The notes beneath the pieces are model-generated. The model saw only the letters and a list, made by a program, of their open reading frames with translations, was not told the DNA's origin and did no database searches. The position numbers and the translations under genes are program-made. A stretch of DNA of 55,099 nt. It comes from a virus. Positions 1 through 55,099 of this stretch are shown one piece after another. Positions within the stretch are counted from its first letter, which is position 1; each line of letters opens with the position of its first letter. Location of the stretch: positions 1-55,099 of IMG/VR virus record IMGVR_UViG_3300020473_000035. One strand, written 5' to 3'.

Positions 1-14
1 AAAAACAAACACAT
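1..14 (-). CDS. start of a gene cut by the window edge
   Basis: An ATG at position 14 reading left follows an AAAGGA Shine-Dalgarno-like sequence with good spacing and is the next start after the gene at 59-181. Only four codons (M-C-L-F) are inside the window, so nothing can be said about the product. Confidence 0.3.
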
Positions 15-58
15 TTGTATTTCCTTTATTTCTTTACGTCAAAAACTACCACTATCCA

Positions 59-181
59 CTACATACTCGCTTGTATAACACTGTGTATACTGGGTAACTC
101 AATGATACTACCAAGGATAATGAATAGAAGTATTGTTATTAGTAATGCCTGAAGGTATTCTATGTCTATGTGATCTCGCAT
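59..181 (-). CDS. small single-helix membrane protein (40 aa)
   Basis: A 40-residue open frame starts just after the stop of the gene at 183-263. Residues about 10-28 are strongly hydrophobic (L-Q-A-L-L-I-T-I-L-L-F-I-I-L-G), so a single membrane helix is expected, with a polar start (MRDHIDIEY). The family is not recognised. It is the third in a run of three tiny membrane peptides. A real gene is supported by the tight packing; function is unknown. Confidence 0.55.
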   Translation of the reverse strand: MRDHIDIEYLQALLITILLFIILGSIIELPSIHSVIQASM

Positions 182-182
182 G

Positions 183-263
183 TTAAATGTGTGGCCTCGT
201 GTGATACGCAATAATACCAATACTAATAGCGAGTATCAGTAACATTATTAACTCTGTGCTCAT
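183..263 (-). CDS. tiny membrane peptide (26 aa)
   Basis: The frame starts with an ATG overlapping the TGA of the gene at 260-358 (ATGA), which implies translational coupling. The 26-residue product is almost entirely one hydrophobic helix followed by a short basic tail (HTRPHI). Too short to place in a family. Confidence 0.5.
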   Translation of the reverse strand: MSTELIMLLILAISIGIIAYHTRPHI

Positions 264-358
264 GTCATCCTCATTAAAGAACCAATGAAACCAAGGATCT
301 CGAAACGGTATTCCCACAAGACAATGGTTATAACCGCTGTAATCAATCTGTCTAACAT
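260..358 (-). CDS. small membrane peptide (32 aa)
   Basis: Starts at the ATG at 358, two bases after the TAA of the upstream gene. Residues about 5-15 and 20-28 are hydrophobic, so it is probably membrane-inserted. A longer frame to 457 exists but would overlap the neighbour by about 100 bases, so the short start is preferred. Function unknown. Confidence 0.5.
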   Translation of the reverse strand: MLDRLITAVITIVLWEYRFEILGFIGSLMRMT

Positions 359-359
359 T

Positions 360-698
360 TTACTCTTCTGTCCTCCTCTTGTTATTGTAATACGCTGTAC
401 CCTCGGCCATAAACATAAGCACACCGGGGGGAACTTCGCCGGATGTTGCGCCTCCATGCTTGATAATCAAGTCACGCACAACACCAACAGGCACGTATGG
501 ATAAACTGTATCAGTTGGATCGTTAAATGTTTCAGCATAACCGTCAAGCATAGGATCTGCACTGCTCGGAAAACCAAGCTCAACCTCAATATACGGTCCA
601 TAGTCATCACGCGGACAACTATACTTATGTTTACCTGCCTGGATAGATACACTATAACCATCTTGACAATAAACACGTCTATACTGCTTATTGTCCAT
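360..698 (-). CDS. conserved phage protein, Y-R-R-V-Y-C-Q-D-G family (112 aa)
   Basis: A soluble acidic protein with a conserved-looking core: YRRVYCQDG near the N-terminus, SCPRDDYGPY around residue 27, and TDTVYPYVPV in the middle. From memory, similar small proteins occur as hypothetical proteins in large phages; no function is known. It overlaps the end of the upstream gene by 11 nt and is the last soluble protein before the membrane peptides. Confidence 0.75.
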   Translation of the reverse strand: MDNKQYRRVYCQDGYSVSIQAGKHKYSCPRDDYGPYIEVELGFPSSADPMLDGYAETFNDPTDTVYPYVPVGVVRDLIIKHGGATSGEVPPGVLMFMAEGTAYYNNKRRTEE

Positions 699-894
699 CT
701 TTTCTTTCCTCGCTTATCGAGCTTATAACGTCCATTGCGTTCAGGCGAACCAGCGGAGTCCAGCCCGTATCAATGTGGATACGCGCACAATCAGCGTTAG
801 CGATACTTTTGAAACCTTTAACGATCCCCACTCTGCCGATTAAACCGCCAGCGCTACACCATTTATTTACGCGAACTAAATCACCGACTTTCAT
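688..894 (-). CDS. GDLV-family small protein (68 aa)
   Basis: Begins MKVGDLVRV; a second ATG lies one codon upstream at 897, but AGGAG is better spaced from 894. The GRVGIVKGF stretch after residue 20 fits the second strand of an SH3/KOW-like barrel. Its C-terminus (ERKDGQ) departs from the ESR tail of its neighbours because the downstream gene is not a GDLV paralogue. It is the last member of the tandem array that begins at 2093. Function unknown. Confidence 0.75.
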   Translation of the reverse strand: MKVGDLVRVNKWCSAGGLIGRVGIVKGFKSIANADCARIHIDTGWTPLVRLNAMDVISSISEERKDGQ

Positions 895-1079
895 CATCTT
901 TCTCCTATATTGTAAAACCAACACCCAATAGAATAGGAGGTGCTTCCAACAAGATAAGATACACGATGATGCCACCGATAATCTTTATCATCGAATGGTA
1001 CGTCAAAAGCATCGAACCATCGAAAAGTAAACTCGCAAAATACGAATCCCAACCAATCTGTCAAATCACCGACTTTCAT
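894..1079 (-). CDS. divergent GDLV-family small protein (61 aa)
   Basis: Starts MKVGDL, with the first 14 nt shared with the end of the upstream gene. The rest is unusual: rich in Phe, Trp and Asp, with no G-I-V-V strand, so the barrel may be degraded or the frame shifted after the start cassette. The end (N-I-G-E-R) is partly encoded by the next gene's ribosome-binding site. It may be a decaying copy. Confidence 0.6.
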   Translation of the reverse strand: MKVGDLTDWLGFVFCEFTFRWFDAFDVPFDDKDYRWHHRVSYLVGSTSYSIGCWFYNIGER

Positions 1080-1263
1080 TGATAACCTCCAACCATTTCT
1101 TGGGTTCCCAAGCTTGTTCTTGGTAATCAAACCAATACACACACACGCGAGTGTTACGAGGATCGCTGTAGTCTTTCATTTTGACCACCACGCCAAACTC
1201 GGCTTTGTTCCCTGCTTCTCGGCTGTACTCGCCAGGCATTATTACCAGATCACCGACTTTCAC
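1066..1263 (-). CDS. GDLV-family small protein (65 aa)
   Basis: GTG start at 1263. The sequence follows the family plan: MKVGDLV, then F-G-V-V-V-K-M, then V-C-V-Y-W-F, ending L-E-V-I-N-E-S-R. Both ends overlap neighbouring paralogues by exactly 14 nt. The E-V-I of the C-terminus is encoded by the Shine-Dalgarno sequence of the next gene. Confidence 0.8.
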   Translation of the reverse strand: MKVGDLVIMPGEYSREAGNKAEFGVVVKMKDYSDPRNTRVCVYWFDYQEQAWEPKKWLEVINESR

Positions 1264-1426
1264 TTATAACCTCCACAGGCTGAAGATGGTGACGAATAAC
1301 GGTCATTATAGAGCCATGCCAAAAGAGTCTTGCGACTGGCCGCCCGCGCTCTGAATGCCATCCGAGAATAATGCCGGTGCCCCGCACTGTTCCCCACTTG
1401 TGTTTGACCAGATCACCGACTTTCAT
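1250..1426 (-). CDS. GDLV-family small protein (58 aa)
   Basis: Translated by eye from the ATG at 1426: MKVGDLVKHKWG, then T-G-I-I-L-G-W, then V-A-R-L-F-W-H, ending E-V-I-S-E-S-R. The TGA lies 11-14 nt inside the next gene (1066-1263), and its own start overlaps the gene at 1413-1580 in the same way. Predicted compact all-beta protein, function unknown. Confidence 0.78.
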   Translation of the reverse strand: MKVGDLVKHKWGTVRGTGIILGWHSERGRPVARLFWHGSIMTVIRHHLQPVEVISESR

Positions 1427-1580
1427 CACTTACAACCTTCAGTTCCCACGGTCGAAACCACATACGTTGTTCGGGGAATCTCGCGAACACAATGCGAAAC
1501 AACGGGCCATCATGCTGCAACGCTTTCGCCATAACAACACCGAAACCATAGTCACAATGTACTATATCACCTATTTTCAC
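1413..1580 (-). CDS. GDLV-family small protein (55 aa)
   Basis: GTG start at 1580 in the tandem series: MKIGDIVHCDYGFGVVM, then a variable middle with W-F-R-P-W, ending V-V-S-D-E-S-R. The ESR tail is read out of frame from the ATGAAAGTCGG start of the downstream gene. One of the shortest paralogues, so it approximates the minimal domain. Confidence 0.76.
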   Translation of the reverse strand: MKIGDIVHCDYGFGVVMAKALQHDGPLFRIVFARFPEQRMWFRPWELKVVSDESR

Positions 1581-1755
1581 TTACAACCTCCAATATAGCA
1601 TATGTCGCGGTGAAGCCTTCGCCGTCAAGACCGAGACAGTCATACGTCGTCACACTGCGCTCTTGAAAATAATCGAAGGACTCGCGCACTCTCACAATAA
1701 TACCCATCAAGTCGTCAGAGTGCCCGACAACACGCACCAGATCACCTATTTTCAC
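1567..1755 (-). CDS. GDLV-family small protein (62 aa)
   Basis: GTG start at 1755 with GTGAAAATAGG. Core: MKIGDLVRV, then M-G-I-I-V-R-V-R, a loop with two acidic patches, ending L-E-V-V-S-E-N-R. The tail is ENR rather than ESR because the next gene starts M-K-I (AAAATA) instead of M-K-V (AAAGTC), which shows directly that the tail follows the downstream start. Confidence 0.8.
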   Translation of the reverse strand: MKIGDLVRVVGHSDDLMGIIVRVRESFDYFQERSVTTYDCLGLDGEGFTATYAILEVVSENR

Positions 1756-1909
1756 TTATAACCTCCCATTCGGTGGGATCGAGCCACCATGATCGCTTTC
1801 CTTTGTACTGTCCTTCAAGTTCAAAAACCTGATAGTGTCCCGGCATGACTTTGATAACAATCCCACGTGGGCCACCGTCTTTATACTGGACCAAATCACC
1901 GACTTCCAT
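1742..1909 (-). CDS. GDLV-family small protein (55 aa)
   Basis: ATG at 1909, chosen over an upstream ATG at 1933 because it gives the standard 14-nt overlap and the conserved MEVGDLV start. R-G-I-V-I-K-V and Q-V-F-E-L-E follow, ending W-E-V-I-S-E-N-R. The E-N-R tail again mirrors a downstream M-K-I start. Confidence 0.78.
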   Translation of the reverse strand: MEVGDLVQYKDGGPRGIVIKVMPGHYQVFELEGQYKGKRSWWLDPTEWEVISENR

Positions 1910-2093
1910 TGGCAACCTCGTAATAGTTAGCATGATCGCGGATCACTCTCCCGTCCGTCAACAAGATCTGAATCAAGATACGCCCGCCGGGAAGGAAGCC
2001 GCTCCAACTCTTAAGCAAAACGCCCATATGACTTTCTCCATTATTGCGGATGATCCCCTCTTCATTGCTCTTGATCAGGTCGCCGATTTGCAT
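1896..2093 (-). CDS. GDLV-family small protein (65 aa)
   Basis: Starts MQIGDLIKS at 2093 with a TAATG junction to the previous gene. M-G-V-L-L-K-S and I-L-I-Q-I-L-L form the predicted strands. The C-terminus is V-A-N-G-S-R because the next gene begins M-E-V (ATGGAAGTC), a third variant of the dual-coded tail. Confidence 0.78.
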   Translation of the reverse strand: MQIGDLIKSNEEGIIRNNGESHMGVLLKSWSGFLPGGRILIQILLTDGRVIRDHANYYEVANGSR

Positions 2094-2419
2094 TAAACGC
2101 TTTCCTCCAAAGGTTTGAGGTGCTTACCGGGAATGTGAAACCCGTACATGATGCCATTAACAATAAAACGCACTTGGAAGTGGGGTAATCCGTCATCGGT
2201 CGCATCACCGGGGATCCATTCTTTAACCAGAAGCCCGATATTGCCCTCGATACGGGAATAACCCCGATCAGGGTGGACTTGAACCAGATCACCGACTTTG
2301 ATCACGCTCCCAGAAGCCCCCAGAGCGCCACAGGAGCCGCTTGAGCGGCTTGTACGACCCTGGACAGCCTGGAGGCGTGTGGAGTGCCCTGAAGGGCTTT
2401 GTGAGGCTTGTACGCTCAT
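2093..2419 (-). CDS. GDLV-family protein with a Ser/Gly-rich N-terminal extension (108 aa)
   Basis: The GDLV domain (K-V-G-D-L-V-Q-V, then I-G-L-L-V-K-E-W and F-Q-V-R-F-I-V) begins only at about residue 41. Before it lies a low-complexity S/G/Q/R-rich segment coded by a hairpin-rich, GC-rich stretch (about 2305-2419) that resembles the one at 5560-5650. The ATG at 2419 overlaps the upstream TGA (ATGA). A GTG just before I-K-V-G-D-L-V could be an alternative start but has a badly spaced ribosome site. The extension may be repeat-derived. Confidence 0.65.
   Translation of the reverse strand: MSVQASQSPSGHSTRLQAVQGRTSRSSGSCGALGASGSVIKVGDLVQVHPDRGYSRIEGNIGLLVKEWIPGDATDDGLPHFQVRFIVNGIMYGFHIPGKHLKPLEESV
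2326..2341. repeat. short perfect hairpin in the GC-rich segment
   Basis: AGCCGC-TTGA-GCGGCT forms a 6-bp stem with a 4-nt loop. Another, GCCCT-GA-AGGGC, lies about 45 nt further right. Both lie in the segment encoding the extension of the gene at 2093-2419. They could slow translation or be remnants of a mobile repeat. Confidence 0.45.
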
Positions 2420-2625
2420 GCGCTTGCAGGCTCCACGGTAGCGGCGAACACGTTGGCAAACTGCATCTCAAGATCGGGCGTCATGTTGCCATCGGCGCGG
2501 GTCTTCTGCATCTCCGCGAAAAGTCCCATTTGAAGCACCATAGCGTTCAGCGAGGTCTGGGCGCGCTCCAGGGGTCCGAGAGCGGGCTGGGTAGAAGTAG
2601 AGGAAGAAAGGGCTGTATCAGTCAT
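2416..2625 (-). CDS. small phage protein, unknown (69 aa)
   Basis: A Ser/Thr-rich start (MTDTALSSSTSTQP) is followed by a probable amphipathic helix (residues about 20-45, A-Q-T-S-L-N-A-M-V-L-Q-M-G-L-F-A). No family recognised. A GGAG precedes the ATG, and the stop overlaps the next start (ATGA). Confidence 0.6.
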   Translation of the reverse strand: MTDTALSSSTSTQPALGPLERAQTSLNAMVLQMGLFAEMQKTRADGNMTPDLEMQFANVFAATVEPASA

Positions 2626-2666
2626 TTAGTAGTCTCCGAGAAAGAAGAGGGAAGGAAAAGGTTTGT

Positions 2667-2951
2667 TTAGCCTTGCGCGAGGATCGCGGCAAGCTGGGCG
2701 GCGGTAAGGTGCTCAACGTTGATCGTCTTCACCTTGTGGACGGTGATCTCGGCTCCAGGCTTGCGAGCGGCGCGGATAGAGCCACCATCACAGGCAAGGA
2801 CGTATTCGCCACGGTTCGACTTGCGCGGACGGAAGGTGCCACCAGCCAGCTTGATACCTGCTTTCTTAGCGGCTGCGCGAATCTGGCGCTTGCCATCATT
2901 CCAAGAAACAGAGGAAGAACCAGGGGTAGAAGAGAGAAGTCCGATTTTCAT
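2667..2951 (-). CDS. small basic phage protein, unknown (94 aa)
   Basis: Start set at the ATG at 2951 (MKIGLLSSTPGSSSVSW), the first in frame after the promoter at 3008-3061; an upstream ATG would lie between promoter and leader. The middle is basic (K-R-Q-I-R-A-A-A-K-K-A-G-I-K) and a C-terminal helix (L-T-A-A-Q-L-A-A-I-L-A-Q-G) follows. Possibly nucleic-acid binding; this is inference only. Its stop overlaps a copy of the AAGGTTTGTTT motif. Confidence 0.65.
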   Translation of the reverse strand: MKIGLLSSTPGSSSVSWNDGKRQIRAAAKKAGIKLAGGTFRPRKSNRGEYVLACDGGSIRAARKPGAEITVHKVKTINVEHLTAAQLAAILAQG

Positions 2952-3007
2952 AGGGTCAAAGTCCTGGGAAGGAGGGGAGCGACGGTTAAACCTCAACCGT
3001 CAAAGAC

Positions 3008-3061
3008 ATTATCTCACATGCGAACGAAAAGGTCAAGAGAAGTCTGTCAACTAAATGTCAA
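3008..3061 (-). promoter_or_regulatory. triple-box promoter
   Basis: Read on the minus strand: TTGACA-N5-TTGACA-N8-TTGACC-N17-GATAAT with TGA before the -10. It drives the gene at 2667-2951 and those downstream. The distal box contains the TGA stop of the gene at 3058-3279. Confidence 0.85.
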
Positions 3062-3279
3062 GAGATTTTCTCAACCCACATCGGGTGAAACTTCAGGATG
3101 GAAGTACCAAACTGGACACGGTATAGAATCTCGCCTTGTCTCCATGGGCGTTCGTCAGGCGCAACGACTTCCACGATCAAGCCCGTTCGGTGCGCGGGCA
3201 TGTCGGGGTCATGCGTACCTGGGCGGATCCTGACGAGATCGCCCACTTCCAAAGGTTTATTTCGGGTCTTCGTATCCAT
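3058..3279 (-). CDS. GDLV-family small protein (73 aa)
   Basis: The GDLV start is preceded by a nine-residue leader (MDTKTRNKP), so the domain begins L-E-V-G-D-L-V-R-I. T-G-L-I-V-E-V-V and I-L-Y-R-V-Q-F are the next strands. No paralogue lies downstream, so there is no ESR tail; the gene ends E-K-I-S with its TGA inside a promoter box. It uses GGC, not GGT, in G-D. Confidence 0.78.
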   Translation of the reverse strand: MDTKTRNKPLEVGDLVRIRPGTHDPDMPAHRTGLIVEVVAPDERPWRQGEILYRVQFGTSILKFHPMWVEKIS

Positions 3280-3466
3280 CGGGGGTTGTTTGGGGCATCA
3301 AAAACGAAGGAACATACTCGTTTTCTGGGGTATACGGCTCAAGCTCCATAGGCGGGAGCGCTTCGAGGATCTGATCGAGGATGGCGCGAAGGTATGCAAT
3401 ATCCTCCTCGATCTCGGCGTCTTCCTTGGCTTTTCGGTACTCTGAAAGGTTTACAAGGTTGTCCAT
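3257..3466 (-). CDS. small acidic phage protein (69 aa)
   Basis: Start at 3466 (MDNLVNLSEYRKAK), overlapping the upstream stop by one base (TAATG). The N-terminal half is a charged helix (E-D-A-E-I-E-E-D-I-A-Y-L-R-A-I-L-D-Q-I-L); the C-terminal half is Pro-rich. Similar V-N-L-S-E-Y-R peptides are common phage hypotheticals. No function known. Confidence 0.68.
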   Translation of the reverse strand: MDNLVNLSEYRKAKEDAEIEEDIAYLRAILDQILEALPPMELEPYTPENEYVPSFLMPQTTPDGYEDPK

Positions 3467-3777
3467 TAGAACGGCACCTCTTCCATCCATCCAGTGCCGG
3501 AAAGCGGCGATACATCCCAGACTTTCGGGTGCATGACCAGATCAGCCACGCCCTTCGCCAGTCCGACATGAACGCTGGTGGTGTGGGACTGGAAAGTGCC
3601 GGTAGCAGCGGTGTAATCAGCGACAACGCACGCATTACCGGCGCGCATTCCGATCTTCAAGCCATACGAAAATAGAGCTTTGCCGTCTGTTGTCAGGGCG
3701 CGCTTGGAACTGTGTGCGGGCTGACCTTTAGACCAGCGCTCGATCACGCCACGGTTGTTTGTTCTGATTGATTTCAT
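3466..3777 (-). CDS. conserved phage protein, unknown (103 aa)
   Basis: A basic start (MKSIRTNNRGVIERW) is followed by a beta-rich body (T-T-D-G-K-A-L-F-S-Y-G-L-K-I-G, then H-T-T-S-V-H-V). Family not named. The ribosome site GAGAGGA is good. It follows the VWA/metallopeptidase gene by 14 nt and is probably co-transcribed with it. Confidence 0.68.
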   Translation of the reverse strand: MKSIRTNNRGVIERWSKGQPAHSSKRALTTDGKALFSYGLKIGMRAGNACVVADYTAATGTFQSHTTSVHVGLAKGVADLVMHPKVWDVSPLSGTGWMEEVPF

Positions 3778-3791
3778 AGGTTTGTCCTCTC

Positions 3792-5063
3792 TTATACGTC
3801 AATCGCGATGACGCGCTCTTGGGTTTGGAAGTAGGGGCGATCTGCATACTCTTTGGTGGTCATCCACATCCGTTGGCATGCGCTTGAAATGGGCTTTGGA
3901 GCCATCATATCGGTGAGGATGATGTGACCGTCAAAGTTGTGCTCATTGACATAGCGGGTGGGCGCATTAAAGCAGGTTCCACCGCACATAACGCGCTCCC
4001 ATACGCGGGTCTGACCTTTCTTCCAGACATAAATCTTGTCTTCACCGACCACTGAATCGAAGGGGATCACGGTGAACTCGGCAACATCGGCAAGCTCATT
4101 CAACTCGGAGAAGAACGCGGCAAGCATGCGATCATCCACGGATCCGCTTTGATCGATGCTAATGGCGATCTTGGCATGGCGACGAACGCGCTTGCCTGGG
4201 TGGATGCGAGGAAAACGACGGTTCAAGCGTCGAGGCGTGGAGCGGCGATCTGAACGCTGGGAGGTCTTGACGAAATAACGCAGTACCTTCCTCCAATCTA
4301 CGCGGGTGGTGATGCGGTCCATGATCTCTTTACGCATGCCAGCCGAAACAGATCCCCAGTTGCGGGCTTTCTCCGCGTCTTCTGCGGCTTTCTTGACGGC
4401 TTCCTTCAAGCGCTCTTTAGCGATCTCGTTCGCGGTGCCATCGGTGTCACCGAAAGCGTCGTGGTCGTCGAAAGAGTCCATTCCACCGAAAGGATCGCCA
4501 TTCCCAGGCTGACCCTGACCGCTTCCAGGCTCGCCGGGTTGCCCCTGACCATCGCCTTCGCCGCCCTCTGGATCGCCTTCGCCCATCTTCTTAAGAGCTT
4601 CCAGATACCATTCGTAAGTCATGTTTGCGGGAAGGTCAGCGAACGGTCCTTCGCCTGGAAGGCAGCCTTTCATCGGCTCGCCTGAAGGCATGAGAGGACC
4701 GGGATCGCTCTCACATGGCAGTTTGCCAACCATCTCGGGCAGACCGTTGATCGCAAGGTCCATCGCGATATTGTCGATGCGGCGGATGCCCTCGGAGGGC
4801 TTGCGACCCGTGACATGCTCCAGAATGATGTGATAGAACTCATGCATCAATACGCCAAGTTTATGCTCGTCTTTCAACTGGGCGAAGAACTCTGGATTGT
4901 ACATAAGCTCGAACTGCTGGCGATCAGGGTTGACGCGCACGCCAGCGGTCGGGATCGCGGTCGTCGGGGTCTTGTCGATCCGCCGCGACAACGACGCGAA
5001 AAACGGCTCCTGCATGAGCAGGCGAGCAGTGTGAAGATTAAGGTTGAAGGGGGCTTCAGACAC
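3792..5063 (-). CDS. VWA-like protein with a putative metallopeptidase domain (423 aa)
   Basis: GTG start at 5063 with AAGGAG upstream. The N-terminal part carries an HExxH zinc-peptidase motif (H-E-F-Y-H, residues 74-78). A Gly/Glu/Gln-rich linker (about 170-200) follows, then a VWA-like domain with a D-Q-S-G-S MIDAS motif at about residue 305. The order matches the DUF2201-type 'putative metallopeptidase plus VWA-like' architecture. In bacteria such proteins pair with MoxR AAA+ ATPases, and a MoxR gene lies 1 kb upstream (6092-7168), so the two probably act together on a common target, perhaps as a chaperone or remodelling pair. Substrate unknown. Confidence 0.85.
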   Translation of the reverse strand: MSEAPFNLNLHTARLLMQEPFFASLSRRIDKTPTTAIPTAGVRVNPDRQQFELMYNPEFFAQLKDEHKLGVLMHEFYHIILEHVTGRKPSEGIRRIDNIAMDLAINGLPEMVGKLPCESDPGPLMPSGEPMKGCLPGEGPFADLPANMTYEWYLEALKKMGEGDPEGGEGDGQGQPGEPGSGQGQPGNGDPFGGMDSFDDHDAFGDTDGTANEIAKERLKEAVKKAAEDAEKARNWGSVSAGMRKEIMDRITTRVDWRKVLRYFVKTSQRSDRRSTPRRLNRRFPRIHPGKRVRRHAKIAISIDQSGSVDDRMLAAFFSELNELADVAEFTVIPFDSVVGEDKIYVWKKGQTRVWERVMCGGTCFNAPTRYVNEHNFDGHIILTDMMAPKPISSACQRMWMTTKEYADRPYFQTQERVIAIDV

Positions 5064-5089
5064 GGGGCAACTCCTTGATCATATACCTA

Positions 5090-5143
5090 AGTATACAGGA
5101 AGAATCAAAAAAGGTCAAGCGATCTTTGTCAAGAGAATGTCAG
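5090..5143 (-). promoter_or_regulatory. triple-box promoter for the VWA gene
   Basis: CTGACA-N5-TTGACA-N8-TTGACC-N17-TATACT. It lies just upstream of the GTG at 5063. The distal CTGACA holds the TGA stop of the gene at 5140-5421. Confidence 0.85.
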
Positions 5144-5421
5144 GACTGCTCATCTTCGTTAAAAGCGGCTTCGATCTCGGCAATGTCCGCCACGGTCATC
5201 TTCTTCTCGGCTTTTCGACGCTTGTTTTGAGCAGCCATCAGCTTGCGGTATCGGCTCGGAGTGTGCTTGCAAACGGCGATATTCTCGATTCCGATGCGCT
5301 CCATGCGTCGAAGGGATTCATTGGATGCCGCGAGAGTATCGGGCTTTGTAAGGATGGTTTCGGTCGCTTTGATGCGCCCGTCCACGATGGCGATGTCAGT
5401 TTTGCTCACGTAGTACTTCAA
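5140..5421 (-). CDS. small charged phage protein (93 aa)
   Basis: A longer frame runs through the promoter, so the likely start is the TTG at 5421 (L-K-Y-Y-V-S-K-T-D), seven bases after AGGAG. The C-terminal third is highly charged and helical (K-L-M-A-A-Q-N-K-R-R-K-A-E-K-K). No family recognised. It is a single-gene operon between the MoxR and VWA operons. Confidence 0.65.
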   Translation of the reverse strand: MKYYVSKTDIAIVDGRIKATETILTKPDTLAASNESLRRMERIGIENIAVCKHTPSRYRKLMAAQNKRRKAEKKMTVADIAEIEAAFNEDEQS

Positions 5422-5446
5422 GGTCGATCTCCTAACTTGATGTCTC

Positions 5447-5500
5447 ATTGTCTCATATGCGAGAGAGAAAGTCAAGGTTTTTTTGTCAAAGGAATGTCAA
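5447..5500 (-). promoter_or_regulatory. triple-box promoter
   Basis: TTGACA-N5-TTGACA-N8-TTGACT-N17-GACAAT with TATGA before the -10. It drives the gene at 5140-5421. A fourth TTGACC lies a little further upstream (about 5508-5513). Confidence 0.82.
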
Positions 5501-5566
5501 GAGAATGAGGGTCAATCTGGGTTCATGCGCGGCATGCCAGGAAGACCGAAAAGGTTTATTTGAGCG

Positions 5567-5644
5567 CTCTGTGAGGCTCCTGAAGGCTTGCTAACGGCTC
5601 CCAGGTATGACGACAGCCCAGAGCGCTCACAGGGGCTCACAGAG
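5567..5644. repeat. 9-bp inverted repeat in a GC-rich intergenic segment
   Basis: CTCTGTGAG (5567-5575) and CTCACAGAG (5636-5644) are perfect inverses, with two GAGCGCTC palindromes nearby. In the minus-strand transcript the arms can pair at the end of the gene at 5637-5861 and may act as a transcript end or stabiliser. There is no clear U-run. The sequence resembles 2305-2419. Confidence 0.5.
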
Positions 5645-5861
5645 GCTCCTGGGCGCTGCTACGGCGGTACTCCGCAGCCAGTTGTAGATCGTGCTTCCAG
5701 AATGACCGTCCATTCTCGAAAACCCTGTAAAGACGCCGATCATCAGTGGATCCACGCCCATAGGTCGAGCGCCCACTTGGGCGACTTTCGAGGATAATAG
5801 CGGTTTTTCCTGTTTTAACACGGATTAGAAGCTCTCCAATCTCAAAGGTTTGTTTGTTCAT
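5637..5861 (-). CDS. divergent GDLV-family small protein (74 aa)
   Basis: MNKQTFEIGELLIRV resembles the GDLV start with E-L-L for D-L-V. K-T-A-I-I-L-E-S follows as the second strand. The end (Y-R-R-S-S-A-Q-E-P-L) runs into the GC-rich repeat. ATGA overlap with the upstream gene. Confidence 0.65.
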   Translation of the reverse strand: MNKQTFEIGELLIRVKTGKTAIILESRPSGRSTYGRGSTDDRRLYRVFENGRSFWKHDLQLAAEYRRSSAQEPL

Positions 5862-6091
5862 AGGGGATCGCCCTCCTTGATCGGCATGAGCGCATCACCG
5901 TGAAAAATCATCTCCAAGCCGCTCTTTAACCACTTGATGCGGTATCTCGGCTTGAAAAGTCCATCACGAGCGACGACGCCCACAACCATGCCAGGACCAG
6001 ACTTTTCAGTAAAAGCTGAATCGGGCGATCCCCTCGCGAGGCGGTTGGTCATGTAGACCAACTCGCCCAGAGAGTAGTTGTAATCCTCCAT
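5858..6091 (-). CDS. divergent GDLV-family small protein (77 aa)
   Basis: Starts directly after the MoxR stop codon. L-G-E-L-V-Y-M replaces G-D-L-V; G-M-V-V-G-V-V and Y-R-I-K-W-L fit the following strands. Co-translated with MoxR, so it could be an adaptor for it; this is inference from position only. Confidence 0.65.
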   Translation of the reverse strand: MEDYNYSLGELVYMTNRLARGSPDSAFTEKSGPGMVVGVVARDGLFKPRYRIKWLKSGLEMIFHGDALMPIKEGDPL

Positions 6092-7168
6092 TTAGCCACC
6101 CAGGATGGTCACCAAGTGCTCGCTAACACGGACGCCGCTGGTAGTGTCGGCTTTGTGGAGCGCGACCACGTTGGGGACCATATCAGCGTCACCCAGGACG
6201 GTCCAGAGCTTCATAGCCACCTCGGAAGGCAGGGAAACGAAGTAATCGGCGAGGTTCTTGATCTGAACGTCGGTGAGTTCCGTCTTGAAGGTTTCAGCCG
6301 CCTCGAACTTCTCGATCATGGCGGCGTGATCGTTGATGCCCCACTCGGAAGTCTTGGCGATCTCGCCGTTGTCCAGCAGATCTTCGATGGTCACTTGCCA
6401 GGAGTAGTTGACCACGAAGTCCTTCAGTTGAACAGCCGCCTCGAAACCGAGGAATGCATTGGCGAGGTTGAAAAGGAGATCGAGATCGCCCTTCTCCTCG
6501 AAAACGCCCGCTGGAGTAGCGGTATCGTTGAAGCGCTTCCAAGAGCGACGAGAAGGATAAACCTTGTTCGGCTCGAAGTCGCTGCGATGCTCCAAGTGGG
6601 TGCGGTTCTGGTTGATGAAGTCCCAAACGACGCTTGCAACCTTGCCATTCGCCCACTTGAGCCAATCTTCGTCAGACGGATCCACGTCGAAGACGGTCCA
6701 GCGGTCGAGTTCGGCGGGATCCATCTCACCGACTTGGTACTGGGCACCGTGCTCGCCACCGTTGACGGCAGCGATGATCAGGGTTTCAGGGTGAAGATGC
6801 CAGCCATTGATCTTGCGGCTATCGGTAAGCTCGAAAAGACCCTGGCGAACCTCCATAGTCGCGCGGTCGACCTCATCCAAGAACAGGACGACGGGCTGCT
6901 CGCAAGCGGTCACGAGCCAATCGGGAGCGTTCCACGTGGTAGCCTTGCGACCATTGATAGCGGTGTCCGCCGTATCTGGCAGACCGAGAAGATCGCCCTC
7001 GGTCATCTGGGAAGCGCGGCGCTCGACGACGGGAAGCTGGCGATCACGGGCGATCATGTAGACCACCTCGGATTTACCGACACCGTGACGACCACGGATA
7101 AGGACGGGCAAACGCGCATCGAGGATGTGGGGGGCGACAGAAAGGAAGGTGGCGAAGTCTACAGCCAT
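6092..7168 (-). CDS. MoxR-family AAA+ ATPase (358 aa)
   Basis: Walker A is G-R-H-G-V-G-K-S (26-33) and Walker B is V-V-L-F-L-D-E-V-D (93-101), followed by sensor-like A-A-V-N (about 134-137) and D-P-A-E-L-D-R-W, typical of MoxR/RavA/CbbQ-type ATPases. The C-terminal 150 residues are helical and not assigned. These ATPases act as chaperone-like motors and usually work with VWA-domain proteins; one lies in the next operon (3792-5063). The phage substrate is unknown. Its own triple-box promoter is at 7212-7265. Confidence 0.9.
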   Translation of the reverse strand: MAVDFATFLSVAPHILDARLPVLIRGRHGVGKSEVVYMIARDRQLPVVERRASQMTEGDLLGLPDTADTAINGRKATTWNAPDWLVTACEQPVVLFLDEVDRATMEVRQGLFELTDSRKINGWHLHPETLIIAAVNGGEHGAQYQVGEMDPAELDRWTVFDVDPSDEDWLKWANGKVASVVWDFINQNRTHLEHRSDFEPNKVYPSRRSWKRFNDTATPAGVFEEKGDLDLLFNLANAFLGFEAAVQLKDFVVNYSWQVTIEDLLDNGEIAKTSEWGINDHAAMIEKFEAAETFKTELTDVQIKNLADYFVSLPSEVAMKLWTVLGDADMVPNVVALHKADTTSGVRVSEHLVTILGG

Positions 7169-7211
7169 GTGGTTTCTCCAGGGGAGTGTGAAGTTTTTAG
7201 CTTACTCTGTA

Positions 7212-7265
7212 AGTATACAGGAAGAAAGAAAGAAGGTCAAGTGTTTTTTGTCAAGAGGGTGTCAA
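7212..7265 (-). promoter_or_regulatory. triple-box promoter for the MoxR operon
   Basis: TTGACA-N5-TTGACA-N8-TTGACC-N17-TATACT. Its -10 region (TATACTTA) matches those at 5090 and 8672 closely, defining a TATACT sub-class alongside the GATAAT sub-class. Confidence 0.87.
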
Positions 7266-7274
7266 GCCTCGATT

Positions 7275-7496
7275 TTACCCATTGCAGGCGGGATGACCCC
7301 AGTTGTTATACTGCCAATCGCTGATCTCTTGATCTTTGCACAGGCTATCAGTCCAGTTGTTCCACGCTTCGCGGCGAGCGGGATAATCGGGATCGCCGTC
7401 GCGCTCCCATCGCTCTTGGATCAGGGGGAGAATGTGAACCTCGAAATATGCACATGCATCCTCGAAGGTCATGACGTAGGGAAGGTTTTTAGCCAT
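7275..7496 (-). CDS. conserved phage protein (73 aa)
   Basis: Start at the ATG at 7496 (MAKNLPYVMTFEDACAYF), seven bases after AGGAG; the longer frame to 7556 is the promoter read as protein. The C-terminal block Y-P-A-R-R-E-A-W-N-N-W-T-D-S-L-C recalls a family of small phage hypotheticals. Acidic, Trp-rich, function unknown. Confidence 0.72.
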   Translation of the reverse strand: MAKNLPYVMTFEDACAYFEVHILPLIQERWERDGDPDYPARREAWNNWTDSLCKDQEISDWQYNNWGHPACNG

Positions 7497-7527
7497 TGGC
7501 GAACTCCTATTGCTCAATGATGGATCC

Positions 7528-7581
7528 ATTATCTCATAGGCGAGAAGAAAGATCAAGGGTTTTTTGTCAGGTAAATGTCAA
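7528..7581 (-). promoter_or_regulatory. triple-box promoter
   Basis: TTGACA-N5-CTGACA-N8-TTGATC-N17-GATAAT with TATGA before the -10. It drives the gene at 7275-7496. Confidence 0.85.
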
Positions 7582-7612
7582 GAGTGAAAAGAGTAGGAAG
7601 AAAGTATTAAAA

Positions 7613-7792
7613 GAGGTGGTGGGGAGTGCCGCTGTCCTCGTCGCGCCACATGACCAGCCGCGTTTTCACTGCCCGCTGTGGGGCGCGCTCACCTAAGCCC
7701 CCATTCCCGAAGGCCTTATTATCCTTACAGTGAGCAAGGGTTCATTCACGGCTTTGAACCCCGGTTTACATTAAAAATCTCCCCACCACCTC
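7613..7792 (-). ncRNA. candidate structured RNA closed by a 14-bp stem
   Basis: The largest gene-free stretch (7497-7835) holds a promoter and this element. GAGGTGGTGGGGAG occurs at one end and its exact inverse, CTCCCCACCACCTC, at the other (7613-7626 and 7779-7792). Inside are a 7-bp hairpin (GGGTTCA with TGAACCC) and a 5-bp GC-rich hairpin (GGGGC with GCCCC). On the minus strand the 3' arm is followed by TTTT, so the element could end transcription after the gene at 7836-8645 or be processed as a stable RNA. It does not match tmRNA, 6S RNA or RNase P RNA by eye. Confidence 0.5.
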
Positions 7793-7835
7793 ATTACAGG
7801 CCACTTTATAGATCGCGCATAATACGCTTTCCTCC

Positions 7836-8645
7836 TTATTTCTTCTTCTTTGGGGTGCGAGCGCGCTTAAGCTGGCGCTCCTCGCAGATAAAGGTTTGCG
7901 CTCCACCGATGGGAAGGAGCTTATAGAGCTTGTTTCCGCGTGCTGCGCTGGTGGGCACTGCGATATTGGTGGCGATCACCATCGCGAGATTGTCTTTGTT
8001 AGGGCAGCTTTGAGATTGTGCGTAGGTCGCACCAGCACCAAGGGCCACCATGCTCCCCACTGCATATTTCGGCTCGGCAAACCACCCAGCGTAGATCTTA
8101 CGGATGAACTTGTTATCAGTCACGCGGTTGTACTCGTCCATAGTGGGAACCATGGAAGTATCAGCGAAATAAGCGGCCACCTGTTTGCCGTAATACCCGC
8201 TGCTGCGGTAGTATGACATGGCAATAGCATAGCGCTCTGCTTTCTCGTCATTCCACGCGGCATACCACTGATCGCGGGCGTCCATAGCTTCATCGCTGTA
8301 TTTCCCCTGGATCTTCTCCAGAATCTCCTTCTGACGCTCGGAAAGGTTGCGGCCGCCCAAAAGCTGGGTTCGGATGCTGCTAACAAAGCGGTCATCCCAT
8401 GAGCCGTTGTCCACAGCGGACACGCGCCCCTTGAGCACGTTGATCTCGTCCAGACCCTCGGCAGGTTCGGGGCGCGTAGCATAGCGCTCTTCCATCTGGA
8501 CGAAGCAGCGACGGCGGCCAGCGGTCAGTGAACCCTTGCGCTTGTAGTGGCTGTAAAGGCTCTCCGCAAAGCTGCGATCCCGGTCGGAAACGTAGTCTTT
8601 CGCGAGAAGGGCAGCGAAGCGGTCATGGTAGGTAGTGCGGGGCAT
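7836..8645 (-). CDS. unknown phage protein (269 aa)
   Basis: The N-terminal half is helical and highly charged (Y-H-D-R-F-A-A-L-L-A-K, then R-S-F-A-E-S-L-Y-S-H-Y-K), with repeated Q-K-E-I-L-E and R-D-Q-W-Y-A-A-W segments. The C-terminal half has a hydrophobic Ala/Gly stretch (V-G-S-M-V-A-L-G-A-G-A-T-Y-A) and ends in a Lys-rich tail (R-T-P-K-K-K-K). No family recognised. Single-gene operon with its own promoter. Confidence 0.72.
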   Translation of the reverse strand: MPRTTYHDRFAALLAKDYVSDRDRSFAESLYSHYKRKGSLTAGRRRCFVQMEERYATRPEPAEGLDEINVLKGRVSAVDNGSWDDRFVSSIRTQLLGGRNLSERQKEILEKIQGKYSDEAMDARDQWYAAWNDEKAERYAIAMSYYRSSGYYGKQVAAYFADTSMVPTMDEYNRVTDNKFIRKIYAGWFAEPKYAVGSMVALGAGATYAQSQSCPNKDNLAMVIATNIAVPTSAARGNKLYKLLPIGGAQTFICEERQLKRARTPKKKK

Positions 8646-8671
8646 GTGGCTCCTTTGATGATTACTCTGTA

Positions 8672-8725
8672 AGTATACAGGACGCGGAAGAAAAGATCAA
8701 GCCTTTTCTGTCAAGAGAATGTCAA
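8672..8725 (-). promoter_or_regulatory. triple-box promoter
   Basis: TTGACA-N5-TTGACA-N8-TTGATC-N17-TATACT upstream of the gene at 7836-8645. The distal box contains the TGA of the gene at 8722-8901 (E-G-S-stop). Confidence 0.87.
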
Positions 8726-8901
8726 GAACCCTCTTCGAGAGCTTTAACGGCGGGCAAAGTCTCCTTTAGGGCGGTGAGAATCTCATCACACTCCTTCAGA
8801 AAGGGATCCATGCCTTGACCGGTAGCACTGTGCTGGACCGTCGCACGGTAGTGCTGGAGCGCGGACCAAAGAATGGAGCGCTGGCGTTCAGAAAGTTCCA
8901 T
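8722..8901 (-). CDS. small helical phage protein (59 aa)
   Basis: Start at 8901 (MELSERQRSILWSAL), eight bases after AGGAG; an ATG at 8922 is too close to the -10. Two helices are likely: residues 3-20 and 33-55. No family assigned. Single-gene operon between two triple-box promoters. Confidence 0.68.
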   Translation of the reverse strand: MELSERQRSILWSALQHYRATVQHSATGQGMDPFLKECDEILTALKETLPAVKALEEGS

Positions 8902-8928
8902 GTTGTAGTTCTCCTTGAGCATGTATAC

Positions 8929-8983
8929 ATTATCCGATCTTTTCGAGGTAAAGTCAACAGAAAAGTTGTCAAGAGAGTGTCAA
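8929..8983 (-). promoter_or_regulatory. triple-box promoter
   Basis: TTGACA-N5-TTGACA-N9-TTGACT-N17-GATAAT. Drives the gene at 8722-8901. The distal box carries the TGA stop of 8980-9285 (R-G-S-stop). Confidence 0.87.
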
Positions 8984-9285
8984 GAACCCCTGACAAGCTC
9001 GTTAAGCCCCCTTGCAAGCTCAATATCGGCTTGCACTTCTGGCTCGGTAAGCCACTCGATAGCACCCTCCGTGATCCCCCAAACGTCCAGCCAAGCGCCG
9101 CCAGGGGTCTGGAAGCGCTCGATAAGCCCCTCCAAAACCAGAATGTCGAGGGTCTGACGAGTCAGATCGTCAGGCTCATCTTCTGGCGCATAGATGTGAT
9201 CGGGGGTGTCGAGGATGCCGGTGAACATGTGGACTTCGCAGGGCGCAAGCTCACAACCGCCGATGTTGAAAAGTGTTTGACTCAT
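8980..9285 (-). CDS. small acidic protein, possible winged-helix fold (101 aa)
   Basis: Residues about 40-80 read L-T-R-Q-T-L-D-I-L-V-L-E-G-L-I-E-R-F, then W-L-D-V-W-G-I-T-E-G-A, which looks like a small winged-helix (helix, L-I-E-R, hairpin, T-x-x-G). That suggests a DNA- or protein-binding role but is a pattern guess. Two copies of the AAGGTTT[AG]TTT motif lie just upstream (9286-9296 and 9315-9325). Confidence 0.66.
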   Translation of the reverse strand: MSQTLFNIGGCELAPCEVHMFTGILDTPDHIYAPEDEPDDLTRQTLDILVLEGLIERFQTPGGAWLDVWGITEGAIEWLTEPEVQADIELARGLNELVRGS

Positions 9286-9325
9286 AAGGTTTATTTGCTC
9301 CGTGGTTGAATGAAAAGGTTTGTTT
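9286..9325 (+). repeat. two copies of AAGGTTT[AG]TTT
   Basis: One copy sits in the leader of the gene at 8980 and one just after the stop of the gene at 9327. Eight further exact copies occur in the window, all in the same orientation (see findings). Confidence 0.6.
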
Positions 9326-9326
9326 T

Positions 9327-10187
9327 CTACTTCTTCAGGCTCTTGAAGTGCTCGATAATAGCGGGGGATTCTCCATTTTCCCAGCCAGCGGGGGGTCGGA
9401 TGCAGTCAGCGGGGACGCCGCCAAGAAGCTCCACCTGAACATAAGTACCGTCGCTCTGGGTATCCCAGCGACCGATGCGCTGACCTTGGCGTCCCCATCC
9501 AGCCGCTGGACTAAACCGGCGGCGATATTCGCCATCGCCGTCATCCACCCAATGATGTGGAAGTTCGCACACTGAATAACCATTGGTGGTGCCCATTTCG
9601 CTCATGCGCTGGGTGAGGATAATATCGTCATGTGAGTTACAATATGCGATCTGATCCCACTTGACTTTTCTGACGATGGCCGGGCACAATCGACGATCCC
9701 AATGCTCTTCGCCGTTCTCGTCGGTGAAATACCCAGAGGTGCGGATGTTGAGCAGAGCGCCAACGCCGATCCTATTGGCGCGAAGGTTCTCCAGCACGCC
9801 AGCCCGATAAACCTTGTTCGCCTCGATCATGGCGGCCATATCTGTTTTAAGCTCCTGGCACGTGCGGCGAGTATGGCCCAACCCCTCATCAGACCAAGCA
9901 CCGTGCTTGTGCTTGCAGTATGAGCACTTGCGGGTAGGTCCGCGCTTGGTGATCTTCTGCTTTGTAAGCGGATTTGTGCCTGTGCGCTTGCCGATCTTTG
10001 CTGCCAGCGCTTCGATGCGGCGGCTATGATATTCGGCTTCTCCGCCGCTTGCGCGGAGTCTGTCGCGCTCGGCCACGTGGCGCTCGAACTCGCTAACCAA
10101 GTGTTTTGTATATGTCGGGCATGAACGCTTATTATGCCCTCGCTGATAGCACACGCTGCATCTAACTGATCCGTTGTAGTTTCCCAC
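9327..10187 (-). CDS. zinc-knuckle protein (286 aa)
   Basis: The N-terminus has a CCHC zinc knuckle, C-S-V-C-x4-H-x4-C, at residues about 10-23, and a second C-x2-C...H...C cluster (K-C-S-Y-C-K-H, later G-H-T-R-R-T-C) at about 87-110. A coiled-coil-like Arg-rich segment lies between them. The C-terminal half is beta-rich, with G-Y-F-T-D-E-N-G and W-D-T-Q-S-D-G-T-Y-V-Q-V-E-L-L. Zinc knuckles bind single-stranded nucleic acid, so RNA or ssDNA binding is the best guess. Similar knuckle proteins occur in other large phages. Confidence 0.78.
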   Translation of the reverse strand: MGNYNGSVRCSVCYQRGHNKRSCPTYTKHLVSEFERHVAERDRLRASGGEAEYHSRRIEALAAKIGKRTGTNPLTKQKITKRGPTRKCSYCKHKHGAWSDEGLGHTRRTCQELKTDMAAMIEANKVYRAGVLENLRANRIGVGALLNIRTSGYFTDENGEEHWDRRLCPAIVRKVKWDQIAYCNSHDDIILTQRMSEMGTTNGYSVCELPHHWVDDGDGEYRRRFSPAAGWGRQGQRIGRWDTQSDGTYVQVELLGGVPADCIRPPAGWENGESPAIIEHFKSLKK

Positions 10188-10235
10188 GATTTAGCTCCCG
10201 GTTGGAGTGAAAGGTTTTTCTCGACTTGATGACCT

Positions 10236-10289
10236 ATTATCTCATAGGCGGAAGAAAAGATCAAGCCTTTTCTGTCAAGAGAATGTCAA
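10236..10289 (-). promoter_or_regulatory. triple-box promoter
   Basis: TTGACA-N5-TTGACA-N8-TTGATC-N17-GATAAT, nearly identical to that at 7528. Drives the zinc-knuckle gene. The distal box contains the stop of the gene at 10286-10579 (D-E-A-stop). Confidence 0.88.
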
Positions 10290-10579
10290 GCCTCATCAAG
10301 CCCGTCCCAGTGGGCATCTACGAAGCGCTTGGTATTCCGCAGTGCGGAAAGCTCTGGATCCTCGCCGTTTATTTTGGCGCTGGCCACCTGTGCCTCACAC
10401 TCACGTGCAAAGGCGCGGATAAACTTGATCAGTGCGATCTTGCCAAATGCCGCTTTCTTGCCTGTGATCTGACCGCCATAGGGCGGGCGCACGTGCCTCT
10501 TGTGAAGCATCAGCGCGATCTTATAGGCATCATCCAACCCTTTGGTGTCGTCGGTGTCGAGCACAATCGTCATTTTCAT
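10286..10579 (-). CDS. small phage protein, unknown (97 aa)
   Basis: Start at 10579 (MKMTIVLDTDDTKGLDDAYK), overlapping the previous stop (ATGA). The body is mostly helical and basic in the middle (F-G-K-I-A-L-I-K-F-I-R-A-F-A-R-E-C-E). Last gene of the operon starting at about 11690. Confidence 0.7.
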   Translation of the reverse strand: MKMTIVLDTDDTKGLDDAYKIALMLHKRHVRPPYGGQITGKKAAFGKIALIKFIRAFARECEAQVASAKINGEDPELSALRNTKRFVDAHWDGLDEA

Positions 10580-10755
10580 ATTACTACCTCCAGTTCCGTC
10601 CATGGATGGAGCGTGTCTTTCCCAGACGCATCCACTGGACCATTGACGAGCTTGTACCAAGTATTGTCATGATCCTCGGCCACCAGAAAGATGCCCGGTG
10701 TGTTAGGATCCTTGAATCTGACGAGATCGCCCACCTTAATAAATCGCGTCTTCAT
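10576..10755 (-). CDS. GDLV-family small protein (59 aa)
   Basis: Translated by eye from the ATG at 10755: MKTRFIKVGDLVRFKDPNTPG, then I-F-L-V-A-E-D and W-Y-K-L-V-N, ending L-E-V-V-I. The six-residue leader before the domain and the ATGA overlaps at both ends differ from the 14-nt arrays. It uses GGC in G-D, where no out-of-frame stop is needed. Confidence 0.76.
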   Translation of the reverse strand: MKTRFIKVGDLVRFKDPNTPGIFLVAEDHDNTWYKLVNGPVDASGKDTLHPWTELEVVI

Positions 10756-10907
10756 GATACCACCTCTATGCCCTCGTAGTGGATGTTATAGCCGCATGCT
10801 GGGCGGCCACTGGCGAACCAGCACACCAGAAAAGAGAGCTTGTGAAGCTCAACGACAACGCCCATCTCGCCGGTACTCTTCCAACGAACCAGATCACCGA
10901 CTTTCAT
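10752..10907 (-). CDS. GDLV-family small protein (51 aa)
   Basis: ATG at 10907. MKVGDLVRWKSTGEMGVVVEL, then F-L-V-C-W-F, ending I-E-V-V-S. Among the most compact members, a useful guide to the minimal fold: three to four strands and no extra helix. ATGA overlaps on both sides. Confidence 0.77.
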   Translation of the reverse strand: MKVGDLVRWKSTGEMGVVVELHKLSFLVCWFASGRPACGYNIHYEGIEVVS

Positions 10908-11074
10908 TGACTCACAACCTCAAGATCACAGGGGGAAGCAATAGTCCTATGTTCAACGTCCAAGCGCTTGACCACATAATCAAGCCCAAGAGGGCAGCTA
11001 TGAAGCCCAACGATCAAGGCGAGTTTCCACCCTTCATATTTGGTTTTAACCTTCACGAGATCGCCGACTTTCAT
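10904..11074 (-). CDS. GDLV-family small protein (56 aa)
   Basis: ATG at 11074. MKVGDLVKVKTKYEGWKLAL, then L-D-Y-V-V-K-R-L, ending L-E-V-V-S-Q. First GDLV gene after two tiny non-GDLV genes. Confidence 0.76.
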   Translation of the reverse strand: MKVGDLVKVKTKYEGWKLALIVGLHSCPLGLDYVVKRLDVEHRTIASPCDLEVVSQ

Positions 11075-11214
11075 AACCTAACCTTCTTCCGGCACAAAGT
11101 TTTGTTTGCTTGCTTCTTGCGATCTGGGTGTCGCCCTCCACCACTGCGATTTCTCGCAAAGGCTTGGACTGCCAACCAGTTGCGCGTTTTCGGGGCTTTA
11201 ACCTTCTTTTTCAT
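11071..11214 (-). CDS. small very basic protein (47 aa)
   Basis: From the ATG at 11214: MKKKVKAPKTRNWLAVQAFAR, then R-H-P-D-R-K-K-Q-A-N-K-T-L. About one third of residues are Lys or Arg, with a K-x-R-N-x-L-x-V core seen in short basic phage proteins. Probably binds nucleic acid. ATGA overlaps at both ends. Confidence 0.65.
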   Translation of the reverse strand: MKKKVKAPKTRNWLAVQAFARNRSGGGRHPDRKKQANKTLCRKKVRL

Positions 11215-11309
11215 AGCACTGGCTCCATTAGGTAGACGAACCACCAACCAAAATACATCATTCCGCCAAGCATGGCGACAGCCAAAAAGTCTTCAAGTTG
11301 CTCTTTCAT
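11211..11309 (-). CDS. tiny membrane peptide (32 aa)
   Basis: From the ATG at 11309, GGGAGAA upstream. One hydrophobic helix (F-L-A-V-A-M-L-G-G-M-M-Y-F-G-W-W-F-V-Y-L) after an acidic start. Function unknown. Confidence 0.55.
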   Translation of the reverse strand: MKEQLEDFLAVAMLGGMMYFGWWFVYLMEPVL

Positions 11310-11315
11310 ACTGGT

Positions 11316-11675
11316 TTATTCTCCCTTCAACATCTTGATGCGGCGGACTTGCGCCAGTGATCCCGTTCTAATCTCGAACTCGCCAAAAGCCTCGGCAGCA
11401 CGCGCACGTTGGCGGGCGCGGAGCTTCATCAGTTCACGGGCTTCTACGCCCGCATTGAACATTTCATCCTCACAACTCACCGGGGAATCTCCCCAGCCAT
11501 CGTGATGGCCGGAACTTTCCGCGAGCAGATCATCGCGAAGCTCGTTGAACTCGTTGATCTCGTCGGCTTGTTCCGCAGTCGGAAGACAGCCGCTCATCAA
11601 CGAATGGGTGTGGGTGTCAAGCGCGGTCATGATCATCTCAAGCTCGCGAGGGGTGAAGGTAATAGTGCGGTTCAT
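11316..11675 (-). CDS. small helical phage protein (119 aa)
   Basis: Start at 11675 (MNRTITFTPRELEMIMTAL) after GAGAGGA. Acidic N-terminal and middle segments, then an Arg-rich helix (M-K-L-R-A-R-Q-R-A-R-A-A-E-A-F). Unknown function; first gene of a seven-gene operon that includes three GDLV genes. Confidence 0.68.
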   Translation of the reverse strand: MNRTITFTPRELEMIMTALDTHTHSLMSGCLPTAEQADEINEFNELRDDLLAESSGHHDGWGDSPVSCEDEMFNAGVEARELMKLRARQRARAAEAFGEFEIRTGSLAQVRRIKMLKGE

Positions 11676-11701
11676 GTGGTCCTCTCTCAAAGTGTGAACC
11701 T

Positions 11702-11755
11702 ATTATCTCATAGGCGAAGGGGGAAGTCAAGGTTTATTTGTCAAGCAAATGTCAA
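11702..11755 (-). promoter_or_regulatory. triple-box promoter
   Basis: TTGACA-N5-TTGACA-N8-TTGACT-N17-GATAAT with TATGA before the -10. Drives the operon 11675 to 10286. The distal box includes the TGA of the gene at 11752-11934. Confidence 0.88.
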
Positions 11756-11934
11756 AGGATCTGGAGATCTTTAGGAAGGAAGGGGCGAGGGTGATTATTG
11801 CTGACCTTCACGTTGCTCATGAAGTATACGTGGCAAATGTTGCCCCACAAGCCAGTTTTTACGATCAGCCCGATAGTTCCCTTTGGAATACCGATACTGG
11901 CGCGTGTAATCTTTACCAAGTCACCGACTTTCAT
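11752..11934 (-). CDS. GDLV-family small protein (60 aa)
   Basis: Start at 11934, giving the 14-nt overlap with its upstream paralogue. MKVGDLVKITRASIG, then G-L-I-V-K-T-G-L and C-H-V-Y-F-M, ending K-D-L-Q-I-L with the TGA in a promoter box. Last of a three-gene array. Confidence 0.78.
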   Translation of the reverse strand: MKVGDLVKITRASIGIPKGTIGLIVKTGLWGNICHVYFMSNVKVSNNHPRPFLPKDLQIL

Positions 11935-12124
11935 TGACTGCCTCCAGATATTTCCAACTGATTTGCCGAACGGGCCACTTAGTAACTCCATTCCACAATA
12001 CCTCGGCAGAGTTATATGCGGGATGGATACCCTCTTTCATCTCATGAAAGAAGATCCTCAACACAACGCCCATACCAAGCCTATCACCGGAACCCGTGTA
12101 TCTCACCAGATCACCGACTTGCAT
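11921..12124 (-). CDS. GDLV-family small protein (67 aa)
   Basis: MQVGDLVRYTGSGDRLGMGVV at the start; L-R-I-F-F-H and S-A-E-V-L-W-N follow. Ends Y-L-E-A-V-N-E-S-R, the ESR being dual-coded with the next start. 14-nt overlaps at both ends. Confidence 0.8.
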   Translation of the reverse strand: MQVGDLVRYTGSGDRLGMGVVLRIFFHEMKEGIHPAYNSAEVLWNGVTKWPVRQISWKYLEAVNESR

Positions 12125-12296
12125 TGATTGTCTCCAATGAATCTATGCGAAAGAAGCGCACGGGCATGCCTTTATAGGTCACGCGCGCATGCTCACCGTC
12201 GAGACAAATGGCAGTTACCAACATCGGTACACCGATAAGAGAGCCTTGGTAGCCACGCGCGATTTTTCGAGGAGTGACCAAATCACCGACTTGCAT
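12111..12296 (-). CDS. GDLV-family small protein (61 aa)
   Basis: Begins MQVGDLVTPRKIARG directly after the upstream TAA. V-P-M-L-V-T-A-I and A-R-V-T-Y-K are the strands. Ends E-T-I-N-A-S-R: the Ala arises because the downstream gene starts M-Q (ATGCAA), another variant of the shared junction. Confidence 0.79.
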   Translation of the reverse strand: MQVGDLVTPRKIARGYQGSLIGVPMLVTAICLDGEHARVTYKGMPVRFFRIDSLETINASR

Positions 12297-12635
12297 TTAA
12301 GCCTCCAGCATAACCCTGTTAATATCTACCGTATAGCCATCATAGTTATCCCATGTACACATATTCCACTTTGAAAAAATCTTCCAAAGCTGGCTTGATT
12401 CCATGGTTTTTAAGACGCCCACATCCCAGATTTTTGTAACCTCTTCGTCAGTAGGGCGATTGTCCATATTTCCGCCCCACTTGTCTCGCATTGTGATCCG
12501 CGCCTGTACCTCGTCGTCAACGCCCAAAAAGCAGAATACGTCCGCCAAAGCGCGGAGCAAAGCGCCCTTCTCGGTTAGATGAGTAGAACACGTTAGCTCC
12601 CCGCTGTAGTAAACCTGTGTAACCCAAAGTCTCAC
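12297..12635 (-). CDS. conserved phage protein (112 aa)
   Basis: The GTG at 12635 overlaps the upstream TGA (GTGA) and gives V-R-L-W-V-T-Q-V-Y-Y-S-G-E-L. The middle is helical (K-G-A-L-L-R-A-L-A-D-V-F-C-F-L-G-V-D-D-E), and W-K-I-F-S-K-W-N and W-D-N-Y-D-G-Y follow. Resembles a family of phage hypotheticals with the same L-W-V-T-Q-V-Y-Y start. Function unknown. Confidence 0.74.
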   Translation of the reverse strand: MRLWVTQVYYSGELTCSTHLTEKGALLRALADVFCFLGVDDEVQARITMRDKWGGNMDNRPTDEEVTKIWDVGVLKTMESSQLWKIFSKWNMCTWDNYDGYTVDINRVMLEA

Positions 12636-12976
12636 GCTGTTGCCCTCTTGGCTTTGCTGTCTGCAAGCATCTTTTCGACCCATGCGCCATCGAACTCGGC
12701 GGCGTATTGGTTCCGCAACACCAGCAGGCTTTCGCCATCCTTGACCTCATTCCGCAGCTTGTAGCCAGGGATCAAGAACTCGGTGCCAGCAGGTGCGCCA
12801 AGAAAAACCTCGCAGATCGCGTAAGGGACGGACTTCCACTTGAAGCGGTTCTCGCCCGTCTTCTTGTCCTTCCAGCTACGCCGAAAACGGCGGAACTGCA
12901 TGTCAACCACGCGAGCCTGGATCATTGTGTCGCTTGTGCGGATCATTACGATGTCGTTTTTGTGAAGATATGCCAT
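12632..12976 (-). CDS. small phage protein, possibly a distant GDLV relative (114 aa)
   Basis: MAYLHKNDIVMIRTSDTM could be a barrel start (N-D-I-V in place of G-D-L-V). A basic, aromatic segment (F-R-R-F-R-R-S-W-K-D-K-K) and a C-terminal helix ending in Lys/Arg follow. GGAGGG precedes the ATG. Assignment to the family is tentative. Confidence 0.66.
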   Translation of the reverse strand: MAYLHKNDIVMIRTSDTMIQARVVDMQFRRFRRSWKDKKTGENRFKWKSVPYAICEVFLGAPAGTEFLIPGYKLRNEVKDGESLLVLRNQYAAEFDGAWVEKMLADSKAKRATA

Positions 12977-13007
12977 GTGCTAAAGCCCTCCTTGACTTTG
13001 TGATACT

Positions 13008-13062
13008 ATTATACGATCTGCGAGCAAGAAAGTCAATCACTTTCTTGTCAAGCAAATGTCAA
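13008..13062 (-). promoter_or_regulatory. triple-box promoter
   Basis: TTGACA-N5-TTGACA-N9-TTGACT-N17-TATAAT, the best -10 of the three-box class. Drives 12976 to 11752. Here the upstream gene stops just before the distal box. Confidence 0.9.
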
Positions 13063-13065
13063 CCC

Positions 13066-13440
13066 TCAAAAATCTACGTGGATGCTGGTGTATGGATAGA
13101 TGTTCGCGAAGCCGTAGCCGCGACACTCGATGTCATCCGAGTTTTCACCCGTGCGAACGAAGCGATAAAGCTCAACCGGATCGATTTCTTCACCATCGAT
13201 CTCGATCATGTCGCTGTTATCCAGGCGATCCATAAAGTCCACCAGCGCGCTAACTTCTGCATAGGACTCGTACCACTTGATTTGCGACCATGAGAACAGG
13301 ATCGCATCGTCGCGTTCTTTGCGCTCGTCAACATGCTCATGACACAACGCATGCGCCGATGGGCAGCTTGTGAACGCATGCATCAGCATGCCCTCGATGC
13401 GCTTGTCTACTACCAAAACCACTTCTGAACGATAACCCAC
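13066..13440 (-). CDS. conserved phage protein with M-G-Y-R-S-E-V start (124 aa)
   Basis: GTG start at 13440. The M-G-Y-R-S-E-V-V-L-V-V-D opening is shared by a small phage protein family known to me only as hypothetical. S-W-S-Q-I-K-W-Y-E-S-Y and an acidic I-E-I-D-G-E-E-I-D follow; the end is aromatic. Single-gene operon. Confidence 0.76.
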   Translation of the reverse strand: MGYRSEVVLVVDKRIEGMLMHAFTSCPSAHALCHEHVDERKERDDAILFSWSQIKWYESYAEVSALVDFMDRLDNSDMIEIDGEEIDPVELYRFVRTGENSDDIECRGYGFANIYPYTSIHVDF

Positions 13441-13472
13441 TGGCTCTCTCCCTTCTTTTGAGCTTGTGATAC

Positions 13473-13527
13473 ATTATACGATCTATTTCAGGAAAAGTCA
13501 ACCATCAAGTTGTCAAGGAAGTGTCAA
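13473..13527 (-). promoter_or_regulatory. triple-box promoter overlapping a gene end
   Basis: TTGACA-N5-TTGACA-N9-TTGACT-N17-TATAAT. The two distal boxes are also codons: the gene at 13505-13753 reads through them (V-D-T-S-L-T-T) and stops in the spacer before the -35. Confidence 0.9.
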
Positions 13528-13753
13528 CTGATGATTCCACAAGTTTAATCTCGGATGTGCTGATTTTGTAGAAGCGCCCCATCTGTCCGAGATACACCAG
13601 ATCAACAGCGCCGCCATAGGTTCCAGCGAGATGCCCCATTCCATGGGCAATCATCTCCTCATCTTCTGGTCCGAGAAATCGCGTGGTGTACTCGTCGCGC
13701 ATGACGGTCGCAAGCCCTCCTCGATATTCAACTAAATCGCCTTTCTTATACAT
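13505..13753 (-). CDS. GDLV-family small protein (82 aa)
   Basis: Start at 13753: MYKKGDLVEYRGGLATVM, so the domain begins at K-G-D-L-V. A D/E/G-rich insert (L-G-P-E-D-E-E-M-I-A-H-G) lies between strands. The start overlaps the upstream gene by 8 nt. Confidence 0.75.
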   Translation of the reverse strand: MYKKGDLVEYRGGLATVMRDEYTTRFLGPEDEEMIAHGMGHLAGTYGGAVDLVYLGQMGRFYKISTSEIKLVESSVDTSLTT

Positions 13754-13991
13754 CTTTCTTCTCCTCTGATGGCGGACTGGAAAGGATCTCAAACCTTTTC
13801 ATTCCAAAGTGTGATCGCGAAGTGGAGCGCCCGCAATGCACGGGGTACGGCTCGAACCACTCCACAGCAACATGCATCTCACCCGTGGTTTGGTGCCTGC
13901 TGTGCTTGGCTACGTAGCCAACGTGACCAATGAAAGACTGGTATAGCTCACCTTCTTCCAAGCCGACATATTTGATTACTGATCCAAGCAT
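13746..13991 (-). CDS. small barrel-like protein, apparently leaderless (81 aa)
   Basis: MLGSVIKYVGLEEGEL, then I-G-H-V-G-Y-V-A-K and H-V-A-V-E-W-F-E, resembles the GDLV fold without the G-D-L-V motif. The ATG at 13991 lies only six bases from the -10 hexamer, leaving no room for a ribosome-binding site. Confidence 0.7.
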   Translation of the reverse strand: MLGSVIKYVGLEEGELYQSFIGHVGYVAKHSRHQTTGEMHVAVEWFEPYPVHCGRSTSRSHFGMKRFEILSSPPSEEKKDV

Positions 13992-13997
13992 GATAGT

Positions 13998-14051
13998 AGT
14001 ATACTCCAGATAAATAGAAAAGTCAATGGTTTCTCGTGAAGAGAATGTTAA
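13998..14051 (-). promoter_or_regulatory. triple-box promoter with degenerate distal boxes
   Basis: TTAACA-N5-TTCACG-N8-TTGACT-N17-TATACT. The distal TTAACA carries the TAA stop of the gene at 14048-14239, so the stop/box overlap is kept even where the box has drifted. Confidence 0.8.
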
Positions 14052-14239
14052 GAGGAAGATATGATGTTGCGGATCTGCGAGCGACTGACAAGTCCAAAGG
14101 TTTGTTTGCCGTCGTTAATGGTGAAAAGCACATCACCTGCGCGTTGAACAGTGCCGATAATGATCCCCCGCCTCATGGTTGTGAAGGTTCGTCCTGATGG
14201 ATGGTAAGTCTCGAAGGAAACATAATCACCGACTTTCAT
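14048..14239 (-). CDS. GDLV-family small protein (63 aa)
   Basis: MKVGDYVSFETYHPSG, then R-R-G-I-I-I-G-T-V and D-V-L-F-T-I-N. D-Y-V replaces D-L-V. Its start gives the ESR tail to the upstream gene (14-nt overlap). It contains a copy of AAGGTTTGTTT inside the reading frame (14097-14107). Confidence 0.77.
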   Translation of the reverse strand: MKVGDYVSFETYHPSGRTFTTMRRGIIIGTVQRAGDVLFTINDGKQTFGLVSRSQIRNIISSS

Positions 14240-14477
14240 TTTGGTTTGCCCCTTTGACCCTGATCTTTATGTAGTCTTCCACGCTCAAGTAATAATAGGA
14301 AGCATCTTCGATGATCCCCTCGGTCGGATGAGCAACTTTTAAGACGGGATAATCCACATCAGCCCAGCCCATGCTGGCATCGTCGGGTTTGCCGAAATAC
14401 GGACCTTCGTAAATGTCAAGGATGGTACACCATCCCGTGGGCATTCTGTCCTGCCAAACTAAATCGCCAATGTTCAT
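14226..14477 (-). CDS. GDLV-family small protein (83 aa)
   Basis: Start at 14477 (MNIGDLVWQDRMPTG), ATGA with the previous gene. C-T-I-L-D-I-Y-E and Y-P-V-L-K-V-A-H are strands, with a longer C-terminal part than most, ending G-A-N-Q-N-E-S-R. It uses GGC for Gly because no overlap stop is needed at its own start. Confidence 0.77.
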   Translation of the reverse strand: MNIGDLVWQDRMPTGWCTILDIYEGPYFGKPDDASMGWADVDYPVLKVAHPTEGIIEDASYYYLSVEDYIKIRVKGANQNESR

Positions 14478-14656
14478 TTCATCACCTCGCATTGCCAGGA
14501 TACCCAGCCGACTTCTTTGCCGCCGCAAAGCACGATAATGTCGCTCCATTGAGAGGACGTTTTGTGTCCGTTCTTTGGCATGTGCCTAATAAGTAGTCCA
14601 ACATGAGCAGTGTCATTGATGTAATCGTAAAATCTAATCAGATCACCGGGTCTCAT
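14474..14656 (-). CDS. GDLV-family small protein (60 aa)
   Basis: Start at 14656: MRPGDLIRFYDYINDTAHVG, then L-L-I-R-H-M and I-I-V-L-C-G. The ATG AGA CCC GGT GA junction encodes N-E-T-R at the end of the upstream gene, showing that the overlap is kept although two N-terminal residues have changed. Confidence 0.77.
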   Translation of the reverse strand: MRPGDLIRFYDYINDTAHVGLLIRHMPKNGHKTSSQWSDIIVLCGGKEVGWVSWQCEVMK

Positions 14657-14879
14657 TGCTTTCCTCCTCAACTATAGTAAGATAATGAACCAGCAAACCT
14701 TGCGCCAGTTCGCCCGACTTTGCAAACCAAACATTGCACTGGTAGTTATCAGCGCTGATAATAGGTTGTCCAGTTGCACAGTGATGATCATCTATATGTA
14801 CCACAATCCCCAGCCCATGGGTGTCGTTGATAGTTGTGCCATAACGATCATTCCATCTAACTAAATCTCCCACCTTCAT
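14643..14879 (-). CDS. GDLV-family small protein (78 aa)
   Basis: MKVGDLVRWNDRYGTT, then L-G-I-V-V-H-I-D and C-N-V-W-F-A, ending E-E-E-S-N-E-T-R. ATGA overlap with the previous gene and 14-nt overlap with the next. Confidence 0.8.
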   Translation of the reverse strand: MKVGDLVRWNDRYGTTINDTHGLGIVVHIDDHHCATGQPIISADNYQCNVWFAKSGELAQGLLVHYLTIVEEESNETR

Positions 14880-15037
14880 GCCACCACCTCAAAGCAATCT
14901 GGATCAGACCACATCTTATAGCCAGTTCGCATGCACAACACAAGCATATCTGGACCTTTAAGCTGCAATACGATCCACAGTATGCTCATATCAAGGGCAT
15001 ACTCCATCTTCATTTTGACGAGGTTGCCAACTTTCAT
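14876..15037 (-). CDS. GDLV-family small protein with G-N-L-V (53 aa)
   Basis: Translated by eye from the ATG at 15037: MKVGNLVKMKMEYALDM, then L-W-I-V-L-Q-L and L-V-L-C-M-R, ending F-E-V-V-A. Asp of G-D-L-V is replaced by Asn. First gene of the operon driven from 15061-15115. Confidence 0.74.
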   Translation of the reverse strand: MKVGNLVKMKMEYALDMSILWIVLQLKGPDMLVLCMRTGYKMWSDPDCFEVVA

Positions 15038-15060
15038 ATGTATCTCTCCTTAGTCATAAT

Positions 15061-15115
15061 AATATATCAGATGAGGACCAGAAAGTCCACCTCTTTCTTG
15101 TCAAGAGATTGTCAT
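15061..15115 (-). promoter_or_regulatory. triple-box promoter
   Basis: ATGACA-N5-TTGACA-N9-TGGACT-N17-TATATT. Drives 15037 to 14048. The distal box contains the TGA of the lipoprotein gene. Confidence 0.82.
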
Positions 15116-15504
15116 GGAAAATATGAGTCGTTGACCGGTGTATATGGGCAAGGGCATGCCTCGGCTTTAAGGTCGAGGGCAAAGGCTTCGAGATCCCAAC
15201 ATTCATCCTTGTTAATCGAATGGTAAACATCAAGCTCAAAGTCCTCCACGATATACAAGTTGGGAGGCTCATAAGTCCAAGACCACTCCTCATCAGTCAT
15301 CCATAGATCACTTTCTTTGTAGGTATAAACGGTCTGCACACATGACTCACCTCCACAATCGACAAGCCTGAAGCATTTATCGGTCATGTATTTATCAAGT
15401 AAAAGGTTTGTTCCGGCAAACTCTTCTGTACTTGTGCCTGGATTGCAATCACGTGTGCTGCACCCAACCAAAGCCACGAAAGACAAGAGATAAAGTAAGT
15501 TCAT
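15112..15504 (-). CDS. cysteine-rich lipoprotein (130 aa)
   Basis: Signal sequence (MNLLYLLSFVALVGC) with a lipobox L-V-G-C; Cys15 would be lipidated and the protein exported. The mature part has at least eight further cysteines (C20, then C-F-R-L-V-D-C-G-G-E-S-C, later E-C-W and A-C-P-C), so it is probably disulfide-bonded outside the cytoplasm. Small phage lipoproteins can block receptors or DNA entry of competing phages; that role is possible but not shown. ATGA overlap with the zinc-ribbon gene. Confidence 0.8.
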   Translation of the reverse strand: MNLLYLLSFVALVGCSTRDCNPGTSTEEFAGTNLLLDKYMTDKCFRLVDCGGESCVQTVYTYKESDLWMTDEEWSWTYEPPNLYIVEDFELDVYHSINKDECWDLEAFALDLKAEACPCPYTPVNDSYFP

Positions 15505-15719
15505 TCCCAGGTTCCCCGCTCATCAAACAAGTCTTCAACAGAACCCGTAAAGCTATGCGGGGCCATTTCGCGCAGATTTTCTCGGGTACGACGTGCAATA
15601 ATGCGATTCGCATTGCGCCCCCCGCAATCCAAGCAAGTTCTATAGCCCAACTCCCTACGTTTATAGTTGTAGTCCTCGCCACAGTTGATGCATTCGGCGT
15701 ATTTAATCTCGACTTTCAT
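15501..15719 (-). CDS. zinc-ribbon protein (72 aa)
   Basis: Two C-x2-C knuckles (C-I-N-C-G at 10-13 and C-L-D-C-G at 29-32) are followed by an Arg-rich helix (R-I-I-A-R-R-T-R-E-N-L-R). Small transcription-related zinc ribbons look like this. Although not a GDLV protein it begins MKVE, so the upstream gene again ends E-S-R-D through a 17-nt overlap. Confidence 0.78.
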   Translation of the reverse strand: MKVEIKYAECINCGEDYNYKRRELGYRTCLDCGGRNANRIIARRTRENLREMAPHSFTGSVEDLFDERGTWE

Positions 15720-15993
15720 AATACTCTCCTTGGTTGTTATAGTAATGATAGCGTCTTCTCAAATTGTAAAGGTTTATTTCGCACTCGGTTCCTTCGCGAT
15801 TGTCGCGTGCCATCCCGCGAAAGCGTTTGTGGGTATTGCGATAAGGAAATGGAATATCGGTGAGCCAACGTATACGCCATGACCATGTGCCATGCACTTC
15901 GATTCTCTCCATCAAAATCCCATGATGGCCCGGGTAGGAGTGGTATTTGCTGGTGACGATTAGATCGCCTTGTTTGAACTTATAGTGACTCAC
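15703..15993 (-). CDS. GDLV-family small protein (96 aa)
   Basis: GTG start at 15993: M-S-H-Y-K-F-K-Q-G-D-L-I-V-T, then H-G-I-L-M-E-R-I and W-S-W-R-I-R-W. A long basic C-terminal part (R-R-R-Y-H-Y-Y-N-N) follows. It overlaps its upstream paralogue by exactly 14 nt although its start lacks the MKVGD cassette. Confidence 0.76.
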   Translation of the reverse strand: MSHYKFKQGDLIVTSKYHSYPGHHGILMERIEVHGTWSWRIRWLTDIPFPYRNTHKRFRGMARDNREGTECEINLYNLRRRYHYYNNQGEYYESRD

Positions 15994-16180
15994 TGATTAT
16001 CTCCAACTTGTGCCCCCTTACCCATGTGCGTTCAACGCCGGGAGTCAGCGGCAATACAAAATACCAATCGTCAACTGTGCCTGGACGCTTGGCATCTGGA
16101 TAGTCTGGTTCAAGGCATTCAATCACACACATTTGTTTAACTCCTCGTATCTGTGCCCACACTAAATCTCCTCGCTTCAC
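15980..16180 (-). CDS. GDLV-family small protein (66 aa)
   Basis: GTG start (M-K-R-G-D-L-V-W-A), then C-V-I-E-C-L-E and Y-F-V-L-P-L, ending L-E-I-I-S-E-S-L. The tail is SESL rather than SESR because the downstream start is GTGAGTCAC, but the overlap is still 14 nt. Confidence 0.78.
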   Translation of the reverse strand: MKRGDLVWAQIRGVKQMCVIECLEPDYPDAKRPGTVDDWYFVLPLTPGVERTWVRGHKLEIISESL

Positions 16181-16401
16181 TTATCTGTCCCAATCCATTC
16201 AAAATCACTTCCCAACCATTCTTCGGGGGGATCGCTCGATGGAAACTTAACAACAATGGTTTCTTGTTGGTATCGCGACTGCTCAAACGTCTTGATAACA
16301 ACTCCAACCTTGAGGATATATTCACCATAACCACCATGATTGATGTGGTTCTTGGCGACCTCTCGGTCCATTACTACTAAGTCTCCTACTATAAATCGCA
16401 T
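16177..16401 (-). CDS. GDLV-family small protein (74 aa)
   Basis: M-R-F-I-V-G-D-L-V-V-M, then L-K-V-G-V-V-I-K-T-F and T-I-V-V-K-F, ending W-I-G-T-D-K. GTGA junction with the next gene. Confidence 0.78.
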   Translation of the reverse strand: MRFIVGDLVVMDREVAKNHINHGGYGEYILKVGVVIKTFEQSRYQQETIVVKFPSSDPPEEWLGSDFEWIGTDK

Positions 16402-16436
16402 TCTTGTGTCTGTTGTGTGGGTGGAAGGGAAAAAAT

Positions 16437-16685
16437 TTACCGCGAAGTTTCTTCGTCAACATCTCTCTCTACGCAAACTACCTCTGCGTCTGTCTCAATC
16501 CAAACTCGCGCGCCGCAAGAGAGCGGCTTGTCTGGTGAATATACTACTCTGCATGGTCCGTCGATGATCGCCTCGTGACAATAATCATTAGACTTATAAG
16601 TCTTGACCGTCAAAACTGCTTCTCGATTGCCCGATTTGTGATTGGAACGTATCTTGTGTTGATTGACATGTATTCGCTTCTTCAT
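16437..16685 (-). CDS. conserved phage protein, R-I-H-V-N-Q-H family (82 aa)
   Basis: M-K-K-R-I-H-V-N-Q-H-K-I-R-S-N, then V-L-T-V-K-T-Y and V-V-Y-S-P-D-K-P-L-S-C-G-A-R-V-W-I-E-T. I recall this block from many large phages as a conserved small protein of unknown function. Basic N-terminus, acidic C-terminus. Confidence 0.82.
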   Translation of the reverse strand: MKKRIHVNQHKIRSNHKSGNREAVLTVKTYKSNDYCHEAIIDGPCRVVYSPDKPLSCGARVWIETDAEVVCVERDVDEETSR

Positions 16686-16700
16686 GTTTTTCCCTATAAA

Positions 16701-16777
16701 TGGTGGACCCTGTAGGACTTGAACCTACGACCCTCGCGTTATGAGCGCGGTGCTCTAACCAACTGAGCTAAGGGTCC
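16701..16777 (-). tRNA. tRNA with CAT anticodon (Ile2 or elongator Met)
   Basis: Seven-bp acceptor stem GGACCCT/AGGGTCC, D-loop AGTTGGTTAGA, anticodon loop CTCATAA, T-arm GGTTCAAGTCC, encoded CCA. The body resembles bacterial tRNA-Ile2 (lysidine-modified CAT) more than elongator Met by eye, but the two cannot be separated safely. Confidence 0.92.
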
Positions 16778-16788
16778 ATTTACTCATC

Positions 16789-16956
16789 TCATCGGCAAAG
16801 CGGAAGTTTCACAAACAAGGTGACATCCTCTTTAGCTTGCCACTTGTTTTCCTTAATGTACTTCGCTTTAGCCTTCTCTGCATCCGACGCCCGAACGTGC
16901 GCCAATCTCTCATATTCTTTAGTGTTTTTGTTATATTGCATAATGGTGTATTCCAT
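16789..16956 (-). CDS. small basic protein between tRNAs (55 aa)
   Basis: Translated by eye from the ATG at 16956 with AAGGAGA upstream. M-E-Y-T-I-M-Q-Y-N-K-N-T-K-E-Y-E-R-L, then a Lys-rich helix (A-E-K-A-K-A-K-Y-I-K-E-N-K-W). Fills the gap between two tRNA genes; function unknown. Confidence 0.65.
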   Translation of the reverse strand: MEYTIMQYNKNTKEYERLAHVRASDAEKAKAKYIKENKWQAKEDVTLFVKLPLCR

Positions 16957-16979
16957 TTTCTTTCTCCTTATATTGAATA

Positions 16980-17055
16980 TGGCACCCCAAAGAGGATTTG
17001 AACCTCTGACCCTCGGTTTAGAAGACCGATGCTCTATCCGCTGAGCTATTGGGGC
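16980..17055 (-). tRNA. tRNA-Arg (TCT)
   Basis: Acceptor GCCCCAA/TTGGGGT, anticodon loop CTTCTAA giving TCT, T-loop GTTCAAATC, encoded CCA. Reads AGA and AGG codons. Confidence 0.93.
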
Positions 17056-17058
17056 TGA

Positions 17059-17277
17059 CTATTTACCTGATAGTATAACACGGGAGAACTCGCTTGTCAA
17101 GCGTTCATCCTTATTAAATATCACTCCGTGATGACCGGGGATCAAAGCCAACACTCGATAAGTCTTCGAGCGCTGCGAGATTTGCTCCCATGCCATGGTA
17201 CGATCCGGGTTCGCAATCTCCTGCGAAAAGAACGGCTCGTTAGTGGCTGAATCCAACCAGATTACTGTGTAACACAT
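17059..17277 (-). CDS. small phage protein, unknown (72 aa)
   Basis: M-C-Y-T-V-I-W-L-D-S-A-T-N-E-P-F-F-S-Q-E; alternating hydrophobics suggest a small alpha/beta fold. ATAGGAG upstream of the ATG. Its stop lies four bases from the tRNA-Arg 5' end, so the tRNA must be cut out of a mixed transcript. Confidence 0.66.
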   Translation of the reverse strand: MCYTVIWLDSATNEPFFSQEIANPDRTMAWEQISQRSKTYRVLALIPGHHGVIFNKDERLTSEFSRVILSGK

Positions 17278-17286
17278 CCATTTCTC

Positions 17287-17475
17287 CTATGTCGGCTCAA
17301 TGAGCCATAGTGGGCATACAACCCGTTTTCCTTCGCGGTAGCCTTTCTTTTTGGGCACGTTGACCCAACCTTCCGGCGTTTCCACCAAGCATTCGTCCCC
17401 ATCACATTGATCAATGACGCACTCTGGCTCTTCGGGAACATCAAAAGCCAGCAGCATAAGTATAAACAACATCAT
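17287..17475 (-). CDS. small possibly exported protein (62 aa)
   Basis: Hydrophobic start (M-M-L-F-I-L-M-L-L-A-F-D-V) could be a short signal or anchor. Two cysteine pairs follow (C-V-I-D-Q-C and D-E-C), then a G-W-V-N-V-P-K-K-K-G-Y segment. Preceded by the GGAGAACGAAGAATG start cassette. Confidence 0.6.
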   Translation of the reverse strand: MMLFILMLLAFDVPEEPECVIDQCDGDECLVETPEGWVNVPKKKGYREGKRVVCPLWLIEPT

Positions 17476-17508
17476 TCTTCGTTCTCCATATAAACATACT
17501 GCAAATTG

Positions 17509-17694
17509 TTATCCGTCATAGAATTCCATGTTTAAACCGTATAACCTTTGGGCTAGTTTTTCAATTAATCTTAGTTTAAAATCATCAGACAAACCGGAAG
17601 TAAATGTTAGACTATCTTCATATTCTGATTCTTTAACCACTTCATCGATCAGTGCTTCTGCTTCTGTTTTTGCATGATATAAAAAATAACTCAT
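17509..17694 (-). CDS. small acidic helical protein (61 aa)
   Basis: M-S-Y-F-L-Y-H-A-K-T-E-A-E-A-L-I-D-E-V-V, then F-K-L-R-L-I-E-K-L-A-Q-R-L-Y; two helices expected. Starts from the GAGGAGAACGAAGAATGA cassette right after tRNA-Lys. Function unknown. Confidence 0.62.
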   Translation of the reverse strand: MSYFLYHAKTEAEALIDEVVKESEYEDSLTFTSGLSDDFKLRLIEKLAQRLYGLNMEFYDG

Positions 17695-17716
17695 TCTTCG
17701 TTCTCCTCTTTGAAAG

Positions 17717-17789
17717 TGGGTTGTGTGGGATTCGAACCCACGACCCTCGGCTTAAAAGGCCGGTGCTCTGCCAACTGAGCTAACAACCC
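17717..17789 (-). tRNA. tRNA-Lys (TTT)
   Basis: Acceptor GGGTTGT/ACAACCC, D-arm AGCTCAGTTGG, anticodon loop CTTTTAA giving TTT, T-loop GTTCGAATC. No CCA is encoded, unlike the other three tRNAs. Confidence 0.93.
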
Positions 17790-17792
17790 AAA

Positions 17793-17947
17793 AGTTCCCC
17801 CGACACCAAACTTCGATGGAGTCACAGCTTCAAACGTACCATGGGTGCTTTTTCCTATCTCGGAGAAGTGACCTAACTTCCTGCTACCATACGGTGGTGG
17901 CCTGCACCAAGTGTCGCTTTTCCAAGGCGACGACGAACGGGGAACGG
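17793..17947 (-). ncRNA. candidate structured spacer between tRNAs
   Basis: The 162-base gap between tRNA-Leu and tRNA-Lys begins and ends with complementary arms (GTTCCCC and GGGGAAC). Adjacent CGACAC/GTGTCG and an internal GTCGC-N9-GCGAC hairpin can also pair. No ribosome site or convincing frame is seen. It may be a degenerate tRNA-like or small RNA, or just a folded spacer. Confidence 0.35.
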
Positions 17948-17951
17948 AAAA

Positions 17952-18038
17952 TGGTAGCTCCGATGGGACTCGAACCCATAAGCTCAATCGAGCGCGAGAT
18001 TTTAAGTCTCGTGTGTATGCCAATTCCACCACGGAGCC
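17952..18038 (-). tRNA. tRNA-Leu (TAA)
   Basis: Class II tRNA with a long variable arm (CGCTCGATTGAGC), anticodon loop CTTAAAA giving TAA, acceptor GGCTCCG/CGGAGCT, encoded CCA. Reads TTA and TTG. Confidence 0.93.
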
Positions 18039-18057
18039 ATTCCTTAATTGTGATACC

Positions 18058-18112
18058 ATTATGCCACATGTAGCTCAAGAAGTCAACACTTATTTTGTCA
18101 GTGAAATGTCAA
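18058..18112 (-). promoter_or_regulatory. triple-box promoter for the tRNA operon
   Basis: TTGACA-N5-CTGACA-N9-TTGACT-N17-CATAAT, 20 bases before tRNA-Leu. The distal box contains the stop of 18109-18363 (K-E-S-stop). Confidence 0.86.
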
Positions 18113-18363
18113 GACTCTTTTGCTTTCCTCAAAACTTCAATCTCCCAGGTAGCAAAGTTCCGACGAACGCCATCTGTGCATAAAACCTCGTACATGATGT
18201 CCCGATCAAAAAACACAACTTGATGTTCCTTGATGGATAGAATGATTCCAATGAAAAACAGTTGCTCATATTGTTCCTGCAAATAGGAGGGATAATACAA
18301 ATACTCAAAATCATATTTACATATGACCAAATCGCCTCGGGCATATTTGAACTTCTTGGGCAC
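18109..18363 (-). CDS. GDLV-family small protein (84 aa)
   Basis: GTG start. M-P-K-K-F-K-Y-A-R-G-D-L-V-I-C-K, then F-F-I-G-I-I-L-S-I and Q-V-V-F-F-D, with a Tyr-rich insert (Y-L-Y-Y-P-S-Y). An eight-residue basic leader precedes the domain. Confidence 0.74.
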   Translation of the reverse strand: MPKKFKYARGDLVICKYDFEYLYYPSYLQEQYEQLFFIGIILSIKEHQVVFFDRDIMYEVLCTDGVRRNFATWEIEVLRKAKES

Positions 18364-18379
18364 ACAATAAGTATGTGCG

Positions 18380-18784
18380 TCAGTCTACTTTTTTTAGCCA
18401 TTCGGCGGGATACCACCCAGAATTCCGTCTAATCTGTATTTGTTCATATTCTGACGGGCGTTTAAGCCACTGAACGCGCACAAAGTTTACTTTCGCTCCT
18501 TGTTCTACGGGCTTAAGGGGTCGATATGAATGAAATGAGTTGTACCTTAAAAATGCTTCAGCCACTTCTACAGGTAAGCCGCATTCCTCAATAAATGTTG
18601 AACAGGCAGCATTGCGCTGCTGCCAAGTGTGGCCGCCCTCTCTCGTTTTATATAAAGAACACAGCGCATCGGGCACTTTCATTTCCTTTACAACATCTTC
18701 GATGTGTATAGTAACCAGGCCAATTCCTGGCTGTTTTCGTCTAAACAGTTTGACCAAATCGCCAACCTGCACAGTTTTTTTCAT
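18380..18784 (-). CDS. large GDLV-family protein with an insert (134 aa)
   Basis: V-Q-V-G-D-L-V-K-L-F starts the domain. About 60 extra residues, with a helical segment (C-S-T-F-I-E-E-C-G-L-P-V-E-V-A-E-A-F-L), are inserted before the final strand F-V-R-V-Q-W-L. Largest member of the family in the window. Confidence 0.75.
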   Translation of the reverse strand: MKKTVQVGDLVKLFRRKQPGIGLVTIHIEDVVKEMKVPDALCSLYKTREGGHTWQQRNAACSTFIEECGLPVEVAEAFLRYNSFHSYRPLKPVEQGAKVNFVRVQWLKRPSEYEQIQIRRNSGWYPAEWLKKVD

Positions 18785-18786
18785 AC

Positions 18787-19071
18787 TTACTCCTTATCTT
18801 TAATAATTGAACCAATACTTCCTCGTGGGCATTTCATGATCATGTGACGCCAACCCATCCACTTTGTAGTATGCAGGGCATCTTTTATATATGGCTCTAA
18901 AAAGTCTTCAGGGTTCTCCACTTCAAGATAAAGCACCACGTGCTTCCCTCCATCATCCGACTCAAAACGAACAGCATATACTAAATCACACACTGCTTGC
19001 ACGTGCTTCTCTAATTCTCTCTTAGCTTCCTCCTCTGGTGCCTTCTCTCCACTGAAAAATATGTTTGCCAT
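18787..19071 (-). CDS. small phage protein, unknown (94 aa)
   Basis: M-A-N-I-F-F-S-G-E-K-A-P-E-E-E-A-K, a helix, then H-V-V-L-Y-L-E-V-E-N-P-E-D-F. A beta-alpha-beta arrangement is plausible. No family recognised. Confidence 0.68.
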   Translation of the reverse strand: MANIFFSGEKAPEEEAKRELEKHVQAVCDLVYAVRFESDDGGKHVVLYLEVENPEDFLEPYIKDALHTTKWMGWRHMIMKCPRGSIGSIIKDKE

Positions 19072-19074
19072 GAT

Positions 19075-19323
19075 TTAATCTCCACTTAATAATTCAAAGT
19101 TGTCATGTATCATATGTAGCAATTGCCAAGTCCCATCGGCAAAGCAAAAAACTGCTATATTGTTGTGAGAGCCGTCTTCTCCCGATAAGCCCACCTCCAT
19201 AACGATGCCATAATTGTAAATGGGTTCTTGAGGATACACACCTCCAAGATCTCCTGGTGCTGCGTAGTATTCATAATCCACTACCCAGCGAACCAACGAG
19301 CCGCGCTTTAGCTTTTGTCCCAC
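19075..19323 (-). CDS. GDLV-like small protein with G-S-L-V (82 aa)
   Basis: GTG start. L-K-R-G-S-L-V-R-W, then Y-G-I-V-M-E-V-G and I-A-V-F-C-F, ending F-E-L-L-S-G-D. The Asp of the family motif is Ser. First gene after a two-element promoter. Confidence 0.72.
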   Translation of the reverse strand: MGQKLKRGSLVRWVVDYEYYAAPGDLGGVYPQEPIYNYGIVMEVGLSGEDGSHNNIAVFCFADGTWQLLHMIHDNFELLSGD

Positions 19324-19355
19324 ACAGTATATATGGTGCCGAAATCATTAAACTG

Positions 19356-19384
19356 ATTATATACTATACAGAATGAGAAGTCAA
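19356..19384 (-). promoter_or_regulatory. sigma70-type promoter
   Basis: TTGACT-N17-TATAAT. The two extra upstream boxes of the left-hand promoters are absent here; the sequence upstream of the -35 is the end of the gene at 19386-19649. Confidence 0.82.
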
Positions 19385-19385
19385 G

Positions 19386-19649
19386 CTATTCTTTCAATTT
19401 TGTTTTAATTATATCAGCATAGTAAGGACCACTGCGATATCTTACTGTTATGTCGCATTTGCCCTTGAATATATTCCGTAGGTCTTTTAAAGAAGGGGAA
19501 ACGGGGCCATGTTCAGTTTCCATATATATTGAGGCAGGGCCGCGATTGGCCAACTTTAAAGCATCACGATGGACCGCCTTCAATGAAGAATAAACACCAT
19601 GAAAGCCCAGGTGTTCATCAAAAAGACAATATGTATATATTTTAGTCAT
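19386..19649 (-). CDS. conserved phage protein (87 aa)
   Basis: Start at 19649 (M-T-K-I-Y-T-Y-C-L-F-D-E-H-L-G-F-H-G-V), overlapping the previous gene by 8 nt. The Y-S-S-L-K-A-V-H-R-D-A-L-K-L-A-N block occurs in several marine and T4-like phage hypotheticals. Function unknown. Confidence 0.74.
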   Translation of the reverse strand: MTKIYTYCLFDEHLGFHGVYSSLKAVHRDALKLANRGPASIYMETEHGPVSPSLKDLRNIFKGKCDITVRYRSGPYYADIIKTKLKE

Positions 19650-19923
19650 GCAAAGAACCGCTGAATGGAGATGAGATACGATCAACTACCGCTCGCATAG
19701 CGACGTCTACCACTTCTTCATAAAACATTATTTCCTTTTTCTTGACAGCCATTAGCGCGGTATCCTGCTCTTCAATTGCGGCGTCATATTCTTCTTGAGC
19801 TTGTAAAAGAGCTTCCAATGTGTTTGTGAAACAATAGTTGTAGTACAGTCCATAACCAAACTTCTCAGCGTTCTCATAAGCATCCTTAAAAGGCCCAAGT
19901 CCTGCTATTTTTCGCGACATCAC
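19642..19923 (-). CDS. small helical phage protein (93 aa)
   Basis: Long central helix rich in Ala and Glu (L-E-A-L-L-Q-A-Q-E-E-Y-D-A-A-I-E-E-Q). Starts GTG at 19923 or ATG at 19920 after GGAGG. No family recognised. Confidence 0.66.
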   Translation of the reverse strand: MMSRKIAGLGPFKDAYENAEKFGYGLYYNYCFTNTLEALLQAQEEYDAAIEEQDTALMAVKKKEIMFYEEVVDVAMRAVVDRISSPFSGSLHD

Positions 19924-20153
19924 TTTTTACAACCTCCGCAAGTGCGTTTCATCTTTTTGCGTTCGGCTGGGTCTACTTGCAACTTCTGAAAATTTTCGAT
20001 AGCATCCTCCATCACTCGACCTCTTGCCAAAACTTTAATCTTATTGTCTTGCCTGCGAAATGCGCCGCACATCACAATTTGTTTGGAGGGCACATGAAGC
20101 AGATATTCCCCAGGATAAACCACGCTCTCTTCAGTGATCACATCAAATTTCAT
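19920..20153 (-). CDS. small phage protein with C-terminal C-G-G-C (77 aa)
   Basis: M-K-F-D-V-I-T-E-E-S-V-V-Y-P-G-E-Y-L-L-H-V, a beta-rich N-terminus, then a basic tail ending K-R-T-C-G-G-C-K-K. The C-x2-C could bind metal with a partner. Confidence 0.68.
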   Translation of the reverse strand: MKFDVITEESVVYPGEYLLHVPSKQIVMCGAFRRQDNKIKVLARGRVMEDAIENFQKLQVDPAERKKMKRTCGGCKK

Positions 20154-20154
20154 C

Positions 20155-21141
20155 TTATTCCTCTTTTATTGTCATCATTTGATCATACGCTTCGCGCTTA
20201 AGCTGACTAAGGCGATCCAACACCCCATCGCGGCGAAGCATTTTAAAGGCTATGTTTTCGGCTGAGAATTCGGCTTCTTCAGATTCAAGCCCAACTTTAC
20301 GCATGTCTCTGATCTTCTCTTTGATTCTATCTACACAGCGAATGGCTTGCTCATAGTCCTTGCGTTTGCCTATAACCTCTTTCTCGATACATTCTGCCCT
20401 GTCGGTGTAATCTTGCGCCTTCTTCTCGGCGGTATCAAAATCTATCTGGGAGTCTCCAAGCTCGGGTTTAACAAGCCAGTCAGCCGCATCTTCACCAGCA
20501 GTCCACGAGTCTGCGCCTAACGAATAAATACCTGAAGACTTGTGTTCTTCACCCACGTCTTCCACATAGATTTCAACCTCAAACCCATGAATTAGAATGC
20601 GATGCTGGTCGTTCCAGCGCATCCTCACCTCGTCAAAAAAAGCTTTGACCAGTCCAGTATCCTCATTAATTTTGGAGAAGTCTACAATGATGTGGAGGTC
20701 TATATCAGAATACTTAGACCAGTTATAGTTAGCCAGAGAACCTGTAAGTCTTACGTCTTCAACAGTGATGGGGGCACCTAAGTCCTTAGATTCCTCAATT
20801 TTCTCAATAAAATCGCGTGCTATCTCAACAAGACGTTTTTCGACTTCCTCATTTAATCTGTCATCCCGCCAAATATCAGGCTGAAGTTCATCGTGCAATT
20901 TGAAGCTGGATTTTTCTGCCTCCTCCAATCCTCCAGGGGCACCCGGCGGGGCGGAAATGTCATTAAACTTCTTACGTCGAAAGTTCGGACGGCGGTTTTT
21001 GGGATACCCACCTTTCTTTTGTGGGCCAGTGTCCAAGAACCACTTTAACGAACGTTCAATGCCATCACCAGATTTACGCGAACGTTTATTACGATACTTC
21101 TTGGCCTCTTCTAAGGTCTGTAAATAATCGTCCCAACTCAT
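20155..21141 (-). CDS. Pol-beta-type nucleotidyltransferase-fold protein (328 aa)
   Basis: The motif L-T-G-S-L-A-N-Y-N-W, then Y-S-D-I-D-L-H-I (G134-S135, D146, D148) is the GS...DxD signature of the DNA polymerase beta superfamily; a third acidic strand follows (F-E-V-E-I-Y-V). A basic N-terminal third and a helical C-terminal third flank it. Similar proteins are common in large phages, without known substrate. Start placed at the ATG at 21141 after AGAGG; an upstream ATG at 21159 is possible. Confidence 0.78.
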   Translation of the reverse strand: MSWDDYLQTLEEAKKYRNKRSRKSGDGIERSLKWFLDTGPQKKGGYPKNRRPNFRRKKFNDISAPPGAPGGLEEAEKSSFKLHDELQPDIWRDDRLNEEVEKRLVEIARDFIEKIEESKDLGAPITVEDVRLTGSLANYNWSKYSDIDLHIIVDFSKINEDTGLVKAFFDEVRMRWNDQHRILIHGFEVEIYVEDVGEEHKSSGIYSLGADSWTAGEDAADWLVKPELGDSQIDFDTAEKKAQDYTDRAECIEKEVIGKRKDYEQAIRCVDRIKEKIRDMRKVGLESEEAEFSAENIAFKMLRRDGVLDRLSQLKREAYDQMMTIKEE

Positions 21142-21142
21142 T

Positions 21143-21481
21143 TCAATCGCCTCTTCCATAAATAGTCTGTTCACCGTCTTCAAAGGTGATAATAGTGCCA
21201 TTACCTGGATGTGAAGTTACATGTATTTTTATAAAATCGTCGAATGCATCAAAAAATGCAATCGAGCCACGTGGCGCTGGCGTCAGCCAGTGAATCACAG
21301 TGTGGCCAGTAGCAAACATTGCTCCCTCAATAACAACACCTTCCCCCGAAATACCAGTTTCATCATTTTGCCTGCAAACCGTAAAAGTGCGAATACCCTG
21401 TGGTGCTCGGTTACTTGGCTTTTTAGGCTTTAAATCTTCTGGCTCGGTGGAAGCAGTCGATTGGTCCACATCTTCAGTCAT
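21143..21481 (-). CDS. conserved phage protein with G-I-S-G-E-G core (112 aa)
   Basis: A disordered Ser/Pro/Lys N-terminus precedes F-T-V-C-R-Q-N-D-E-T-G-I-S-G-E-G-V-V-I-E-G, then a small beta domain ending I-I-T-F-E-D. This core is found in many small phage and bacterial hypotheticals. AAGGAG is well spaced from the ATG at 21481. Confidence 0.72.
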   Translation of the reverse strand: MTEDVDQSTASTEPEDLKPKKPSNRAPQGIRTFTVCRQNDETGISGEGVVIEGAMFATGHTVIHWLTPAPRGSIAFFDAFDDFIKIHVTSHPGNGTIITFEDGEQTIYGRGD

Positions 21482-21714
21482 CACGCATCTCCTTTTGGTT
21501 CGATATCAAGAAGCGCATCCAGACAAATGTCACTAACTGCTTCATAGGCTGCTTTGTCTGCTGCGATTACGTCAGGACAACCTGCGCGGAGTTCTTCTTC
21601 AGCGTCGTAACGCTCCTTGAGGCCCTTGACGGATCTTTGAATATCCTCAACCTGTTTCTGTATTGTTTTAAATTGTTCCAACAGTTGGTGATAACAATTA
21701 TCTTTCTTGCTCAT
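21481..21714 (-). CDS. small coiled-coil protein (77 aa)
   Basis: Residues 10-45 form a heptad-like helix (L-L-E-Q-F-K-T-I-Q-K-Q-V-E-D-I-Q-R-S-V). A second Ala-rich helix follows. Possible oligomeric adaptor; unknown. Confidence 0.68.
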   Translation of the reverse strand: MSKKDNCYHQLLEQFKTIQKQVEDIQRSVKGLKERYDAEEELRAGCPDVIAADKAAYEAVSDICLDALLDIEPKGDA

Positions 21715-21747
21715 ATTTCATTCCCTTTGTTCACATGATACCCTAAT

Positions 21748-22515
21748 TTACTTTAATAGTGTAGCCCAATCTATTTTAAAAGCTGGGACTACAATAACTA
21801 TGTTTTCCAACACGTCCACGCCATACATTGTTTCGCCTATATCTATTGCCAATATATATCCTACAAACTGACCATTCGCCGTAAACACTCCAGAACCAGA
21901 GGCGCCGCCCCATGCGAAAGAGTGCATATAAATATAGTCCCCTTCCGTATAGCCAGCCACCCTCCCTGCAAAAGTTAAAGGCCCCGTGCTATTTGGAAAA
22001 CCAGTGTAAAAAAGTTTTGTTTGTGCTGATAGCGTTTCTCTCCATTCGGACGCTTTAGGTAATGCTCGTGGGAAATTAATTGGAGTCAGGGAAGGTATTT
22101 CCTCCACTTCGATAATTGCGTAATCAATGGCTGCATTGCCAATTGCGACCCTTTTACATGGTGTAAACCCCTCACTCTCGGTCCATATGCGAGTTAGTTC
22201 GCACGGCCCCACCAAACCATGCATGACGGTCAGAACATAATAGTTGCCTTGCATCCTAAAATAAGTTCCAGTGGTTGTGGCCACCCCTTGCTCTGGCCCC
22301 ATAGACAAGACGCGAACTGTGCTTGCTCTGGATCTCTTAAGAGTCTGCCGCTCTACAGCGGGCAACAGCGAAGTGATGTTTTCTACTTCTTGAATTTCTT
22401 GTGTTGTAGGTAATTCTATTAATGTTTTATGTACGCCCATAAAGATCAAGGCAGCTAAGCCAGCCCCTGCTAAAACAGCCGCTGTAATTCTCATAATTTT
22501 CTTGAGCACGCGCAT
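21748..22515 (-). CDS. membrane-anchored trypsin-like serine protease (255 aa)
   Basis: An N-terminal hydrophobic segment (about 8-28) after a Lys/Arg start is a signal anchor. The catalytic triad is readable: H99 (T-V-M-H-G), D131 (A-I-D-Y-A-I-I-E-V) and S206 (G-G-A-S-G-S-G), with the order and spacing of chymotrypsin-fold proteases. The catalytic domain should face the periplasm or exterior. Phage-encoded S1-type proteases of this kind are uncommon; targets could be envelope or virion proteins. Not near known virion genes. Confidence 0.82.
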   Translation of the reverse strand: MRVLKKIMRITAAVLAGAGLAALIFMGVHKTLIELPTTQEIQEVENITSLLPAVERQTLKRSRASTVRVLSMGPEQGVATTTGTYFRMQGNYYVLTVMHGLVGPCELTRIWTESEGFTPCKRVAIGNAAIDYAIIEVEEIPSLTPINFPRALPKASEWRETLSAQTKLFYTGFPNSTGPLTFAGRVAGYTEGDYIYMHSFAWGGASGSGVFTANGQFVGYILAIDIGETMYGVDVLENIVIVVPAFKIDWATLLK

Positions 22516-22525
22516 CTTTCAAATC

Positions 22526-25500
22526 CTATACTTGTTTTTGATAACTAAAGAACACAGGCACATCTTCCAAGCCCGCTCTTTTGGCGAACCAAACTATATC
22601 TTCATTCCCTGTTATTTTTACTCTCCCATTTTGACCCAGTGCCACATACACAGGCATCTGTGGGCCTTCCTTAATAAAGTGTTTATATCTCCCATCAAAA
22701 TCATTTTTATCGCCACGATAGAATCGTGATGTGTGCGGCCACAGTTCTGCGACGGGCATCATCACGTGATATTGCATTTGGTTGGTGTTCATTGGAGTAT
22801 CATATATTTGAACGCCACCCTCTGCCCAATCGTCAACGACTACATCTAATGATACACGCGGTGTGACCATCTGCGGGAGATATTGATCGTGGGGTGGTGC
22901 AGCATAGCCCAAGCCGCCCCACTCGCGCAGTGCCATATGTGGTGCATCTGCCAATTCGGGAATGCCTCGATCTCTCACTGTCACGCCCGTCACCTCTTTC
23001 TCGATGGACGGCACCAACACAGTATCGCGATAAATATCACGCGCTTGCTGACCAGACAACTCAAACTTGATTTCATACACACGATACAGCGCGTTCTGTC
23101 CCACATTCCGCTCTAAATCAACTCTATGACTAACAGTCGTCACCTCTCGGATACCACGAATCTGGTTTTCAACTTGACTGTCGGTGCCTGCGACATTAGT
23201 ATTAACCACACAACCCAGCGCAACCTTGTAAACGCGTAGATCAATTGGCTCGCGCTCGTTGAGCATCTGATCGATTCTGTCGATTTGCTCTTCAAGACTT
23301 TCATTCACGCTTCCGCGAATAATACGAACAAACTCTTCTCTGTCGCCTCGAACCAAAGCATCCATAGCATTAGAGCGTTCTTCGTCACTCAATCCTTGAA
23401 GTGTATTCTCTGCCTCAACAGACTCCTCGGGAGACATCCCCAGTGTACGTTGCATTACAGCTTTGTCGTCTGCACCCGGCTTCCAATCGCTGCCCCAAGT
23501 ATAACTTCCTGCGTTAGCAACCCCGCCTAGGCGCATCTTGGCGCGGACAATTCCGTCCCATCCGTTAGGTTTATCGCCGTCATTGTCCCATATGCCATAA
23601 GGGCGCGCTGTGCCTTTATGCAAGGTGAGAAGGTAGTTGTCAATTGCGGCCAGTTTTTCAAATCGGCTAAACTTGCCCCAGTTTTGTTGAATAAACATGA
23701 TAAGCAACATGGCTTGCTCTGCGGCTTGATCGCCCTGTTCTGCGCTACTATTGTAGACGGACGATAACGACTGGGTGAGCCAGCGCATGTCGCTACCGTC
23801 GAGCTTGCGCGCCTCTCTATCTTTGACCTCCTTGATTTTGTTATCCAAAAACTGCTCATAAGTGTCAATGACAATCTTGATGATTTGGTTGGGATATCGA
23901 TCAATGAAGCGCATGAACTCGAAAGCACCCTTAATATCAGCCTCATCGGAGGATGCCTCAACAACGAGTTTCATTGTAAAGTAAACTTCCCCTGGCTGGG
24001 GAGGTGTGGTGTTAATTCTTGAGTTTATGTTAAACCTTATCATCGCATGTCCGAAATCAAGCGGCTCGTACGAAGGGCGGTTGTAGCGATCACCGAACTC
24101 AAACTCTAATTGTTGTTCTACGTATCCATTGGCAGCATCAACCAAAGGTTTTGAATTCTGAATGACCATGTTGGTAAAAGGAACGCCGGGCCTTATCATA
24201 CGTTTTTCAATTGTTCCGCTGTTACCAAAAATGCTTCGCAACGCCTCGGGTGTGTTGCCAATAGTCAGAGGAAATTTGCCAGGAACGTAAACGAGTGTGC
24301 TAGGTGTGTTGCTAACATTCACAGGTTTAAAGTTGAACCACACCTCTCCATCGTCATCGATATCATCATTCTCGTCAATACCAAGCACTTCCCAGTTAAC
24401 CAGTTCTTTACTCTGCTCAACAATATCATCAGCCAACCGATCAAAGTCATTAGGTGGAAGGTATCCTCCGAGTACTAAAGCGCGCCGGATCTTCTGGAAC
24501 TTTTCGTCGTATTCATCATCTATTTCGTCTATAAGATTGTCAACAAAACCATCATATTCTTCGGGCGTGCTCCCATTATCGAAATCAAATCGAAACCTTA
24601 CATCAATGGTGTCCGAACTCACATCCCATTCAGTGTTATTGCTGTACTCACCAAGCGCATCGTCTAAGAGTCGCGTAAAGTTACTTCGTACGCCCCAATC
24701 ACCACCCCATGGCTTTGGAATCGGTGTGTGTTCTCGCTCTTCGTCTGGCCAGACATATCCCTCTTCATTGTTGGGATCAACGGCGCCTTCCCACTCAATA
24801 TCAAAGCTAAAATCTACGTCGGCGCCGCCGATTACATACGGTTGCTCGTCCCCCTCGACTTCTGCGTCGAAATGTATATGCTCTGCACGGTTCTGTGCGG
24901 TATTCAACACTTCTTCAAGTTCGTTCTGTGCCTCTTCAAACGGATCGTCTTCATCCTCTGTCTCGTGCTGGACGTTGCTATAGCCGTATTCATTAATATC
25001 TTGTCCAGACATCGAAAAGAAGGCGTCAAGCAGAGGTCCGTCGTTAGTATCTTCATAAGAGCCACCATAGCGGATAAGATAGCGCGCGCGGGGAAGCTCC
25101 AGATGATCATCGTCCATAAACTTGAATTTCTGTGCTTCCCACGCCCATTCTTGGACAGCAGTACGGAAACGATCAGCGCCCTCATCGCCGTATAGGCGCC
25201 TCTCTGGCACGGTAAACCAGTCGCCGCTTGCACTATCAAAGAACTTACGCATGCGTACGCGCGAGGTTGCGCCGATGCCAGGAATTCCACGCTGGGGATC
25301 TCGGAAAATCTCTTGCTGGTCGAAATCAGAGATGGGCACAGGTGTGGGAAGATTGTCGTCGTGTGGCCAAGTTGGCTTATTGTCCAGCTTGGCGTGGACG
25401 GCATCACGCACCATATCGAGAGTAATCATTTCCGTCATCTTGTCACCAAAAGCCCCGCCATAATCGCGCCATCCGTGATTCCACGCCTTAATGTCGGTCT

Positions 25501-26491
25501 TTATGAGGTCCAGCAGAAACTCCAAATGTTCTGTGTCATTCAACGCTTTGTGTGCCGCGTCAACGCGAGGGCGGTAGTCCAGCCAACGCCACAAAGATCT
25601 CTCTGCCTCGCGCTGCAGTTGGGCATCTGTATCGTCTGCTGCAGTACGCAAGAAGCGATCCAGTTCGCTCTTCTTGACCAAATATGCGATCAGTCCGTTG
25701 CCCTTTGATTCTGCCACAGCGCACTTAAAGTGGCTGCGCCCCTCTTTGTGGCAAGACTCCATTCCAGGCAGATCGCTCATCCGCAACACATCAACAGGAT
25801 GACGCGAAAGGATAATACTCCAGTCGTCATCTCGAATGTTGCCCTCGAAAGCATCCTCAATCAAAGTATAGGTATCTTCGTTTTTTGTATAAAAGGTTTG
25901 TTTCTGGCGCCACCAGTCCAACAACTCGGGGCGCAATCTCTTAAACTTTACTGCGTTCTGAATCGCGCGGGACATTGTGGTCTTATTTGTTTTCGTGATT
26001 GTTTCTCCCTCGCGAGGACCAGCGGGGATCGTGTATTCAAACTCTTTGACCAACTCAAAAGAGGCAACACGAACCTCGACATAATAACTCTCAACGGGTC
26101 GCGGATCGGGGTTGGTTTCTGGATCGGGGATCCCAAACCCAGGTGGCAGTTCTCCAACCCTACGCTGTTTCTTTTGTTTAACCTGCTTAGTGGGGAACGC
26201 CACCGCAGGACCATGGTTAACGTAGGGAGGATGCCAGCCTTCATCTTTAAGGACGCGGACAATCTCTAAAATCTTTCCGGTGTCACTGTCATTAAGAGGG
26301 ATAACCTTGCGCATTGCGCCATCAAAAATATCATCGAACTCCGTCTGAATTTCGGGTCCATTGTCAGCCATGAAACTGAACGTTTCTTCTGCTGCATATT
26401 CACTAATCTCGTCAAGACGTTGTGGCTTCTTAGCGCCAGAAGGTTTGATTTGTCGAAGGTTTCTAAACCATAAGTCGGTTGCAATACTCAT
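22526..26491 (-). CDS. giant unknown phage protein with ParB-like C-terminus (1321 aa)
   Basis: The largest frame in the window. Early part: R-R-V-G-E-L-P-P-G-F-G-I-P and, near residue 235-280, S-R-H-P-V-D-V, then M-S-D-L-P-G-M-E-S-C-H. The centre is very acidic (E-D-E-D-D-P-F-E-E, D-D-I-D-D-D-G-E). At about 1065 lies E-E-Q-I-D-R-I-D-Q-M-L. The last 45 residues (V-Y-V-A-L-G-Q-N-G-R-V-K-I-T-G-N, then A-G-L-E-D-V-P-V-F) resemble a ParB/sulfiredoxin-type strand-helix unit but with G-N-E-D in place of the usual G-N-H-R. No signal peptide. Role unknown; may be a virion-injected or multi-domain enzyme. Confidence 0.78.
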   Translation of the reverse strand: MSIATDLWFRNLRQIKPSGAKKPQRLDEISEYAAEETFSFMADNGPEIQTEFDDIFDGAMRKVIPLNDSDTGKILEIVRVLKDEGWHPPYVNHGPAVAFPTKQVKQKKQRRVGELPPGFGIPDPETNPDPRPVESYYVEVRVASFELVKEFEYTIPAGPREGETITKTNKTTMSRAIQNAVKFKRLRPELLDWWRQKQTFYTKNEDTYTLIEDAFEGNIRDDDWSIILSRHPVDVLRMSDLPGMESCHKEGRSHFKCAVAESKGNGLIAYLVKKSELDRFLRTAADDTDAQLQREAERSLWRWLDYRPRVDAAHKALNDTEHLEFLLDLIKTDIKAWNHGWRDYGGAFGDKMTEMITLDMVRDAVHAKLDNKPTWPHDDNLPTPVPISDFDQQEIFRDPQRGIPGIGATSRVRMRKFFDSASGDWFTVPERRLYGDEGADRFRTAVQEWAWEAQKFKFMDDDHLELPRARYLIRYGGSYEDTNDGPLLDAFFSMSGQDINEYGYSNVQHETEDEDDPFEEAQNELEEVLNTAQNRAEHIHFDAEVEGDEQPYVIGGADVDFSFDIEWEGAVDPNNEEGYVWPDEEREHTPIPKPWGGDWGVRSNFTRLLDDALGEYSNNTEWDVSSDTIDVRFRFDFDNGSTPEEYDGFVDNLIDEIDDEYDEKFQKIRRALVLGGYLPPNDFDRLADDIVEQSKELVNWEVLGIDENDDIDDDGEVWFNFKPVNVSNTPSTLVYVPGKFPLTIGNTPEALRSIFGNSGTIEKRMIRPGVPFTNMVIQNSKPLVDAANGYVEQQLEFEFGDRYNRPSYEPLDFGHAMIRFNINSRINTTPPQPGEVYFTMKLVVEASSDEADIKGAFEFMRFIDRYPNQIIKIVIDTYEQFLDNKIKEVKDREARKLDGSDMRWLTQSLSSVYNSSAEQGDQAAEQAMLLIMFIQQNWGKFSRFEKLAAIDNYLLTLHKGTARPYGIWDNDGDKPNGWDGIVRAKMRLGGVANAGSYTWGSDWKPGADDKAVMQRTLGMSPEESVEAENTLQGLSDEERSNAMDALVRGDREEFVRIIRGSVNESLEEQIDRIDQMLNEREPIDLRVYKVALGCVVNTNVAGTDSQVENQIRGIREVTTVSHRVDLERNVGQNALYRVYEIKFELSGQQARDIYRDTVLVPSIEKEVTGVTVRDRGIPELADAPHMALREWGGLGYAAPPHDQYLPQMVTPRVSLDVVVDDWAEGGVQIYDTPMNTNQMQYHVMMPVAELWPHTSRFYRGDKNDFDGRYKHFIKEGPQMPVYVALGQNGRVKITGNEDIVWFAKRAGLEDVPVFFSYQKQV

Positions 26492-26532
26492 TTATTTGTG
26501 CTCCACCCTATAAATAGTTGGCTTTTAGTGAT

Positions 26533-26883
26533 TTATCTCCATAGCAATTGGATTAGTGCTATCACAAATGCTAGTCCAACACACACCATAGTCTTAACTG
26601 TAAACATGCTTTCATGTAAAAAATACCAAGTTAAAAATGGGAAGGTCAAATAAGATAGCGCGAAGATCAAGAAACGCGGCCCCCAAACTTCCCCCATCTC
26701 TGCGTATGCCATTTGAATGCCAAGCCAGAAACATAAGCCTGCTGGAAGAGAAAAAGCGAAAAGCGCAAGAAACGGCTTGTCTTTCCACCACTCCCAAACA
26801 AACTGCGAATTTAAATGGAACCAGCCAAATGTCTGTCCGATAGCGAACAAAGCACATGCCATGAGTAATTTAGAAGTTAGCAA
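26533..26883 (-). CDS. four-helix membrane protein, DMT-like half (116 aa)
   Basis: Four hydrophobic segments (about 5-20, 35-55, 65-85, 93-114), including F-L-A-L-F-A-F-S-L-P-A-G-L and C-V-G-L-A-F-V-I-A-L-I-Q-L, match a half-size EamA/DMT-type transporter unit. The TTG at 26883 has an excellent GGAGGAG seven bases upstream; an in-frame ATG at 26862 has none. Overlaps the previous gene by 14 nt. Confidence 0.74.
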   Translation of the reverse strand: MLTSKLLMACALFAIGQTFGWFHLNSQFVWEWWKDKPFLALFAFSLPAGLCFWLGIQMAYAEMGEVWGPRFLIFALSYLTFPFLTWYFLHESMFTVKTMVCVGLAFVIALIQLLWR

Positions 26884-27628
26884 TTACAAGCTCCTCCGCA
26901 ACATCTCTTTTTTTAACCTCGCGCCCATATTTATCCACCATTCGAATATTATATTTTTCGTACATCTTAAATAGACGCGCGTGATACTTGTAGACAATGA
27001 CCACTCTCTTATTAAGAGTCTGGATGCGCGATTCCAATTCACGATGGTTAAAGGAGGCATCCTCGGCGCCTCGACTTTTCCCATATTCAAATAAATTAAA
27101 ACTAAATCTACCTGCGGGAATCAAAAGATAATCCGCGCCTCGCGCATTGTGTAACCCCTCTAAACAGTTCTCCGCATTGTCCCACAAGGGAAAAAAATTA
27201 TTCCCATCAAAATTCTTGATGTAACTAAGTGATATCGGATTGAATTGAGTTTTATCTAAAACGCCTGCTGATACTTGATTGCTATCAGAGCATCGATTTA
27301 AGATAAAAAACAATGCAGCACGAGTGCGTTCATTGCCAACTGCTGACCAGTTATCTTGTAAAAAATAAAATAATTCCGTATCAATCTTGGGATAAAATTC
27401 TTCAGCCGCTGCAGCAACCGCTTGATTATTTTCCTTTAAAGCCTTCCAAAATTCAAATACCCTATACTTGTTTGTGTGGGCCACAACTCTGCGACCTGCA
27501 GCCGCTAGCGCAAGCTCCATTGTTCCGTCATATAACAAGAACGAACTCACGTCCGATTCGGGAGGAATTAGTTTCTTTACAACACTGGTGCCTTTGAATT
27601 GATGAGCTACTCTAAGTGGAGACTTCAT
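26870..27628 (-). CDS. D12/Dam-like methyltransferase fold lacking the catalytic motif (252 aa)
   Basis: The general order of a D12-class adenine methyltransferase is recognisable: an N-terminal motif-I-like region (S-F-L-L-Y-D-G-T-M-E-L-A), then helical A-L-F-F-I-L-N-R and a C-terminal strand-helix (V-V-I-V-Y-K-Y). At the place of the catalytic D-P-P-Y the sequence reads L-I-P-A-G (169-173), so methylation is unlikely. It may be a DNA-binding or decoy derivative. The similarity is judged by eye. It overlaps its upstream gene by 17 nt. Confidence 0.6.
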   Translation of the reverse strand: MKSPLRVAHQFKGTSVVKKLIPPESDVSSFLLYDGTMELALAAAGRRVVAHTNKYRVFEFWKALKENNQAVAAAAEEFYPKIDTELFYFLQDNWSAVGNERTRAALFFILNRCSDSNQVSAGVLDKTQFNPISLSYIKNFDGNNFFPLWDNAENCLEGLHNARGADYLLIPAGRFSFNLFEYGKSRGAEDASFNHRELESRIQTLNKRVVIVYKYHARLFKMYEKYNIRMVDKYGREVKKRDVAEELVIANF

Positions 27629-27947
27629 CAGCTTGTTCCCTTTCCAAAAACTCCCTTAAGACAGAAGGATCCACATTCTCTTCCATAGGCTGAGATGATT
27701 GAGCTTTAAAAGAAACATAAGAAGCAACAATAGCCGATGCATCGCGTAACGCATGATCAACATCTGCAAGCCGTTGGCGTACACTATCGATCTCTTCGAT
27801 AGTCTCCAAACTCAAGACTTGGCCACCGCCGCTTAAAGGCGCGGGAAGGTTGCGTAGTTTCTCCATTGCGCCGTTAACCATACGCAGCATTTCTTCTGGC
27901 AACTCCTCCATATCTATAGAATATTGAATATTAATCCTTTGTCCCAT
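27612..27947 (-). CDS. small helical phage protein (111 aa)
   Basis: A beta start (R-I-N-I-Q-Y-S-I) is followed by helices with regular leucines (L-E-T-I-E-E-I-D-S-V-R-Q-R-L-A-D-V-D-H-A-L). Acidic C-terminus. No family recognised. Confidence 0.67.
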   Translation of the reverse strand: MGQRINIQYSIDMEELPEEMLRMVNGAMEKLRNLPAPLSGGGQVLSLETIEEIDSVRQRLADVDHALRDASAIVASYVSFKAQSSQPMEENVDPSVLREFLEREQADEVST

Positions 27948-27948
27948 T

Positions 27949-28242
27949 CTAACCTCTCAATAATTGTTTTGCTGAATTCTGAAGTTTTGTTTCAACTGTA
28001 TCGGGGGCACCAATAACTACAATTTCAGTACCTGATTGTCCCCTATTTATTGTCAGCTTGGAAAAACGATGACTCACGTCCAAGCCTTCACTGAGCATTC
28101 CTCGCTCATTTAAATCTTGAATTCTTCTCTCCTCGCGGATCATGACAACATGTTCCGGATTCACAAAGACCTCCCGCAAAGTATAGCTATTGGGTGTCGT
28201 TACAGCACCATTGACACATACTTCTGTTAATCTAACCAACAT
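27949..28242 (-). CDS. small phage protein, FlbD-like by eye (97 aa)
   Basis: Start at the ATG at 28242 after GGAGGGAG, overlapping the upstream gene by 11 nt. L-R-E-V-F-V-N-P-E-H-V-V-M-I-R-E and T-E-I-V-V-I-G-A-P-D-T-V-E-T-K-L recall the small FlbD-like proteins (N-P-x-x-I, then V-x-E-S). Function unknown. Confidence 0.66.
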   Translation of the reverse strand: MLVRLTEVCVNGAVTTPNSYTLREVFVNPEHVVMIREERRIQDLNERGMLSEGLDVSHRFSKLTINRGQSGTEIVVIGAPDTVETKLQNSAKQLLRG

Positions 28243-28480
28243 TGACTCCCTCCATTGGATAAACATCTTTTTCATGAACTGCCCATGATTGCCCTCTGGC
28301 ATAAATCTGAATTAAACGATCATTTGTTTTAGTGTTCAACTCTGCAATGCCACCCATACAGATTGCTGTTATGGGGCGCTCTGTGGTCATGTAGGGGGCT
28401 GTATTTTGACTTGCGTCTGACCACAGCATAACCGCCTGTGGGATATAAACCAAGTCGCCTTCATTAAATTTTCGTGGCAT
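28232..28480 (-). CDS. GDLV-family small protein outside the main array (82 aa)
   Basis: M-P-R-K-F-N-E-G-D-L-V-Y-I-P, then I-T-A-I-C-M-G-G-I and I-Q-I-Y-A-R. It sits directly after groEL, about 9 kb from the nearest paralogue, so the family is not confined to the left arm. Confidence 0.72.
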   Translation of the reverse strand: MPRKFNEGDLVYIPQAVMLWSDASQNTAPYMTTERPITAICMGGIAELNTKTNDRLIQIYARGQSWAVHEKDVYPMEGVNVG

Positions 28481-28486
28481 TTGTTA

Positions 28487-30058
28487 CTACTCCGTTTGAA
28501 TAATACCATAATTAGTGGTTATCAAGGTTCCAGCGCAACTTACAGCATTTTGTAATGCCGTTTTAGTTACCTTAACTGGATCTATAATGCCGCTTTCGTA
28601 GAGATTCACTAATTCATCATTGCGAAAATCCCAACCGCTGTCATTAGGGGCGTCGAGAACGTTCTTAATTATAATGTCAGCGGAAAAACCAGCATTGTGC
28701 GCCATCTGTCGCAAAGGCGCGCGGCATGCAGCCTGAATAATACCGCCTGCCATAGCCTGTTCGGCACTTTCAGTTTTCATCACCAGTGTGTTGCTGGCTC
28801 TGAGTAATGCAGTGCCTCCGCCACCAACGATTCCTTCCTGCTGTGCAGACCTAACCGCTTCAAGAGCATCCTCAATTCGATGCTTCTTTTCGGTCATCTC
28901 CACTTCGGTTGCACCGCCGACGCGGATAACCGCCACTCCAGAAGATAAACGAACAATACGATCTTGAATTTGTTCGCATGCCTGAAGCGATTCCGTTTGT
29001 TCAATCAAAGCTTTGAGTTGTTCAATCTGCTCTTCGATTTGTTTATGGTCGCCATGGCCTCCCACTACAGTTGTAGAATATTTGGTGCTCTCGATAAACT
29101 TTGCAGTACCCAAATGTTCCATCTTGACTTCTTGAAGCTTCACTCCACTCTCGCGAGTGATAAAGGTGGCACCAACAGAAAGCGCCAGATCATGCATTGT
29201 GTTGCGCCGCTCTTCGCCATATCGTGGAGCCTTGATCCCTGCAATCTTCATAGTGCCCCTCATGGCATTCATGATGAGTGCGGCCAACGCCTGACCCTCG
29301 ATGTCTTCGGCTACGATAACCAAGGGGCGACCCTCTCTTGCGGCCATCTCTAGAATGGGGAGAATTTGTTCAACAGTGTTAATCTTATAGTCAGTCACCA
29401 GCAGCAAAGGCTCGTCATGATACATCATTGCCCTGCGCTCATCATTAATGAAAGCTCCAGCACAGTAGCCTGCATCAAGTTTGAAGCCTTCGGTAACATC
29501 CAAAGACGTTTCAAGCGAACGCGATTCTTCGATTGTGATAGAGCCATCTTGGCCCACACGATCAACTGCCATGGCAATCAGTTCTCCAATCGTCGTGTCG
29601 TTATTGGCAGAAATAGCAGCGACATGTCTAATGTCCTCAATGCTCGTGACAGGCTTGGCTGCAGCCTTAAGGTTGTTGACAACTTCCTTCGCAGCAATCC
29701 CCAGGCCACGCTGTAATTCTGTAGGTGGTATACCAGCCAGAATATATTTTTGGGCTTCTGTAAGGATAGCTCTGGCCAGCACAGTAGCCGTAGTGGTGCC
29801 GTCACCAGCATCACTATTCGTCTGGATTGCGGCTTGCTTAATCACCTGCGCTCCAGCGTTCTCAAACGGATCCTCCAACGCAACAAATTGTGCGACGGTA
29901 ACACCATCCTTCGTAATGAATGGCGCTTTTCCCTTCTCTTGGAGTAAAACGTTTCGACCTTTCGGTCCTAAAGTTGATGCCACGTTGTCTGCTAATGTGT
30001 TGGCACCCTTAATAATCTTTTGTTGAAGTGTGTCTTTACTCTCATATGCTCTGCTCAT
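28487..30058 (-). CDS. groEL: GroEL-type chaperonin (523 aa)
   Basis: Near full-length Hsp60: T-L-G-P-K-G-R-N-V at 29-37, nucleotide motif G-D-G-T-T-T at 85-90, and the catalytic Asp in R-I-E-D-A-L with E-G-I-V-G-G-G-G. The tail ends T-N-Y-G-I-I-Q-T-E without the Gly-Gly-Met repeat of bacterial GroEL. A GroES-like gene lies 20 kb away (49882-50154). Phage chaperonins fold phage proteins independently of host GroEL. Own consensus promoter at 30082-30110. Confidence 0.97.
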   Translation of the reverse strand: MSRAYESKDTLQQKIIKGANTLADNVASTLGPKGRNVLLQEKGKAPFITKDGVTVAQFVALEDPFENAGAQVIKQAAIQTNSDAGDGTTTATVLARAILTEAQKYILAGIPPTELQRGLGIAAKEVVNNLKAAAKPVTSIEDIRHVAAISANNDTTIGELIAMAVDRVGQDGSITIEESRSLETSLDVTEGFKLDAGYCAGAFINDERRAMMYHDEPLLLVTDYKINTVEQILPILEMAAREGRPLVIVAEDIEGQALAALIMNAMRGTMKIAGIKAPRYGEERRNTMHDLALSVGATFITRESGVKLQEVKMEHLGTAKFIESTKYSTTVVGGHGDHKQIEEQIEQLKALIEQTESLQACEQIQDRIVRLSSGVAVIRVGGATEVEMTEKKHRIEDALEAVRSAQQEGIVGGGGTALLRASNTLVMKTESAEQAMAGGIIQAACRAPLRQMAHNAGFSADIIIKNVLDAPNDSGWDFRNDELVNLYESGIIDPVKVTKTALQNAVSCAGTLITTNYGIIQTE

Positions 30059-30081
30059 TAATACCTCTGAGTTGTTTATTT

Positions 30082-30110
30082 ATTATAACCGTTGCTGGTT
30101 AAAGTGTCAA
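30082..30110 (-). promoter_or_regulatory. consensus sigma70 promoter of groEL
   Basis: Perfect TTGACA-N17-TATAAT. The spacer holds a small inverted repeat (TAACC-N6-GGTTA) that might be an operator. No CIRCE-like heat-shock element is visible. Confidence 0.92.
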
Positions 30111-30123
30111 GTGTTTTTGGAAA

Positions 30124-32322
30124 TTATTCTGCCGCTTGTGGCAATGGGATTACCCTGCTGGGATTGTTTGCGGCTCCTTCTGGCGATTTTTCTTTGCGAA
30201 CTTTCGCTGTCTCCTCGGAAATGGTGTCTGCGTTTTTTTCAGCGTCTTCAGCGTATTTCGACTTATTCATACCTCCGGCAACGTATGTATTGATGTTATC
30301 CTGCAATTGTGCTAAATTGTCAAAAACTGTATTCAGTGATTCATTAATATTTTCAAGCACGACCTTCACAGTTGTATAAACAACATCCTCTCCAATTTGC
30401 AAACTAGCCACTTTTCCATTTTCGTCAGTGTCATATGGCAGTTCTACACCACTCTCTGCGCGCGCGCCACCTTTGCCGTCCTTCATTAATTTCATAAGTT
30501 TGGGTCTAGTAAGTTCAAACTGTCTTGTGAGTTGATAGCCAATCGTAGCCTTCAAAGCTGCCTCATAATACTTTTTGGCGTCAGCCGTTCCAGCTACACG
30601 GATTTTCTTCTCGGGATTGTTGGGGTCGGCCTGTTCTTTATATGCTTCATTGTATGCGCGCTTAAGTACTTCCACTGATTCATCCGATGAAAGTCCCTCG
30701 CCCCCCTCGCCAGTTCCGTATAGTTTATGAATTTTCGCTTTGCGAGGGTTGCTCTTAGCATTGCCTTCACTCTCTTCCGTTGGATAATTATCTGTATACG
30801 CGCTCTGAATAATATTCCTAATTGCAGCCTTATATTGATTTCTTAGGATGGTGTTAACCTTGCCTTGGACGGTTTTGGTCAAGGCCATGTCCGCATTGCC
30901 CGAAACCTTAAATTTTACTGTTTTATCGTTAATTATCAAAGGGTAAATTTCATCTCTCAAAGCAGTATCGTATTTGAATCGTCGCTCGCCGCTCTTTGTT
31001 TTTGCTTGAGCGCTTCCTGCGGCAGTAAAAATAAACACTGGCTTCTCGTCAGAGGATAGATTTTTGTCTCTTCCTACTTTAAAATCTGCCTCTGGATCTT
31101 GGGTATTTGCTTCTTTTTGATCATATTTGTTTGCCAAAAAGTTCTCTACTGTTGTCTGAATGGTGTCTGTATTGACTTTTTCCGGATCAAATTGAAAGGT
31201 GATCGTGACCGGTGTGCCACCAATCTTGTATGTTCCCTCGCGCGAGGCCTCGCCCAACGCTTTATTCACATCATGTCCTGCGCGAACAATTTTCGTCCCC
31301 TCTTTGGCCAAATTATTTTTAAGAGCAGCCTTAAACCTACTGTAATTGTCGCTAACGTTGACGCGGGATTTCGGGGGAAGTTTCAAATATTTGTCCACAT
31401 CAGGGGTTGCCTCATAAGTTTGCTGGGTCTTAAATATTTTGGGCAGTCTCAATAGTTCAGCATCCAGATTAACTGCATCCAGCATCGAAGGCATGTTTCC
31501 TCGTGTGAAGGCGAAATAATAAAAATCCAAACTATCAACCGCCTTATCTTGCTTCTCGCCAACAAAGTTCTTCGCAGCTACAAGATAATCCATTTGGCCA
31601 TCTTTTATTAAGTCATCAACTAGTTGCTTAAAAGAGCCGCCAACCTTAACCGTTTTCTCATCATACAACTTAAGAGAAATGGGTATTGTTTTTCCATTAG
31701 GATAGACAATAATATCTGCGATTGTTGAAGCACCACTGGCAGGCACCTGATGTCCTTTCTCGGCATCCAACAATACTGCCAAAAATGACTCAAACAAAAA
31801 TCCAGCAGACGCCGCATTAAAGTTGGATATGATCATTGAAAGTGTTCTATAGAAAACCAAAAACGACATTGATTTGGCTATATCCAATTCCTTAGCTTTC
31901 GTCGCGGCGTCTTTGATGAAGCCATTTAGCTCATCAATTTTAGCTTTAAAATTGCCCGGGTCGTTCTTTAAGCCAGGAATATTTTCTAAATACATCTTAA
32001 GCGCGTTACGATCCGCAGATGTGGGAATCGATACTTTGTCATCGGGTCCGACTGTGGCGGCAGTTCCCCACCCCAACTCTGTAAACTGGGGTACCGGGAC
32101 ACGACGCAGGATTCTTTCTTTTTCTCTGTAAGCCTTGATGCTGTCGCCTGGATCCTGTGCCGCTGCCTGTTGTGCGGCAGCGGACGACGGCTCCTCCAGA
32201 ACCAAACCAAACGCCTCTTGCAAGTTCATCATCTCTTCGATCATTTCCATCAAAGACTGCGTGGTGATTGTGTTCTTTTTCTTATCGTACTCTTCTTTCA
32301 GAATCTTATTCAAATCAGACAT
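30124..32322 (-). CDS. large unknown phage protein (732 aa)
   Basis: Starts M-S-D-L-N-K-I-L-K-E-E-Y. The N-terminal third has an A/Q-rich stretch (A-A-A-Q-Q-A-A-A-Q-D). Around 200-225, A-D-I-I-V-Y, then I-P-I-S-L-K-L-Y could be a relic of a PD-(D/E)XK nuclease core (D...SLK), a weak resemblance. The remainder is Lys/Asp-rich and mostly helical. Possibly an internal head or structural protein; not demonstrated. Confidence 0.75.
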   Translation of the reverse strand: MSDLNKILKEEYDKKKNTITTQSLMEMIEEMMNLQEAFGLVLEEPSSAAAQQAAAQDPGDSIKAYREKERILRRVPVPQFTELGWGTAATVGPDDKVSIPTSADRNALKMYLENIPGLKNDPGNFKAKIDELNGFIKDAATKAKELDIAKSMSFLVFYRTLSMIISNFNAASAGFLFESFLAVLLDAEKGHQVPASGASTIADIIVYPNGKTIPISLKLYDEKTVKVGGSFKQLVDDLIKDGQMDYLVAAKNFVGEKQDKAVDSLDFYYFAFTRGNMPSMLDAVNLDAELLRLPKIFKTQQTYEATPDVDKYLKLPPKSRVNVSDNYSRFKAALKNNLAKEGTKIVRAGHDVNKALGEASREGTYKIGGTPVTITFQFDPEKVNTDTIQTTVENFLANKYDQKEANTQDPEADFKVGRDKNLSSDEKPVFIFTAAGSAQAKTKSGERRFKYDTALRDEIYPLIINDKTVKFKVSGNADMALTKTVQGKVNTILRNQYKAAIRNIIQSAYTDNYPTEESEGNAKSNPRKAKIHKLYGTGEGGEGLSSDESVEVLKRAYNEAYKEQADPNNPEKKIRVAGTADAKKYYEAALKATIGYQLTRQFELTRPKLMKLMKDGKGGARAESGVELPYDTDENGKVASLQIGEDVVYTTVKVVLENINESLNTVFDNLAQLQDNINTYVAGGMNKSKYAEDAEKNADTISEETAKVRKEKSPEGAANNPSRVIPLPQAAE

Positions 32323-32331
32323 TTGGTTCCC

Positions 32332-32958
32332 TCATATAATTTCGTCAGCGATGCCATATTCAACTGCTTGTTCTGCAGATAAATAGATGTTAACTTTTTG
32401 TTCCAGCAACTTTTTGAGTTGCTTTTTGGTCATTTTTGTTTCCTCTACTAAACGTTCTATGTACATTTCTTGCAGGTCTTGGATTGCTTCCATCTCATTA
32501 ATAAGGTTGTGAAGCGGTCCCTGGTTGCCTGCAATAACTGAATGTAGCATCACTCGGCAATTGCGACCAATCTTTCTTTTGCCCTTGGTTCCACCTGCAA
32601 GAATCAACACACCAGCCGACATAACTTTACCCATGCCGATAACGCTGATATCTGTGTCGTTCTCAATAATCTTCATCATGTCATAGAGGGCAAACATATC
32701 ATCTGCAGACCCTCCATAGGTTGATAGATAAAACTCAATGTCTTTTCTCTTCTTCTCGTCTTCTTCTGCTTTATTCATCTCGTTCATAAACAACATTGCG
32801 TGAATAATCTCGGCAATCTTCTCATCTACGATCTCGGAAAACAATCCGACAACCCGTAAATCAGGCTCTCTAGAGCCGCCAGAGGCATCCATAAGAATAA
32901 TCTTTTGCTCTTCTTCCTCTATAATACTGGCGAGCTTATCTTTTAAACGTTTAATCAT
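32332..32958 (-). CDS. clpP: ClpP-type serine protease (208 aa)
   Basis: Start at the ATG at 32958 after AGAAAGGA; a longer frame overlaps the upstream gene. Catalytic triad by position: S114 (K-V-M-S-A-G), H139 (V-M-L-H-S), D205 (G-I-A-D-E), with S-T-Y-G-G for the oxyanion loop. No Clp ATPase is seen, so it would work with a host unfoldase, alone on small peptides, or as a prohead-type protease. Second of two ClpP-like genes. Confidence 0.9.
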   Translation of the reverse strand: MIKRLKDKLASIIEEEEQKIILMDASGGSREPDLRVVGLFSEIVDEKIAEIIHAMLFMNEMNKAEEDEKKRKDIEFYLSTYGGSADDMFALYDMMKIIENDTDISVIGMGKVMSAGVLILAGGTKGKRKIGRNCRVMLHSVIAGNQGPLHNLINEMEAIQDLQEMYIERLVEETKMTKKQLKKLLEQKVNIYLSAEQAVEYGIADEII

Positions 32959-32959
32959 A

Positions 32960-33364
32960 TTAATCCTTTCTGATAAATGTTTCGACTGATTCTTTGTTGC
33001 CTTCCAAGAACACCATGGCGCTCTTCCAGTCGGTGAAGTCAACTAGTTCTTTAAAGAAACTACCGTGAGCATCAATAATATTTCGTATGGAACGTGTTTT
33101 GTAAAGGTTCATTTCGTCCTCGAATTGATATAAAAATGCTTGAATGTTTTGTTCGCTAGCGTCCTCTGCCTTCATGGTTGCAAGGCGAAACTCTTTAGCA
33201 TAATGAAAGTGTTCCAGACCGCGTACAATAATAAATAGTGTCACCGATTGAGTTACCTTCAAAAGTGCTGCGCTTTTTCGCACAGCGCTCATAAAATAGA
33301 ATGTTCTGCAGGTCACGTACCCAAACAAAAAGAACAGAACATAAAACAACCATGGGTGGTCCAC
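32960..33364 (-). CDS. N-terminally anchored membrane protein (134 aa)
   Basis: One transmembrane segment at about 5-22 (W-L-F-Y-V-L-F-F-L-F-G-Y-V), the rest soluble and helical. Just upstream of the clpP gene in the same operon, so it could recruit the protease to the membrane; inference only. Confidence 0.7.
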   Translation of the reverse strand: MDHPWLFYVLFFLFGYVTCRTFYFMSAVRKSAALLKVTQSVTLFIIVRGLEHFHYAKEFRLATMKAEDASEQNIQAFLYQFEDEMNLYKTRSIRNIIDAHGSFFKELVDFTDWKSAMVFLEGNKESVETFIRKD

Positions 33365-33383
33365 AAATCACTCCCTAAAATAA

Positions 33384-33413
33384 ATAACCACCGAGATCTC
33401 TCTCAGTGGTTAT
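33384..33413 (-). terminator. 13-bp hairpin overlapping a transcription start
   Basis: On the minus strand ATAACCAC(T)GAGA pairs with TCTC(G)GTGGTTAT around a GAGA loop, followed by TTATTTATTTT. A transcript arriving from 33446 would contain the complete stem, but one starting at the promoter at 33414-33442 would begin inside the first arm and lose it. Confidence 0.6.
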
Positions 33414-33442
33414 ATTATAACTGCTCGCAAGACCTATGTCAA
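33414..33442 (-). promoter_or_regulatory. consensus sigma70 promoter
   Basis: Perfect TTGACA-N17-TATAAT four bases after the stop of the gene at 33446. The -10 is the centre of a palindrome (GTTATA-A-TATAAC). Drives the membrane protein, clpP and the 732-residue gene. Confidence 0.9.
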
Positions 33443-33445
33443 CAA

Positions 33446-34045
33446 TTATTTTTGGGTTAATCTATTGAAAATGCGTTCTGTAAGTTCTTCGGTCAGTTTG
33501 GCCTTTCTATTTTGTTTGACCAGACGTGCTGCAACACGCTGTGCCACCTTATTCACAAGTTGCTCTTGCATCGAGAATTCAACTTCTTCTTCCTCTGCGC
33601 CAACTTCCATATCGGGCATTGGCTCTGCTTCGGGACCATCTAGTGCAACATCACCCCCTTCTAGGTCCTCAGCTTCTTCTTCGCCAGCCTCAAGGTCAAC
33701 CTCAGTACTAACTTCTTCGCCCGTAACCTCTTCCAAAGCAGTCTCTAATGCGGCCATGAAATCATCCACAGACACCATTGCGCCTGCAGCATCCATACCC
33801 ATGTCATCTACTGGTTCTTCCATAGGTGCCTCATCAGCCATAGGCTCATCTAAGGCCACTTCGTCTTCGACAGCCACATCCCCTTCGGGTGTGTCCATCT
33901 CAACGCCAGCCTCGGCTTCCAACTCTTCATCTCTTGCACCGGGTGGATACATTTCATCCATTCTTTCAGTAGCCACTGGTGCCATGTTAGCTAATTTCAT
34001 AAAACGGCGGATTTCCGCCTCGTTCAAAAGTGTCTTGCGAGCCAT
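33446..34045 (-). CDS. acidic phage protein, scaffold-like composition (199 aa)
   Basis: N-terminus L-L-N-E-A-E-I-R-R-F-M-K-L-A-N, a segment recalled from marine phage structural proteins. The centre is almost only Asp, Glu, Ala, Val, Met and Pro; the C-terminal 45 residues form a basic helix (V-N-K-V-A-Q-R-V-A-A-R-L-V-K). An acidic middle with a basic helical end fits a scaffold or core protein, but no head genes are nearby. Confidence 0.7.
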   Translation of the reverse strand: MARKTLLNEAEIRRFMKLANMAPVATERMDEMYPPGARDEELEAEAGVEMDTPEGDVAVEDEVALDEPMADEAPMEEPVDDMGMDAAGAMVSVDDFMAALETALEEVTGEEVSTEVDLEAGEEEAEDLEGGDVALDGPEAEPMPDMEVGAEEEEVEFSMQEQLVNKVAQRVAARLVKQNRKAKLTEELTERIFNRLTQK

Positions 34046-34105
34046 TATATTTCTCCTTAAAAATGAAAACTCATCTGTAATTAGTAATTGTTTTTGATAA
34101 ACACC

Positions 34106-34369
34106 TTAAAAAGTGATCCCTTTATTTAAACAGCGCTTCCTAATCTTCGCCAGCGCTTGGGTTTCAATTTGCTTCACTCTGGCAAAAGAAATTCCCAATC
34201 GTTCAGCCACCTCTCGTAATGTCATGCGACCGTTTTCATAAATAGATATTAAAGTGCAATTTTGCTCTTCTTTATAATCAATCCAAAATCGACACTTACG
34301 ATGCTGACATCCCATCTTGTGCTTCATGCACAGTCGCGAACATTCTAATAGGCCATCTTGATATTTCAT
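34106..34369 (-). CDS. sigma70 region 4-like protein with a Cys cluster (87 aa)
   Basis: Residues 49-78 (M-T-L-R-E-V-A-E-R-L-G-I, then V-K-Q-I-E-T-Q-A-L-A-K-I-R) match the helix-turn-helix of sigma70 region 4, which contacts the -35 element. Regions 2 and 3 are absent. Four Cys (10, 14, 21, 26) could form a zinc site. It may redirect host RNA polymerase to phage -35 boxes. ATGA overlap with the next gene. Confidence 0.82.
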   Translation of the reverse strand: MKYQDGLLECSRLCMKHKMGCQHRKCRFWIDYKEEQNCTLISIYENGRMTLREVAERLGISFARVKQIETQALAKIRKRCLNKGITF

Positions 34370-34692
34370 AATTCTGGCCCCTCTTCCTCAATCAAGTCAA
34401 AGATACTCTCCACATCTTCTTCAGAAAGTCCAAAATCTCGTATTTTTTGGCGGCCAAAATTTTGGTCTTTTTGGCTTTTTGCCTTCTTGGCCTTTGATTT
34501 GAAAGAAATTCCGTTCGTATATTCAAGAATGCGTGGGTCGTCTTCTATCAGGCCAGTTATAATATGGCGAAAAAACGCCGCCTGTGTAATACGCATATAT
34601 TTCAACTTTAATATCAACTGTGCATGACGATGATCATTCTCTGTAAAAACAATCCTTTTAGTGTTGTTGCCATAGTTTGTCTCTTGAGTCAT
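34366..34692 (-). CDS. conserved phage protein, probable DNA binding (108 aa)
   Basis: Start at the ATG at 34692. K-R-I-V-F-T-E-N-D-H-R-H-A-Q-L-I-L-K-L-K-Y, then T-Q-A-A-F-F-R-H-I-I-T-G, fits a strand-helix-helix (ribbon-helix-helix-like) N-terminus. Lys-rich linker, acidic C-terminus (S-I-F-D-L-I-E-E-E). Similar proteins occur in marine phages. It is co-translated with the sigma4-like gene, suggesting a regulatory pair. Confidence 0.74.
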   Translation of the reverse strand: MTQETNYGNNTKRIVFTENDHRHAQLILKLKYMRITQAAFFRHIITGLIEDDPRILEYTNGISFKSKAKKAKSQKDQNFGRQKIRDFGLSEEDVESIFDLIEEEGPEL

Positions 34693-35735
34693 TGCCACTT
34701 CCTATTGGTAATATGAGTGCGACTCTCCGACAATCCTGCAGACGTCTGTTCAACAAACTCGGCTTTACATTGCAATTCGAGGATATCACGAGCACCCGAA
34801 TAACTAAATCCAGAGCGCATGCCTCGTTCCAAGTCCCCAAGGATATCGTTTACGCTTCCACGATATGGGACGCGCGTTGCAACACCCTCGTGAGAATTAT
34901 AGCGTCCATGCCATTGAACCTGCGCTTCCTTGCTCGCCATCCCCCTATAGGACTTCCATTTTGTACCGTCTATATCTTCAAAAACTTGACCAGGGGTTTC
35001 GGTAGTCCCTGCAAAAAGCGACCCGCACATAACAGCATCAGCACCTGCAGCAAGCGCTTTAACAATATCGCCAGAGTTGCGTATGCCACCGTCAGCAATT
35101 ATTCTTACATTACGATCTGAACGAGAGCACTCTACGATGGTATGAAAACCAGGAACACCATGACCAGTCTGAATTCTGGTGGAACAGATGGAGCCTCCTC
35201 CAATGTTACAGCGTACACTATCCGCACCCCAATCTGCTAAGTCATTAAAGCCTTCCAGTGTTGCGACGTTGCCAGCCATGATATGTATATCATCACCCAG
35301 CACTTTGCGCAAGTTGCGCAGTGCGCTCTTCATCAAAGAATGGTGACCATGAGCCACGTCAACGCAAATAAACCTAGCAAACATGGTGCGTAGAGCTTGA
35401 GCGCGTTCCAGATAATCCCCCGTAACCCCGACGGCGCCACCAATCATCAAGTTTAAGTAACTCTCTTGCGAACACAAAGAAGATACGACACGAACATGTC
35501 GCATCTGCTCCTCAATAGTGTTATAGCGGTGAATGATGGCGGCGCCGCCACTCTTTTGCATTGCCACGCCCATTGTCGATTCAGAAATGGTATCCATAGG
35601 GGAGGCTAAAACAGGCAGCTTAAGCTTTAACCCCTTTCCCAAATCAGATTCTAGTTTAATTTCGCTGCGCGATTCGATATCCGAATACTGTGGTTTAAGC
35701 AGTACATCATCATATGATAAACCTTTCTTAAACAT
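34689..35735 (-). CDS. IMP dehydrogenase/GMP reductase-family enzyme without CBS domains (348 aa)
   Basis: (beta/alpha)8 barrel signatures: [22 protein letters not shown], catalytic loop G-G-G-S-I-C-S-T-R (catalytic Cys) and [11 protein letters not shown]. The C-terminus [14 protein letters not shown] and R-V-P-Y-R-G look like IMPDH, while G-M-A-S-K-E-A-Q and S-H-E-G look like GMP reductase, so IMP to XMP or GMP to IMP cannot be decided. It acts at the IMP branch point, as does the PurA-like enzyme at 39964. Confidence 0.88.
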
Positions 35736-36184
35736 TAGCTCTTCTCGGAGTCATCTGTACTGACAACTTTTGTTTTCGCTGCTGCTTTGGTCTTTGTCGC
35801 CTTCTTAGGTGCGCGTTGAGCCTTCTGCTGCTGAGACTTTCTAAATGTTGGGGAGCGCTTCTGAAGCTCCTCTTCGGTGATAGGCTCAGGTGAAGGAGGA
35901 GGTGCAGCCTGACGCATATTCGCCATGGCTGCCTTCATCTCCTCTGGGGTTGGGCGGCGTTGTTGTGGGGGTGCTGCGCCCGTCGAATTAAAGTACTGCT
36001 GCATGCTCAACAGTGCTGCCTCATGCTGCGACAATAGCTGGGCATGTTTAGTAATTTCCTCCACGATACTGGAATGATCGGGAACCATCGTTGGATCTGT
36101 CAAATACAAATCCAAAAGAGCTAACGACTCCATTGCCTTTGCTCTCAATTGTGTAATTGCTGCATTGTATAGTTTGATGTTCAT
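35735..36184 (-). CDS. phage protein with Pro/Lys/Ala-rich tail (149 aa)
   Basis: N-terminal helix (K-L-Y-N-A-A-I-T-Q-L-R-A-K-A-M-E-S-L-A-L-L), Pro-rich middle (A-A-P-P-Q-Q-R-R-P-T-P-E-E) and a Lys-rich tail (K-K-A-T-K-T-K-A-A-A-K). The tail resembles histone-like DNA-binding tails. TAATG and ATGA junctions. Confidence 0.72.
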   Translation of the reverse strand: MNIKLYNAAITQLRAKAMESLALLDLYLTDPTMVPDHSSIVEEITKHAQLLSQHEAALLSMQQYFNSTGAAPPQQRRPTPEEMKAAMANMRQAAPPPSPEPITEEELQKRSPTFRKSQQQKAQRAPKKATKTKAAAKTKVVSTDDSEKS

Positions 36185-36558
36185 AATGATTTCTTCTCCT
36201 TTGCAATAAATTTCTTAATATCATTAGAATAATACCATTTGTCTCTATGGGGATCCTTGGGGTCCGGCATCAGCTTTACCCTGGGGCGTGTTTCGCTTAC
36301 AAGAATTGTGCAAATGGTAGGCACACCCTCAAATCTTAATGTTCTTTGTATGCTTGGCTGATCATCTATATTGAAGGCAAAATAATGTGCCTCTTCATCC
36401 GAATCATCTTCAGCTATTTGAGCATAATCTGAATGAAGCCCGTGACAATAGTGACAATTATTCCTATAGAATTTTATTACCACAAGGGAAGGCTTTTCTT
36501 TAATCCTTCCAGCCAAAATTTGATTTAAAAATTTAGGCGACAACCTACGCACTGTCAT
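36181..36558 (-). CDS. thioredoxin-fold protein (125 aa)
   Basis: Redox motif C-H-Y-C at 35-38 in V-V-I-K-F-Y-R-N-N-C-H-Y-C-H-G, and G-V-P-T-I for the cis-Pro loop. Start set at the ATG at 36558 after AGGA. Could reduce ribonucleotide reductase's C-terminal cysteines or act in host redox control; the gene is 14 kb from the reductase. Confidence 0.87.
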   Translation of the reverse strand: MTVRRLSPKFLNQILAGRIKEKPSLVVIKFYRNNCHYCHGLHSDYAQIAEDDSDEEAHYFAFNIDDQPSIQRTLRFEGVPTICTILVSETRPRVKLMPDPKDPHRDKWYYSNDIKKFIAKEKKSL

Positions 36559-36778
36559 TGGCGCCATCCTTTTTCTTTGTTTTCTTCGTCTGCGGCGGGT
36601 TGTCGATGAGATATTGCAGGCGCCTGCGTTCTTTGACGGCGCCCACGCCATCCCCCAATCTACGATCAAGAACGGCTAATTGTTCTGCAGGCGTACGGCG
36701 GCTTCTTTGTTCAACTAACTCCGCAGCGCGGTCGCGCAACTCTTCTCGGCGTGCGATGCCTCTGTTAACATTTCCCAT
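36545..36778 (-). CDS. small Arg-rich helical protein (77 aa)
   Basis: M-G-N-V-N-R-G-I-A-R-R-E-E-L-R-D-R-A-A-E-L-V-E-Q: a charged helix, then a Lys-rich end (T-K-K-T-K-K-K-D). Overlaps the thioredoxin start by 14 nt. Unknown function. Confidence 0.68.
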   Translation of the reverse strand: MGNVNRGIARREELRDRAAELVEQRSRRTPAEQLAVLDRRLGDGVGAVKERRRLQYLIDNPPQTKKTKKKDGANDSA

Positions 36779-36954
36779 TACTTTTTCTCCTTCTTTTGTG
36801 GGAGCACCTTATCTACTTCCTCTGTAGAGAGACCCATAGACTTCATCACTTTCTGTACTTCTTCGGTAATCTCATCCACATCCTTGACTTCCCATACATC
36901 ATGACGCTGCATGGGTGTAAGTTTTCCATTTTTAGAATTTTTGCGTGTAATCAT
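36778..36954 (-). CDS. small phage protein (58 aa)
   Basis: Translated by eye from the ATG at 36954, which has a strong AGGAGG. M-I-T-R-K-N-S-K-N-G-K-L-T-P-M-Q-R-H-D-V, then an acidic helix (V-D-E-I-T-E-E-V-Q-K-V-M) and a Lys-rich tail. Overlaps the preceding gene by 23 nt and joins the next at TAATG. Confidence 0.68.
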   Translation of the reverse strand: MITRKNSKNGKLTPMQRHDVWEVKDVDEITEEVQKVMKSMGLSTEEVDKVLPQKKEKK

Positions 36955-37189
36955 CTATAACCTCCTGTGTTTTTTTGATGCATTCGGGGCAAAACAAGCG
37001 TACTGTCTGCTCCTTTACTACCACACTCCAAGAGAATACCATATCACGATTCTTCTTGTCAAACGATTTCGTGCATGCATCACATTTATCTGGGAGTTGT
37101 CCGAACAAATGCACCTTATCGGACATCACCTGTTCGGCATCTCCTTTCTTTCTTTTTCTCTCGGCGGCGCGGCGTTGCTTTCTATTCAT
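36932..37189 (-). CDS. zinc-finger protein (85 aa)
   Basis: Basic start (M-N-R-K-Q-R-R-A-A-E-R-K-R-K-K), then C-D-A-C-T-K-S-F and C-P-E-C-I-K-K, giving a four-Cys zinc site. Resembles small phage zinc-ribbon hypotheticals. ATGA overlap with the methyltransferase. Confidence 0.78.
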   Translation of the reverse strand: MNRKQRRAAERKRKKGDAEQVMSDKVHLFGQLPDKCDACTKSFDKKNRDMVFSWSVVVKEQTVRLFCPECIKKTQEVIDDYTQKF

Positions 37190-37671
37190 CGAACTGACAA
37201 GACCTCAAGTCGGGGCATCTCTTTCGGACTGTCTTCTTTCTTAAAGACGATGACAGCCGATGGGAACGGAGCACTATTCTCTCCATTGCCAAACTTCAAT
37301 CTTCCCTTTACAAAGTAAATCGAATGAGCCTTCATCACATAGTCATGCCAATAGCGTGTGTCAGTGCGTGCTGGAATCAAAGCGACAACTGTGGTGTCAT
37401 CTTTTTGACCTTCTTCGTATGCCTTTTTGATCCAATGTTTAATCCCTCGCCCATAAGGTGGGTTCATAAACACCACGTTCTTCGACCAATCTCGGCTAAG
37501 TCCGTCATCCTTTTCGGTAAATCGGTTTTTCACTTTATAATTGGACTCATTAGAGCACGGATCCAAAGTGAATGGTCCGAACTTCTCATCCAACTGATCA
37601 AAAAAGTGTTGTGGAGTAGCCCACTCCATCGATTTCGAACTAAACATTGTCTTCTGTGTTGCCTTATCCAT
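37186..37671 (-). CDS. dam: phage-type DNA N6-adenine methyltransferase, Dam family (161 aa)
   Basis: W-A-T-P-Q-H-F-F-D-Q-L, F-T-L-D-P-C, then D-W-S-K-N-V-V-F-M-N-P-P-Y-G: the order and the N-P-P-Y catalytic motif of the short phage Dam family. Start at the ATG at 37671, overlapping the previous gene by 8 nt. Directly after a second methyltransferase and an MspI-like restriction gene, so it may help protect phage DNA. Target sequence unknown. Confidence 0.88.
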   Translation of the reverse strand: MDKATQKTMFSSKSMEWATPQHFFDQLDEKFGPFTLDPCSNESNYKVKNRFTEKDDGLSRDWSKNVVFMNPPYGRGIKHWIKKAYEEGQKDDTTVVALIPARTDTRYWHDYVMKAHSIYFVKGRLKFGNGENSAPFPSAVIVFKKEDSPKEMPRLEVLSVR

Positions 37672-38413
37672 TATCATCTTCCTTTTGTTGTAAGTTTTTT
37701 GCGGCAAACCTTTCGTCTGCCTTTTTGTTAATCTCTATAATCTCTTCGATTTCATACGGAACTCTGCATGTTTTTTTCTCAAAAACCCAAAAATATGAAT
37801 GAAATTTTCTTGCGTGAGCTTGATTCTTGCGATGATTATGTCCAATGATACGCGACTTTGCTGTTAAGACAAACATATCACGAGGATAGAAGCCATGCTC
37901 AAGCGCACGGTTCATAATATAACAGTGAGAAAACCAATTCTTCCCAGACGATACAGTATCCTGACACTTAAATGCTAAGATGCCGCCGTCTGCGAGCACT
38001 CGATGAAACTCAGCGAGGCATTTGTCATACCACCCCCACAGATCAGACACATATCTAAACCCGTGAAAGCGCTCCCCGATTATGCCCGTAGGCTTTTTCT
38101 TGGTATGGCCAGCAACAAAGGGAGGATCAAACATAATGCTCTTAATTGTCCCGCTTTCTATTGGTAGGGCCTCTGCACTAGCTGGCAACGTATCTGGCGT
38201 CTGTGGAAAGAGGTCATACTTCAAAGGCGGATCAATGATCCCTGGCCTGTTGAAAGCTTTTCCTTTCTTGTAAGTCTTATAAAATTTTCCCTTACTGTAT
38301 GTGGGATCCAACTCAAAACCTTCGGGCACATACAATGCCTGAATATTTCGAATGATATCATGTTGATCATCAGACACTGTGCGAATGACTGGTATGCTTT
38401 CAGTTGCTTCCAC
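37664..38413 (-). CDS. DNA methyltransferase with D-P-P-F motif (249 aa)
   Basis: I-M-F-D-P-P-F-V-A-G is the catalytic motif of amino-methyltransferases (N4-C or N6-A), followed by G-G-I-L-A-F-K-C-Q and a positively charged C-terminal part. The GTG at 38413 has AGGAG at ideal spacing and avoids a 60-nt overlap, so it is preferred to the ATG at 38482. By position it may be the partner methylase of the restriction enzyme just upstream. Confidence 0.8.
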   Translation of the reverse strand: MEATESIPVIRTVSDDQHDIIRNIQALYVPEGFELDPTYSKGKFYKTYKKGKAFNRPGIIDPPLKYDLFPQTPDTLPASAEALPIESGTIKSIMFDPPFVAGHTKKKPTGIIGERFHGFRYVSDLWGWYDKCLAEFHRVLADGGILAFKCQDTVSSGKNWFSHCYIMNRALEHGFYPRDMFVLTAKSRIIGHNHRKNQAHARKFHSYFWVFEKKTCRVPYEIEEIIEINKKADERFAAKNLQQKEDDNG

Positions 38414-38421
38414 TTGTTCTC

Positions 38422-39186
38422 CTATAGTACTGGACACTTGAACTGAATCCTTTTTCCTTTTGAACCAGTAGCATAGGTCCATGACAAACCAGTTCCAAAA
38501 CCTGCGCGACCCTCAAGAATCTTATTGACTTGCTCTTCAATGGTATAAGAACTAAAATCTCGCAACCTAAAGCACCGCGAATCAACCTTGAACATAATTG
38601 TATGATTGGCTATTCTTGTATCCGTAGAACTCTCGTCAGGAGAACCTGACAACACCCATTTAACAAGCTTCTTCTTAAAGGGGGATAGGCGGCGCTTCAA
38701 ATCCGACTTCTCGTCTGCCGTAAAAAGCTTAGCTGACGCGTCTTTCTGGTGCTTTTCCAAGAGCCGCGCTGCTTCCGCATCTCCGATACCCACCTCATCA
38801 CAAATGGTATCCGCAGAAAACTCAGCGACAGTAACGTTATTAGAATGTGACTGTTTAACAGACAGTTTAATATCCACAGCGCCGTTGATTCGCAAATGTA
38901 CATCCGTCTTCGGTTCTCCACCAGACTTTCTGCAAGGAACTGGCACTACCTCTACAGTTTTCACTGCAGTAATTCCGTATGGCTGCAAAGTACTGTGGAA
39001 AACCTTCTCCATAGTGGTCTCTGCTGGCGCCTTGGAATTATATTTACGCCAGACATCTTCAGAGGTGAATATGTTCTTCGTATATTCTTCATACAAATCG
39101 CCAAGAGCATCGGAGCGTTTCCCATACGAGAGGTTACTGATGTTGTACTTTTCGTATAAGTCTTCCAAGGTTTGTTCGCTATCCAT
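38422..39186 (-). CDS. MspI-family type II restriction endonuclease (254 aa)
   Basis: Strong similarity by eye to R.MspI (262 aa; cuts CCGG) along the whole length: L-G-D-L-Y-E-E-Y (E near 33), P-K-T-D (D95), S-V-K-Q-S (K111; MspI has N-I-K), A-E-F-S-A-D-T-I-C, E-K-H-Q-K-D-A-S-A-K-L-F-T, and G-F-G-T-G-L-S-W-T-Y-A near the end. The catalytic Asp and Lys are present. Start at the ATG at 39186 after GGGGAG, overlapping dUTPase by 8 nt. It may destroy host or competitor DNA; phage DNA would have to be protected. Confidence 0.88.
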   Translation of the reverse strand: MDSEQTLEDLYEKYNISNLSYGKRSDALGDLYEEYTKNIFTSEDVWRKYNSKAPAETTMEKVFHSTLQPYGITAVKTVEVVPVPCRKSGGEPKTDVHLRINGAVDIKLSVKQSHSNNVTVAEFSADTICDEVGIGDAEAARLLEKHQKDASAKLFTADEKSDLKRRLSPFKKKLVKWVLSGSPDESSTDTRIANHTIMFKVDSRCFRLRDFSSYTIEEQVNKILEGRAGFGTGLSWTYATGSKGKRIQFKCPVL

Positions 39187-39643
39187 CTGTACTCCCCAGG
39201 GCACCATCGCCCCTGTTGCTAATGGTCATTGGATAGTCGTATAGACCGCCCTCGCTGCGTTCAGTAGCCCTAAAATGCACTACAGGAGTCAACACCACTT
39301 GCGCAATTTTCATGCCCGCCTGGATGAACTGGGGAACAGTTCCAACGTTGTGAAGGTTGATGAACACCTCTCCATCATAGCCTGAATCAATCACGCATGC
39401 GCCCACAAGCAAACTCTTCTTGGCTGCGTTGCCAGAACGATTCTTAACCTCAAGCATATATCCATGAGGCACACCAAACTTAAGCCCTGTCCCCAGAATC
39501 ACAGACTCGCCAGGACTAACGTATACGCCTGGAGTTTGTTCGGTGCCGCGTGGACTATAGAAAACATCCAAGCCTGCGTCTGATGGATTGGCACGGTCGG
39601 GCGACTTAGCGGACCTGTGTACCTTCTTATATTCTAGAATCAC
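39179..39643 (-). CDS. dut: trimeric dUTPase (154 aa)
   Basis: Hydrolyses dUTP to dUMP and PPi, keeping uracil out of DNA and feeding ThyX. Motifs: N-P-S-D-A-G-L-D, N-R-S-G-N-A-A-K-K-S-L, V-I-D-S-G-Y-D-G-E, A-Q-V-V-L-T-P-V and the C-terminal N-R-G-D-G-A-L-G-S-T. Complete for the family. Confidence 0.94.
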   Translation of the reverse strand: MILEYKKVHRSAKSPDRANPSDAGLDVFYSPRGTEQTPGVYVSPGESVILGTGLKFGVPHGYMLEVKNRSGNAAKKSLLVGACVIDSGYDGEVFINLHNVGTVPQFIQAGMKIAQVVLTPVVHFRATERSEGGLYDYPMTISNRGDGALGSTDG

Positions 39644-39915
39644 ACTTCCTCCTTAGAATTGTCAACGATGATTCCCTTTCCATTAAACATGTTAAAGTTG
39701 TCAACGATCTCATCGATGTTGAAGTTCCCCTGGAACAGTCGGTATGCCTTGACGGCAGCCCTAATTTCATCCGTATTCAACCATGAATTATCGCGGAACT
39801 CCTTGCGCAAGTCGCGCTTTTGTTCCTTGTATGGTTCCATGGCTTCTTCGATAGCTTTAAGTGAACGGATGTATTCTTTCACATAACGCTTCTTCTCTTC
39901 ATATGTATTGGCCAT
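39640..39915 (-). CDS. small helical protein, GapR-like by eye (91 aa)
   Basis: Helical throughout: Y-I-R-S-L-K-A-I-E-E-A-M-E-P-Y-K-E-Q-K, then T-D-E-I-R-A-A-V-K-A-Y-R-L. This resembles the GapR (DUF2312) helical DNA-binding proteins, though not closely. First gene of the operon that runs through restriction to the sigma4-like gene. Confidence 0.68.
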   Translation of the reverse strand: MANTYEEKKRYVKEYIRSLKAIEEAMEPYKEQKRDLRKEFRDNSWLNTDEIRAAVKAYRLFQGNFNIDEIVDNFNMFNGKGIIVDNSKEEV

Positions 39916-39938
39916 TAAGCCCTCCTTTATTCTTTATT

Positions 39939-39967
39939 AATATATCAGATACAGTATTGGTTGTCAA
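39939..39967 (-). promoter_or_regulatory. sigma70-type promoter
   Basis: TTGACA-N17-TATATT. The TGA stop of the PurA-like gene lies inside the -35 hexamer. Drives 39915 leftwards. Confidence 0.87.
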
Positions 39968-40950
39968 ATGAATTCTGGAGAATCTGAAAAATAAATTTCC
40001 TGTACTGTATTTGGCAGGCTCTTAGTCAAGAATTCTCTGATCTCTTCTTCACCAGCAAAATAAAGCGTAGGATTATTAATCCCCCATTGACCCACTTGAC
40101 GGAGCACATCCATCTTGTTGAAAATAAGCTTGTTAACCCCATTCATACGAATAGCTTGTTCAAGCTGCTTAAAGTTCAACCAGTTACATTGGCGCACACG
40201 TCCCGTAGTTGCACCGAACTCTTCGCCAGCGATTTGAATCTCATTATAAATCTCTCCCCGAGGCTGGAACTGTTTCTTGCCAACGTATGTTTCGTAGATC
40301 TTGGCTACACCGTAAACGTTTCTCAATGAACGAGGATTCACCCCATTCAACAAAGCTGCAGCTACACCGCAATGACTGGATGTGACATAGGGGTAGTCTC
40401 CCCAGTCAGGATCGAGCCAGAAACCTTGTGCGCCTTCCATCAAAATGACAGGCGGTGTCTCCTGATTGTGTAGTTCTTCATAAACGTCGATTAGAAATGG
40501 TTTAAGAAAATCAATATCGGTAGCACGTACCCCGCGACGAGCGTACTTATCTCGATAAGCAGGTCCATTTCCTGATTTCGTTGTGCCGATTCTCTCGTCT
40601 TTGGAATCCTCATTGACATGTTCTTCCGTAATGATGTGTACGTTGCTGGCGATCTTGAGCGTGCGAGCCAAACTAACGCCGCGCTCTGCCAATCCCACGA
40701 TTTCATTAAATAGTTTGTTAACGTTTAAAACGCATCCAGGTCCGATGATAGAGGGAATGCCAAAGAACACGCCCGCTGGAATGTGGTGAGTAACAAACTT
40801 CTCACCTTCATGATAGATTGTATGTCCCGCATTACATCCTCCATTAAATCTAATGCAATGTGTATAATTCCCACTCTTAAGAAGGTGGTGTGTCACCTTC
40901 CCCTTGCCTTCATCTCCGTGCTGAAGACCAATAACGATGTCTGTAATCAA
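39964..40950 (-). CDS. adenylosuccinate synthetase-like enzyme (PurA/PurZ family, 328 aa)
   Basis: G-D-E-G-K-G-K (12-18, catalytic Asp13), N-A-G-H-T (40-44, catalytic His43), E-G-A-Q-G (172-176) and G-A-T-T-G-R-V-R define the family. At 328 residues it is about 100 shorter than bacterial PurA and similar to archaeal PurA and phage PurZ. Phage PurZ, which makes the precursor of 2-aminoadenine, typically has Ser/Thr in place of Asp13; here Asp is kept, as in PurA or a PurZ0-like enzyme. Substrate is IMP or dGMP, undecided. Downstream of DnaE, ClpP and a J-protein. Confidence 0.9.
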   Translation of the reverse strand: MITDIVIGLQHGDEGKGKVTHHLLKSGNYTHCIRFNGGCNAGHTIYHEGEKFVTHHIPAGVFFGIPSIIGPGCVLNVNKLFNEIVGLAERGVSLARTLKIASNVHIITEEHVNEDSKDERIGTTKSGNGPAYRDKYARRGVRATDIDFLKPFLIDVYEELHNQETPPVILMEGAQGFWLDPDWGDYPYVTSSHCGVAAALLNGVNPRSLRNVYGVAKIYETYVGKKQFQPRGEIYNEIQIAGEEFGATTGRVRQCNWLNFKQLEQAIRMNGVNKLIFNKMDVLRQVGQWGINNPTLYFAGEEEIREFLTKSLPNTVQEIYFSDSPEFI

Positions 40951-40965
40951 GTTAGCTCCTGTATA

Positions 40966-41700
40966 TTATGGTATTGTCACTTGGAATAGTTGCTGAATAA
41001 ATTGTCTGATCAGGTTGTCCTTTACTTCATCCGAATCTGCTTCTGCAAAAAGATAATTATAACTTCTCATCTCGCCACCTATCTTCCCGCGCACTACTTC
41101 CAATTCCCTTTTCATCCAGCGTGTTTGTTGCTTATAGTTCTTAGGCAGCGGCACCTTTAATCTCTCTGCGTAATCAATAAGAATGAAGTACCTTCTCTCC
41201 TCCAGAGCAGCTTTAGCTTTAGTGAACATGTTAAGCATATCATTCTTTTCTTCCTCTGTCAAGTCCATATTGGCAAGTTTATCAGGGTGAAGATGTAAAG
41301 CCAGCTTCTTAAAGAGTTTTGAAAATATGTCGTACATGTCTCGGTCATCGGTGGGGTTGGTGCCCTGGAGCATTCCACCTGTTTCAGCATCATAGAACTG
41401 TTCTGTTGGCTCTGCTTCAGGCTCACCCTCAAAGGGAATGAGATCGGTCGATCCGCTATAGGGTACATTACCGGGGGCTTTCTGTTCTTTCTTGACACCA
41501 TAAATCTCTTGAATCCTTTCCGCATTCTGTCGGTTTAACTCAGCAATGTCTACATCGCGCTCATGACAGAATGCTTCGTAATATTCCTGAAACTCTTTGG
41601 CTGCTTCGGAGGACATCTCCGTTACAATATCAAGCTCCTCGTACATATAACGAAGTTGATTGACGAGTTTCTTCCATCTAAGTTTTTGAGCAACAGACAC
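40966..41700 (-). CDS. J-domain protein (244 aa)
   Basis: A J-domain core lies mid-protein: L-F-K-K-L-A-L-H-L-H-P-D-K, then M-F-T-K-A-K-A-A-L. The H-P-D loop that activates DnaK is intact. Helical N-terminal region (about 1-80). GTG start after GAGG. It probably recruits host DnaK; neighbour of ClpP. Confidence 0.85.
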   Translation of the reverse strand: MSVAQKLRWKKLVNQLRYMYEELDIVTEMSSEAAKEFQEYYEAFCHERDVDIAELNRQNAERIQEIYGVKKEQKAPGNVPYSGSTDLIPFEGEPEAEPTEQFYDAETGGMLQGTNPTDDRDMYDIFSKLFKKLALHLHPDKLANMDLTEEEKNDMLNMFTKAKAALEERRYFILIDYAERLKVPLPKNYKQQTRWMKRELEVVRGKIGGEMRSYNYLFAEADSDEVKDNLIRQFIQQLFQVTIP

Positions 41701-41728
41701 ATCAGCACCTCGCTATAATTACTACTAT

Positions 41729-42334
41729 CTATTCGAAGTCAAACTTAACATTCGCAGTAATTTTAAGCGTAGGCACATGATCGTGGTTGGCTAAATTGTG
41801 TTTTCTAGCCTCATCAATGTCCAAAAACCAATCGGCATGTCCCTTCTCGTGGATGATATCTAAAAAGTAATCCTTGTGGTGTCCACAGTTTTCTGCCATC
41901 ATATGATAAACCTTCTTATTCAACCTCTCTGTCTCGGCAGCATCAGCTTTGATCTCCTCGACTTTGCCCCAGCCCATCGAACTAACATCATGAATCATAA
42001 CAGTGGCATCAGGGTCCATATATCGATAACCCTTGGAGCCGAAACTAAACAGCACGGCACCGCATGACATAGCTTTTCCCTGCACTATTGTAACCACGGG
42101 AATGCTGGAGTGTTTAATATCTGAAATCATAGACATTAGACTATAAACTTGACCCCCGTAGCTATCAATAATGACTGGCACAATTGGTTGTCCTGTGTTT
42201 TGGGCTTTATTCATCTTGTTGGAGAAATCGTTTGCTGAACTCTCGTCAAACTTTCTTACCCGAATAATCACAGGAAGATCGTCTACAAACTCTTTCTCTT
42301 TCAAGAGCGGACTAAAAAGTTTCATCACTTTCAT
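41729..42334 (-). CDS. clpP: ClpP-type serine protease (201 aa)
   Basis: S90 (K-A-M-S-C-G), H115 (V-M-I-H-D) and D185 (L-A-N-H-D) give the ClpP triad; D-S-Y-G-G is the oxyanion loop. About family length. Diverged from the copy at 32332. Follows DnaE by six bases. Confidence 0.9.
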   Translation of the reverse strand: MKVMKLFSPLLKEKEFVDDLPVIIRVRKFDESSANDFSNKMNKAQNTGQPIVPVIIDSYGGQVYSLMSMISDIKHSSIPVVTIVQGKAMSCGAVLFSFGSKGYRYMDPDATVMIHDVSSMGWGKVEEIKADAAETERLNKKVYHMMAENCGHHKDYFLDIIHEKGHADWFLDIDEARKHNLANHDHVPTLKITANVKFDFE

Positions 42335-42339
42335 GTTGT

Positions 42340-45300
42340 TTACCCCAACTGTTTAAACGTTTTCCCCACAGCGTATGTCGAGAAACCCCACTGCTCATCA
42401 TATTTCAGGCGTGCCATGTAAGGTCTGTTTAAGTAAATACGATCCTTTTCAGGTTTAATGCCCCAGCATCTGATCTTTGTTGTCTGATTATTGGAATCAA
42501 TAACCTCAACAATCCAGTAAAGCTTACCGTTCTTCGTCTTCTTTGGAGTAATCTTGCGCGGAATAAACCAGCACAAGAAAAGAGCTTTGTCAAACTCAGA
42601 GATAGGAGGCACTCCCTTCTCATGCAAGCGCTCAATAGTTGCTCGCTTGATAACCAAGTTAAGAGGAAACACACCAGTTAAGTCAGTCTTGAACTGGATG
42701 ATCTCTTCTTCGCTAAAGTCGCCTTCAGGTCTAAAGGTTTCAAGGTTTTCATTAAAGCGCTTAAGGTTCTTCGGTCTGTCAACAATACATGCTGACCAGA
42801 AATGCTTACGCCCAGTGAACCTGTCATCGACAATGTGATCCAAAGCCCCTGCCCGACACAAAGCATCCAAAGACTTCTTGTTTAGTTTGCTATAAACCAC
42901 TTCCTCTCGGAACAAAAGATCCTCTGCGTTAGTAAACGGTCGGTTGTTTAGAATCTGTTCAATCGCTGACATTCCCAAACCTTTGATCGAAGTCAGTGGC
43001 TGGATGAGTGTCTTGCCATCCTCGCTGATCTCCCACACAGTGCCCGACTTGTTCACATCAAGTGGCGCAATCTTGAAACCAAAGCGCTTTGCAATGTTGA
43101 TCGCTTTCTCTTTGCGACTCTCGGGTTCCTTGTCCAAGAATGCAGCCATCCACTCTGCGGGGTAGTAGGTCCACAACCAAGCACACTGGTAAGAAATCAT
43201 ACTATAAGACACAGCATGCGACTTGTTGAATCCGTACCCAGAGAAGAACTCGAACTTGTTCCATAGACTAATCGCCGCGTCACGGTCGATGCCGTTGGCA
43301 ACACAACCATCGACAAACTTCACACGAAGCTTTGTTTTGATGCCGCCCTTGCCAGTACCTTTCTTGGTGAGCACCTTGCGTAGCAAGTTGCCCTCGTCCA
43401 TCGTCAGCCCTCCCAGCTTGTTAGCCAGCAATGCAATCTGTTCCTGAAAGATTAGGAATCCAAACGTTTCTTGCGTGATCTCTCGTGCGTCATCCGATAG
43501 GTATTGGATGCGATGTGGGTGGCCCATGGCTTCGATGTACTCTTCATGCACATCAGCAGACAAAGGACCAGGGCGATAAATCGAGGTGATAGCCGAGATA
43601 TCAATGATGTTGTTGGGCTTGACACGCTTACAGAAGTTCTGCGCTCCAGTTTCAGTAAACTGGAAGATACCAGCCCACTTCCCTCGGTGGAATGTGTTCT
43701 TATAAACCTTCTTGTCATCAAGGTCTACCACATCTGGATGGATGGTCTCGTCGTAATACTTCTTGACGTCGTTGAATGTCGGGTTCTCAACGCCATGATG
43801 GCGGCGAAGGATGTGCTCGATGCAGCCCTCCATCATCTTCAGCGTAGAAAGCCCAAGTAAGTCGAACTTAATGAAACCCATCGGTTCAAGGTGGCGAACG
43901 TTCTGACCTTCGGACCATGGTGTTTGGCGCACACCGCCAGAGTTAATCAGAGGCATGCTCTCATCAAGGTTCTCTGCGATCACAACACCACCAGCGTGGC
44001 GGGAGCATGACCTAACCTGCCCCACAAGCCCCTCAACGTGAGCCTTGACCGCTGGATACTTGCGCAAATATGCCTGAAGAGAACTGGAATATTCCATAAC
44101 CTCTTCCCAAGTTGGCGTATAAACACCAGCCTTCATGCCGTGCGCCTTCTTGGCAACAGGGGTAGCCTCGCGCATCATGACGCTTGTAACCGTGTTCGCT
44201 TCGGTGAAGGGGATACCATACAGCTTTGAAATATCTTTGATAAGCGAACGAAGCTGCAGCGTATTCCAGTTGGAAATTGGAGCAACCGTATCCTCGCCCC
44301 ACATATCAACCAGCTTCTCTTTGAGTAGCATGCTGTCGGATACATCGTAATCAATATCTGGATAGTCGGTAGCGTCAGAACGTAGGAACCGCGAGAACAG
44401 TAGCCCGTATTTGATGGGATCAATCTGTGTGATTCCCAAGGCGTACGCCACCAGCGACCCAGCCGCAGAACCGCGACCAGGGCCAGCCAACATCATACTA
44501 TTAGCTACGTCGGCGATTGCCTTCATAGTGAGGAAATACTTACTAAAACCCCTATCACTAATAACATGTAACTCACGATCAAGACGGTCCAAATACGCCT
44601 GCTGTTCATGAAGCCCTTTCTCCCTAAGCCCTTCAAGGGATAGGTTAATTAGTGCTTGATCATCTGTAAAGCCTGCGGGGACCACAAAAGAAGGAAGGCT
44701 GACCGTATTGTCAGGGAAGAAAGTCTCGATGCGCTCGTGTGCAATCGTGTAAGTTTCCTGAATAGAATCCAAGACAAGCTGATCATCATAGTCATAGTCT
44801 GCGGCGTACTTCTTGTAGCTCTCCCACATCTGATCGCCGTTCTTCGGATACAATTCGTAACCAATCTCTTCGACGCCATCGGGCAACTCGTTGCCGTCAG
44901 CCCAGTCGGGAGCACCCTTGCCAAGCCAACCAAGACGCTTGTAAAGCTCGCGATCCTTCCAAGCGTCAGGGTTGGGGTAATGGCTGTCGGCTGTAGAAAT
45001 CAGTCCAACGCCAAACTCTTTGGCAACTTTGATGATGTACTGGTTGAGTTCGTGCTGCTCGGGAATGTTGTTCCACTGGAGTTCTGCGTACCAGCGATCT
45101 CCAAAGATATCAACCATCTGCGCTGTTGTCTCGCGCATGGCAGTCAACACTGCTTCGTCACCATCTTCTCGGTTCTCCCAATAATTACCAGCATAGACGC
45201 CGCCAAGACAAGCAGACGCGGCGATGATGCCCTCGTTGTACTTCTTAAGCAGTGCGTAATCCAAACGCGGATACCGATAATAGTTCTCGGGCTGATAGGA

Positions 45301-45762
45301 TTCTGAAATCAATTTGAATAGATTGTTTAGACCAGTCTGGTTCTGTACCAGTAAAATCAAGTGACGGCGACGGCGCAAAATACTTTGCACCTTCTTGCTA
45401 TCGGTCTCGTCTTCAACTGTTGCGCCTGACTGTCCAGACTTCTTGATGGAACGTGCTCGCTTCTTGTCCTCCATAGCCTTCGCGTACTCATCGCGCCAGT
45501 CATCAAGTGATGGCAGAAAGTATGCTTCGCAGCCAAAGATGGGCTTGAAGTCTTTACCTTCTTCCTGCATCTTACGAGCGTGTAGGACTTGATAAGCCAG
45601 TCCGTTCATATTTCCATGGTCAGTTAATGCCAGCGCATCGCACCCATTTTCATACGCAAAGTCCATATGTGCTTGTGGATACCCTAGGGCATCAAAGAGA
45701 GAGCCTGCTACGCTATGTGCGTGCAGACCCACAAATTTAATTTCAGATTGTTTTCGGTTCAA
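42340..45762 (-). CDS. dnaE: C-family DNA polymerase, PolIII alpha (1140 aa)
   Basis: An N-terminal PHP domain (L-H-A-H-S at 13-17, T-D-H-G-N) retains metal ligands, unlike E. coli DnaE, so proofreading activity is possible. Palm: G-P-G-R-G-S-A-A-G-S-L-V, then Y-P-D-I-D-Y-D (catalytic Asp pair). Fingers and an OB-fold (K-N-G-K-L-Y-W-I-V-E-V) follow; the tau-binding C-terminus of bacterial DnaE seems short or absent. TTG start at 45762 with GAGGAGG. Confidence 0.95.
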   Translation of the reverse strand: MNRKQSEIKFVGLHAHSVAGSLFDALGYPQAHMDFAYENGCDALALTDHGNMNGLAYQVLHARKMQEEGKDFKPIFGCEAYFLPSLDDWRDEYAKAMEDKKRARSIKKSGQSGATVEDETDSKKVQSILRRRRHLILLVQNQTGLNNLFKLISESYQPENYYRYPRLDYALLKKYNEGIIAASACLGGVYAGNYWENREDGDEAVLTAMRETTAQMVDIFGDRWYAELQWNNIPEQHELNQYIIKVAKEFGVGLISTADSHYPNPDAWKDRELYKRLGWLGKGAPDWADGNELPDGVEEIGYELYPKNGDQMWESYKKYAADYDYDDQLVLDSIQETYTIAHERIETFFPDNTVSLPSFVVPAGFTDDQALINLSLEGLREKGLHEQQAYLDRLDRELHVISDRGFSKYFLTMKAIADVANSMMLAGPGRGSAAGSLVAYALGITQIDPIKYGLLFSRFLRSDATDYPDIDYDVSDSMLLKEKLVDMWGEDTVAPISNWNTLQLRSLIKDISKLYGIPFTEANTVTSVMMREATPVAKKAHGMKAGVYTPTWEEVMEYSSSLQAYLRKYPAVKAHVEGLVGQVRSCSRHAGGVVIAENLDESMPLINSGGVRQTPWSEGQNVRHLEPMGFIKFDLLGLSTLKMMEGCIEHILRRHHGVENPTFNDVKKYYDETIHPDVVDLDDKKVYKNTFHRGKWAGIFQFTETGAQNFCKRVKPNNIIDISAITSIYRPGPLSADVHEEYIEAMGHPHRIQYLSDDAREITQETFGFLIFQEQIALLANKLGGLTMDEGNLLRKVLTKKGTGKGGIKTKLRVKFVDGCVANGIDRDAAISLWNKFEFFSGYGFNKSHAVSYSMISYQCAWLWTYYPAEWMAAFLDKEPESRKEKAINIAKRFGFKIAPLDVNKSGTVWEISEDGKTLIQPLTSIKGLGMSAIEQILNNRPFTNAEDLLFREEVVYSKLNKKSLDALCRAGALDHIVDDRFTGRKHFWSACIVDRPKNLKRFNENLETFRPEGDFSEEEIIQFKTDLTGVFPLNLVIKRATIERLHEKGVPPISEFDKALFLCWFIPRKITPKKTKNGKLYWIVEVIDSNNQTTKIRCWGIKPEKDRIYLNRPYMARLKYDEQWGFSTYAVGKTFKQLG

Positions 45763-46649
45763 GATATTTCCTCCTCTTGGATTATTAATTTAGCATGTTT
45801 GTGCGGCCCTGTCAACCCCTTGTAGGGTTTTTTTATATTATTTTCAGAACCCAGGAACTTCCTATATTCTCCCCACGTGGATATATCATAAAACCATTCC
45901 AACTCGACGGCGTGTGGCGCATCTGCCAACACCTCACTGAACACTGTATCAAAACCAAAATTTCGTGCCGACCACCTTTGGTTTAGGGGGAGTCTTTGGG
46001 ACGGATACTTTTCGCCTGGGGGCGGTGGTAAAAACTCCCTTGTTGTCAGCTTGTTTACTTTTCTTCGACATTGTATAAAATCTTCTCCTTTCATGGTAAA
46101 GGGCAATGGAACATTATCCTTCACTGTTTTGTCGTTATAGGTTAAAAAGAAATTAGCCTTTGTATCGGCTATTTCTCTTCGGTGTTCTCGTAAGGAATAT
46201 ATATCGTATGCTGTCATGGGGAACGAAATGAAATATTTCTCTGGCACAAGCCATTTCGAAATCTTATTGCCAACCCACCACGCTGAATTTACTCCGTGCA
46301 GAACTGACCAGCCGTACGAATCGCGGCGGTCGCGGTCACGATCATTGATCGGGACGTAATAAATAGGTATCTCTTTGCGTAATTCCTTGTAGAATTTTAC
46401 CTTTGTTCGGTTATAATAAACGGGATCTTGTACCCAGTCACCCACACATTTGCGGACAATTGGCGCGAGGTCTTGATTAGCAACAATCCATATAGTTTTA
46501 CAGCCCGCTATAGCACACTCAAAAACAGACTTTTGAATAGCAGTGAAGCCAGCATCAATCGGCAACAAACAAGACGGTGTGAGCAAATCATGATCCGTCT
46601 GAAGATTTGCTAATGGGATGATGCCGGCCACATGAATGCGGCGATTCAC
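45759..46649 (-). CDS. GT-A-like nucleotidyltransferase (296 aa)
   Basis: H-V-A-G-I-I-P-L-A, P-I-D-A-G-F-T-A-I, A-G-C-K-T-I-W-I-V-A-N and I-P-I-Y-Y-V-P-I-N-D-R-D-R-D have the look of a sugar-nucleotide transferase fold; similar proteins are recurrent hypotheticals in marine phages. Overlaps dnaE by TTGA and carries the dnaE promoter inside it. Confidence 0.66.
   Translation of the reverse strand: MNRRIHVAGIIPLANLQTDHDLLTPSCLLPIDAGFTAIQKSVFECAIAGCKTIWIVANQDLAPIVRKCVGDWVQDPVYYNRTKVKFYKELRKEIPIYYVPINDRDRDRRDSYGWSVLHGVNSAWWVGNKISKWLVPEKYFISFPMTAYDIYSLREHRREIADTKANFFLTYNDKTVKDNVPLPFTMKGEDFIQCRRKVNKLTTREFLPPPPGEKYPSQRLPLNQRWSARNFGFDTVFSEVLADAPHAVELEWFYDISTWGEYRKFLGSENNIKKPYKGLTGPHKHAKLIIQEEEIS
45787..45815 (-). 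promoter_or_regulatory. probable dnaE promoter
   Basis: TTGACA-N17-TAAATT within the last codons of the upstream gene, about 25 bases before the dnaE start. Confidence 0.6.
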
Positions 46650-47527
46650 AATACCCTCAAAAGTCTATTGTACGCCACACTAGCCGGTGATAAATTTTTG
46701 TACAAATTGTATTCAGTGCAGTTAGGAATTTCGATGTAGCTTTGTGCTGATTCAAACGTTTCATTCTTCTTTTTTGTTCCTCGGGTGATATGTGTTGTTC
46801 TAAATCTATAATGTTTTGGTTTTCCGTTGGGTCCATAGCCATTAAACTTTCCTTTCATTCCGCGACTCTCCATCTCGTGGAGCATCTTGAATCTCGCCAT
46901 AGTCTCTGAATAATCAAAGTCTGATAGCTGTTCGGTAGTCAAGTGTGATACCACACAAGCGTCCTTAACAGGACTATTCCCATCAATTCGGTCAGAAGAA
47001 TAGAACCATATGGACCTAACGAAATCATCTTCAGTTGTAATGAAGTCAATGTCGTGCTTTCCTCCTCTATTGAATGCTATCCAATCATAGCATATATATT
47101 CGCCCGTGTCAACAGGCTTTTCATTTAAAAGTTTGTGACAGTTTTTGTCACCAAAGTAATAACAATGGTTGAAGTTAATCTCTGCCAGTTTAGAGTACTC
47201 ATCAGAAAAAACAATAGTAGAACCTGTGTAGCGCATTGACTTACAAAGGTTTGCAAAAGGAACCTTTCCAAAATATGAAAGCACAAACATTAGACGCTCC
47301 CATAATATTTCTTTGGGTAGTCCAACTTTCATTTCCATATCGAAAGTTCTCAAGGTTCTCTCTTCGTTCTCCAAATTCAAATCAGACAAGTCCAATGACG
47401 GATCGAGAAAGTCAAACCGAAACGGACGTTCAGCTTCAGAAAAGAAGACTGGTAGTTGGTTATTGAAAGCAAACATCAATGCTTCGAGCGAACTACCAAT
47501 CACTATCTTATCATAATTAAGAATCAC
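46646..47527 (-). CDS. Rossmann-like phage protein (293 aa)
   Basis: Y-D-K-I-V-I-G-S-S-L-E-A-L-M-F-A at the start is a beta-alpha nucleotide-binding opening (G-S-S rather than G-x-G-x-x-G). R-P-F-R-F-D-F-L and a Lys-rich loop later. Always-linked partner of the gene at 45759 by memory of other phages; the pair may modify a sugar or nucleotide. GTG start from the GGAGAACGAAGAGTGA cassette. Confidence 0.66.
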   Translation of the reverse strand: MILNYDKIVIGSSLEALMFAFNNQLPVFFSEAERPFRFDFLDPSLDLSDLNLENEERTLRTFDMEMKVGLPKEILWERLMFVLSYFGKVPFANLCKSMRYTGSTIVFSDEYSKLAEINFNHCYYFGDKNCHKLLNEKPVDTGEYICYDWIAFNRGGKHDIDFITTEDDFVRSIWFYSSDRIDGNSPVKDACVVSHLTTEQLSDFDYSETMARFKMLHEMESRGMKGKFNGYGPNGKPKHYRFRTTHITRGTKKKNETFESAQSYIEIPNCTEYNLYKNLSPASVAYNRLLRVL

Positions 47528-47625
47528 TCTTCGTTCTCCTTAATAAGACAACAATTAGCGGAGTGAAAAACACACCAGCCAACAAAAAGTCCGAGGCTAA
47601 AAAATGTAATAGCTACATCAATCAT
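47524..47625 (-). CDS. tiny membrane peptide (33 aa)
   Basis: ATG at 47625 in the GAGGAGAACGAAGAATGA cassette. M-I-D-V-A-I-T-F-F-S-L-G-L-F-V-G-W-C-V-F: one helix. Ends K-E-N-E-E, the E-N-E-E being encoded by the next gene's ribosome site. Confidence 0.6.
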   Translation of the reverse strand: MIDVAITFFSLGLFVGWCVFHSANCCLIKENEE

Positions 47626-47936
47626 TCTTCGTTCTCCTCAAATGACGCCAGAGCCGTCCTCATTCCGTCAATACCGCGCTCCCGACAGTAGAACAGCCAA
47701 CCGATGGTTCCAAGTTCTTGGATCTCGTCGATCTTCTTTTCTTCGCCCCATTTGTTGTTTTCCCAATCATAGTCACTCACTGAGAGTGTTTTTATCCGCA
47801 GTTTTAAGTCGTCATTTTCGCGAAAGAACTCCTGAAAGATTCCTTTATATCGGCATGAATCAAATTTTCCACTTGCCCACACCTCGTCGCCGGGCTGGAG
47901 ACCGTGTAAGTAAAAGTCTTTTGAAACATCAATCAT
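47622..47936 (-). CDS. small phage protein (104 aa)
   Basis: Starts M-I-D-V-S-K-D-F-Y-L-H-G-L-Q-P-G-D-E-V-W, a G-D-E-V strand start not unlike the GDLV barrels. The end E-E-N-E-E overlaps the next cassette. ATGA with the upstream gene. Confidence 0.68.
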   Translation of the reverse strand: MIDVSKDFYLHGLQPGDEVWASGKFDSCRYKGIFQEFFRENDDLKLRIKTLSVSDYDWENNKWGEEKKIDEIQELGTIGWLFYCRERGIDGMRTALASFEENEE

Positions 47937-48259
47937 TCTTCGTGCTCTCCACAACAATCGACTTCTACATCCTTGCTCTTCTTATTTATTTTCAGCCAGA
48001 TACCCCAGAGAATAGGGACAGCTAACCAATGAAAGCATAAGATCAACGATGCAGGAATGCCTGCGTAAAACGTTGGGTGAACGTAGTTTCCAAGCATCGC
48101 AAATATAATCGGGAACACTACGTCCTCGATAATCTCCCACCCAACAAAGATTATAACAAACGCGAGTCCGTTTTCCTTAAGGAATTCTTTTATTCTCTTG
48201 CGTGAGAAGTGTGCAAGCTTGTGAGAGAGCCTGTGTTTAAGCCAGTTATAAAGTTTCAT
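47933..48259 (-). CDS. membrane protein with two helices (108 aa)
   Basis: Basic N-terminus, then hydrophobic segments at about 32-55 and 65-88, tail D-V-E-V-D-C-C-G-E-H-E-E. The GEHEE end is encoded by a variant of the E-N-E-E start cassette. Confidence 0.7.
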   Translation of the reverse strand: MKLYNWLKHRLSHKLAHFSRKRIKEFLKENGLAFVIIFVGWEIIEDVVFPIIFAMLGNYVHPTFYAGIPASLILCFHWLAVPILWGIWLKINKKSKDVEVDCCGEHEE

Positions 48260-48972
48260 TATTTGTTCCGAATGTCACGGTAAGCTTTCACTGTGACCGG
48301 CCAAAGATCCGTGGCAATCTCCAAGCACGCTTCTGCGAGTTTTTGGATTTCCCACTGGGCACCATCGTGGGTGCGGAGTTCAATAAATTTAAGTAAATTA
48401 TTAAGATTGACTGTTCCATAATATTCCGTATACATGTTCTGTGGTAAGACGCCACGGGCTTGCTCTCGGCAAACGCCCGCTTTAATCATATTGTTATAAA
48501 ATGTCAAGCACTCCTCGTGGTGCTTCTTCAGTTGGTGGGACACCTTATCCCCCATAAAACCTCTCCATACGTGTGGATTAATCAACTCTTCTGCGTTGGA
48601 GGCTTGTCGATTGGATTCGTGTTGCGTTCTGAAAGCCACTGGTTCATAGAATTTAATGTCCACGTCGGTATACCGCCTGGAGATTTCATTATACGACCAA
48701 GTGCGATGCCTGTGATGCTGACTACGCACATATAAAGGCACACAAAACCGAAATGTGACCAAGTTATGTTCAAGTGTTGAAGTGTGTCTATGTTTAACCA
48801 AATAGGTAATAAGTTTCTTGTCTCTATCATCTAATTCTTCTTTATGCTTACCAAAAGATACGCGAGCGCTATTGACAACAGAAAGATCTGTCCCCATATG
48901 CTCAACATATTCTACGTACCCCTTACCATCGTCATACAAATCAATGCTTTTAGCATAATTTTCATTTTTCAC
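48259..48972 (-). CDS. thyX: FAD-dependent thymidylate synthase ThyX (237 aa)
   Basis: Signature R-H-R-x7-S with R-R (88-100) and the H-R-H-T-S-T-L-E-H substrate region. Converts dUMP to dTMP with methylenetetrahydrofolate and NADPH. GTG start overlapping the endolysin stop by 11 nt. Confidence 0.93.
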   Translation of the reverse strand: MKNENYAKSIDLYDDGKGYVEYVEHMGTDLSVVNSARVSFGKHKEELDDRDKKLITYLVKHRHTSTLEHNLVTFRFCVPLYVRSQHHRHRTWSYNEISRRYTDVDIKFYEPVAFRTQHESNRQASNAEELINPHVWRGFMGDKVSHQLKKHHEECLTFYNNMIKAGVCREQARGVLPQNMYTEYYGTVNLNNLLKFIELRTHDGAQWEIQKLAEACLEIATDLWPVTVKAYRDIRNK

Positions 48973-49867
48973 TCTTCACCTCTTGAATTAATTTGTGAAT
49001 GTCTAACCCTGCGCAATCAATCTTTCTTTTGCTGCAGTGGTAATGACTAACGATTCCTTGATACTTTCCGTACACCACATCTTGAACATATTTTGTGGAT
49101 GTCTTACCAAATTGACTAAGTGGTGTTTGCATCTCTACATTTGTGGCAGCCTCAATGGCTTTCCAGAGAGCTTTGGCAGCCTCAATCTGCACAGGATAGA
49201 AGCCCAAAAATGGGTCTAGCTTACTGCCGTGAACCCATGCGCCTTCCACCATAGGACGCTCTCCGTGTCCGTTTCTGACGTACCAATCTTGGTACTTGGG
49301 GTAATAGGCATTACTAATTTCTACACCCACTGACGAGCGATTAACGCGGCTTGTGCCAGCGTGCCAACCACCGTGCTGCATGTCCATTGTCTGGTAAATT
49401 GTCCCATCATTGTCGATAAGAAAGTGTACCGAAATGCCTCGCTTATTCAAGACGTCGTTACACGCTTTGGAGCTTAAACAAACGTCCCAGTGATTTACAA
49501 AGAGGCGAATGTTTCTTTTTGGTCGTCCAGAGTAATCATAATAGTTGCCTGCCTTCGCTGCTAAACCGCCCTTTTCAGACCAAAGCACCACCTTGTCCCA
49601 TTCAATAGGAACAAAGCCACTATTGTAGACTAGGTAGTTGGAATATTGAGGGTCTTCTGGTTTGTGTTCGTCAATATCTGACTGTCTTTCCGTCCAAACG
49701 CGGCGGAATGTTGCGGGTCCGCAAAGGCCATCAGCAGTCAAGCCGTGAGCCTTTTGCCATTTCTTGATTGCACGGACAAGCTTGTCATCGAAGTGTTTCT
49801 CACCAAACCATGATGGCTCCCATCCCAATTGAGTCGCGGACGACTGATTGTAGAAATCTTTATCCAT
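48962..49867 (-). CDS. endolysin: peptidoglycan-binding domain plus amidase (301 aa)
   Basis: Residues about 25-52 (V-R-A-I-K-K-W-Q-K-A-H-G-L-T-A-D-G) are a PG_binding_1-type domain; from about 95 an Amidase_2/PGRP-type N-acetylmuramoyl-L-alanine amidase follows (V-N-H-W-D, I-S-V-H-F-L-I-D, W-H-A-G-T-S, S-V-G-V-E-I, S-H-Y-H-C). No signal peptide, so a holin is expected. The only lysis gene recognised. Confidence 0.92.
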   Translation of the reverse strand: MDKDFYNQSSATQLGWEPSWFGEKHFDDKLVRAIKKWQKAHGLTADGLCGPATFRRVWTERQSDIDEHKPEDPQYSNYLVYNSGFVPIEWDKVVLWSEKGGLAAKAGNYYDYSGRPKRNIRLFVNHWDVCLSSKACNDVLNKRGISVHFLIDNDGTIYQTMDMQHGGWHAGTSRVNRSSVGVEISNAYYPKYQDWYVRNGHGERPMVEGAWVHGSKLDPFLGFYPVQIEAAKALWKAIEAATNVEMQTPLSQFGKTSTKYVQDVVYGKYQGIVSHYHCSKRKIDCAGLDIHKLIQEVKSEK

Positions 49868-49881
49868 ATTTGTGGTTCCTT

Positions 49882-50154
49882 TTATACTATGCCAATGACA
49901 TAATTATCTTGAACCACGCTAAATTTCGCTTTATTTACAACAATTTCCTCAATCATCCCACGATCTACGATCACCACTTCACCTGGGCGTAGCTTGTCTT
50001 CAAAGCGAACATCGCTAGCGCATGCGATAACAGTAGCTGCCACATATCTCTCTTTGGTCGGACTGTAATCTTCAGGAAGAACAATTCCTGAAGTGCTTTC
50101 TTGTCGTTTTGTCTCAATAACATCAATTTGAATATATCTATTTACCGGTTTCAA
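49882..50154 (-). CDS. groES: GroES-type co-chaperonin (90 aa)
   Basis: TTG start at 50154 after AAGGAG. The mobile loop T-S-G-I-V-L-P-E carries the hydrophobic I-V-L tripeptide that binds GroEL; L-R-P-G-E-V-V-I-V-D matches the core barrel. Length typical. Unlinked to groEL in this genome. Confidence 0.92.
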   Translation of the reverse strand: MKPVNRYIQIDVIETKRQESTSGIVLPEDYSPTKERYVAATVIACASDVRFEDKLRPGEVVIVDRGMIEEIVVNKAKFSVVQDNYVIGIV

Positions 50155-50166
50155 TTCTATCTCCTT

Positions 50167-52140
50167 TTAATAAATAACACACGAATCGCCATCACAGAAC
50201 TTTGTACCACCGCCCTGCTGATCTGTATCAAAGCGTTGGATCGGTGTGATACCCTTCACAAGCTCTTCATACTTCTCTTTAGTAATCGGCTCATAGGGTG
50301 CCTGCACATAACCAGTCTCCTCGTACTTCAAAAAAGATACGGCTTTAAGTCTGGTTTCATACATTTCCAAAGCATCTTTAATCTGATGGGCCTCTTCGGG
50401 CTTAAACGTCACCGTGACAGACACAGAATTATCCGCCCAATACTGCTGATATTGTGCAGCAATCTCTAGTTGTTCCCACATAGACACATCCTTTTTACCT
50501 TTGTGGAAATAAGGTTCATGTACTGGGAATTCAACACAGACTGTGTTTGGCGAATATTCATCATCCTCAATATTATAACCTGCTTCGCGTAAAGTGTCAA
50601 GCAATTTCGAATCTTTAGAGAATCTGATACGGCGAATGTAATATTCGTTCTCTGGGAAGTGAATTCCTGGCGATGAGCCGTTCAGCAACGAAACAGTGCC
50701 GGAAGGCTTAATTGATGTCATGCGAATAGACTTCGGAATACACAACCAATTGGAGTATTCTTCGTCAAGCTCCTTGATATATTCATAGGCACGATCACAC
50801 CATGCATATACCTGCCGACGACCAAACTTATTAAATGCCTGCACAACACCAGATTGTGAAAGGCCAATACGACGGTTCTTAAGCATCTTGGCGTTTGTTT
50901 CGGGCCAATGTGTGTTGGAAAGTGTGATTGTCTTGCCATACAAATAGGCGATTTTCAAAGTACGCTGATAATCCTCGTAATCTTCGTGCTTTGCTGGGAA
51001 AGTTTCCACCAAACAGCATAGCTCTGCATCCTCTAGCTGTTGCTCCACGCACGGATTAAATCCAGCAACGTTTATATCATCATACCTTTCGGGATCTTTA
51101 AAGCGACCTCTGGTACGGGCGTTATTAAGCCAGATATATCCAGGCTCCCCGTTCTTTTGTGATTGCTCTGCATGCCACGTGTAATCCATTCCGACAATAG
51201 CGTTCAAAGAGTTATTTGAACCCCAACGATGATGATAAAGCTTCTCTTGATCGTTCTTCATCTCCAAATAGTGACGGTCATCATGCCGACCCATGGCCAG
51301 TGCCGCAGAGCGACGAACATTGCCTGCCACCACACAACGACCAATAAGGTTTTCGGTGTCCACAATGTCAACGGACGTAATTGGCTCTCCGACCTTTGCG
51401 CTATACATTTCTGTTAAGTTTTCATGCAATTCTTTGAGAGGTCCAGCCCCAGAAGACGTTCCGCCAAAACCTTTGATGAGTGCGCCTTTCGGACGAATAG
51501 CTGAATAGTCAAATCTGGGAATTTTTTGGCCGAAAAAAAATCCGTCCAACAACATATGGACCGAATTGACCCATCCCTCCCTGGAGTCATCAATAACATG
51601 CACGTCATTAGTATACTGTGGCTCTCGGATAGTAACACTGCCTGCGCCCTCGGTATCAAAACCGACCCCGATACCCACCATCAGGGCATCCATCATCCAT
51701 GCAAAAAGATAGCCGCCCTTATAAGGAAGGTCTTTGGTAGAGCGGAAAGCACAGTTAAACAAACCTGCAGCCGTGCGCTCCTCAACAAACTTCGTTCCCA
51801 TCATCCACAACCCGCGACCAGGAGGTGTCCATTTAAGATTGAACAAACGATCATAGGCATCTTTAGCTGTTGCTTGCGCCTTACTATCAACCCATTCTAA
51901 TCCTAACAGGAAAACGTGCTGCTTCTGCATGTTAAACATGCCTTCGATCACGCGGCGACATGTCTGCCACCACTCTTCAGTACCTTCGGCTCCTGTTTCG
52001 AATTCACTCAACCTACGAGCATATGTCCGCTTAAACGTAACATAACCCAACGGACCCCAAGGCACTTCACGCTCCTTATAAGGCTCGATGAATGTGTCAG
52101 ATAGTCTAAATCTGCGAATGTTATCTATTGTTCTCATCAT
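50167..52140 (-). CDS. nrdJ: class II (B12-dependent) monomeric ribonucleotide reductase (657 aa)
   Basis: Similar in plan to Lactobacillus RTPR: G-L-F-N-C-A-F-R near residue 120, the radical-site motif N-P-C-V-E followed by C-C-L-V-E-T-F-P, and a C-terminal redox pair (F-C-D-G-D-S-C-V-I-Y). Needs adenosylcobalamin, which the phage would take from the host; works with or without oxygen. No partner subunit needed. Confidence 0.93.
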   Translation of the reverse strand: MMRTIDNIRRFRLSDTFIEPYKEREVPWGPLGYVTFKRTYARRLSEFETGAEGTEEWWQTCRRVIEGMFNMQKQHVFLLGLEWVDSKAQATAKDAYDRLFNLKWTPPGRGLWMMGTKFVEERTAAGLFNCAFRSTKDLPYKGGYLFAWMMDALMVGIGVGFDTEGAGSVTIREPQYTNDVHVIDDSREGWVNSVHMLLDGFFFGQKIPRFDYSAIRPKGALIKGFGGTSSGAGPLKELHENLTEMYSAKVGEPITSVDIVDTENLIGRCVVAGNVRRSAALAMGRHDDRHYLEMKNDQEKLYHHRWGSNNSLNAIVGMDYTWHAEQSQKNGEPGYIWLNNARTRGRFKDPERYDDINVAGFNPCVEQQLEDAELCCLVETFPAKHEDYEDYQRTLKIAYLYGKTITLSNTHWPETNAKMLKNRRIGLSQSGVVQAFNKFGRRQVYAWCDRAYEYIKELDEEYSNWLCIPKSIRMTSIKPSGTVSLLNGSSPGIHFPENEYYIRRIRFSKDSKLLDTLREAGYNIEDDEYSPNTVCVEFPVHEPYFHKGKKDVSMWEQLEIAAQYQQYWADNSVSVTVTFKPEEAHQIKDALEMYETRLKAVSFLKYEETGYVQAPYEPITKEKYEELVKGITPIQRFDTDQQGGGTKFCDGDSCVIY

Positions 52141-52142
52141 TG

Positions 52143-53534
52143 TTACCGTCCTTTTTTCTTTCTTAATTTATGATATTTTCTCTGCAATAGTTCCTTCTGC
52201 ATGCTGGAATCCAGGGTCACGGGATTTAACGGAACCTGACCATTCTGCATATGGGGGTTATTCTTGGGGAGGATCTTAATACACACGTTAGATGTGTCCA
52301 TGTGGATGGGATACACCAATCCATCTGGGCCATTTCTATTCTTTGCAATAAAGATCTTACCCAAGTTCTTTTGTTTGTCTTCAATGGTGCGCGAAACTGA
52401 AAAGATGAAGTCTGCCACAAAGCACTTGTTAAAGGCTTCAGAGATCTGTTCCATCGTGATAACTTCGGCGTTCAAACCTGACCTGTTCGTCTGCGATGCT
52501 GTCCAAATGGGACAACTAAACTCGGTCGAGAGCGCTCGAAGCTCTTCATAAATCGATTCCAATTCATTCCTCTTTTCTTTTCGTGCGGTTACTGGTTTAA
52601 GTAGATCGCCGTAGTCAACAATCACCATCCCTGGCTTAATTCCACGCTTCACTAATCTCGACAAGTGTGCGCGGATCGTGTTCGTAGATGCTGATTTGGT
52701 GGGGTATTCCTTGATGATAAGGGAACCATCAAGACCCTTAACTTCCTCATAAATTTCTTCTTTGAAGTTGATAATATCAGAAAGTGGATATCCTGTTAAG
52801 CATGAATCATATCGATTGGCTATAACTGTATCTTGTAGCTCTAGGGTATAATGCACAACTGTCTTGCCTTCGCGCAATGCTTCAGTTCCCAAGTGAACCA
52901 AGACCATGGATTTTCCAGCACCAGTGGGCGCAACCACAACTCCCAACTCACTTTTGCCCAGACCACCGCCACTGATACGATCAATCTCCGCCCATCCAGT
53001 ACTCACAGGATTGCGATGTTTCGGGACGAAGCGCTTTTCAAAGTCTGCCAAGTAGTCATACCCAAAGTTGTTCTCTGAACCAAGCTTTAATGCGTCATTA
53101 ATCGTTTTAGATATCTCATCAAACGAACAGTTCTGAAGAAGCCCTACAGACTTAAGCATTGCTTCTTTAAGATTCTGCTTGCGGCAGAAATCCAACGACG
53201 CTTCTTTGATATAATCAATGTCTGTCATCTCGCGCATGTGAATCTTGTGGAAGTATTCACGCACCTGCTTGACAACAACCTCGTCTTCATTCTCCAATTC
53301 AGTACGAAGAATGGTAGTCATCGCTTCGACTGATGGGTGCTTATTGTATTTCGCGCGATACGTCACAATTTTGTGAACGAATATACGCAAATATTGAAGC
53401 TCTAAAAAGTTAATGTTCAATACTTCTGTGATCTGGTCGGCAAAAGGTCGATCCTCGAAAATCAGTTGAACTAATCCTTCTTGGAAAGCTTTCCCATACC
53501 GACTGAAATCTGCGGTGTCCGCAGTTGCTAACAT
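52143..53534 (-). CDS. DnaB-type replicative helicase (463 aa)
   Basis: RecA-like core with A-P-T-G-A-G-K-S (Walker A), V-I-V-D-Y-G-D-L-L (Walker B) and W-T-A-S-Q-T-N-R. Start set at the ATG at 53534 (M-L-A-T-A-D) after GAGGGG because the earlier ATGs overlap the -10 of its promoter. Confidence 0.92.
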   Translation of the reverse strand: MLATADTADFSRYGKAFQEGLVQLIFEDRPFADQITEVLNINFLELQYLRIFVHKIVTYRAKYNKHPSVEAMTTILRTELENEDEVVVKQVREYFHKIHMREMTDIDYIKEASLDFCRKQNLKEAMLKSVGLLQNCSFDEISKTINDALKLGSENNFGYDYLADFEKRFVPKHRNPVSTGWAEIDRISGGGLGKSELGVVVAPTGAGKSMVLVHLGTEALREGKTVVHYTLELQDTVIANRYDSCLTGYPLSDIINFKEEIYEEVKGLDGSLIIKEYPTKSASTNTIRAHLSRLVKRGIKPGMVIVDYGDLLKPVTARKEKRNELESIYEELRALSTEFSCPIWTASQTNRSGLNAEVITMEQISEAFNKCFVADFIFSVSRTIEDKQKNLGKIFIAKNRNGPDGLVYPIHMDTSNVCIKILPKNNPHMQNGQVPLNPVTLDSSMQKELLQRKYHKLRKKKGR

Positions 53535-53553
53535 AGTGCCCCTCTTCATTTTT

Positions 53554-53582
53554 ATATTACACTTCCTCGCGCTGTTTGTCAA
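53554..53582 (-). promoter_or_regulatory. sigma70-type promoter of the helicase operon
   Basis: TTGACA-N17-TAATAT. The -35 contains the TGA stop of the exonuclease gene. Confidence 0.82.
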
Positions 53583-54556
53583 GCGCTTTGTTTATTTTTA
53601 TTGTGATTGTGTGTGATACGATTTAAATTAGTTCGCAAATCTTCCCAATTCAATTCGCCAAACCCATCTTCCCTCATCATGCCTATAATTTCGGTCTTAT
53701 TGAATGTATATTCAAAGTTTTCAATCGCTTCTTGGACCACCATTTTTGATTGAATAGACATCTGGGGAGCGTACAACTGCATCATCTTATAATTATGTTC
53801 AATCAGTTGCTTTCCCTCAACAATATTGGAAAAGAACTTTAATTTGTTGCCCGTTTTATCGCAGAAATCAATAACATCTTGAATTGTATAGGTTTTATCT
53901 GCAGACAAAAAGTTCAATCTTTTTGCTACCGTAGCAAAGCCAGCACCACGAATCCCTGGAAGGTTATCCGATGCATCTCCAATAATGGCGCGAGCTAGTG
54001 CCATGTTGGTTGGATGCACTCCAGTCTGTTCAACTACTCGCTGGCGATTAAGGATCTCTTTCTTGGTAGGGCGATAAAGAACAGTCTCATCATCGCACAA
54101 CTGCATGAAATCCTTGTCATTAGACACAATAATCTTCTGCCAGCCTCTGTAATATTCCATTTGAGTGAGATAAGCTATTACATCATCAGCTTCAATCTCG
54201 GGAATAATAGTCTGCACGATGGGCATCTGGTTCAAATATTCCATCACTCTAACTTGTTGCCAAGTTTTGTTTTCTTGGACTTCATCCTCTGACAAGTTAT
54301 TAAATGCGCGATTTAAGCGCAACGGCTTGCGTCCAGACTTATAGTTCTTATCCATTTTCTTGCGCTTTGCTGAACCGTTGGGTCCATCCCAGATCACAGC
54401 AATCTCATCTGGCTGTGTGTCTCGCACAAGCTTCTGTAGGATCTTAATAAACCCTTTAATACCGCCAATGGGTTGTCCATGTGCCGATAGCGACGGGTCT
54501 ACAATGTAGGCTCGCAAGTACGCATTCAGCGCGTCAATAATCAATACTCTTTTCAT
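53579..54556 (-). CDS. 5'-3' exonuclease / flap nuclease, T4 RNase H-like (325 aa)
   Basis: Acidic metal ligands in order: L-I-I-D-A-L-N, V-I-W-D-G, E-I-E-A-D-D, V-S-N-D-K-D-F and I-G-D-A-S-D-N-L-P-G-I (helix-hairpin-helix side). Removes RNA primers and flaps. First replication gene after the end of the gene at 54557. Confidence 0.92.
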   Translation of the reverse strand: MKRVLIIDALNAYLRAYIVDPSLSAHGQPIGGIKGFIKILQKLVRDTQPDEIAVIWDGPNGSAKRKKMDKNYKSGRKPLRLNRAFNNLSEDEVQENKTWQQVRVMEYLNQMPIVQTIIPEIEADDVIAYLTQMEYYRGWQKIIVSNDKDFMQLCDDETVLYRPTKKEILNRQRVVEQTGVHPTNMALARAIIGDASDNLPGIRGAGFATVAKRLNFLSADKTYTIQDVIDFCDKTGNKLKFFSNIVEGKQLIEHNYKMMQLYAPQMSIQSKMVVQEAIENFEYTFNKTEIIGMMREDGFGELNWEDLRTNLNRITHNHNKNKQSA

Positions 54557-55018
54557 TTATCCTCTCCACCAATCTGGCTGTTTAGTTTTCCACGTGGCAA
54601 AACGTGCTTTCTCTCCATGGTAATACGCGCGATAAGCAGTGACCACACACTCATTTTTGTATTGTGGCGGCATTGCCTGCGCGAAGGGCGTCTGCTGCGT
54701 GCTTGGAAAGTCTAATGACAGCTTTGCGCAATGCTCAATAACTGCCTGACTTTTATGCACCTTGCCATAGCGCTTGGTATACTCGGCACACAGTGCTAGA
54801 CCGTGCGCAATGAGCCAATCCCAATTACCTTGCGAAGCACCTGCCCAAATAGTGCATGGGTGCTTTTTATGTGTAGCACCATATGGTGCATCAGAACCCA
54901 GCGCTCGTGCTGCAGTACACAACATCTGTGCTGTCTCCAAAATCATCTTGACCACATGCTTATCACATGCCATAGTGGCAGCGACAGCAGGATCTTTATG
55001 TAGTACAAATATATTCAA
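54557..55018 (-). CDS. conserved phage protein, C-D-K-H-V-V-K-M family (153 aa)
   Basis: L-N-I-F-V-L-H-K-D-P then C-D-K-H-V-V-K-M-I-L-E-T-A-Q-M-L and H-P-C-T-I-W-A, ending F-A-T-W-K-T-K-Q-P-D-W. A widespread phage hypothetical by memory; H, C and D residues are conserved enough to suggest an enzyme. TTG start at 55018 (another TTG one codon earlier) with AGGAGG. Confidence 0.82.
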   Translation of the reverse strand: MNIFVLHKDPAVAATMACDKHVVKMILETAQMLCTAARALGSDAPYGATHKKHPCTIWAGASQGNWDWLIAHGLALCAEYTKRYGKVHKSQAVIEHCAKLSLDFPSTQQTPFAQAMPPQYKNECVVTAYRAYYHGEKARFATWKTKQPDWWRG

Positions 55019-55024
55019 CAAAAA

Positions 55025-55060
55025 CCTCCTGACCGATTTTTATTATACTCGATCAGGAGG
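55025..55060. promoter_or_regulatory. operator-like palindrome over the -10
   Basis: CCTCCTGA(C)CGA and TCG(A)TCAGGAGG form 12-base arms with a single mismatch around a 12-base centre that holds the -10. The left arm also includes the Shine-Dalgarno sequence of the gene at 54557. Confidence 0.55.
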
Positions 55061-55070
55061 CTGAAGTCAA
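55042..55070 (-). promoter_or_regulatory. sigma70-type promoter
   Basis: TTGACT-N17-TATAAT driving the gene at 54557 and the exonuclease. Confidence 0.87.
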
Positions 55071-55099
55071 CAACTATTTTCAGATTCTGTAACTAATTT
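55067..55099 (-). CDS. possible C-terminus of a gene entering the window
   Basis: An open frame of ten codons ends at a TGA inside the -35 of the promoter at 55042-55070, the arrangement seen at most operon ends here. Too short for any assignment. Confidence 0.35.
   Translation of the reverse strand, partial: KLVTESENSC

Follow-up and report, generated by a model that had tools for sequence, protein, structure and literature searches.

Several systems have been described in which small genes are exchanged as units. In integrons, arrays of mostly single-gene cassettes lying in the same direction are joined at one conserved short site, and genes are gained, lost and reordered singly by an integron-type tyrosine recombinase acting on attC sites that fold as hairpins. 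In the nin region of lambdoid phages, described as a ‘chain of interlinked genes’ (Kroger and Hobom 1982, cited in PMC8022706), tightly packed small early genes of different families near P and Q are linked by 4-nt ATGA overlaps of stop and start and are mosaic between relatives. Short conserved sequences at gene boundaries have also been proposed as points at which phage modules are exchanged, although such sequences are not seen at most mosaic joints, and for mycobacteriophages illegitimate exchange has been favoured at most boundaries (PMC3029335). In T4-type phages, small genes of plastic regions are shuffled as modules with promoter early stem-loops (PeSL; Arbiol et al. 2010, cited in PMC4177764), which appear to be non-coding promoter and stem-loop elements lying between genes.

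Here we describe runs of small genes for predicted barrel-shaped proteins in large uncultured, probably marine, phages related to T4. These genes share a short overlapping seam, and related phages gain, lose and reorder single genes at those seams. The analysis began with a 55,099-base fragment recorded in IMG/VR (hereafter the window) and was extended to 256 loci from related viral contigs (numbered with the prefix L).

Structure of the seam

An earlier note had reported eleven junctions in the window at which consecutive genes overlap by exactly 14 nt. Every family start on the - strand was reread and all eleven overlaps were confirmed (Table 1). Ten are of the form RTG-NNN-NNN-GGT-GA, in which the downstream start box is read in frame +2 by the upstream gene as (N/S)-E-S-R-stop or a variant set by the second and third codons of the downstream gene. 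The tails follow the downstream start as the note described (ESR, ENR, GSR, ASR), and M-R-P gives ETR. The eleventh overlap, at the start at 15993, is also 14 nt but reads GTGAGTCATTATAA (ESL-stop) and so lacks the GGTGA device. The start at 1426 is ambiguous, since a GTG at 1429 would give an overlap of 17 nt. The same family also uses 4-nt junctions (10755, 10907, 14477, 14879 and 16180), a 1-nt junction (2093) and a 0-nt junction (12296). The note had further claimed that most starts at which no overlap stop is needed use GGC or GGA instead of GGT. The use of GGT at overlap starts is partly a tautology, because the stop needs it. At starts without the overlap the window has 9 GGC/GGA against 4 GGT, but across relatives such starts are still 65-74% GGT against 30% in the gene bodies, and this part of the claim therefore does not generalise. 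Interestingly, the array gene at 894-1079 has the seam-type N-terminus but a body unlike the family, and is perhaps foreign sequence captured behind a seam or a frameshifted member.

Table 1. Family genes and seams in the window (positions in the 55,099-base stretch).
Position	Strand	Feature	Sequence or remark
688..894	-	family gene, last of array 1	MKVGDLVRVNKW...; start at 894 or 897
894..1079	-	array 1 gene	N-terminus MKVGDL
1066..1079	-	14-nt seam	ATGAAAGTCGGTGA
1066..1263	-	family gene	predicted SH3-like barrel
1250..1263	-	14-nt seam	GTGAAAGTCGGTGA
1250..1426	-	family gene	
1413..1426	-	14-nt seam	ATGAAAGTCGGTGA
1413..1580	-	family gene	65% identical to a gene in L061 with a different upstream neighbour
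1567..1580	-	14-nt seam	GTGAAAATAGGTGA
1567..1755	-	family gene	homologue in L175 (see text)
1742..1755	-	14-nt seam	GTGAAAATAGGTGA
1742..1909	-	family gene	
1896..1909	-	14-nt seam	ATGGAAGTCGGTGA
1896..2093	-	family gene	1-nt junction with the gene before it
2093..2419	-	head of array 1	family domain with an N-terminal extension (or start at 2305)
10576..10755	-	family gene	4-nt junction
10752..10907	-	family gene	4-nt junction
10904..11074	-	family gene	head of a 4-nt-linked run
11752..11934	-	family gene, array 2	
11921..11934	-	14-nt seam	ATGAAAGTCGGTGA
11921..12124	-	family gene, array 2	
12111..12124	-	14-nt seam	ATGCAAGTCGGTGA
12111..12296	-	family gene, head of array 2	
14048..14239	-	family gene, array 3	
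14226..14239	-	14-nt seam	ATGAAAGTCGGTGA
14226..14477	-	family gene	MNIGDLV...
14474..14656	-	family gene	MRPGDLI...
14643..14656	-	14-nt seam	ATGAGACCCGGTGA
14643..14879	-	family gene	
14876..15037	-	family gene	4-nt junction to the next
15703..15993	-	family-like gene	extended N-terminus
15980..15993	-	14-nt overlap of different sequence	GTGAGTCATTATAA
15980..16180	-	family gene	
16177..16401	-	family gene	4-nt junction to the next

Occurrence in related phages

The MoxR-type ATPase encoded in the window has relatives 62-90% identical in many IMG/VR contigs of up to about 205 kb. Fourteen large related contigs of 185-267 kb, several of them with such a MoxR relative and four (G001-G004) carrying MoxR relatives 79-81% identical to that of the window, all have a T4 gp23-type major capsid gene and a RecA/UvsX-like recombinase gene, although these are not in the window itself, which is a fragment. 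A 20-nt seam pattern occurs 4-17 times in each of the fourteen contigs, nearly always on one strand and mostly clustered within tens of kilobases, with zero hits for the reversed-pattern control. Six stretches of about 19 kb hold 14-25 family genes each, and the window holds 23 that meet the pattern used. No close cultured phage was found: a DNA search of cultured phages with the first 8 kb found nothing, tblastn with two array proteins found no cultured phage, and the MoxR gene matched cultured phages only at about 27-28% identity in the best rows. A seam search of bacterial genomes hit only four metagenome-assembled contigs. The title of one of these names a marine source (Tara Red Sea), so a marine habitat is likely, although this was not established for all contigs. 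L172 (CP070664.1, candidate division WOR-3, a 2.8-Mb MAG chromosome) has two family genes with a 14-nt seam in a contig labelled a bacterial chromosome, which may be a prophage, a misassembly or a host copy. Beyond the arrays, the window appears from inspection to encode many cellular-type proteins between 20155 and 55021 (-), including GroEL-like, two ClpP-like, adenylosuccinate synthase-like, IMP dehydrogenase/GMP reductase-like, DNA polymerase III alpha-like, ribonucleotide reductase-like and ThyX-like proteins. A repeated promoter-like element with TTGAC(T/C), a 17-nt spacer and GATAAT/TATACT was found at 11715, 10249 and 7541 (-) and about ten other places, the strongest all on the - strand, with 35 promoter-like sites against 18.9 expected in 1-19000.

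The 256 loci contain 1,947 distinct family genes and 978 linked family-to-family junctions, of which 830 are 14-nt overlaps, 115 are 4-nt and 33 are others. Arrays reach 13 genes. The consensus around the start is TGGAGGTNATCA-RTGAAAGTCGGTGATYTGGT. Of 14-nt junctions, 910 of 1,163 also carry TGA in the other alternative frame, so the start box usually stops an upstream gene in either frame. GTG is the start codon in 58% of overlapped genes but in 14-15% of 4-nt or seamless ones. The family is hyperdiverse: an HMM grown from one window protein finds 1,755 of 1,924 members, yet in the first set 510 of 717 clusters at 40% identity are singletons. Differences between homologues by codon position are 0.108, 0.072 and 0.267, showing that these are real coding genes whose proteins are under purifying selection. 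The evidence for coding of the upstream tail is more modest and comes from codons alone, without protein data. The valine codon GTT, which would put Trp before the stop of the upstream gene, is 7 of 696 at 14-nt junctions and 9 of 75 at 4-nt junctions (p = 3e-6). This fits a constraint on the tail but could also reflect shared descent. In literature searches for this seam or for the peptide MKVGDLV nothing was found.

Gene exchange at the seam

The earlier note proposed that the arrays may work as a cassette system, and comparison of related genomes supports this. For family pairs 90-98% identical in their core, a homologous upstream neighbour is kept in 8 of 30 cases (27%) and a downstream one in 6 of 36 (17%), whereas non-family genes of 60-100 aa in the same loci at the same identity keep them in 27 of 32 (84%) and 34 of 41 (83%). 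Maps of the arrays show the same cassettes in different orders and companies, and in L137 the same cassette recurs in one array. The window's own array has only distant relatives in the set, but two of its genes that lie about 13 kb apart (1567-1755 and 14226-14477) have homologues directly joined by a 14-nt seam in L175, with the homologue of 1567-1755 lying directly before that of 14226-14477.

In pairs with different neighbours, DNA identity is about 0.88 inside the gene and falls to the random level just outside the seam on both sides. Of 1,181 alignment ends inside arrays, 82% lie within 25 nt of a seam against 22% expected, although these ends are not all independent since some loci overlap. 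Alleles at variable seam positions are tied to the upstream gene up to about position 0, to the downstream gene from about +6 and partly to both between. Linkage to the upstream gene declines, and to the downstream gene rises, across positions 0 to +18, as expected if crossovers fall at different points of the overlap. Near-identical phages also differ by whole genes cut at seams. L062 and L010/L083 are 99-100% identical over 17 kb except for one 176-nt gene, cut exactly between 20-nt repeats of the start box, and its presence or absence turns a 14-nt junction into a 4-nt one or back and leaves all frames intact. L102 and L106/L088 share 98.5-99% identical flanks but carry permuted cassettes, and L122 and L125 (99.3%) differ by one cassette. 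Nineteen distinct whole-gene indels have both ends at family starts.

The predicted protein

Pfam, PHROGs and PDB sequence profiles gave only scattered weak SH3-like hits. A structural model of the protein encoded at 1066-1263, made from 88 relatives, is a confidently predicted five-stranded SH3-like barrel (mean pLDDT 93). It matches KOW domains of Spt5, Tudor domains and R67 DHFR at VIA-align Z 7-9 (7.4-8.7 for the Spt5/KOW and Tudor matches), although no Foldseek E-value was significant (0.04 or worse). Many of the best viral structure matches in BFVD have closely numbered UniProt accessions (A0A516M7xx/MBxx), which suggests a few deposited genomes rich in this family. The seam codes for the first and last strands, which every member needs, and the E-S-R tail lies beyond the last strand. 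A role in binding host proteins or nucleic acid is a guess from the fold.

Mechanism of exchange

We consider it likely that this is a cassette array in a large T4-related phage, in which each cassette is one small gene, from start codon to stop, for a predicted SH3/KOW-like barrel protein of a hyperdiverse family. The cassettes share a seam consisting of the last strand codons L-E-V-I, whose GAGGT is also the Shine-Dalgarno of the next gene, and then RTG AAA GTC GGT GAT YTG GT, the constant first strand of the next barrel. The start box carries a TGA in frame +2 (GGTGA, 14-nt overlap) and usually also in frame +1 (RTGA, 4-nt overlap). It therefore starts its own gene and stops whatever gene is placed before it, so any cassette fits behind any other. 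While the gain, loss and reordering of genes singly or in small groups, with junctions inside the seam, is seen, we infer that exchange is by the phage's general or short-homology recombination (RecA/UvsX-like) between seams of co-infecting phages or within an array, and that the many barrels are a fast-changing set of host-interaction proteins. General recombination is favoured by the RecA-family gene in 14 of 14 large relatives, the lack of site-specific recombinases in the same relatives, the spread of crossovers and the 20-nt repeat of the cleanest event, but it is unproven.

An alternative that remains possible, though we hold it only tentatively, is that illegitimate recombination occurs anywhere and only those events leaving whole genes survive, the seam being conserved only because it is a ribosome-binding site, a start and two structural strands. 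In agreement with this, exact identity between two seams is short (median 10-11 nt, usually 8-20 nt), which is little for strand-invasion recombination, and the repeats at indels are only marginally longer than controls (13 nt against 11, p = 0.035), so selection for intact frames may do much of the work and the seam may mark the exchanges that survive selection rather than drive them. Family genes heading an array, without the overlap, also change neighbours, so the 14-nt overlap itself is not shown to raise the rate, although this comparison by junction type was not decisive because a change of context often changes the junction type. However, non-family small genes in the same regions shuffle far less at equal identity, the cleanest recent event has an exact 20-nt repeat, and the GGT bias of seam codons persists even at starts without overlap. 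A further possibility, also held only tentatively, is that the seam is an evolved, integrase-free recombination adaptor, kept nearly constant because it lets phages shuffle an open-ended pool of SH3-fold effector cassettes, so that recombinability itself, and not only translation and fold, is under selection.

Other explanations appear very unlikely. Tandem duplication with vertical descent of the overlap would account for the membership of one family and for the near-duplicates found inside some arrays, but as the sole explanation it is contradicted by genes up to 100% identical in their core that have unrelated neighbours on both sides in other phages, by the permuted gene orders and by the loss of similarity at seams; it remains as one source of new copies. 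Site-specific recombination with the seam as attachment site would give a similar product, namely directional single-gene cassettes with one conserved short site. However, no tyrosine or serine recombinase family (Phage_integrase, Resolvase) was found in the 14 large relatives, and PF00589 has no match in the window or in these relatives while being positive in 14 of 14 control genomes, although a host-encoded enzyme is not excluded. Six window seams fold no better than shuffles (z -0.70 to +1.48), and allele linkage changes gradually across the overlap rather than at one point. Since the seam is repeated and all the sequences are assembled from metagenomes, chimeric assembly was also considered. 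Seam repeats of 20-31 nt are shorter than a usual sequencing read, arrays recur intact across separately assembled contigs over 4-18 kb, and chimeras would not leave copies diverged by 5-20% in different contexts.

Compared with integron arrays, the single-gene, same-direction units are alike, with seams nearly all on one strand per genome, but no integrase family was found in the window or the 14 large relatives and no attC-like hairpin in six window seams, the site is coding sequence read in two frames and the cassettes encode one predicted fold. In the nin region the overlap is 4 nt and the genes are of different families, whereas here most overlaps are 14 nt, in another frame, between paralogues with hundreds of interchangeable members and in gp23-bearing phages. 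The PeSL cassettes differ in that the seam described here leaves no intergenic space and no stem-loop was found in the six tested seams. As in the proposed boundary-sequence mosaicism, similarity between genomes breaks at a short conserved sequence, but here the boundary is nearly universal within the family and lies inside both coding sequences. This case joins the interlinked genes of the nin region and the proposed boundary sequences in a much larger, dual-coded form with one predicted fold.

Phage mosaicism is well known, but the proposed short boundary sequences are rarely found at the joints. In this family the joint is near-universal, lies in two reading frames and can be counted in hundreds of natural junctions, so that homology-driven and selection-only models can be compared directly. 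It also shows how a start site can double as a two-frame stop, giving plug-in gene units apparently without a dedicated enzyme, and it points to a large unexplored set of small phage proteins with a predicted SH3 fold.
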